A DNA stretch of 32,102 nucleotides, from IMG/VR virus record IMGVR_UViG_3300004448_000305, positions 1 to 32,102 of that record. The stretch is one strand, 5' to 3'. A model generated the notes under the pieces. That model was given only the letters and a program-made list of their open reading frames with translations. It searched no databases and was not told the DNA's origin. The first letter of the stretch is position 1, and every line of letters starts with the position of its first letter. This document shows, in pieces, positions 1-32,102 of the stretch. The translations under genes and the position numbers were made by a program. Source of the DNA: a virus.

Positions 1-2597
1 CTTAATTTGATTACTGCTGATAAATGCGTATCTTGACCATTGACACTATGCCTACGAAGCCGAATAGCAAACCCCGAACCTGTATCAACGTAAATTAGGG
101 ACATCGCCCATGATGGATTAGATGTGAAATAAAAACTACACGCTACAAGATAATACCCATCTCTCGGTGCAACATAGTATTTGCTGTTTGTATCATAATT
201 AGAACCTACATTCCATAATGCCGTGTCATGTGTTACCTTAACAGGACCTGAACTGTAATTTTGATTTCCTGAAAGATAAACAAAACACTTCGATGCCTTG
301 TCGTTGATAGCATTTATAGAATTAAGATTGTTTTGCGTTAATACAGTTACATGATTTATGGCTGCTGCATTAGCATTAACAGCATCGAAATTAGTATAAG
401 CAGTAGCCCCATCAGCGACGTCCAAGATAGTTCTTACCGCCGCTGCATCTAATTCTTGAACAGCCGAACCTGCGCCGTTATCATTACCTAACAGTACGTT
501 ATTCGCCGCTACATTCTGTACCTTAGCATAAGTAACCGCATCAGCCGCAATAGTAGCCGCTACTGAACCTGAACCGCTTGCTGTGACATCACCAGTTAGT
601 GCTGTTATACCCGCCGCTGCTGTCGCAGCCCATTTGACACCTGATGCCTCTGAACTATCCGCTGTTAGAACGTGGTTGTTAGTTCCAACACCAAGAATGG
701 TTGCATCACCCGTACCATCTCCTACTACTATCTGTCCTTTGGTTGCTAAATCGCTGTGCATTATTGCACCTGCGGCGTTAACATTGGTTGCATCTGTAAC
801 ATCTGCATTGTTCTCTACACCTGTCGCTGTGCTATATCCCGCAGACGCATGATTACCCCACCCATGTGCAGTATCTGCTTTCGTACCCTGAGCCGCAGTA
901 GCATAGTCTGCTGAATCAAACGCTTTGACTTGGGCAAGATTAGTAACCTCACTATCCATCAACGCACCTGCCGCTGTGACGTTCGCTGTGTCAGTTACAT
1001 CTGCATTTGTCTCGATTGTATCTAACTTGGTTTTGTCACCATTAACAAATGCCCCTTCTGATGGAGGTTGCTGTGCGCTGTCGGCTTTTGCTCCTTGTGC
1101 TGCCGTAGCATAGTCTGCTGTGTTGAACGCTTTGACTTGAGCAAGGTTGGTTACTTCGCTGTCCATCAATGCTCCCGCAGCGGTAACATTTGCTGTATCG
1201 GTTACATCAGCGTTGTCTTCAATGTTGAGAAGTGTTTGGACTTCGGCTTTGGTGATACCCGAAGTGAATGCAGGTGTACCGCTGTTATCGTAGATAGCCG
1301 CGATAGCACTTCCCGATATGATAGCGGATTGATAATCGCATCGAATCCACACACTCCCTTCGTAAATGAACGTAGCGCGGTGAGTGGGTCCTACTGTCTC
1401 GTTACTGCCACTCAAGTCATCGAAGATGATATTACCTAACCCGTTGTTACATACTTCAATAATATGCCCTTCAGGGAATTTATAGTTCGTACCATCTTTT
1501 TCAGGTTGGAGTGTGATGTCAACACCTGCGTTAGGAGCGAGCATAAAGAAAGAATCACCATCAGATGTAACCACCCATGTACCGTTTGTCGTTAGCGCGG
1601 TGGTGGTTGCATCAACACCCACACCTTGCAAACGAACTGAGTAGTGTCCCGTCTGTTGATTGTTGCGTCCTGCGAAATAGAATGAATCAGCAACATGACC
1701 ACCACCACGGTCTGCTCCGCGAGATGGTCCCTGACCATATCCTGCATCACTTCCTCCCGGTGGTGATTGGCTGAATGAACCGTAGCGCGGATGACTCACC
1801 CAATGCACATTGATGGTGTCTGTGATTGCAAGGTCTCCATTGTCGTTGTGAAGCGCGTTAAGATGCTCGATGGTGTTGACTCCTTCGTTACCACCGTCGT
1901 TGATTGCACCAATAGTCCCACCCGCACCCGTTGGGTCGATAGTGCCAACAGATAGTGGTACGCGGTAATCAGCCGAACCTTCAACAAAGACGCGCTTGTC
2001 GTTGATTTCGATGATGTTGAGGTTATTTGACCCGCCACCACTTGCGACGTATTGAACGCGCACAAGAGCAAGAACGATGGTCTTGTCGTTATCGTGAGTC
2101 CCGCCTGTGTCATAATCAATAAGGTATTGATTAGGCGCGGATGCATACAGACCCGTTGTCGTATCAACAGGACTGCCGCCTTCGTAGTGAACTTTGTTGT
2201 TACCACCGCTTGGAGCAACGAAGATTGTGTAGATGGCTTCTTGATTTGCTGCGAGCGTAAGCGCACCTGTTCCGTGTGAACCGTTGTTAAGGTCAAGTGT
2301 AATCGTATCGCCAACACCTCCTCCGAATTCATACACCGCACCATCGAGAACAACGAAGCCACCGCTGACGGTAAGCGTGCTGTTTGCGGCTCTTATCATC
2401 GAGCCGGGTTGATTTCCTGAGTTAGTTGCATTGCGCGTAGACCCGTAGGCTCCGTCTTGGTATCGCAGAACTCCGTTACCTTGTACACCCTGAATGATAT
2501 TTGTTAATGTCGTAGGTGATAGTGAATCACCGTCTCGTAGTCCGTCTTCACCAAGCGTGTTCTGCGCGGCTGTATGTCCTGCTATGTTATCAACCAT
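1..2597 (-). CDS. Tail fibre with repeats and C1q-like tip domain (3' end cut by window)
   Basis: The frame is open from an ATG at 2597 to the left edge, giving at least 865 residues with no stop. The start has a GGAGGT Shine-Dalgarno (2607-2612) nine bases upstream and overlaps the preceding gene by 8 bases. Residues 1-450 are beta-rich, with the GAIND-GGN-EGVNTIEHLNALH stretch often seen in fibres. Residues about 460-620 hold repeats built on NADVTDTANVTAAGALMDSE. Next comes a collar-type segment ITALTGDVTASGSGSVAAT (about 663-681), well known in tail fibres of marine phages. From about residue 770 the sequence resembles a C1q/TNF-like jelly roll, with WNVGSNYD followed by a PRDGYYLVA strand. 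Such tips usually bind the host surface. Its place at the end of the tail module fits a receptor-binding fibre. The target is unknown and the C-terminus lies outside the window. Confidence 0.85.
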   Translation of the reverse strand, partial: MVDNIAGHTAAQNTLGEDGLRDGDSLSPTTLTNIIQGVQGNGVLRYQDGAYGSTRNATNSGNQPGSMIRAANSTLTVSGGFVVLDGAVYEFGGGVGDTITLDLNNGSHGTGALTLAANQEAIYTIFVAPSGGNNKVHYEGGSPVDTTTGLYASAPNQYLIDYDTGGTHDNDKTIVLALVRVQYVASGGGSNNLNIIEINDKRVFVEGSADYRVPLSVGTIDPTGAGGTIGAINDGGNEGVNTIEHLNALHNDNGDLAITDTINVHWVSHPRYGSFSQSPPGGSDAGYGQGPSRGADRGGGHVADSFYFAGRNNQQTGHYSVRLQGVGVDATTTALTTNGTWVVTSDGDSFFMLAPNAGVDITLQPEKDGTNYKFPEGHIIEVCNNGLGNIIFDDLSGSNETVGPTHRATFIYEGSVWIRCDYQSAIISGSAIAAIYDNSGTPAFTSGITKAEVQTLLNIEDNADVTDTANVTAAGALMDSEVTNLAQVKAFNTADYATAAQGAKADSAQQPPSEGAFVNGDKTKLDTIETNADVTDTANVTAAGALMDSEVTNLAQVKAFDSADYATAAQGTKADTAHGWGNHASAGYSTATGVENNADVTDATNVNAAGAIMHSDLATKGQIVVGDGTGDATILGVGTNNHVLTADSSEASGVKWAATAAAGITALTGDVTASGSGSVAATIAADAVTYAKVQNVAANNVLLGNDNGAGSAVQELDAAAVRTILDVADGATAYTNFDAVNANAAAINHVTVLTQNNLNSINAINDKASKCFVYLSGNQNYSSGPVKVTHDTALWNVGSNYDTNSKYYVAPRDGYYLVACSFYFTSNPSWAMSLIYVDTGSGFAIRLRRHSVNGQDTHLSAVIKL
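734..1218 (-). repeat. In-gene fibre repeats (two full copies, one partial)
   Basis: Two copies (about 1076-1218 and 867-1015) encode nearly the same peptide, with NVTAAGALMDSEVTNLAQVK followed by ADYATAAQG. A shorter third copy (about 734-811) encodes NADVTDATNVNAAGAIM. The copies differ at many synonymous positions, so they are old duplications held at the protein level and not recent tandem copies. Such units form repeated shaft segments in trimeric fibres. Confidence 0.8.
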
Positions 2598-3171
2598 GTT
2601 TCAACAACCTCCATGCTATTGTCATTGGATTACTTCTTGTGAAAAGAGGATGACTTGCGCCTGTTATGTTCAATCCCGCGTTTGTCGGTTGACCATCTCT
2701 TTCGCGCAAATAGGTTGCGGGTAATCTGTGTTGAAGGCTTGGATGGTTAAGAGGATTATTTGCTAATTCTTCTGCGGATAATTGATGTGGGACTCTTGTT
2801 TGTTTCATAGGCGAGTCTCGTCTGAAACCCACTCTTTTTGGGTCAACAATTCGTTTTACACGTTCGTTATCTTTATCCATTACAGCGACAGGTCTGCTAT
2901 TCGTGGGCATTGCATTTTCAACATCATAATCTCTTCGATGGTCTTCCTCGCGAATGTCGAACTCTGTCATACCTTGCGCGCCTTTATTGTCAGCACCGGG
3001 ATGATGCGTTGGTTCAATCGTACCTGTCCCTTGACAATTATAACAGTCGACACGGTCATCAGGACTGCCGCGCTTAACACCATCTACACCACCTTCATCA
3101 AAAGCACCAACTCCGTTGCAGTTTGGGCATTTGAATTCATCGTCAAGCGGGTCTTTAAAATCATCAACCAT
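2590..3171 (-). CDS. Small protein with two DnaJ-type zinc knuckles and C-terminal AWRLLK motif
   Basis: This 193-residue protein has two knuckles, CPNCNGVG (15-22) and CYNCQGTG (43-50), which match the CxxCxGxG units of the DnaJ central zinc finger. No J domain is present. The four cysteines could bind one zinc ion. The middle (60-120) is charged and looks disordered. The last residues, PMTIAWRLLKHG, carry a W-x-x-L-K motif also found near the N-termini of three other small proteins in this window. I start it at the ATG at 3171, not the GTG one codon earlier, because that ATG forms a TGATG overlap with the upstream stop and has GGAGGT 6-8 bases before it. It lies between the tail hub and the fibre, so a tail-tip or assembly role is plausible. 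The function is unknown. Confidence 0.85.
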   Translation of the reverse strand: MVDDFKDPLDDEFKCPNCNGVGAFDEGGVDGVKRGSPDDRVDCYNCQGTGTIEPTHHPGADNKGAQGMTEFDIREEDHRRDYDVENAMPTNSRPVAVMDKDNERVKRIVDPKRVGFRRDSPMKQTRVPHQLSAEELANNPLNHPSLQHRLPATYLRERDGQPTNAGLNITGASHPLFTRSNPMTIAWRLLKHG

Positions 3172-3518
3172 CACGATACCTCCAATATGAATGAGAAGCG
3201 CACTTCGTTTTCAGCGTTCTTCGTGAAAGAGTTGATGTCAGCGCGATATACAGGGATGAACTCGCCAGTCGACGCGTCCTTGTATTGAATGTATACTTCC
3301 TGCACAGGCGTAGCGAAGATGTATGAGGCGTTAAAGACTGCCTCGACTAAGAGACTCGTATCGTCAATAATCTGTATGCGAGGTGTTGCTCTTGCAAGTG
3401 TGCGCGCTCCACCATCTTCGGATGTCGCAACTGTTCCGTCGCTTCCTATGTGGACTTCTGTAATCAACGTAGCAAGATGCTCAATCAAGCGTCGTTTAAC
3501 AGCATTGAGCATTGGCAT
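3171..3518 (-). CDS. Conserved-looking small tail-region protein, unknown function
   Basis: This is a protein of about 115 residues. The N-terminal part (AVKRRLIEHLATLITEVHIG) looks helical. The rest alternates beta-type stretches, ending in a VRFSFILEV strand. The frame stays open upstream to about 3767, but that stretch overlaps the whole FEKAW gene in another frame, so I place the start at the ATG at 3518, two bases after that gene's stop. A GAGG lies about 13 bases upstream. A GTG at 3527 or the ATG at 3512 are alternatives. Its stop overlaps the next ATG as TGATG. I do not recognise a family. The beta-rich C-terminus and its place beside the hub and fibre suggest a fibre connector or tail accessory protein, by position only. 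Confidence 0.7.
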   Translation of the reverse strand: MPMLNAVKRRLIEHLATLITEVHIGSDGTVATSEDGGARTLARATPRIQIIDDTSLLVEAVFNASYIFATPVQEVYIQYKDASTGEFIPVYRADINSFTKNAENEVRFSFILEVS

Positions 3519-3519
3519 T

Positions 3520-3777
3520 TTAATCACGGTCCTCATCATGGAATTGTTGATATTGTGGAGGGACAGGTGCTTTGTAGCCTGTTCCATTGCAATCCCTACA
3601 TAGTTCGTAGGTATATTCTCCATCTTCTGCTTCGGGGTTTCCATACGACCCGTCGGGTTTTTTGTAAACTTCTTGATAACCCCTATAACACATCGCATCA
3701 CACGCGTTATCCCATTCCCAATCATCCCATTCTTGTTGGGTTTTGAGAATAGACCATGCCTTTTCAAACGCGCTCAT
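3520..3777 (-). CDS. FEKAW-motif small protein with CxxCxGxG knuckle
   Basis: This 85-residue acidic protein begins MSAFEKAWSILK, the same opening as the 126-aa protein at 29484 (SVFEKAWRVLK). Cysteines at 26, 30, 60 and 63 could bind zinc. The last pair sits in CRDCNGTG, a DnaJ-type knuckle like those in the 193-aa protein two genes downstream. The true start is the ATG at 3777, which overlaps the hub gene's stop as TGATG and has GGAGGAAG upstream. A TTG one codon earlier is less likely. Proteins opening with FEKAW are, from memory, common in uncultured marine virus genomes, but I know of no assigned function. The shared knuckles suggest the two proteins work together or on the same partner. 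Confidence 0.85.
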   Translation of the reverse strand: MSAFEKAWSILKTQQEWDDWEWDNACDAMCYRGYQEVYKKPDGSYGNPEAEDGEYTYELCRDCNGTGYKAPVPPQYQQFHDEDRD

Positions 3778-5456
3778 CAAATCTTCCTCCGTGTCTTGCG
3801 TCCTTTCGTTGTCCTCATCTCATGAGCGCGCGGTCGAAGCATTCGCATCTCCGCGATAGTTGAAGGTATGGAGGCTCCGCTGATTAGTGTTACGCCTGTG
3901 AAGGTTGTCGCAGTCTTACCGCTATACGATACAAATGTTTGGTCATTGAGTACAAGATGACCGCTACTATCAAATCCAGTTGTAGATGTAACGGTGATTG
4001 TCGTTGAACTAAATGTACCATTGATGCGCGGTGTAATTCCAAACCCAAGTGCAGAACGTCCTGCACCGTAACCGCTGTTTCGATGCCCTAACAGGACACC
4101 TGCGTGAATATCAGAACCCGCGCTTATACCAAACCTATGTGTTTTTACTCTTCCAAGAGATGATATTACAGGTCGAACTGTAAGTACACCTGCTACACGC
4201 ATACTGGCTTCACCTATTCCGCTTTTGTTTAGTTTAACAATTTGAAACGACCTGTCAACTGAATCTTTTTCAGAACTTACATCACCGTCATCCATGAACG
4301 ATGTAATAACCGCTTCAAGTCCTGCCTCATATGACATCATTTGGAAATCAGACTCACCAGTTGATGAGTGAGTCAGTTCAATAATCGCTTGTTTGACATT
4401 ACCAATCTGAGATTTGTATTCAACGATGTCTCCCGGCTCAAAATCCCACGACTGAGTGTGTTTTTTAGATGTTAAAGCACCCTGCGCTTTTTTGTTCAAC
4501 CTCAATGCTTGACCTGCTGATTTGCGCGCTTTAGATTCATTGTTTGCAGTTGGGTCAAATACTCTCATTTGTTTAATCGCACCATGCTTTTTCTGCAATT
4601 CAGCGTCATCAACTTGCACACTAATTTTATCATTAGCCGCAATACCTTTTCCCTTAACAGTAACTCGATTGGCTACGTTAACAACAGGGTCAATTTTTGT
4701 AGCACCAACACCGCGCTGAATTCCTAACTCTCTGTCTTTTAGATTGAATATTTTAGGCGCGTATAGGAAGTTACCGAATCTGTCATAGTACATGATAAAA
4801 TGGTCATGTCTTCCTACTGCTCTTACTGCGCTTGGTAAGACAAGAGAATTGAAGTTTTTAGCAACAAAAAGTGTACTGACGCCTTTTGTAGTAACGCTGT
4901 TTAACCCATGTAACGCTTTCGTGAAAAGTTTCTCAACTAAGTCTGTACTGCGCAGACCAACACTTACTGTTTGACCCGCGTGTACATGAGTTGTTTGACC
5001 CATTTGAAAGTCCGCTAACGTCCTTCCTTTCATATTGTTAAGAACAACTCTTGCACCTTTATTACCGCTAACTATTTTATCAGTTCTTAAACGCGCAAGA
5101 GTATCATCAGCGTCATACAACAACATAGGTCTACTTGATGTAGTGCTAAGTTGCTCACCATTAAAGAATGGTGAATCTTCGTGAGACGTGTGTGCTAATC
5201 TTACACTTGATTCTTCTTCACTAATTCTATATTTTCGCGGGTGTGTAGATTGAAAATCTTTTTGATTCGGTTTGCTGATTTGTATGCTTTTACTTTCACT
5301 TTGAACTGGCTCATAAATAACGTGATGAACTGCGTTATCTACAAACACAGGCTCTTCTGCTATTGCGCCTATTTCGTTGTGTACGTCATTCATTCGCCCT
5401 TTGCTTGGGGCAACATATGAAGTGTTTGCTGGTGAAGGAATACTGTAAGCCATCAT
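3777..5456 (-). CDS. Tail hub-like (Tal-like) protein, probable
   Basis: This is a 559-residue protein. Residues about 220-360 follow the pattern of phage tail hub proteins: a YDRFGNFLY strand, a NRVTVKGKG strand, a VDDAE-x4-GAIKQ segment, an Ala-rich helix with NKKAQ, then PGDIVEY. This pattern is what I recall from gp27/Tal/XkdQ-type hubs, so the call rests on family resemblance and not on a search. Residues 479-527 form a separate small beta module with TTITVTSTTGFDSSG and TTFTGVTL, a unit common in marine phage structural proteins. The C-terminus is very basic (KGRKTRRKI). It starts with ATGATG overlapping the giant gene's stop (ATGA) with GGAG nine bases upstream, which implies coupled translation. 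Hubs normally sit between Dit and the fibres. Here the giant gene lies between Dit and this gene. Confidence 0.55.
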   Translation of the reverse strand: MMAYSIPSPANTSYVAPSKGRMNDVHNEIGAIAEEPVFVDNAVHHVIYEPVQSESKSIQISKPNQKDFQSTHPRKYRISEEESSVRLAHTSHEDSPFFNGEQLSTTSSRPMLLYDADDTLARLRTDKIVSGNKGARVVLNNMKGRTLADFQMGQTTHVHAGQTVSVGLRSTDLVEKLFTKALHGLNSVTTKGVSTLFVAKNFNSLVLPSAVRAVGRHDHFIMYYDRFGNFLYAPKIFNLKDRELGIQRGVGATKIDPVVNVANRVTVKGKGIAANDKISVQVDDAELQKKHGAIKQMRVFDPTANNESKARKSAGQALRLNKKAQGALTSKKHTQSWDFEPGDIVEYKSQIGNVKQAIIELTHSSTGESDFQMMSYEAGLEAVITSFMDDGDVSSEKDSVDRSFQIVKLNKSGIGEASMRVAGVLTVRPVISSLGRVKTHRFGISAGSDIHAGVLLGHRNSGYGAGRSALGFGITPRINGTFSSTTITVTSTTGFDSSGHLVLNDQTFVSYSGKTATTFTGVTLISGASIPSTIAEMRMLRPRAHEMRTTKGRKTRRKI

Positions 5457-8400
5457 GCACCAACTCCGTTATCAGTTCTATCTCCTTCATTCGTGTGCGT
5501 GCTTGTGTTGAGCGCATCACCTGCATACAACTGTTGTGTGTAACGAGGTTGCACGTTGTAGTCAAAGCGTATGAATGCGTCAGCACCGTCTTTAACTGAT
5601 TGACTGCGACTCGCATCTCCTCTGAAATGTTGTAGAGTATTGCTTGTTACTATCATACGCGCAACAGGTTGTGTGGTAACGGTCGTGAAATCACTCGCTT
5701 CGCTTCCCGGTATCTTTGGACCAACGCTTGTAGGTGCGGCTGTGTCAGATAAGTCGAAAAGATACACAGGCGCATACGGTGGATTAGTTGGAGATGGATT
5801 TGTGTTTCTCATGTAAGAAGATGCGGCAGCGGCGGCACGAGCGTTTGGTGCATCGTACATGAACACACCATATCGACCTGCGGCAGTCGCTGATAGAACA
5901 TGAGATGTGTCATCGCGGAACAACTCAACGTGATTTTTATCAAGAACGCGTACAGGTCGAACAAGGAATTTGATTGTAGTATCCTTAACATTCGTTCTGT
6001 ATGACTTTGAATTGTGGTTGCTTGTTTGATACGGGTTTGTAGTTACACCGCTTGACGCGCCCCATAAATGGTCATTGATTGCTTCACCGTCAGATGATAC
6101 CTCCAAAACATACGTTCCTCCAATCGGAGGAATGCCATGCGTTGTTCCGAATTTCAACACTTGCTTCGCTGATGAAAAGTTAAGTGTATGTAAGTTAAGA
6201 TTATCAAGTGCGCGATTTGCTGTGCTAACACCACCTGCAAGAATGAATCGTTGACCAATCTGTCTGTCTGTGTGAAGGCTGTGCGCTTCTGTACTTGCTA
6301 CTGCGTAGTTCGGTGATACTTCTCCATCGTTCTCACCGACTGTCATCGCATCTAAACCAATACGAGGTTTTGATTTTGCAATTGGTTCTTGCATAAATGT
6401 GAAATTTGATTTTTCAATATTACTTCCTATATGCGCTTCTTTCTTTAGAAGCCCATCAGAACCTGCTATTTCCAATCTTGCGCTGATACCTCTTGGCATT
6501 TCATGAGACTCAAGTTGTATGTTTGAAGGGCGAATAAATCCGCTTGTAAACGGAGGTTCGCTCGTGTGATGAGATAACACCATTCCAAATGGTCGCATAT
6601 CTGCTGACACCTCTTGTAGTATATCTTCATTGAAGTATGTAGGATAACGAACACCGCGCCCATCTCCACGGTCTCCAACACGTTTAGCGGTGGCAGGGTC
6701 AAAGAAATTTACAGAGGCTTCTGCTGTTTTCAACCCCCCGTCAGTATACATACTCTCCGCGCTCTTTGTTCTGTCTGTTGCGCGATAAGCATCTTCAGGG
6801 TCCCATGAAGGACGAACACCAAACCCGCGCACAGGGAATCGTCTTACTTCTTCACCCGTAGTATTACCCCACCAATCAATCATATAATGCGCTTGAGCAA
6901 GAGCAAGGTTAACTCTTTGACTTGCTACGTTTATGTTGGCTTTGTATCCCGCAGGTGTGTCTGCATGGAATTTACGAAGAGTGTTTGTTTCATTAGCGAT
7001 GTTGCGAACTGCGCATCCAAACCCTTTGGTCATACGACGACCGTCGCTGTAACGAACTTGCTGTCCTTTCAAATCACTTCCTATAAGCGCAGATGCGTTT
7101 GTTTGACGTTCGATAATACCAACGTATGAAGAACCAACTGAGGTTGAACTTGTAGCATTACCGCTTCCTGTTTGAGTTGTAGTTGTCATGCTCGCACTTT
7201 CGCTACTAACGAATGGTCCTTCCGCTTGATAATGGAAATGGCTGTGAGGGTCGCGCAACGCTTGGTTGGCTTTGATAGCCCAACGTGGTCGATTGTAAGG
7301 TTGGCGAACAGATACACGATACCCCCATCCTTTATTTTTAAGTGTACTCGCTACAGTATTGATTGTTTCAGTAAGCGTTTCTACGTTACCGTTAGCAACA
7401 ACCAATCCTTTTGCGTCAGATACTTGCTTGATGTTGGGGTCATCCCATTTGTTTCTCCACCCCGGCGCGGCAGTACCATAAAGCGCAAGAGAACTCATTT
7501 GCGCTCCAAAACGATGACCACCCGGCCAAAATGCTCCAAGATGGTAGTCGTTTGCAGAAACAAAATTGTCTGTACCTGCTTGATTAGGGTAAGCCGCGTC
7601 AGGGTAAGTGTCAGTCAACCCATCACCGGGTCCCTCCCACGTTTTCATTCTAAATTTAAAAGGTCCATCGCTCATCGCGTATGTAAATTCGTGATAGTGC
7701 ATTGTCTCAAAATGCTCCGGCGCGTGATTGTAGGCTTTCTTGTCAACCGCCGCATCATCTTTGTCGGTTCGACTGTCAGAGAACCACGTCATCGGACGAC
7801 CAAGATTGTAATGCCACATACACAAGTAAGCATCAGGTAAGTGTAAAGAGTTAGTATCGCGCGTTCCTGAATGTAATTGTAATAAGTTTCTTGTCGCTAC
7901 ACTTGCTTCTGAATCTTTGTACACAGTATTAGGTTGGAAGGTATTGTAAGGAGATGACAATCGTACTGTTGCTCCTGTTTGCGCTGCTGCCCAAAAACCA
8001 CTCGTTTTGGCAGTTACATTATTGAAAACCACAGTCGAACCAACACCAGTTTGACTGATATGTCCTCTATCATGATAAGTTGCACTCTGTTCAACGCCGC
8101 TACTATCAACGATAACCAAATGATGATTGTAGTAATCAACACCAACCATAGGAAATAAAGAATTGTTGCGCACATACAGGGCAGTCCCTGTCCCTTGTTC
8201 AACAGTTGTAGTTGGCGTTAGCGAAGTTAAATACTCGGTATAAACATCAAGATAATGAGAAGGATAGCCAAGCATGGTTGTTTGTGTTCCTATGCCTCCT
8301 AACGTCGAGCGACAGTATAGATAGTAATCATCAGGTTGATTCTTTTCAATTCTTTTCCAGTTATTAGTTGTAAAAATAGTCGACGATTTAAGAGCAGCAG

Positions 8401-11400
8401 ACCACCACGGAATTGTTACTGTATTAGCAGGTGTAGAACGATGAAACATATTAGGGTTATATGGTAGACTGCGTCGCGTAAATGCTCCCGACGATGTTGC
8501 GTTCACACCAAACGGATTACTAAGACCAAGCATTGGTATGTTCGTAAATTGTTCACGAGTTGATGGGTCAATATCAAGCATTATTTCATTGAGATATATT
8601 TCACATCCGCGCACATCAGCCATAGTTGCTTCTGATAAAATTAAATCTCGCGCTTGCATTCCAACAACAGTTACTACAAGTTGGTCTGTCAAAGTTCTAA
8701 CAACTGTATTTGTACCACTTGGGTCTTCAGGTGCTTCGTTGGATACAAACACCGTGTTTTCATTATTCCCCATAAACTGTTTACTAAACAAGTTTGGTTG
8801 AATGACTATCTGATATGCACCAACTTCCGCAGGGTCAGGGAAGTGCCATTGTGTGTTGTAATTTGTTCCGCTTTCAAGTTGTATACGGTGTCCACCTGCT
8901 TTGTTACAAGCAGCAGTATCATCAGCAATACCGTACCCATCAAAGCGTATTTTTGTTTCAGTCAAAAGCGTAAACCCATCTCCGTGTATATCGCTTGGTG
9001 GATGCGGAGCAGTAACTCCTGAGAACCATAGAAGCGGATTATGAATAGTTTTAGTGGTGTCGTAATCTGTTACACCAAAGCAAGCGCGCCCTTCTTTGTT
9101 GAGTTTCTGATAGATTGGGTGCGCAAGATGACCCGGCATCATTGCCATAGTTGGTGCAACGTAATGATGACCCATGCGCGGCAATGGCATTGGTGTAAGT
9201 TTGTTAGCCGCGCGGACAAGTGTAGCAGGGCTTGTATCTGCTGACAAAGTACCCCAGTTAGTCAAAGGTTTGTCAGGGCTGTTACCGCTAATCTCTGAAT
9301 GGTCTCGTAATCGTCGTGCCGCGAACTGTCGAGTTGTACCTGCGGGGATGTAGTATGATGGTTTGATGGAGTCGTCCTCCTTAGCCGTAAAGTCAGGAGC
9401 AAACGTAACACCTGTAAACTGAGTCCCACCATCAGGTGCATCTGTAAAAGAAGCAATCGTACCGTTGATTGCAAGGAAATAGCGTCCATCAGGTGTTGGG
9501 TCTTGCTTCCAAATATTAGCAACAATAGCCTCTTTAGTTGTAATTGTGTTTGTACCAACAGATGCAACCGTCAAACGGTTGAGTGTCATAGTGTTGTTGA
9601 CGATGCTTAATGGCTCGCGCTCGGTGTATGTGTACCCCATTTTTGTAACGTGGAAATACAATGCGCGGTCGTGCGGTTCGTATGCTGTTTCAAGAATATT
9701 CTCTGACTGCAAAGAGTTGGTACTGTCAGGGAAGTTGTTTGGATTCTGATTGATGTGTTCATACCCTTCTTGTTCCCATCGAGGTGCAGTCTTTGGTCTT
9801 TCATTGTCAGATTCAAACACATCCTTTACTCCCTGAACAGGTTGAGAAGGATGTTGCAACCCTCCACCACCAAGCGTTTCATGTTGGTATGCTTGTAGAC
9901 GGTCGAACCCTGCGCGTACAAGAATGTTACCGGGAATATCATCGTGGTTAGGAAGTTGTATCTTCATGTTTGGTTGTACTCCTGAACCTGCAAGAGCAGG
10001 TGCAAGACCTTCATTTTCTCTGTCATGTTGTAATTCATAGTCGCGTATGACTACACCAAGCGGAGAACCACCTTCAAGCGTATGCTCTTGACCTGTATCA
10101 TCTACAACAATAAGTTTCTCAAATTGTAATTCTTCGTTGGGGATAGTAAGTGCGTTACGAACTTCATATGGATATTGTTCTGCTAACGCAGGATGTGCTA
10201 ATTCTTGCGCTTGAATGATTGGATACATTGCCGCGTTTGTTGTTTCAAACGAGAAACGAACATTACCGTAGATTGTTTCACCGAACTTAACATATGAACT
10301 TCCTACTTTGTGAATAGCCCACGGTATACTCCCAAGTCCGCGCGCGTTCTGAGCAGGGAGTGTCAAGTTTCCTCCACCCATTCGCTTCCATACAACGTGT
10401 TCAACAAAGAAGTTTCTTGCCGCGCTACGTTCTTTCCAGTATGTGTTGATGCCGTCGCGATGCGCTGCGTAATCACTATACCCTGTCATTTCTACTTTAG
10501 CAGTTTCAGTATCAAACAAATTGTCGTTTGGATACAAAGCATTGTTTGGATTGTCTTGTTTATCGAAAAACAAATCACCTGTTGGGAACAAACAAGTTTC
10601 TGCTTGCGCGGTTGATGTTGATGCTGATGTTGTCCAAAGCGGCGATGCGTCTGTTGGTCGAGTCATCGTTGTATCATACATTGCTTCAACGTGTGGTCCC
10701 GCATTTGATTCAGCATTGTATCGGTCGTTGTTAAATCGCTCGTTGTGATATGTGGTTACTGTTCCTCCTTGCGTTCCACCCCATTTGAGTTGCAACATAT
10801 CTCCTCCCGCTTTTTGTCCGTTACGCGAGGCTTTTGCAATAATAGGTAAATCACCTTCATAGGATATGACAATGAAATGTCGCTGATGTAATCCTGTCGC
10901 TTCATGCAGATTTGTTTTAGGTGTCCATGTATGTTCAGCACCATCAACATCGTTTGCTTCAACTATCCATTCTAACGAAGAAGGTTGATGACAGCCAAGA
11001 CCTACACCGTATGGATTGAACCCCATCATAGGATGCCATGCACCAAGTCCTGCGCTTACACGCGTGTTACCTGCATCTGTAACACTCAGACTGTTGAGAT
11101 ATGAATAGCGTTCACCATGCCATCCAACAGCACCAATAGCGCGCGTTCTGTCGATTGCATCAGTTACGCCATTGAAATGCACTTGCGTTGAAGCATAATG
11201 GTCAAACGGGCTGTTAGACATTACGCCGCCTGTTGTTGCACCTGTTGCACGCGCTCCTGCTGATGCCGCTTGAAATCCATTATCCCATCGCAAATTACCT
11301 GCTTTAGACCACACAAACACTTTATGACCTGAACCTGAAACAGTTGTTACATCACCTGTTCCTCCTGCAATCCCTTCTTCTAATCGAAACTGTCCGTTAC

Positions 11401-14400
11401 GGAAGTTTGCTCCAAGAACAAATGTACCTTGCGCTACATCATAATGTGAGTAGTATCCATAATATGATTTTGTACCGTTACTAACGCGTATCCACCCGTT
11501 TTCAGGGATTGTCATAGGCAGAGCAGTACCCACAGTAACAAGACCGTGTGGTGCGTTTGTATACGTTCCAAGAGAACCAACATCAATCCAACCATATTTA
11601 TCTTGACGTTGCGCATCTTGGAATGATGGTAAGAAAGAACCACCGAGAGCCTTAAGATTAGCGCGACCGGGGAATGTATTGATGGCTGATGCTATAATAG
11701 CAGCCATCTCTTCGCTGTTTTGACAACGAGATGCATCAATTAAAAATACATCATCAGGGACTGCGGCATTTAAGTCGTGGTCATAGTCAGTAAGAACTTG
11801 CGAACCTACTCGGAACATTGTTGCATTAAGTCCAAGTCTGTCAATATATGAAACAGGCCCGTTTACTGATTCAACAAGTGTTGCACTAATAGGGTGCGGC
11901 GCGTTCTTTCTTACGCTGTTATCAAACCATGAACCACCTGCGGTATATCCTCCATCAAGATGATAAACTAATTTGTTGATACTAAAATTAGTAATGGCTG
12001 ACGGAAAACGAGCAGTCGCCGCATAATGTGAAAATGGGTGCGCGTATTCATTTGATGCAGACTGTGATACCGCTGTTGGTGCAAAGAAATGACTACTAAC
12101 GTAGCGCGCTGTTGTTGATAATGCTTGATTGAATGCGCTGTTTGGCGACCCATACGATGGTTCCCAATGTCGATATGTTTCATATGGGAATACATTGTTT
12201 GCACCATATGCGTCTGTTGGAGGTAAGAATTGATTACTCGCGCTATTGAGCGTTCCGTTGCTTAATTCGTTTGGTAAGAAATAACCTGACTCATTGCCTT
12301 GATTAAACGTAGTTCCAACAGCCCCATCAAGCGCGCAGTATTTTTTCCATGCCGCAACCCATTTTGCTGACGGTTCAACTGATGCAGTTACTGCCCCCGC
12401 TTCTCCACTCCAATGTTTAGGAACAGCCTGACCGGGACCGAATACCATGTACGCGACGCTATTTGTGCTATCAGAATATCGAGCATATGGATGAGCGAAT
12501 CGAAGAACGACAGGAATTGGTTTAGCAATTTTTACATTTGTGTATGTGGTGTCGGGTATTGTATGTGAGTTTGTGTTACCGTCAATATCTGTATTCATTA
12601 CAGCATCAGAATTAGAGAAAGGAGGTGTTGCTTCTCCGCGATGTTGATTCGTAAGAGCCGATGCAGGGAACATAGCAAACAAAGCCGCAGTATCAAGAAT
12701 AGCGTGAGACCCCATCTTCTCTCCAATATCTTGTAAACCCGCGCTTCCTGTTGGTCCCTTAGCGTAAGGGTGTTTGTTGTGTGTTGAATAATCTACCCGC
12801 GACCCGTCGTTGATGTCCATTACAACGCCGCTAAAGCCACCACCAAAGTAAAGTGGCACATGATGGTCAATACTATCTTGCGCTCCTCTAAAGTACAGTA
12901 TTGGATTACCTTTTCGATTCGCTCGCAATCGCATACCTTGAATATCATTTACATACTTGAATCGCTGCATAACAAGATTGTTTGCAAGTATATCTTTGAA
13001 ATCTCCTTTACTGTCATGGTGATGCCACGCGATAAGATGAGTACCAACAACGGTCGGTGAATCAATAGAACTTAAAGCCGCGCAATACAGATAAGTATCT
13101 TCGTTAATATCCATACGTTTGAAGGGCGACCACGACCCATCAATAGAACCGGAGAACTCAGTTGCTGCTGTTTCTTGATTGAGATTTGTTCCACCGCTAA
13201 TATGTTGTTTTTGCCATGCGTGTTGACGTCCAACAACAGCAAAGTTGTGAGGGTCGCGAACTTCTATTTGATAAGTATCGTAGGCAGTTCCTGCTGCATA
13301 ACCAACTGCGGTGTTGATTTGCCCATCGAGTTCGTATGTATGTGATTCAAGCGCAGGTGTGATATGGTCGCCTTCAAACCGTGTAAATTTATCACCGCGC
13401 AAATGTTTTTTCCATTCGTTAGTCGAGACAGCGTTATTTGTTTGGTCTATAAGTAAAGGGGTTGCTGTGTTTGCATTACTTCCTTTATATCGAGTTGTAA
13501 TGTTAAGGAGAGTTGACGGCAAATAACCGCAATCTAACATTAAATCGTTCAAGTTTTGTGTTGATTTTACACCACCGTATTGACCACCTGAACCAAATGA
13601 TGTACTAATATTACCAAACTCTTTTGTGCTTGCGCTAATACCCCAATCTTTAGATAAAGAAACAGAAAACATATCGCGCAAAGGTGTAACATTTTTGTTG
13701 GGATTAAATTTGGAAATTTTAATCGCAGTCTGTGCATTACTTCCTAACCATTCTTGGTATGTTCTACCGTCAGGAGCGCGCAAATGACTACAATCGAAAT
13801 ACTGGTCATCTTCATTCGGGTCAACTGTGAATGCGTAGGCTGTCGCTGCCGCAATCAACTCGTCTGTTACGATAGTCGTCTGATTAAGATGAGGACTGAG
13901 AATAACAGGAGCGTTACCATTGCTTACACTTGTTGGACCAAACTTAGCCGCGCTTCCAAACCATTGTTCCATGTCATCAGCATTTACACCTTGTAAGCCC
14001 ATAAACGTATGAACTCCTCCGCGCCCATTGTGTGTTCGTGATGTGTATGAGAAAACAACACCGGCGTCGTTGTAAGTTGAACCTGATGCAGGTATAGCCA
14101 ACCATACCAAGCCACTATCAGGGAACCCCATCCATCCAAGTACATCGTCTACATCAGGCAGTTGATGCCATATACCACCATTGTGATAACCGTATCCGCT
14201 TGCTTGATGTAAAAACAACGTATTTGGGTTGTCGTATGTCGAACCTGTTTTTGCTGTCGTATCTGTTCCAATAGTAACAGCATAACCTGCGTTAGGAGTA
14301 TACGCGCCTCTCCATTTATTTCCCCTCCATTCATGAGTATTTGTGGCGGTGTAGAAGAACGGTGTTCCTTGCTCTCCTTCGCCCCACATATTTGCTCCGA

Positions 14401-17400
14401 TAGTAAAACCACCTTGAGCAACATCGCGGTCATCAAAATGAATCATTGTTTCTTCGTCAATTGTAGGAGGTAGAACGCTATTTTTGTTAACAAAACTATC
14501 ACCTTCGCGCCTGTATACATAACGAAGAATGTGAGATTTACCTCTGTGGTCAATAAGTTTCATACCATACAGACTTTGAGTACCAACAATATTGTCATTC
14601 GTTTCTGCTGATGGTGCGTATATACTGTATGTCCCATAATACGCAGACGATGAGGCTATGTACTGACCGTAGACTTTGACAAACCTCCCTGACGATTTAC
14701 CATTTTCTCCGAATCCCCAATCACCTGCATCAGGTGCGAAGCCCGGAATACCTGCTGCGACAATACCACCAAAATTGATTCTTGATTTAGCGCGAGTTCC
14801 TGTTTGCAGACCTTCTCGGATTGTGTACTTTTGACCTGAATTTTCAAACGACTCCATTGAACCGCTGTTTGATGAACGACCTGTTGTTGCACCTGTGTTT
14901 GGTGTTTCAAACCCTTCAGCAGAATTTAAATTTTCATCATACCCAAGATGTAAATTTGTAATGAACTCATCGGCTGTTTCATCTAATGCTACATATTCGC
15001 GCAATGTAGTAATTGGCGCAAACGGTTTGCCATTCTTGTCGATTGGCATTGGTGCAGGATGCATATTTTCTCCTGCAACTTCAGGAGGTGTGCAGTAAAA
15101 GTTTCTGAATCTTCCACCGTGTCCGATAAGGAATTGGGGTTTGTATTCAGATTGACCTTTACTGTTATCAAGCCATACACAAAAATTGCGACTCGACGCG
15201 CCGGGAACTGTACTATGAACAACAATACTGAATCCTTCGTTGCCATTAGCATCTTCAACAACACGACCTAAGTGCGCGCGTAAATATCCCATGTGTGAAC
15301 CACGGTCGAAAGAAGTGAAAGCAGTTTCAGACCAAAACGGAGCAGGGTCATACGTTGAGCCAGTTACAGAGAAATCAGCATGATGATGCATAGCAGTAGC
15401 ATCTGTTGGTTTCTCTGTGTCATTACCACCTGCTGACGTAGAACGACGATTAACATCGAATCGTTCACCTTCTCCTGCGTATTGGTCAGATGGGCGACGC
15501 TGACTGCTACGACCGTTAAGCGCACCGCTTTGGTTGATAAGTCGAACAACTTCCTTAGCCGCCGCTTCTATGTCTGTAACACCTTCTCTTAACCCAACTT
15601 CTCCTAAATCAATAGACATACGTCGAACAAAGTCCATATCAGTCCAATGAGGTAAGTTTTCCAATCTGTCTCCAAGCGCAGTTGAAGACTCATAATGATT
15701 GGATAAATCGTTTGGTTTTGCGCGCTTTCCTTTCAAACATAGGAATGCAGATATTACTCGCGTTCCTTCAGGTGTATCAAAGAATGTTGAACTAAACTCA
15801 TAATGCCCAGTTGTATTGTCGATTATATCTTCTGACGCATCATGTTCTATTGTTTCAGCGTGACGCAGATTCGCCTTGTCCATATCAATAGTAGACTGCG
15901 TTACACGTCCTTGACCGTACTCGACAGACTCATCACCAAATTTGACATTGTGTTCTGTTTGACGTGTGCTACGCGCATATTTTGTTATAGCAACGCCTGA
16001 CGTAAGCATATACGCATTATCCATCATCCACCACATTTTGTGTGCGTATGCTCCTTCAACATACTGAGATTTACCATCATCTTTTATCAGATTGTAAGAG
16101 GTGCTGTTGATGGTTTGAGCGTCTGTGTTGGATACAGATGCATTTTTATCTTTTCTTTGTGTTTTGAAACCTGCCGCGACATCAAGCCCTTCAATGGTTG
16201 GTGTAGCCGCGCTTGTTTGTACTTGCATATGTATATCGTGGAATGCGATGAATTCTCTGTCATGCGCTATATCATAAAGTAGGACACGCGTATTCTGTTC
16301 TGTACTAAGATAAGGGTCAAGGAATGCTACGACAGGAGGGTTTGTTGAATGACCAAGCGTAGTCCAATTCAATTCAATTGTTTTATTTATATGTTGAACA
16401 AGATTGCGAGCAGTCTCAATACAAGTATCGCCAATAAGGAAATTTTCAAGCGGTAAAGTATCTCTCGCCTCAACCCCCAATTCTCCTTTACCACCGTTGA
16501 ATCCTCTCCACACTTCGTATTCGTTAAGAACTCCCCGCGATTTACAGAACATTCCTTCTATCGCATGAGGGTTTGTATAATGCATATTCATCCAAACAGT
16601 ATCACCATAGCGCAAACCACCGGGGCAATATGGATTATTCCATGTTGCGTTTGCAATACTGTCAGGGAGTTTAAGAGGGAATGTAGATGCGTTAATTGCA
16701 TAGATACCTAACAGCGTTAGCGTATCTAAAGCACCTGATGTAACCAAAGCAGGAGCAGAAGAATCGAGAACAGGATGTGCCTGAACTGTGATTGTGTTAT
16801 CTGAAGTTGTTGAATTGTAAGTAATTTGATACTTACGTCCTGTCGCTTCGTTGATTGCCGCGAATGCATAGTTTGTCGGAAGATGACCTTTCGGTATATC
16901 TCCTGTAAAGTTGAATTGTGTAGGTGATGTTGTTGCTTTATAACGCACCAGTTTCAACTTTGCATTCTTTGATTTGATTCGCGCTAAGTGAGGGTTTGCT
17001 GTCGGACCCGATTTAAACTCGACCGCGCTTACATATTGTCTAAGACCATAATCGAGACCACTCCCTTGAGTTAAAACACTACTGCGGTCATAATAGAAAG
17101 GTCGACGATATTCTTGACCTGACGATGTGTAATTAGTATCACCAGTTAAAGGAAAATTGATTCCATCAGGTATTTCACCAACGCGTATTTCAGCACCCGG
17201 CGTAAGCGATGCGAAGAAATCTTCACTTGAGTGATTTTCTGCATCGCTCAAAGTAATGCTTACACCACCTACGGATGTGTAATAGCACCATTCACCATTC
17301 CCTAAGACAACTCTTCTTGCTCTTCTTATGCTAACACCGCGAACAACTCCTGCTCCATTTAAATCAGATAACGGTATTCTCCCTGCACCTTCTTGAATTC

Positions 17401-20400
17401 GTAATACGTTTGTTGTTCTGTTGTAATCTCTTACTGTTGAGCGCGTTGGTAAATTGTTTGTTATGTTGTACTGATACTGACCAAATGCTTCGTAATCGTT
17501 AGCAGGGCTGTTTGGAGCGCGACGTCCAACAGGTGAGGGATTCCAAGACTGAGCCGTCATTGTAGGGTCAAAATGTAACTTCATGCTGTTATCAGGAGAA
17601 GGAAATACACCGTTAGTTCGGTCTTCAAAGAATTGTTGAGGGAAGAGTGGTATTTCAACGAGCGCGCGTGTGCTTGCGTACTGAGTCCCAAGTTGGTAAT
17701 CGTGTTGCACAGAACCAAGTGATTGAAACAATCTGTCGTTTACTGTTGTCCCATCAGAACATATAGATGCTGAATCAAACAAAGGGTCGAGTAGAACTGA
17801 GTTTCCTATCTGCAATTGACTTTGCGTAACCCAATTACTGAATGTGTAAACCGCCCTTCCATTACCAAGAATGAACGACCTATCTCCTGCACCTACTGAA
17901 CCTGCAAATTGAAAGTATGTACCTGTTCTACTTGTGTACGCGATGTTTGCTCCGTTAGATAGGTATAACCTTCCTGTTGCAGGGAAACCATAGGTTCCCC
18001 ATGATGAGAGTGAAGATGAATTATTGTTGAGTGCTTGAACAGTTATGCGATAATTTGTCGTATCAACGTCTTGGCATTGTGTGGCTACATCATGACGAGT
18101 GTTCCAACCAACGCGCGACAATGTAGCAGGGTCCCAAGTTGGTTTTGTGTTAACTGCACCCTGTCCTGCACCACCAAGCGTTACAGAAACAACAGGCGCG
18201 CCGGGTTGTATCTCTTTGACAATATGTGAATCAGGACTTCCGTCTCCACTATATCCTACGGTTTGGTCTGCAACATCATCCATCAATCCCTTACCTTCCA
18301 TTGTAATGAAACGACCCATTGCCGTATCACTAATCTGCATTGAGTTGATTCGACAAGACGATTGAATGTATTCTATTGTAAAGAATGATGGGTCAGTCGC
18401 GCTAAGAGAAGTTGTAGTTGCTCTTGATAACTGCATTGTTCTTTCGCGTTTTGATGGATGAACAATAATAATATTGTCCGCCCCGTCTACGTTGTTGTCA
18501 ATAACATCAAACATCTCAAATGCACCACCTTTCTGTGATGCAAAGATTTGAGATTCTTGATAATGAATAGGTATCTCGTCAACAGGAGGGTCGCTTGAAC
18601 TTCTCTTTCGTGGTTGAAGATGCAGTTTATGATACGCGGAAGGATGTAATGTTGTACCTACACCTTGCGGAGGCTTTGCCGGTTCGTCGCCTGTGCTTCG
18701 CGGAGAGTAGTTTGATGGTATATGAGACTCATCTAAATCTTCTTCGTATTCTAAACCACCTGCGTTATCTCCAACCAAGTAGTGAGGTGCGAGAACTATG
18801 CTTCCATCACCACCGACATAACTTGATGGGAATTGAATAATACCACCGGGAGAATGAATGTTTGCATTAGCGGCTATTGCATCTGCAATATGTGCGGCTA
18901 CGCGCTTACCATTTAGTAAACAACCTCCATCAGGAACAGTCTTTTCAATGAGTATAGCGGGGTCGCTTAAGCCCATTTTAGCACCTGTTAAATCCACAGC
19001 ATTGTAGTGTATCTCTACATACCCTGCCGGTACACCTGACACCTCAAGTATGGCTACACGCGACTCTGTCTCAGGGGTTAGATGTTTTTTGTAGACAGCG
19101 GTATCAGTTGCGCTTGCACCGAGTCCACCACCTTTGAGGAGGAAAGGACGTATGTCGTCGACTGAGATAGCAATTACTCCATCGCGATGAGCGTCGGGCG
19201 GTGATATACTTGCTAATCCATTTCTTGCTATTCCTTTAGTTATTGTTCTGGTAATAATATGAGAAAAGCGAGAATTCATAGCAGTATGAGTTATCTCAAC
19301 TTTGCTGTTAACTGGGATTTGCTCTTTCAATCCAACATAAGAACCCGCGAAAGTAACTAACACATCATCTGAAATACCGTCGATAGTGCGGGTTATATCT
19401 TGATTGGTGATTGGAGGTAAGAGACGCAAATACGGATGTCCTTCTCTATGAGAATATGCGTGTCGTCCTGTATGACCAATTTTGAATTTGTCATCTATTG
19501 ACCAACTACTCGGAGAGAAGTTATTACCTATCGCTAAATTGCGCGAAAACATAAATCCGTGAAACCCATATCCGCTTTCATCTATGACCATAGCACCTGT
19601 TCTATCAATTGCTTGACTTCCTGTTCCTAATCGTTGATGAGGTTTACCAGTCATACTGTCAATGAGCAAGTCAGAGCGCACCAATACCATAGTTGAATCG
19701 TTAGCGAGGTTGTTTGACGAGTTGAACGCTGTTCGCGAGTGTAGAACGCCTCGTAGTCCTGTATCCTCTGATACTCCAAAGTCAAGATGAATACTATCAA
19801 CGGTGATAGTTCCATTAGTGTTAATGGCTTTGAGTCTGATACGTTCAGGTGCAGTCCCGTTTGGTATACCTGTGAGTATATCTGTACCCGTTGGATTGAT
19901 AAGAATATTGAATGGTGTGTGTGCAACACTAATGACTTGCGCGCTTGTGCTGTGCGCAGCGTTAGCAACGCGATAATTACCAAGACTCTCAAGTGTGTAG
20001 TTTGTAGATAGTGTTTCAGATTTACCGCTTACAAGTTCATACAACGTCTGACATTGGTCAGCACCGATTGTAATGCTTGTATCACCTGCTGTTACGTTTG
20101 ATGTAATCTTAAAGACATCCTTGTCAACCTCAACAGGTTCTTCAAATCTCCAAAGACCTATTGTGCTTCCTGAACGTATACACGGCTCTGCGCGTATTGC
20201 TGCTGATGATACATCCCGTTTCCAATGAACAGATTCGATGTAACCACGATATTCACCACCCTCTCCGCCAATAAATAAATCGCGGTCATTGATGTTACAT
20301 TCATATCGCTTGTTCATCTTTTCAGATGCCATCAGTTCTCCGTTGACATACAACTTAACCTGATTCCCTGTAAACTGTCCTGAGATATGATACAACTCTC

Positions 20401-20818
20401 GTTGACCTGTATTGTAATCGACATTGTTTGAAATGAAAGAAGCGGCAGACGTAGGGTAATTGTTTGCGCTACGCGCGATACAACTTACTCCATTAGAAAA
20501 TGTAACTGAAAAAGAAGCAGGAGCAGGAGCATTAACAGAACCCATTCGTAACTCAAACAAACCATCTTTGCTGACAATGACGCCACCGCAGTCAGGGCTA
20601 ACCCATGCTTCAAGGGAGAAACTCTCTAACGCTTGATTCACACCTAACGCATAACGATGGCTATCTCCATCTTGCAAAACAGGTGCAGAAGAGCGCGCTT
20701 CGTTACCATCAAGCACTCTTTTGTGACCAGTCTGCGTAAAGTTACCTTGAGGACATACGACGGCATCGCTAATACCGTTAAAGAAGAGAGCATGACTCGT
20801 CTGTCCTATAACTGCCAT
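5453..20818 (-). CDS. Giant 5121-aa tail-tip or adhesin-like structural protein with N-terminal LamG-like domain
   Basis: A single open frame of 15,366 bases encodes 5121 residues, about 550 kDa. Residues about 50-205 look like a LamG/concanavalin-type jelly roll (SLEAWVSPD near the start, LYHISGQFTGNQVKLYVNG in the middle, GYIESVHW at the end), a fold that often binds sugars. The rest is beta-rich, high in Asn, Thr, Gly, His, Trp and Tyr, with many short turns and no membrane segment or signal peptide that I can see. Several amphipathic helices of the form AxxIxxxIN recur, at about residues 1466 (TARNLVQHIN), 1753 (AKEVVRLIN), 3035 (EEMAAIIASAIN) and 4486 (ETINTVASTL). I recognise no enzyme, protease or peptidoglycan hydrolase motif. 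The start has GGGGAT upstream and lies 4 bases after the Dit-like gene. Position between Dit-like and hub-like genes makes it a tail-tip, baseplate or long side-fibre component. The role in host attachment is inference. Confidence 0.8.
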   Translation of the reverse strand: MAVIGQTSHALFFNGISDAVVCPQGNFTQTGHKRVLDGNEARSSAPVLQDGDSHRYALGVNQALESFSLEAWVSPDCGGVIVSKDGLFELRMGSVNAPAPASFSVTFSNGVSCIARSANNYPTSAASFISNNVDYNTGQRELYHISGQFTGNQVKLYVNGELMASEKMNKRYECNINDRDLFIGGEGGEYRGYIESVHWKRDVSSAAIRAEPCIRSGSTIGLWRFEEPVEVDKDVFKITSNVTAGDTSITIGADQCQTLYELVSGKSETLSTNYTLESLGNYRVANAAHSTSAQVISVAHTPFNILINPTGTDILTGIPNGTAPERIRLKAINTNGTITVDSIHLDFGVSEDTGLRGVLHSRTAFNSSNNLANDSTMVLVRSDLLIDSMTGKPHQRLGTGSQAIDRTGAMVIDESGYGFHGFMFSRNLAIGNNFSPSSWSIDDKFKIGHTGRHAYSHREGHPYLRLLPPITNQDITRTIDGISDDVLVTFAGSYVGLKEQIPVNSKVEITHTAMNSRFSHIITRTITKGIARNGLASISPPDAHRDGVIAISVDDIRPFLLKGGGLGASATDTAVYKKHLTPETESRVAILEVSGVPAGYVEIHYNAVDLTGAKMGLSDPAILIEKTVPDGGCLLNGKRVAAHIADAIAANANIHSPGGIIQFPSSYVGGDGSIVLAPHYLVGDNAGGLEYEEDLDESHIPSNYSPRSTGDEPAKPPQGVGTTLHPSAYHKLHLQPRKRSSSDPPVDEIPIHYQESQIFASQKGGAFEMFDVIDNNVDGADNIIIVHPSKRERTMQLSRATTTSLSATDPSFFTIEYIQSSCRINSMQISDTAMGRFITMEGKGLMDDVADQTVGYSGDGSPDSHIVKEIQPGAPVVSVTLGGAGQGAVNTKPTWDPATLSRVGWNTRHDVATQCQDVDTTNYRITVQALNNNSSSLSSWGTYGFPATGRLYLSNGANIAYTSRTGTYFQFAGSVGAGDRSFILGNGRAVYTFSNWVTQSQLQIGNSVLLDPLFDSASICSDGTTVNDRLFQSLGSVQHDYQLGTQYASTRALVEIPLFPQQFFEDRTNGVFPSPDNSMKLHFDPTMTAQSWNPSPVGRRAPNSPANDYEAFGQYQYNITNNLPTRSTVRDYNRTTNVLRIQEGAGRIPLSDLNGAGVVRGVSIRRARRVVLGNGEWCYYTSVGGVSITLSDAENHSSEDFFASLTPGAEIRVGEIPDGINFPLTGDTNYTSSGQEYRRPFYYDRSSVLTQGSGLDYGLRQYVSAVEFKSGPTANPHLARIKSKNAKLKLVRYKATTSPTQFNFTGDIPKGHLPTNYAFAAINEATGRKYQITYNSTTSDNTITVQAHPVLDSSAPALVTSGALDTLTLLGIYAINASTFPLKLPDSIANATWNNPYCPGGLRYGDTVWMNMHYTNPHAIEGMFCKSRGVLNEYEVWRGFNGGKGELGVEARDTLPLENFLIGDTCIETARNLVQHINKTIELNWTTLGHSTNPPVVAFLDPYLSTEQNTRVLLYDIAHDREFIAFHDIHMQVQTSAATPTIEGLDVAAGFKTQRKDKNASVSNTDAQTINSTSYNLIKDDGKSQYVEGAYAHKMWWMMDNAYMLTSGVAITKYARSTRQTEHNVKFGDESVEYGQGRVTQSTIDMDKANLRHAETIEHDASEDIIDNTTGHYEFSSTFFDTPEGTRVISAFLCLKGKRAKPNDLSNHYESSTALGDRLENLPHWTDMDFVRRMSIDLGEVGLREGVTDIEAAAKEVVRLINQSGALNGRSSQRRPSDQYAGEGERFDVNRRSTSAGGNDTEKPTDATAMHHHADFSVTGSTYDPAPFWSETAFTSFDRGSHMGYLRAHLGRVVEDANGNEGFSIVVHSTVPGASSRNFCVWLDNSKGQSEYKPQFLIGHGGRFRNFYCTPPEVAGENMHPAPMPIDKNGKPFAPITTLREYVALDETADEFITNLHLGYDENLNSAEGFETPNTGATTGRSSNSGSMESFENSGQKYTIREGLQTGTRAKSRINFGGIVAAGIPGFAPDAGDWGFGENGKSSGRFVKVYGQYIASSSAYYGTYSIYAPSAETNDNIVGTQSLYGMKLIDHRGKSHILRYVYRREGDSFVNKNSVLPPTIDEETMIHFDDRDVAQGGFTIGANMWGEGEQGTPFFYTATNTHEWRGNKWRGAYTPNAGYAVTIGTDTTAKTGSTYDNPNTLFLHQASGYGYHNGGIWHQLPDVDDVLGWMGFPDSGLVWLAIPASGSTYNDAGVVFSYTSRTHNGRGGVHTFMGLQGVNADDMEQWFGSAAKFGPTSVSNGNAPVILSPHLNQTTIVTDELIAAATAYAFTVDPNEDDQYFDCSHLRAPDGRTYQEWLGSNAQTAIKISKFNPNKNVTPLRDMFSVSLSKDWGISASTKEFGNISTSFGSGGQYGGVKSTQNLNDLMLDCGYLPSTLLNITTRYKGSNANTATPLLIDQTNNAVSTNEWKKHLRGDKFTRFEGDHITPALESHTYELDGQINTAVGYAAGTAYDTYQIEVRDPHNFAVVGRQHAWQKQHISGGTNLNQETAATEFSGSIDGSWSPFKRMDINEDTYLYCAALSSIDSPTVVGTHLIAWHHHDSKGDFKDILANNLVMQRFKYVNDIQGMRLRANRKGNPILYFRGAQDSIDHHVPLYFGGGFSGVVMDINDGSRVDYSTHNKHPYAKGPTGSAGLQDIGEKMGSHAILDTAALFAMFPASALTNQHRGEATPPFSNSDAVMNTDIDGNTNSHTIPDTTYTNVKIAKPIPVVLRFAHPYARYSDSTNSVAYMVFGPGQAVPKHWSGEAGAVTASVEPSAKWVAAWKKYCALDGAVGTTFNQGNESGYFLPNELSNGTLNSASNQFLPPTDAYGANNVFPYETYRHWEPSYGSPNSAFNQALSTTARYVSSHFFAPTAVSQSASNEYAHPFSHYAATARFPSAITNFSINKLVYHLDGGYTAGGSWFDNSVRKNAPHPISATLVESVNGPVSYIDRLGLNATMFRVGSQVLTDYDHDLNAAVPDDVFLIDASRCQNSEEMAAIIASAINTFPGRANLKALGGSFLPSFQDAQRQDKYGWIDVGSLGTYTNAPHGLVTVGTALPMTIPENGWIRVSNGTKSYYGYYSHYDVAQGTFVLGANFRNGQFRLEEGIAGGTGDVTTVSGSGHKVFVWSKAGNLRWDNGFQAASAGARATGATTGGVMSNSPFDHYASTQVHFNGVTDAIDRTRAIGAVGWHGERYSYLNSLSVTDAGNTRVSAGLGAWHPMMGFNPYGVGLGCHQPSSLEWIVEANDVDGAEHTWTPKTNLHEATGLHQRHFIVISYEGDLPIIAKASRNGQKAGGDMLQLKWGGTQGGTVTTYHNERFNNDRYNAESNAGPHVEAMYDTTMTRPTDASPLWTTSASTSTAQAETCLFPTGDLFFDKQDNPNNALYPNDNLFDTETAKVEMTGYSDYAAHRDGINTYWKERSAARNFFVEHVVWKRMGGGNLTLPAQNARGLGSIPWAIHKVGSSYVKFGETIYGNVRFSFETTNAAMYPIIQAQELAHPALAEQYPYEVRNALTIPNEELQFEKLIVVDDTGQEHTLEGGSPLGVVIRDYELQHDRENEGLAPALAGSGVQPNMKIQLPNHDDIPGNILVRAGFDRLQAYQHETLGGGGLQHPSQPVQGVKDVFESDNERPKTAPRWEQEGYEHINQNPNNFPDSTNSLQSENILETAYEPHDRALYFHVTKMGYTYTEREPLSIVNNTMTLNRLTVASVGTNTITTKEAIVANIWKQDPTPDGRYFLAINGTIASFTDAPDGGTQFTGVTFAPDFTAKEDDSIKPSYYIPAGTTRQFAARRLRDHSEISGNSPDKPLTNWGTLSADTSPATLVRAANKLTPMPLPRMGHHYVAPTMAMMPGHLAHPIYQKLNKEGRACFGVTDYDTTKTIHNPLLWFSGVTAPHPPSDIHGDGFTLLTETKIRFDGYGIADDTAACNKAGGHRIQLESGTNYNTQWHFPDPAEVGAYQIVIQPNLFSKQFMGNNENTVFVSNEAPEDPSGTNTVVRTLTDQLVVTVVGMQARDLILSEATMADVRGCEIYLNEIMLDIDPSTREQFTNIPMLGLSNPFGVNATSSGAFTRRSLPYNPNMFHRSTPANTVTIPWWSAALKSSTIFTTNNWKRIEKNQPDDYYLYCRSTLGGIGTQTTMLGYPSHYLDVYTEYLTSLTPTTTVEQGTGTALYVRNNSLFPMVGVDYYNHHLVIVDSSGVEQSATYHDRGHISQTGVGSTVVFNNVTAKTSGFWAAAQTGATVRLSSPYNTFQPNTVYKDSEASVATRNLLQLHSGTRDTNSLHLPDAYLCMWHYNLGRPMTWFSDSRTDKDDAAVDKKAYNHAPEHFETMHYHEFTYAMSDGPFKFRMKTWEGPGDGLTDTYPDAAYPNQAGTDNFVSANDYHLGAFWPGGHRFGAQMSSLALYGTAAPGWRNKWDDPNIKQVSDAKGLVVANGNVETLTETINTVASTLKNKGWGYRVSVRQPYNRPRWAIKANQALRDPHSHFHYQAEGPFVSSESASMTTTTQTGSGNATSSTSVGSSYVGIIERQTNASALIGSDLKGQQVRYSDGRRMTKGFGCAVRNIANETNTLRKFHADTPAGYKANINVASQRVNLALAQAHYMIDWWGNTTGEEVRRFPVRGFGVRPSWDPEDAYRATDRTKSAESMYTDGGLKTAEASVNFFDPATAKRVGDRGDGRGVRYPTYFNEDILQEVSADMRPFGMVLSHHTSEPPFTSGFIRPSNIQLESHEMPRGISARLEIAGSDGLLKKEAHIGSNIEKSNFTFMQEPIAKSKPRIGLDAMTVGENDGEVSPNYAVASTEAHSLHTDRQIGQRFILAGGVSTANRALDNLNLHTLNFSSAKQVLKFGTTHGIPPIGGTYVLEVSSDGEAINDHLWGASSGVTTNPYQTSNHNSKSYRTNVKDTTIKFLVRPVRVLDKNHVELFRDDTSHVLSATAAGRYGVFMYDAPNARAAAAASSYMRNTNPSPTNPPYAPVYLFDLSDTAAPTSVGPKIPGSEASDFTTVTTQPVARMIVTSNTLQHFRGDASRSQSVKDGADAFIRFDYNVQPRYTQQLYAGDALNTSTHTNEGDRTDNGVGA

Positions 20819-20822
20819 AACA

Positions 20823-22016
20823 TCATATCCCCGTCATGAAGTCTATTGGCATGAATGTTAAATCACCTTCGTAGACGTTTTCACCTGCATTGTAACTGAA
20901 TGACATTGAAACGACTGTACCTGTAATTCCAGTCTTTGGATTTGTCGGGTCAAAAACACTTGACACTCCTAACGTATTTGCTTCGGAACCTTGCTCATAC
21001 GCGTTCGTTCTTCCTGTCATTATTATCTGATTTCTTTCAGTATAATCTTCGTTGTTAGCAGATGATGTAACAAGAGAGTTGTAAGGCAATTGCATTCCAA
21101 TAATGTAATCCGCGCTTTGTTTCGTAGCAAGACTAAAGTTAGCCTCGACAAGCGCGTTTGGGTCATCAGGGTCAGATGGTCCACCTAATGCGCGACCAAC
21201 TGCTCCAACACCTAATGTCGCGTTGCCTACATAGCCAATTAAATCTTGAAGTTTATCCCCCGCGCTTTTACAACTTCTATCTAAACCACCTGCGAATACT
21301 TCAAAGAAAGGATTCTTGTTCGCGAACGTGGTGCTAAACGTAGGCGTTTCGTTGTTCCCTGCGAAGCCTTTTTCTTTGGCTGTGAATGTTAATTTAGCAT
21401 TACCGAGTGTTGAGTTGATACCTGCACCTGCTGTGATTGTAAATGCATCGGTGAAGTTTGTACCTCCGTCTGTTGTCAGTTGGTCGGTGTATTGTCCTGC
21501 TGCACTTTCTAAAGCAGTCTTGATAGCAGTCGCTAATGCTAACCCTGTTGATACACCACTAATTCCTACGGATGTAATAGGAGGGTTGTTTGTTTTGCTG
21601 TGCGAAGTAGTTGATGAATTGAATAGAATGCGAATGGGTTTGAGTGCCGTAGTCGTTCCTGTGTAGGCTGTTTCGATTTCAAAATAGAGATTGTTCAAAT
21701 CAGACGCGGATATACCATCTGCACCATCTCCACTCATGAGAACAGGGTGAGAGCCACCACTATTTTCTTTACGCGCGCTGAAATCAATAGATGCTACTGC
21801 TCCTATTTTTTCAAATGAAGAGGCAGAGCAGTCATCATCAGCGAGTATAACAGTAAGTTTGTAATCAGCCGTTACCATATTGAGGTCGACAGAATATCGT
21901 TCACCAAATACAGGGACTGGAAGAACAGGAACGCTTCGCGTAATGTTAAGTGAATACGACGTACAGTCTAACACAAGCAGTTCACCATCGTTGCGAACCA
22001 GTCGAACTTTCGTCAT
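20823..22016 (-). CDS. Distal tail protein-like (Dit-like), with an inserted beta module
   Basis: This 397-residue protein directly follows the tape measure, where siphoviruses encode the distal tail protein that closes the tube and starts the tip. The first 60 residues (VRLVRNDGELLVL, then LPVPVFGERY and DYKLTVIL) look like strands of a tail-ring domain, and the end (MSFSYNAGENVYEGDLTF) reads as the returning strand of the same sheet. Residues about 110-235 form an insert with GVSTGLALATAIKTAL and FTAKEKGFAGNN, a pattern also seen in the 527-aa adaptor-like protein. The start overlaps the tape measure stop as ATGA and has a strong AGGAGGT six bases upstream. The Dit call rests on gene order and strand pattern. 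Alternatives are another tail-tip ring protein or a minor tail protein. Confidence 0.55.
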   Translation of the reverse strand: MTKVRLVRNDGELLVLDCTSYSLNITRSVPVLPVPVFGERYSVDLNMVTADYKLTVILADDDCSASSFEKIGAVASIDFSARKENSGGSHPVLMSGDGADGISASDLNNLYFEIETAYTGTTTALKPIRILFNSSTTSHSKTNNPPITSVGISGVSTGLALATAIKTALESAAGQYTDQLTTDGGTNFTDAFTITAGAGINSTLGNAKLTFTAKEKGFAGNNETPTFSTTFANKNPFFEVFAGGLDRSCKSAGDKLQDLIGYVGNATLGVGAVGRALGGPSDPDDPNALVEANFSLATKQSADYIIGMQLPYNSLVTSSANNEDYTERNQIIMTGRTNAYEQGSEANTLGVSSVFDPTNPKTGITGTVVSMSFSYNAGENVYEGDLTFMPIDFMTGI

Positions 22017-23728
22017 ACCGCTGACCTCCTGTTTCCACCTGAATTACCGCTACGAGCCATTTCAGCGCGTATCAAATCTCCAATCTCTTTCGCTAACTGC
22101 TTCTTATCGGTTCTGTCTGTAACGCCACCGACGTTGATGTTTACTGTAACGCCGCCACCGCCACCTAAACCAATACCTTGCGGGTTGTTCTTTCTGCTGA
22201 GAGGGACGACAGCCTCCGGACCATCTTCACCAATCATAGCGAGCGTAGGGCTGTTGACGATACCACCTTTCGCGAGCATAGGAATTTTTGGCAGTTTGAA
22301 TTCTTTACCTCCAACGACAGGAACCCAATCAGGAATATCGAATACCATCAAATCAGCGAAGTCATTGTAAAGACCAAGAATTCCATTGAGGATTTGAAAG
22401 AAACCTGTTTTGAATCCTTTCCACATTGTTCCGGGTATGCTGATAAACCAATCAATAAGCGAATCTCCACCTTTGATAACATCGTTGTAAAACGATAATC
22501 CAACTTCCACTATCCCGTTTACAATCCCTACGATTAAACCAAAAACAACGCCGATAACGCCTGTTACCAAAAAAACCACACCCCCGATTAAATAACCAAG
22601 TCCTCCAATGATACTAAAAAAGAGGAATGCTCCGAATCCTTTCAACCAATCCCACGCATCTCCTAAGAATCCCGTAATCTCATCCCAATACTTGATGATG
22701 ATTGCAATGATGAAAGCAAGACCGGCGGCAATTGCTACGGGAATAGTCGCTCCAAAAATCAACACTAAACCACCATAAAGAAGTATTGTCCCAACAATTC
22801 CAATAACAAAATCTATGAATGTGTTCCCTGTTCCTTGAATGAATGCCCAAAGCATAGCAATACCTCCTATTATTAACCCGATACCTCCGATTATCGCACC
22901 TACTGTACCTGTAATAGCAATTGCAGTTCCTGCCGCCAACGCCGCCATTACTCCTTTTACAATAAGAATAGTACCTACGAGTACCATAAACACGGCAATA
23001 GCGGACATTGTCGCGATTGTTGTGTTATCTGTTTCATTTCTGACAAGTTGATAAGCACCTGCTGCTGCTACAAAGGCTCCTATCACTAACGACACGCTTG
23101 CAGATAATACTGTAAATGCCACCGCCGTTGCTAACACCGATATTGCAAGGATGTCGAACAACGCCGCCAATCCCTCTTCGTCTCCTTCTCCTGTTAACAC
23201 AAGAACGAGACCTTGTACCGCGTCATGAACAAAACCCATATCCTCTGTAAATGTAAGAAGAGGCGAGTTAGCACCTTCAAAGGCTATCGCTAATGCGGCA
23301 AGAGCGAATCCAACAATAAGGAAGATGGAGAGGAGCGAGAATACGCGCGTAGCAAGACGAGTAAAGATGTTGTTTGTCTTTGACAATATCTTGTTATTCA
23401 TTTTACCAACGCCACCAAAGAAAAGCATACCCGCAGTTAGTTTCTGAAAAGCGGTCATACTCTTATTCAGTTCTTCATTCTGCTCTTTCGTCATCGCTGA
23501 ATGATTCCCTGCTGATTTAGACACATTACTGACTGCTTTAGCCATACCTGCGAGCGATGATACAATACCCATAATTGGATTCTTCTTCAAAGCAGTAGTC
23601 AATTTTAATTGTTGCTTTTCAAGAATACCCATCTTCTTTGAAGCGTTAAGATTGGTAACACCGAGAGCCTCCAACTGCTGAATAACTGATTCAGTTACAG
23701 TCGCGATACTCGCCATGTCGTCAGCCAT
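22013..23728 (-). CDS. Tail tape measure protein
   Basis: This 571-residue protein sets tail length and is ejected or threaded through the tube during DNA delivery. Residues 1-125 are helical and polar (IQQLEALGVTNLNASKKMGI). Residues about 129-412 hold many hydrophobic segments (for example 129-150, 190-226, 238-297, 303-346, 364-412), typical of tape measure proteins. Near the C-terminus is the signature GGIVNSPTLAMIGEDGPE (489-506) followed by AVVPLS, found in very many tape measure proteins. A glycine run then leads to a helical tail. At about 1.5 angstrom per residue the tail would be near 85 nm, a short to medium siphovirus tail. It starts nine bases after the chaperone frame with GAGGTAAT upstream, and its stop overlaps the next start. 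Confidence 0.93.
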   Translation of the reverse strand: MADDMASIATVTESVIQQLEALGVTNLNASKKMGILEKQQLKLTTALKKNPIMGIVSSLAGMAKAVSNVSKSAGNHSAMTKEQNEELNKSMTAFQKLTAGMLFFGGVGKMNNKILSKTNNIFTRLATRVFSLLSIFLIVGFALAALAIAFEGANSPLLTFTEDMGFVHDAVQGLVLVLTGEGDEEGLAALFDILAISVLATAVAFTVLSASVSLVIGAFVAAAGAYQLVRNETDNTTIATMSAIAVFMVLVGTILIVKGVMAALAAGTAIAITGTVGAIIGGIGLIIGGIAMLWAFIQGTGNTFIDFVIGIVGTILLYGGLVLIFGATIPVAIAAGLAFIIAIIIKYWDEITGFLGDAWDWLKGFGAFLFFSIIGGLGYLIGGVVFLVTGVIGVVFGLIVGIVNGIVEVGLSFYNDVIKGGDSLIDWFISIPGTMWKGFKTGFFQILNGILGLYNDFADLMVFDIPDWVPVVGGKEFKLPKIPMLAKGGIVNSPTLAMIGEDGPEAVVPLSRKNNPQGIGLGGGGGVTVNINVGGVTDRTDKKQLAKEIGDLIRAEMARSGNSGGNRRSAV

Positions 23729-23737
23729 ATTATTACC

Positions 23738-24369
23738 TCATTCACTAAACGGCATTGGTCTGTGTGTAGAGCCTACGCGCTTCCTGTTCTTACCACCATC
23801 GGTCGCTTTCTTAATCTCTTCGCCCTTCAATCGGTCTGCCGCCGATGCCCAAACAAAAGATTTCTCAAACGCTTTCATATTCATATCCCACACTTCTTGT
23901 ATGCTGATTCCATAATGCTTCGCGACATAGTATGCCGCTGAATCAAACATCATATCTGCGTTGGGCTTCGGGTCTTTCAAGAAGTTGTATGCTTCTTCTA
24001 CTCCGTCGCCCCATCCGCTAAAGGGTTACTCATCAAGTCTTGAGGTTGAGGTAAGAGCGCAATAATCTGTTGCGCAACAAATGGTTTCAATGACAACATT
24101 TGAGGGATAGTAAGACGTGGTTCACTTTTATCAATTGCTTCCGCGAACATATATTTCCAATATGACGCTAAGTCAATATCAACTGTTCCGTCAGATTTGA
24201 TTGCTACGAATGTTTTTATTGCATCTTGCAACTGCATGAAGGATAATTCCTTTATCCATATTTTCATTACAGTATCTTCGTCGTCTTCGTTTACTTTTAT
24301 TTCATGCTCGACGGATTGGTTATTCACCAACAGGCTCGTCAAGTCCGCTATTGTTTTGGTCATCTTCAT
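23738..24369 (-). CDS. Tail assembly chaperone, -1 frameshift product (gpGT-like)
   Basis: Two frames join at a slippery heptamer. The upstream frame (24369 to the TTA codon at 24019-24021, 117 codons) ends DLMSNPL. After a -1 slip, reading continues SGWGDGVEEAYNFL and DSAAYYVAKHYGISIQEVW to the TGA at 23738, giving about 210 residues. The downstream frame has no good start of its own: the only early candidate is a TTG at 23980 without a clear ribosome site, and a TAA in that frame (24026-24028) lies directly before the slip site. This is the classic gpG/gpGT arrangement just before the tape measure gene, where the T part binds tail tube subunits and the G part coats the tape measure. I infer the fusion from sequence; frameshift efficiency cannot be read here. 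Confidence 0.87.
23998..24369 (-). CDS. Tail assembly chaperone, short product (gpG-like)
   Basis: This zero-frame product of about 123 residues ends with a TAG seven codons after the slip site. The sequence is mostly helical with EHEIKVNEDDEDTVMKIWIK near the N-terminus, a pattern common in tail chaperones, and QQIIALLPQPQDLMSNPL at the end. It keeps the tape measure soluble during tail assembly and is not part of the finished virion in studied phages. The start is uncertain. The ATG at 24369 or the ATG at 24363 are both possible, neither has a strong ribosome site, and either overlaps the SAP gene by about 45-50 bases. A GTG near 24321 would avoid the overlap but shortens the helical N-terminus. 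Confidence 0.85.
   Translation of the reverse strand: MKMTKTIADLTSLLVNNQSVEHEIKVNEDDEDTVMKIWIKELSFMQLQDAIKTFVAIKSDGTVDIDLASYWKYMFAEAIDKSEPRLTIPQMLSLKPFVAQQIIALLPQPQDLMSNPLADGATE
24019..24025 (-). promoter_or_regulatory. Programmed -1 frameshift slippery heptamer CCCTTTA
   Basis: On the minus strand the zero frame reads AAC CCT TTA GCG. The heptamer C CCT TTA matches X XXY YYZ exactly, so both tRNAs can re-pair after a -1 slip. The -1 frame is blocked by TAA just upstream and stays open for 93 codons downstream to the end of the second chaperone domain. I did not identify a convincing downstream pseudoknot, nor an upstream internal Shine-Dalgarno. Confidence 0.88.
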
Positions 24370-24709
24370 CACTTACTTTCTCTTCACTTATCGCGGCTTC
24401 TTCAGAAGGAACGACTTCATCTGCTTCAACTGCCTCTTCCGAGGGGGTATCCGCTTCAATAAGACGAGCAATGAGTTCCGCCTTTTTACCAGTAACTTCT
24501 AAACCGCGCGCTCGTAAGAGTGCTTTCAGTTCGTCAACAGTCATGGAATCGTAATCAGTATCCTTCACCTCATTAGGGAAGGGGTTGCCGTCAGTCTTTG
24601 CGGCTTCAGGATTGAAGATTTCTTCTTCGATAGGTTCTGCGATAACTGCGGTTTCAGTTACAGCGCGAATACGCAATGGTCGTTCATCACCTGTGTGCAT
24701 ACTCTTCAT
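24320..24709 (-). CDS. SAP-domain acidic protein
   Basis: This 129-residue protein has a SAP-type helix-turn-helix at residues about 54-86 (SMTVDELKALLRARGLEV followed by GKKAELIARLIEA). SAP motifs often bind DNA or RNA but also occur in phage head and tail proteins with no shown nucleic acid role. The flanks are strongly acidic and look disordered, especially residues 87-129. I choose the ATG at 24709, not the GTG at 24718, because it forms a TGATG overlap with the 47-aa gene and has GGGGTG seven bases before it. It sits between the tail tube and the chaperone. The role is unknown; a packaging, chaperone or decoy function is guesswork. Confidence 0.85.
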   Translation of the reverse strand: MKSMHTGDERPLRIRAVTETAVIAEPIEEEIFNPEAAKTDGNPFPNEVKDTDYDSMTVDELKALLRARGLEVTGKKAELIARLIEADTPSEEAVEADEVVPSEEAAISEEKVSDEDDQNNSGLDEPVGE

Positions 24710-24852
24710 CAAGCGCACCCCATTTTTTCACAGGTTGAGCCTTCGTCTTTGCACTTAGGGCAGGTTTTACAACCGCGACAACCTTTGCAGTCATCGTCTT
24801 TGCACATACTTTCTTTCAATAATTTTCCCCAACTTTCTATAAACGGATTCAT
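24709..24852 (-). CDS. 47-aa cysteine-rich protein with W-x-x-L-K N-terminus
   Basis: This short gene lies between the tail tube and SAP genes. It has an ATG at 24852, a TGAGGTGAG ribosome site that includes the previous stop codon, and a stop that overlaps the next ATG as TGATG. Those borders on both sides support it as a real gene. The product has eight cysteines between residues 17 and 46 (CKDDDCKGCRGCKTCPKC, then CEKMGC), enough for two metal sites. The N-terminus MNPFIESWGKLLKES resembles the FEKAWxxLK opening of other small proteins here. A metal-binding structural or adaptor protein is likely, but I recognise no family. Confidence 0.8.
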   Translation of the reverse strand: MNPFIESWGKLLKESMCKDDDCKGCRGCKTCPKCKDEGSTCEKMGCA

Positions 24853-24864
24853 TTTCTTCTCACC

Positions 24865-26793
24865 TCACATATTTAGGAACGCGTCGTGTGAAATCACACG
24901 AACGTGCTTTGGTAGAATTTTAAGTTCACTCTTGATGACACCTTTGTCTTCAGGGATAGGAAGCGGTGCTTCTGTGATGAGATAATCATCGACAACGATG
25001 ATGATTTGTTCTCGGTTTGCACCTTTACCTGCTTTGGTTAAAGTGAGTGTAATAGGCTCGGTGAAATCGTGAGTACGATTACTTCTGAACTCGTGCCAAA
25101 TGAGAGGGTCAGATGCAATAATTGTCATACTCAAACTGTATTCCATCGTCTTCTCAATCATGAGGTTAGCGTTACGCGAACCACCAAATGGGATTTGTTC
25201 AAGTGAAGCACCTGCTGTATTGCGCGCTTCTGCTTGACCGTTACCTCTGATTGTGTATATTGCTTCTGTGTTGTTGTTTCCTTCAAGAGCGAAGTTTGTA
25301 ACTTGAGCGATATTTGTCCCGAATGAACTGATTTGACCGTTGTAAAAGAAATACGGTTTTTCAGTATTCGGCGCGATACCTGCTTTCTTTCGATTGACTG
25401 CGCTGTTGGCGGTGTTCTCAAACATTCGGTGTGCTGTGTATCTGTCACCTTTATTTGAGTCTTCAAGACGCCCTGTATCGGTGTAACAGTAAAGCGCATC
25501 GAAGTTAATTGATAGTTTGACTTCTGCATCAGCGTCAGCCGCGATTGAGAAATCCTTGACTTTACATCCTTTCCAAACGCGCGTAAGTTGCTTACTGTCG
25601 TTCGCAGAACCCGGTGCGGCTTCGTTAGCAAGAGCGTCAGTCGCGTTTGCATTGAACGAACCAACATTGTGTGTACGGATGCTTGACTCTATTGCGAACG
25701 ATGGCAGAGTTGCACCGGAGAAAAGAAGTCGCGATTGACGATTGGTGATGGTCCCGAAGTTAGCGGCAGTAGTAACAAAGTCAGGTGAACCGTTAGAAGA
25801 TGCAGTATCGTAGGCTACGCGCTTACGCCCATAACCTGTCGCATGACTGAAATTAAATGGCTCTTCAACGTGGATTCGTCGCGTAGTTGTATCGACATAA
25901 AGCACAAGACGGATTTCATTACGCTCCGTATTCTCCATATCAATACCAAGACCATCGCTACTTGCCCATTTTTTTGAACTGGCGGCAGGTGTGTCTTTAG
26001 GGAATGCTGTGGCTGTGCTATCCGTAATAATGATGTATTCACCTGCGGAGAGGTTGGAGAGTGTATCTGTGTATGCAATGTAAGTATCACCTGCGGCGAT
26101 GTCCAAGAATGATGTCGCAGATGGGTCGCCGGAGATAACTGAGGCAGGTTCGTCAATGACTTGACGACCGAGAGCGTAATAGAGCCAACGCGCGCTGTTC
26201 ATCATTGTCTCAAGAGAGCCACCTGTATTTTCAAATCGCTGCGGTTCTTGAATAACGACGTCTCGCCCAACACCTACAATGTGAGCGCGTCTTTCAGTAA
26301 CTTTAGTTTCAGGTAATGCTACTGTCGCGGCAAGCCCGATGAATTGGTCAGTCAAAACAGACTCGTCGGAAGAAGCGGCTTGTGCATTGTAAGTGCTTCC
26401 GGTGTCAATCGTTGGTGTTCCAACTGTGTCAATGATGAGTTCATCACCGGCGGCTGATGTAGTGCTTACCTCTTTCATAGCAGGTGATACGGTGAGTGAA
26501 TCCCCGCTGTTCGCGACGATAGTGTAGACGTGACCTTTAGTTGCATTATCATCGTTAGTGAAAGCACCACCACCGATAACGCGAAGTTGAGAGCCGACGA
26601 GCATACCCGCAGGGTATCGCAGAAGTGAGCCGGATGAGAAAAAACCTTCAGTTGCCCCTGTGAAGAGGATACCAGTTCCGGCAGCATTTGTCGCGAAACG
26701 AAGACCACCAAAACTGTCATAGGCTAATGCCAGTCCACATTCTTTACCGAATGTTACTTCTGATAGGTCGCCTTTATACACCGTTGATGCCAT
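24865..26793 (-). CDS. Major tail tube protein candidate, enlarged by inserted domains
   Basis: This 642-residue protein lies just upstream of the chaperone and tape measure, the usual tail tube position. It is much larger than usual tube proteins (about 150-300 residues). The N-terminal part (VYKGDLSEVTFGKECGLAL) and the C-terminal third, with NFALEGNNNTEAIYTIRGNG and LMIEKTMEYSLSMTIIA, look like the tube beta-sandwich. At least two modules seem inserted: residues about 53-130 (LVGSQLRVIGGGAF, DSLTVSPAM) and about 220-335 (AAGDTYIAYTDTLSNLSAGE, then RRIHVEEPFNFSHATG). These may face outward as decorations. The start has AAGGCGGA upstream, 20 bases after the previous gene. No sheath gene follows, so a contractile tail is unlikely. 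The tube call depends on position and fold pattern. Confidence 0.65.
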   Translation of the reverse strand: MASTVYKGDLSEVTFGKECGLALAYDSFGGLRFATNAAGTGILFTGATEGFFSSGSLLRYPAGMLVGSQLRVIGGGAFTNDDNATKGHVYTIVANSGDSLTVSPAMKEVSTTSAAGDELIIDTVGTPTIDTGSTYNAQAASSDESVLTDQFIGLAATVALPETKVTERRAHIVGVGRDVVIQEPQRFENTGGSLETMMNSARWLYYALGRQVIDEPASVISGDPSATSFLDIAAGDTYIAYTDTLSNLSAGEYIIITDSTATAFPKDTPAASSKKWASSDGLGIDMENTERNEIRLVLYVDTTTRRIHVEEPFNFSHATGYGRKRVAYDTASSNGSPDFVTTAANFGTITNRQSRLLFSGATLPSFAIESSIRTHNVGSFNANATDALANEAAPGSANDSKQLTRVWKGCKVKDFSIAADADAEVKLSINFDALYCYTDTGRLEDSNKGDRYTAHRMFENTANSAVNRKKAGIAPNTEKPYFFYNGQISSFGTNIAQVTNFALEGNNNTEAIYTIRGNGQAEARNTAGASLEQIPFGGSRNANLMIEKTMEYSLSMTIIASDPLIWHEFRSNRTHDFTEPITLTLTKAGKGANREQIIIVVDDYLITEAPLPIPEDKGVIKSELKILPKHVRVISHDAFLNM

Positions 26794-26813
26794 ATTATTC
26801 AGTCCGCCTTACT

Positions 26814-27254
26814 TCACGCGATGAGTTCCGAGAAGATAACTATTTCGACTTGGAAGGTCATACGATGTAATCTTTTTGTTCTGTCAGATAGGTCTGTTCT
26901 TTGCTTGTAAAGCAGTCGGTCAAAGTTCGCGCCGTCACCTTTTCTTTGAGAATGAACAACTCGTCGTATCTCATCTTCAATTTTCATCATGTGGCTTCTG
27001 CCACTCATTGTCCTTGCATCCACAGTTACGTTGATGCGCGTATGTACAAAGTCGTAGAACACTTCAGGTTGTTCTTCGTTGTGAATGGTTTCGTAAAGGA
27101 GGATAGCATCTTTGTTCGTAAGGTCAAGACGCTTACCGCGACCTGCTTCGACAGTCGTGATGTCTTCAATGACAGGAGTTCGTTGGTTAGTGTTACCACG
27201 ATTCCAATTATCTGAAAGAATTTTTTTAATCAGTTCGATTGATTCAAGAGCCAA
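26814..27254 (-). CDS. Tail terminator / tail completion-like protein (TTG start)
   Basis: This 146-residue protein has the layout of tail terminators: an N-terminal helix (LESIELIKKILSDNW), a central segment VFYDFVHTRINVTVDA, a long helix (MKIEDEIRRVVHSQ) and a final strand (RMTFQVEIVIF). Such proteins cap the tail tube before joining to the head. Position directly before the tail tube gene fits. The first codon is TTG at 27254, with AGGAAGTGA about 7 bases upstream, and the gene overlaps the 90-aa gene by 11 bases. No ATG near the start offers a better choice. I did not confirm the family by search. Confidence 0.6.
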   Translation of the reverse strand: MALESIELIKKILSDNWNRGNTNQRTPVIEDITTVEAGRGKRLDLTNKDAILLYETIHNEEQPEVFYDFVHTRINVTVDARTMSGRSHMMKIEDEIRRVVHSQRKGDGANFDRLLYKQRTDLSDRTKRLHRMTFQVEIVIFSELIA

Positions 27255-27516
27255 TTATGTCACTTCCTATTCTTGATTCAACGCGCGCTTGTTTCTTAGC
27301 AGAGTCGACAATACTCTTGTAATCAGCATCATCTTGACTCATAACAGAACCATCTTCTTTGATGATTTCATTCTTGTTGTTAACGGATGCACCGTAAAGC
27401 ATAGCGGATGCGTCAAGAAACATTCTTCCATCGTCTGTGAAAATACTCATTTCACGGACTTGAAGAATACCTTTACGAAGAGACTTCGTAAGTTCTTTCT
27501 TGACGGCTTCTCTCAT
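27244..27516 (-). CDS. Small neck-region protein, unknown (head closure candidate by position)
   Basis: This 90-residue protein is basic at its N-terminus (REAVKKELTKSLRKGI), has a short beta-type middle (MSIFTDDGRMFLDASAMLYG) and a charged helical C-terminus. It starts four bases after the adaptor-like gene with only a weak ribosome site (GTGATAG), so it may depend on coupled translation. In HK97-type modules this slot holds a head closure or neck protein, but those are often longer and I see no diagnostic motif. Confidence 0.75.
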   Translation of the reverse strand: MREAVKKELTKSLRKGILQVREMSIFTDDGRMFLDASAMLYGASVNNKNEIIKEDGSVMSQDDADYKSIVDSAKKQARVESRIGSDIIGS

Positions 27517-27520
27517 ACTA

Positions 27521-29104
27521 TCACAACATTGTCATTATTTCTGTGTAGCGCGGTAAGGTTTCAGCCACCTGCGCTTTGAATAGTTGGTACTTGCTTCCCA
27601 AGTCCACGTTCTGTGTTCCTTCGGGCAACAATACGCTACGGTCATCAGATAGAATTAAATCCATCGCGACCAATTTTGTGCATACATCTTCGATTGCTTT
27701 CTCAACGTATCGCTCACCATAGACATAGGACACCTTGACAGCGTTCCATGAAAAGTAAGGATAGGAGTTGTTGAAGTAAATGATACCCATATCATAGTCA
27801 GCCCACCAATCGCGAAGACGTCCTTCATCGCCTGTGGTTGTACCAACATAGTCAATCTTGAATTTCTTTTGATTGAGTGTTGCACCGTTCGTTGCTGCCG
27901 CGCTAATATCACCTACGAGGTCTACGACACCATTGAGTGTTGTTCCTGTGATACTGGTGTAGTATCCGTATGTAGCACCGATGTTGATGATACCGTATGG
28001 TGCAAGACCTCCAATATCGCTAAGCACGATAGTAGTACCCGTTGATGAAGATACGGTCTTGCTTGTATCAGTAGCACCTGTGAAAGTAACACCGCTTGAT
28101 GTACAAGCGTATGTAGCGTTCTGTCCTGCATCTCCACGACGCATAGAACTAATTTTAATTTGTCCACCACCATAGTCAGCGTTCGCGGATGCCATAAATT
28201 CATGATGCACGTTTGCTGTCGTTGTCCCATCTGATTCGGTAACATCTTCAAAAATAAAGGAAGGGGTAAACTCTGTTGCTGATTTACCTTTGCGCGCATC
28301 CATGTTAATGAGGTCTGCAAGTTGTTGTGCTGTGCTTACGTTGTCAAATTGCGCTCGGAACTTCGATGACCCATCACCTGCTGTGAGTGTAGCGACCCCA
28401 CCACCACCGGGGCATAGAAACACTTTATCGGTATCAGCCGTGATTTGAGTAAAGTCGTTTATCTTCAATCGTATTTCAGCCGCTGCAATCTCGCGATAGT
28501 CAGACCCCTGCCAAATCTCAAGGCGAAGAATCTGTTGCGCGTTACGGAACATCAACGGGACAGAACCAACATAGTCGGTGTAGTATCGTCGTCGGTATGG
28601 TTTGTATGTGTCGAAGTTGAGGTATTCAGCCGTCTGCAACATAGGTCGCCATGAGTTGTTTGTGAGGTTGTCAATCTTATCCTGTGTACGCAGAATGAGT
28701 GTTTCAACTTGCGCTTTTGTGACACCTTTACGCTTACCGTTGGTGAATGATTGGAGGTTCTGAACTTGCGCGTTATCAGCCGTTGTGTACGTTCCTGTCA
28801 ATGCACTTGCAAAAGATAAGCGAACATTACCGGAGGCGCGCACAGGAGTAGCGTTAAGAGTTCGCTCTTCACCCATCTCGGTATCGCTTGTAATCTCAAT
28901 CTTATCACCATTTTCAAAACCAACTAATCTGTAATCTGCGGGGGATATATCGACATAAGTATCTCCATCATTTGCCGCTAAGTACACCGAATCAGGGAAA
29001 GGTATTTGTAAAATGTCAGCCACTTTTTGTGCAGATGTGTAGTATAATCTATCAGGGAATAAAGGTCTTCCTTCGCGCTCACCTGTTTGAAATACGGTTG
29101 GCAT
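27521..29104 (-). CDS. Head-tail adaptor-like protein with inserted beta domains
   Basis: This is a 527-residue protein. The C-terminal region about 465-527 (ERYVEKAIEDVCTKLVAMDL, then SKYQLFKAQVAETL) is helical, and helices at about 127-150 (KAQVETLILRTQDKIDNLTN) precede a strand block with LMFRNAQQILRLEIW. This resembles adaptor proteins of the HK97 gp6/SPP1 gp15 type, which bind the portal and receive the tail. Between them lie inserts: residues about 225-335 with NVSTAQQLADLIN and SSMRRGDAGQNA, and about 336-405, with TFTGATDTS and VLSDIGG. The first insert resembles one in the Dit-like protein. Typical adaptors are only 100-200 residues. The start is a TGATG overlap with the upstream gene, with AGGAAGGG before it. 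The call is supported by position and partial pattern. Confidence 0.55.
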   Translation of the reverse strand: MPTVFQTGEREGRPLFPDRLYYTSAQKVADILQIPFPDSVYLAANDGDTYVDISPADYRLVGFENGDKIEITSDTEMGEERTLNATPVRASGNVRLSFASALTGTYTTADNAQVQNLQSFTNGKRKGVTKAQVETLILRTQDKIDNLTNNSWRPMLQTAEYLNFDTYKPYRRRYYTDYVGSVPLMFRNAQQILRLEIWQGSDYREIAAAEIRLKINDFTQITADTDKVFLCPGGGGVATLTAGDGSSKFRAQFDNVSTAQQLADLINMDARKGKSATEFTPSFIFEDVTESDGTTTANVHHEFMASANADYGGGQIKISSMRRGDAGQNATYACTSSGVTFTGATDTSKTVSSSTGTTIVLSDIGGLAPYGIINIGATYGYYTSITGTTLNGVVDLVGDISAAATNGATLNQKKFKIDYVGTTTGDEGRLRDWWADYDMGIIYFNNSYPYFSWNAVKVSYVYGERYVEKAIEDVCTKLVAMDLILSDDRSVLLPEGTQNVDLGSKYQLFKAQVAETLPRYTEIMTML

Positions 29105-29484
29105 CAGTCATCCCTTCCTCGTAGGTTTTCGTGTGTTATTCGCGGGCGCATCATATTCTTCGGGATGCGCATTGGATAATGACCGTGTTTTTTATTGAAT
29201 GCCTCAATCAAATCCCTTACTTCTTTGAGTCTACGTCCTTCTTTTAACATAGCGCGTATGCGTTGCCCTTCTTCTTTCTTCTCTCGTTGAGCGTCAAGTT
29301 GTTGTTGATACGATTGTGTTTGCGCTGTTGGTCGTGGTGCAGTCTGTTGACCCTGCTGAATTGCTTGCTGCTCTTGTTGTTGCATTTCACGCAATTGTCG
29401 TGCTGCGTCATGGAAACCTGCGGCTTCCATCTCTTCAGGAGTCATCTTAAGCACACGCCATGCTTTCTCAAACACACTACTCAT
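29104..29484 (-). CDS. FEKAW-motif Gln-rich protein
   Basis: This 126-residue protein opens MSSVFEKAWRVLK, matching the opening of the 85-aa protein at 3777. Residues about 35-62 are Gln-rich (QQQEQQAIQQGQQ, then QSYQQQ), followed by a strongly charged helix at about 62-100, probably a coiled coil. The end is basic with PRITHENLRGRDD. It has TGATG overlaps with both neighbours and AGAGGTAA upstream. It lies between head genes and the adaptor. A scaffold-like or head-joining role is possible, but no function is known to me. Confidence 0.85.
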   Translation of the reverse strand: MSSVFEKAWRVLKMTPEEMEAAGFHDAARQLREMQQQEQQAIQQGQQTAPRPTAQTQSYQQQLDAQREKKEEGQRIRAMLKEGRRLKEVRDLIEAFNKKHGHYPMRIPKNMMRPRITHENLRGRDD

Positions 29485-29750
29485 CAGATTACCTCTTCGG
29501 TCTTACCGAGATTGTAGTCCATAGGCTTCTTACAAGCCCCACAGCGTTCAAGATAGCAGAAATGAAGCATACCACAGAACTTACAGCGTGTACCTGCACC
29601 GATGTTGACAATGTCTCGGATGTTTCGCGCCTTCATGTTCTGACGTTTAACAACACCTTTGAGTCTGTCGCGTTCGTCGTTCTTGACCATCGACTCTTCG
29701 GCCTTCTTCCAACCTTGCTTTTCCATTCGATGTAACTCTTTTACGTCCAT
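29484..29750 (-). CDS. Small zinc-knuckle protein
   Basis: This 88-residue protein has a basic helical first half (KQGWKKAEES, RLKGVVKRQNMKARNI) and a C-terminal zinc-ribbon-like part with CKFC at 56-59, Cys65 and CGAC at 70-73. I start it at the ATG at 29750 and not at an in-frame ATG eight codons earlier, because AAGGTGAT sits 4-8 bases before this ATG and the upstream gene ends just before it. A basic helix plus a knuckle suggests nucleic acid or protein binding. I do not recognise a named family. Confidence 0.82.
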   Translation of the reverse strand: MDVKELHRMEKQGWKKAEESMVKNDERDRLKGVVKRQNMKARNIRDIVNIGAGTRCKFCGMLHFCYLERCGACKKPMDYNLGKTEEVI

Positions 29751-29760
29751 GCTATCACCT

Positions 29761-29934
29761 TCAAGCGGTGACAACTACAACATAAAGATTACCTTGCATG
29801 GTATACGATGTCACACCTTCGACAGCCTTGCCGTTGGTGTAATCGTCAAGAACCTTTTGGATTCCACCTGCAACGAGCGCGCCAGTCTCGCAACCTTCGT
29901 TGGGAGTAAACTCAAACACTTTTGTGTCGGACAA
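29761..29934 (-). CDS. 57-aa small protein with TTG start
   Basis: This short gene fits exactly between its neighbours. It has a TTG start at 29934, GAGGTGATT four bases upstream (merged with the previous stop) and a TGA at 29761 that begins the ribosome site of the next gene. The product runs SDTKVFEFTPNEGCETG, then ALVAGGIQKVLDDYTNGK, and ends in strands SYTMQGNLYVVVVTA. It looks like a small alpha-beta protein with a strand-rich end. No family is recognised. Its place among head genes suggests a small virion or head accessory protein. Confidence 0.8.
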   Translation of the reverse strand: MSDTKVFEFTPNEGCETGALVAGGIQKVLDDYTNGKAVEGVTSYTMQGNLYVVVVTA

Positions 29935-29938
29935 GGTG

Positions 29939-29948
29939 AATCACCTCA
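29939..29948 (-). promoter_or_regulatory. Stop/Shine-Dalgarno junction element TGAGGTGATT before a TTG start
   Basis: This is the third exact copy. It carries the stop of the 91-aa gene and serves the TTG start at 29934 of the 57-aa gene, supporting that small gene as real. The region also reads AGGTGATTCACCT, a near-palindrome that may be incidental. Confidence 0.78.
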
Positions 29949-30221
29949 ACGACGGCCAATTACAGTCCACTTTCCTGTGTTCGCGCTTACGCAATCAATA
30001 GTCAAGGTTGTAGCGTTTGTTAGAAGAGCAAATGCTCCATCCACGCCGCCGCCTGTGTTGTCTTCTGTATCACCGTTGACTGTCGCGCTTAGAATGTTGC
30101 TAAGGTGCGCTGATAAGTCAATTGCGCCTACATCAACACCTGCCGCGTTGAATGTTCCGCTAAGTAAAATCAAGTCGCCAATGCTGTGAGGTCTGTTATC
30201 TGTTGTAAAACTAAATGCCAT
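29946..30221 (-). CDS. Small beta-rich protein, head decoration candidate
   Basis: This 91-residue protein is made mostly of strands (IGDLILLSGTFNAAGVDVG, ILSATVNGDTED, TTLTIDCVSANTGKWTVIGR). Short proteins of this style near the capsid gene often sit on the capsid surface, but I see no diagnostic signature. Its ATG shares a base with the upstream TAA (TAATG), and AGGAGATGATG lies just upstream. The gene is well bounded on both sides. Confidence 0.82.
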   Translation of the reverse strand: MAFSFTTDNRPHSIGDLILLSGTFNAAGVDVGAIDLSAHLSNILSATVNGDTEDNTGGGVDGAFALLTNATTLTIDCVSANTGKWTVIGRR

Positions 30222-30598
30222 TATTCATCATCTCCTGTTGTCTGTGCTTCTTCTGCCTCATTTATAGATTCTTCGGACGGATTGAGATGCTTCTCAATCG
30301 CCGCGAGTAACTTCTTCTTAGTGGATAGTGAAGACGCGCCTTCGACGCTGTTCTCTTCCATCCATCCTAAAATGTCGCCCTTAGTCCATGTCATATCAGG
30401 AGCATCACCGCTATCAACGGTTTCTGCTTCGTATGTGTATCCTGATACAAGGAATGCGTTTCCACCTTGCAAAACAAAGTCTCGATTGGCTTCAAGCCAT
30501 TCTTCACTTACTTCGCGAGGTTTACCCCATATCCAACGTCCATGACGACCCATGTTCGCACCTGCCCTTCGGTGGCCGCGATAGGTTATCGTAGGCAA
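30221..30598 (-). CDS. HeH/SAP-like domain protein (TTG start)
   Basis: This 125-residue protein begins with a short basic segment (TYRGHRRAGANMGRHGRW, IWGKPREVSEEW) and has a helix-extended-loop-helix type domain at about 70-105 (WTKGDILGWMEENSVEG, STKKKLLAAIEKHL), then an acidic tail. HeH/LEM-like domains occur in phage head and packaging-region proteins. The first codon is TTG at 30598 with a clear TGAGGTGATT site five bases upstream. An internal ATG at 30553 with AGGTG before it is a weaker alternative that would drop the first 15 residues. It is the second small domain of this type in the window, after the SAP protein. Confidence 0.82.
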   Translation of the reverse strand: MPTITYRGHRRAGANMGRHGRWIWGKPREVSEEWLEANRDFVLQGGNAFLVSGYTYEAETVDSGDAPDMTWTKGDILGWMEENSVEGASSLSTKKKLLAAIEKHLNPSEESINEAEEAQTTGDDE

Positions 30599-30602
30599 GA
30601 AG

Positions 30603-30612
30603 AATCACCTCA
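30603..30612 (-). promoter_or_regulatory. Stop/Shine-Dalgarno junction element TGAGGTGATT before a TTG start
   Basis: This is an exact copy of the element at 31076-31085. It carries the stop of the 153-aa gene and serves the TTG start at 30598, deciding that start over the internal ATG at 30553. Confidence 0.78.
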
Positions 30613-31071
30613 AACCACAATAAGCAGTAGTTCAGCACCGCTTGTGTCGTTGGTCACGCCGTCATCAACTTGTTCAACATCAAAGGTCAAAACAAGTGCG
30701 CTTGTCTTGGTTACACCAAGAGAAGCGGTCGCGTCAACCTGTGAGGTGTAAACACCAAGAATGGTTGTAATACCTGCGCCACCTGCGTCTTGTGTTGGGT
30801 CATTTGATAGAGTAAGCGTGTTGCCTTCTGTAAGAGCCGCGTTCATGGTAAGACCAATCAATCGCGGACTGCGACTTGAGTTTGTTCCGTCAATTTGTCG
30901 TGGTTCAAATGGAGTGAGTGTACCCGGATAGGCTCCTGCTCCACCTGCGAGCCAAGTTGTGTCGTCGTTGTTGCTTGCACCTGATTGCAACTCAATGTCA
31001 AAATTGACTGTTGTTGTTGCAGTTCCGCTACAAACGTATCGTATTCCTCTGTTATTTTCTGTTGTTGCCAT
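30610..31071 (-). CDS. Beta-rich protein next to major capsid gene, decoration or minor head protein candidate
   Basis: This 153-residue protein directly follows the major capsid gene. It is rich in Thr, Gly, Asn and Ala with many short strands (IRYVCSGTATTTVNFDIEL, PRLIGLTMNAALTEGNTLTL, SALVLTFDVEQVDDG, AELLLIVV). It has no helix-rich or membrane segment. Cement or decoration proteins are often encoded here, so that is the favoured guess. The ATG at 31071 has the site TGAGGTGATT five bases upstream, in which TGA is the capsid gene's stop. Confidence 0.82.
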   Translation of the reverse strand: MATTENNRGIRYVCSGTATTTVNFDIELQSGASNNDDTTWLAGGAGAYPGTLTPFEPRQIDGTNSSRSPRLIGLTMNAALTEGNTLTLSNDPTQDAGGAGITTILGVYTSQVDATASLGVTKTSALVLTFDVEQVDDGVTNDTSGAELLLIVV

Positions 31072-31075
31072 ACTT

Positions 31076-31085
31076 AATCACCTCA
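31076..31085 (-). promoter_or_regulatory. Stop/Shine-Dalgarno junction element TGAGGTGATT (capsid to 153-aa gene)
   Basis: The first three bases are the capsid stop codon and GAGGTGAT is complementary to the 3' end of 16S rRNA. The next start follows five bases later. The same ten bases recur at two more junctions (30603-30612 and 29939-29948), which points to coupled re-initiation. Confidence 0.8.
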
Positions 31086-32102
31086 TTGTAGGTCGCGGAT
31101 AGAGCCGCTTGCACCAAAGAAAGAACACCACATCTCACCCATAGTTCGATAGAGTCCTTCTTGTCCAAGACGGTTAATCGCGAATGGGTCTCCGGTTTCG
31201 ATACCGGATTCAAAGTATTGTGTTGGGATTGCAGTTTGGAACCACATATAATCTGTATCGAGATAATAGATACGAGACAGAGTACCTGCGCCTTCGGTTG
31301 GCATATCCTTTGTTGGAATCATTGGGACACCGTTGTATGTAGCAACAATAAATCCTGCTTCCATACCCGGAACACCCTTAACACCGTTGAATGTTGGAGT
31401 TACGCGCTTGCTATCCATGAATCGTTGTTGGGATTGTAGGAGTTGCTGAACGCGCATCAAAGTGTCGTATCCAGTTAGCATAACCTTTGGATTACCACCA
31501 CGAGTCCAAATCTGTTGGAACAATCCGTCAAGTTGATTGAGGGATAGGTTACGGTTGGTCGCGGAAGTTGAAGCGTCGCCACCAACATCCACTTCTGCGC
31601 TATGGAAAGCGGCAGAACCGTCGCGTGTAATTGAATACAAATCGTGGTCTGTTAGAAGATTCACGCTTGCTTGAGTTGTTGTCATGACAGCAGGGTCAGA
31701 TGTGAGTCTGTCAAGAGACTCAAAGTCGTTTCCAGCAGGAGTTGTTACATCCTCAAGAAGCATAAGGTTGACGTGTTCAGCGTGATGCTTACCCATTTCT
31801 TCCTTTAGAACTTGGCGGACATCGCCCATACCGTCATCCTTGTCAGAAAGGAACATACTTACTTCCGATAGGTCGAAAGTGTGTGCGACAGTCTTTGGCT
31901 TTGCAGCAACGTGAAGGAATTCAGGCTTGGAGGTGTCAGGAAGAACTCCGTTCTCCGCGATTCCGCCACCCTTAGTGAATGAAGCACGCTCGGTGAGGAT
32001 TCGCCATCCACTTCGTTCCCACGGCTTTTTAGGCAGAATGGAAAACGCGTTAAATTCTTGGTTCAGTTGAGACCATACCTTGCGTCCGTAGATTGCTTGG
32101 TA
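31083..32102 (-). CDS. Major capsid protein, HK97-fold type (5' end outside window)
   Basis: The frame stays open from the right edge through 31856 to the TGA at 31083, giving 339 visible residues; the true start lies beyond the window. Reading in from the edge, the sequence gives GRKVWSQLNQEFNAFSILPK, then KPWERSGWRI, GGIAENGVLPDT, PKTVAHTFDLSEV and EEMGKHHAEHVNLMLL. This pattern resembles HK97-fold capsid proteins as I recall them from tailed viruses of archaea and uncultured marine viruses. The C-terminal half has the alternating strands and a helix (LNQLDGLFQQIW) expected of the A domain. An ATG at 31856 is inside the gene and is not the start. The missing upstream part may hold the N-arm or a delta domain. 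Confidence 0.85.
   Translation of the reverse strand, partial: YQAIYGRKVWSQLNQEFNAFSILPKKPWERSGWRILTERASFTKGGGIAENGVLPDTSKPEFLHVAAKPKTVAHTFDLSEVSMFLSDKDDGMGDVRQVLKEEMGKHHAEHVNLMLLEDVTTPAGNDFESLDRLTSDPAVMTTTQASVNLLTDHDLYSITRDGSAAFHSAEVDVGGDASTSATNRNLSLNQLDGLFQQIWTRGGNPKVMLTGYDTLMRVQQLLQSQQRFMDSKRVTPTFNGVKGVPGMEAGFIVATYNGVPMIPTKDMPTEGAGTLSRIYYLDTDYMWFQTAIPTQYFESGIETGDPFAINRLGQEGLYRTMGEMWCSFFGASGSIRDLQ

Follow-up and report, generated by a model that had tools for sequence, protein, structure and literature searches.

Does a single uninterrupted reading frame of 5,121 codons, found within a viral DNA fragment, encode a real protein, and if so, what part might so large a chain play in the virion? 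We addressed these questions using an IMG/VR virus record, a linear fragment of 32,102 bases that was analyzed in full and is referred to below as the window. The protein itself is referred to as the giant.

The giant reading frame and its surroundings

The frame extends from its ATG to its stop codon without an internal stop and occupies 48% of the window, in agreement with the original prediction of an unbroken frame taking up almost half of it. The computed isoelectric point of the product is 5.8, and no membrane-span-like segment was found in a calculation on the full protein. The longest stop-free run arising by chance in 100 simulated windows of matched dinucleotide make-up was 253 codons. 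Comparison with a homologue at 87% identity gave a dN/dS of 0.07, and pN/pS against the same homologue was 0.05-0.20 across all 300-codon blocks; purifying selection therefore acts along the full length of the protein. Together, the simulated maximum and the low dN/dS rule out a chance frame. The gene starts 4 bases past the end of the preceding 397-aa gene, and its stop overlaps the following gene by 4 bases, as in a tightly packed operon.

Homologues are widespread, the family comprising about 370 contigs in IMG/VR. A first scan with residues 1-1124 as the query matched 24 loci, and profile scans with residues 1380-1960 and 3200-3700 identified 314 and 371 loci, respectively. Each of the 27 distinct complete homologues (5,099-6,000 aa) is encoded by a single gene. 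The gene immediately following the giant, encoding a hub-like protein, served as an independent probe: a giant-homologous frame was located directly upstream in all 72 hub loci with sufficient upstream DNA for testing, and in 70 of these it was unbroken to the limit of the locus. The few breaks encountered look like frame errors. Those in G028, G033, L379 (two frame changes) and L389 are frame changes within alignable sequence, and a seeming split in G016 is a run of Ns. For G033 and L389 there are unbroken relatives at 97-99.7% identity, so that these two breaks are likely sequencing or assembly errors. No lineage in which the giant is convincingly split into several genes was found among the 72 hub loci and the homologues examined; division of the gene among relatives had been chosen beforehand as a test of the prediction, and the giant was undivided in all 27 complete homologues and at every hub locus. 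An assembly artefact is ruled out on the same grounds, the readings as a frame-shifted pseudogene or a split gene were both rejected, and the frame is confirmed as real.

No relatives were found among the annotated phage records searched, in which near ones may be hidden. A homologous protein in a viral model library, UniProt A0A1B1IU10 (BFVD fragment 4; 38% identity over 480 columns within giant residues 3440-4250, Foldseek E 1e-16), is likewise very long, being divided by BFVD into at least four pieces, but unlike the giant as read here it has neither name nor function in the tables searched. A member of this protein family had therefore been deposited earlier. No text describing the giant was found in the open-access literature searched. 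Pieces of the giant also occur inside genome bins labelled Cytophagaceae and Maricaulis (L153, L154 and L155); these three fragments are probably mis-binned archaeal virus contigs.

The size had been described as rare for any viral structural protein. It is rare but not unique, because PHROGs includes virion structural profiles of 6,136 (phrog_701), 4,179 (phrog_2885) and 3,319 positions (phrog_5342), to which the giant is akin as a multi-thousand-residue phage structural protein. Some homologues carry small inserted beta-modules that match these profiles, as does one such module of the hub-like protein; the body of the giant itself gave no match to them at E up to 1. We regard the giant as a new and extreme form of a familiar type of protein, within a family conserved over several hundred contigs; in one relative of 103 kb, about 15% of the genome is devoted to it.

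All large genes of the window lie on the (-) strand in the usual head-to-tail order (capsid, connector-like protein, tube, tape measure, 397-aa protein, giant, hub-like protein, small gene, 194-aa protein, fibre), and both the tail-cassette setting and the short tape measure proposed originally were recovered by profile searches and gene order.

Table 1. Features of the window and of the giant protein, listed in transcriptional order.
Feature	Position	Strand	Evidence or remark
HK97-type major capsid protein, partial	31083..32102	(-)	phrog_24667 E 3e-31
Connector-like protein, 527 aa	27521-29104		
Tail tube protein, 642 aa	24865..26793	(-)	PF18906 E 1.8e-7
Tail tape-measure protein, 571 aa	22013..23728	(-)	phrog_1535 E 1e-13
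397-aa protein, between tape measure and giant	20823..22016	(-)	position of distal tail (Dit-like) protein
Giant tail protein	5453..20818	(-)	ATG start, 5,121 aa, 559 kDa
N-terminal LamG / concanavalin-A-like domain, giant residues 64-201	20216..20629	(-)	PF13385 E 1e-7
Giant residues 1380-1960, containing some of the best-conserved stretches	14939..16681	(-)	alignment
Small all-beta domain (predicted), giant residues 3727-3827	9338..9640	(-)	local confidence about 90
Histidine cluster GHHY...PGHxxHP, giant residues 3883-3901	9116..9172	(-)	alignment of 78 sequences
Module insertion site after giant residue 4397	7627..7628	(-)	316-aa module in some relatives, absent here
Module insertion site after giant residue 4925	6043..6044	(-)	second, about 220-aa LamG in some relatives, absent here
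Hub-like protein, 559 aa	3777..5456	(-)	4-base overlap with giant stop
Small conserved gene, about 115 aa, internal ATG (MPMLNAVKRR)	3171..3518	(-)	relatives
Tail fibre, at least 865 aa, runs off window	3..2597	(-)	phrog_24456 E 6e-34

The position of the 397-aa gene is what tentatively suggests a Dit-like product. Members of the alignment of the 559-aa protein match PF13550 (E 2.7e-5) and the YQBQ family PF24032 (E 1.2e-5), which hints at a hub role, and the gene was found in 15 of 15 divergent giant-bearing records. For neither of these two proteins did a profile hmmsearch find a reliable relative in the PDB. Relatives of the small conserved gene match only 58% of a 198-aa frame, and its homologue in G011 has 116 aa; the first 83 residues of that frame are probably untranslated. 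The 194-aa protein, located between the small gene and the fibre, contains CxxC pairs. No sequence homology was detected between the neighbouring tail genes and the tail genes of HVTV-1 and vir519. In a sister clade (L103:1305-5306, L134:2382-5294, L145:2379-5297), the tape-measure and giant genes are separated by two tandem relatives of the 397-aa gene, some of which encode 800-860 aa.

Identity of the virus

Magroviruses are described as among the most abundant viruses of the ocean and are known from sequence alone; to our knowledge, there is no virion proteomics or imaging for any of them. All 10 giant-bearing contigs of 82-118 kb encode a family B DNA polymerase, the window being a fragment without that module, and all 10 also encode a chaperonin (Cpn60_TCP1). 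The chaperonin of one of them, G017, scored best with thermosome models, under their curated cut-offs, and lies next to the small subunit of replication factor C and an ERCC4 nuclease. The capsid protein of G017 is 33-34% identical over 99% of its length to those of HVTV-1 and HCTV-1, haloarchaeal viruses of the Druskaviridae. Membership among the magroviruses was judged by a genome of about 90-120 kb that encodes a family B polymerase, by a chaperonin and by a Druskaviridae-related capsid protein, features that mark these viruses, which are assigned to Poseidoniales (PMC12999244, PMC10768690, PMC10160649). Since longer relatives carry all three, the virus of the window is very probably a magrovirus (Magrovirales, viruses of Poseidoniales). 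The thermosome-like chaperonin of G017 also agrees with the thermosome encoded by those marine group II viruses that form clade 1 (PMC5332604). Magroviruses are uncultured (PMC10768690), and the giant offers a concrete target for examining how they reach the likewise uncultured Poseidoniales.

Two further features of the longer relatives were observed. In the eight contigs with both genes mapped (G017 and G024-G030, behind L078, L095, L100, L124, L123, L131, L134 and L103), about 2-6 kb separates the hub gene from the chaperonin gene, which lies beyond it on the other strand, so that chaperonin and tail cassette face each other. The long relatives also encode other very large proteins, of about 2,000-3,000 aa, on the head side (L061:12014-18061, L062:14996-L063:1928, L064:5784-14900, L065:10522-17709), with no Pfam match in those scanned; one of these directly precedes the prohead protease, a place occupied in HVTV-1 by a 1,313-aa gene labelled 'zeta toxin'.

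Domains, conservation and exchangeable modules

The LamG jelly roll originally noticed at the N-terminus was recovered by PF13385 (Laminin_G_3), which scored above its cut-off (32.7 bits versus 27.6) at residues 64-201 only; an N-terminal LamG is also present in 19 of 34 divergent homologues. Besides LamG, no domain was recognized in the giant with Pfam, PHROGs and NCBIfam, as the prediction had anticipated. Among the Pfam matches there was neither PF13550 nor a gp27-like hub domain, although divergent hub folds often escape sequence search. Self-comparison by sequence and by profile revealed no clear internal repeats, the only pairs (941-1022 with 2228-2319, and about 2102-2144 with 3086-3139) being marginal. 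Conservation is spread over the full protein, with an uneven profile in which well-conserved blocks are separated by variable linkers and which peaks at about 1400-1540, 1830-1940, 3470-3640, 3825-3900 and 4000-4100.

The blocks and linkers, together with the size, would be expected if the giant were a polyprotein cut during assembly into several tip proteins. No protease domain was found in it with Pfam or NCBIfam, however; the prohead protease of relatives is located in the head module, and no lineage convincingly divides the giant into genes. We therefore consider such processing very unlikely.

Structure prediction by segments, as had been proposed, yielded little. AlphaFold2 with 78 homologues gave a mean pLDDT of 51 and a few confident beta domains for residues 3440-4250, whereas residues 1380-1960, with 13 homologues, yielded a pLDDT of 33 and no fold, and that model was discarded. 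The top rows of a Foldseek and VIA-align comparison of the 3440-4250 model were tail tube, phage GP4 portal-tail, lambda tip and GTA baseplate chains. The best match to a solved structure, a phage tail tube (Z 8.2 over 83 residues), is at about background level, and unrelated barrels (F1-ATPase, Uba1) scored similarly. Because Z values of 5.5-8.2 are background, tail and tip folds were dropped and no fold is claimed for this region. Searches of profiles of residues 3440-4250 and 1-1250 with hmmsearch found no reliable PDB relatives, and no fold in the conserved body could be matched with meaningful confidence to any tip or hub protein already known. We infer that most of the chain adopts a beta-rich fold. 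Within the histidine cluster, H3884, H3897 and H3900 are present in 78 of 78 sequences and H3885 in 77, a pattern that may reflect a metal site.

Large insertions recur at few positions among 86 aligned homologues: about 85 aa after residues 618 and 759, 85-250 aa after residues 1339, 2194 and 2506, and others nearer the C-terminus. The insert at 4925/4940 in relatives is a second LamG of 210-230 aa (PF13385 E down to 1.3e-8). L144 and L189 have the 316-aa module and L134 lacks it, although these giants are otherwise 96-97% identical, which indicates that it was recently gained or lost at a fixed site. For this module hmmsearch found no reliable PDB relative, and a weak WD-repeat match (E 0.27) hints at a beta-propeller. 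Other inserted modules match small beta-modules of PHROG virion structural proteins and tail fibres. The fixed sites of gain and loss provide a natural record of changes in surface ligands.

An adhesin covering several host ligands was one of three functions originally offered, and the LamG together with the optional second LamG and other modules at fixed sites agrees with it in part, the ligands being only putative. The same features would suit a surface adhesin that decorates the tube or neck of the tail, has no structural role at the tip and serves chiefly to bind several ligands on hosts or particles. This we regard as improbable, since every locus tested (72/72) has the giant upstream of the hub and the body of the giant is strongly conserved, as is not required of a dispensable decoration.

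Tail tip or tail fibre

Each tail gene was compared against the same set of 11 relatives. The giant is 39-87% identical with 98-100% of its length aligned, and the tube and hub behave alike. In the fibre, the first 220 residues are kept (81-95% in close relatives), while the last 600 align over only 22-47%. The giant thus lacks the conserved attachment region and hypervariable end expected of a trimeric tail fibre. Because the end of the fibre varies and the giant is evenly conserved, it is most likely the downstream fibre that reads host range, with the giant serving as architecture.

These comparisons bear on another of the functions offered originally, a very long fibre. One chain might form such a fibre, or a set of side fibres, and use LamG as the lectin at its tip. 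The length and lectin-like domain of the giant would fit such a protein, as would the extra lectin modules that relatives carry close to the C-terminus. Against this, the giant is conserved evenly at the level of the tail tube, and it showed neither clear repeats nor a hypervariable end, a collagen domain or an intramolecular-chaperone domain; its LamG is N-terminal, the usual attachment end of fibres, and a true fibre gene is already present downstream. A fibre is accordingly disfavoured, and we judge it unlikely.

A massive tip complex, the remaining option, fits best. The giant gene is positioned between the tape measure and distal tail gene on one side and the fibre on the other, as for tail-tip hubs and megatrons. 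The megatron of RcGTA, a tip protein of 1,304 aa, combines several domains, among them adhesin-like and fibre-binding ones (PMC7296036). Like this protein and siphophage tip hubs, which have adhesin-like and fibre-binding parts with a separate hub alongside, the giant is large and multidomain and comes after the distal tail region and before the fibres. It is four times longer than the megatron and, unlike it, has no detected PF13550 hub domain, which is present instead in homologues of the next gene. Given that the giant precedes the hub, that hub signals occur in the family of that next gene and that the megatron provides a precedent, we infer a location at the tail tip. Taken as a whole, the observation behind the original prediction was confirmed and its interpretation was supported in part.

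We therefore favour, with moderate confidence, a reading of the giant as the main scaffold of the tail tip or baseplate, made as one chain and displaying optional carbohydrate-binding modules. The non-contractile magrovirus tail would then end in a scaffold formed by a single chain of 559 kDa that comprises numerous distinct domains, most of them beta-rich, and is assembled beside the hub protein from the following gene. Three or six copies might come together with the hub beneath the distal end of the tube, the conserved body building the architecture of the tip. The LamG and optional modules would face outward and bind archaeal surface sugars weakly and repeatedly, allowing the tip to dwell there until the separate downstream fibre made the specific host contact; opening of the tip would then release the tape measure and DNA. 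A more far-reaching version, in which this single-chain baseplate replaces several siphovirus tip proteins and offers sites where exchangeable sugar-binding modules dock, and in which the virus thermosome, whose gene follows the hub at a distance of a few kilobases in most of the giant-bearing genomes examined, mainly folds the giant, appears quite doubtful.

For four magrovirus groups, Laminin_G_3 appears among the listed auxiliary metabolic genes (PMC10160649). Those genes and the giant have the same Pfam domain, but in the giant LamG makes up a small fraction of a tail protein that is structural and no metabolic enzyme. The listed genes probably include, at least in part, the giant tail gene, which suggests that LamG genes counted as magrovirus auxiliary metabolic genes are at least partly tail proteins.

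A minor observation concerns a small beta-module common to the C-terminus of the hub-like protein (residues about 482-540) and relatives of the connector-like protein; hairpin motifs similar to this module of the hub occur in the giant at about 944 and 2230.
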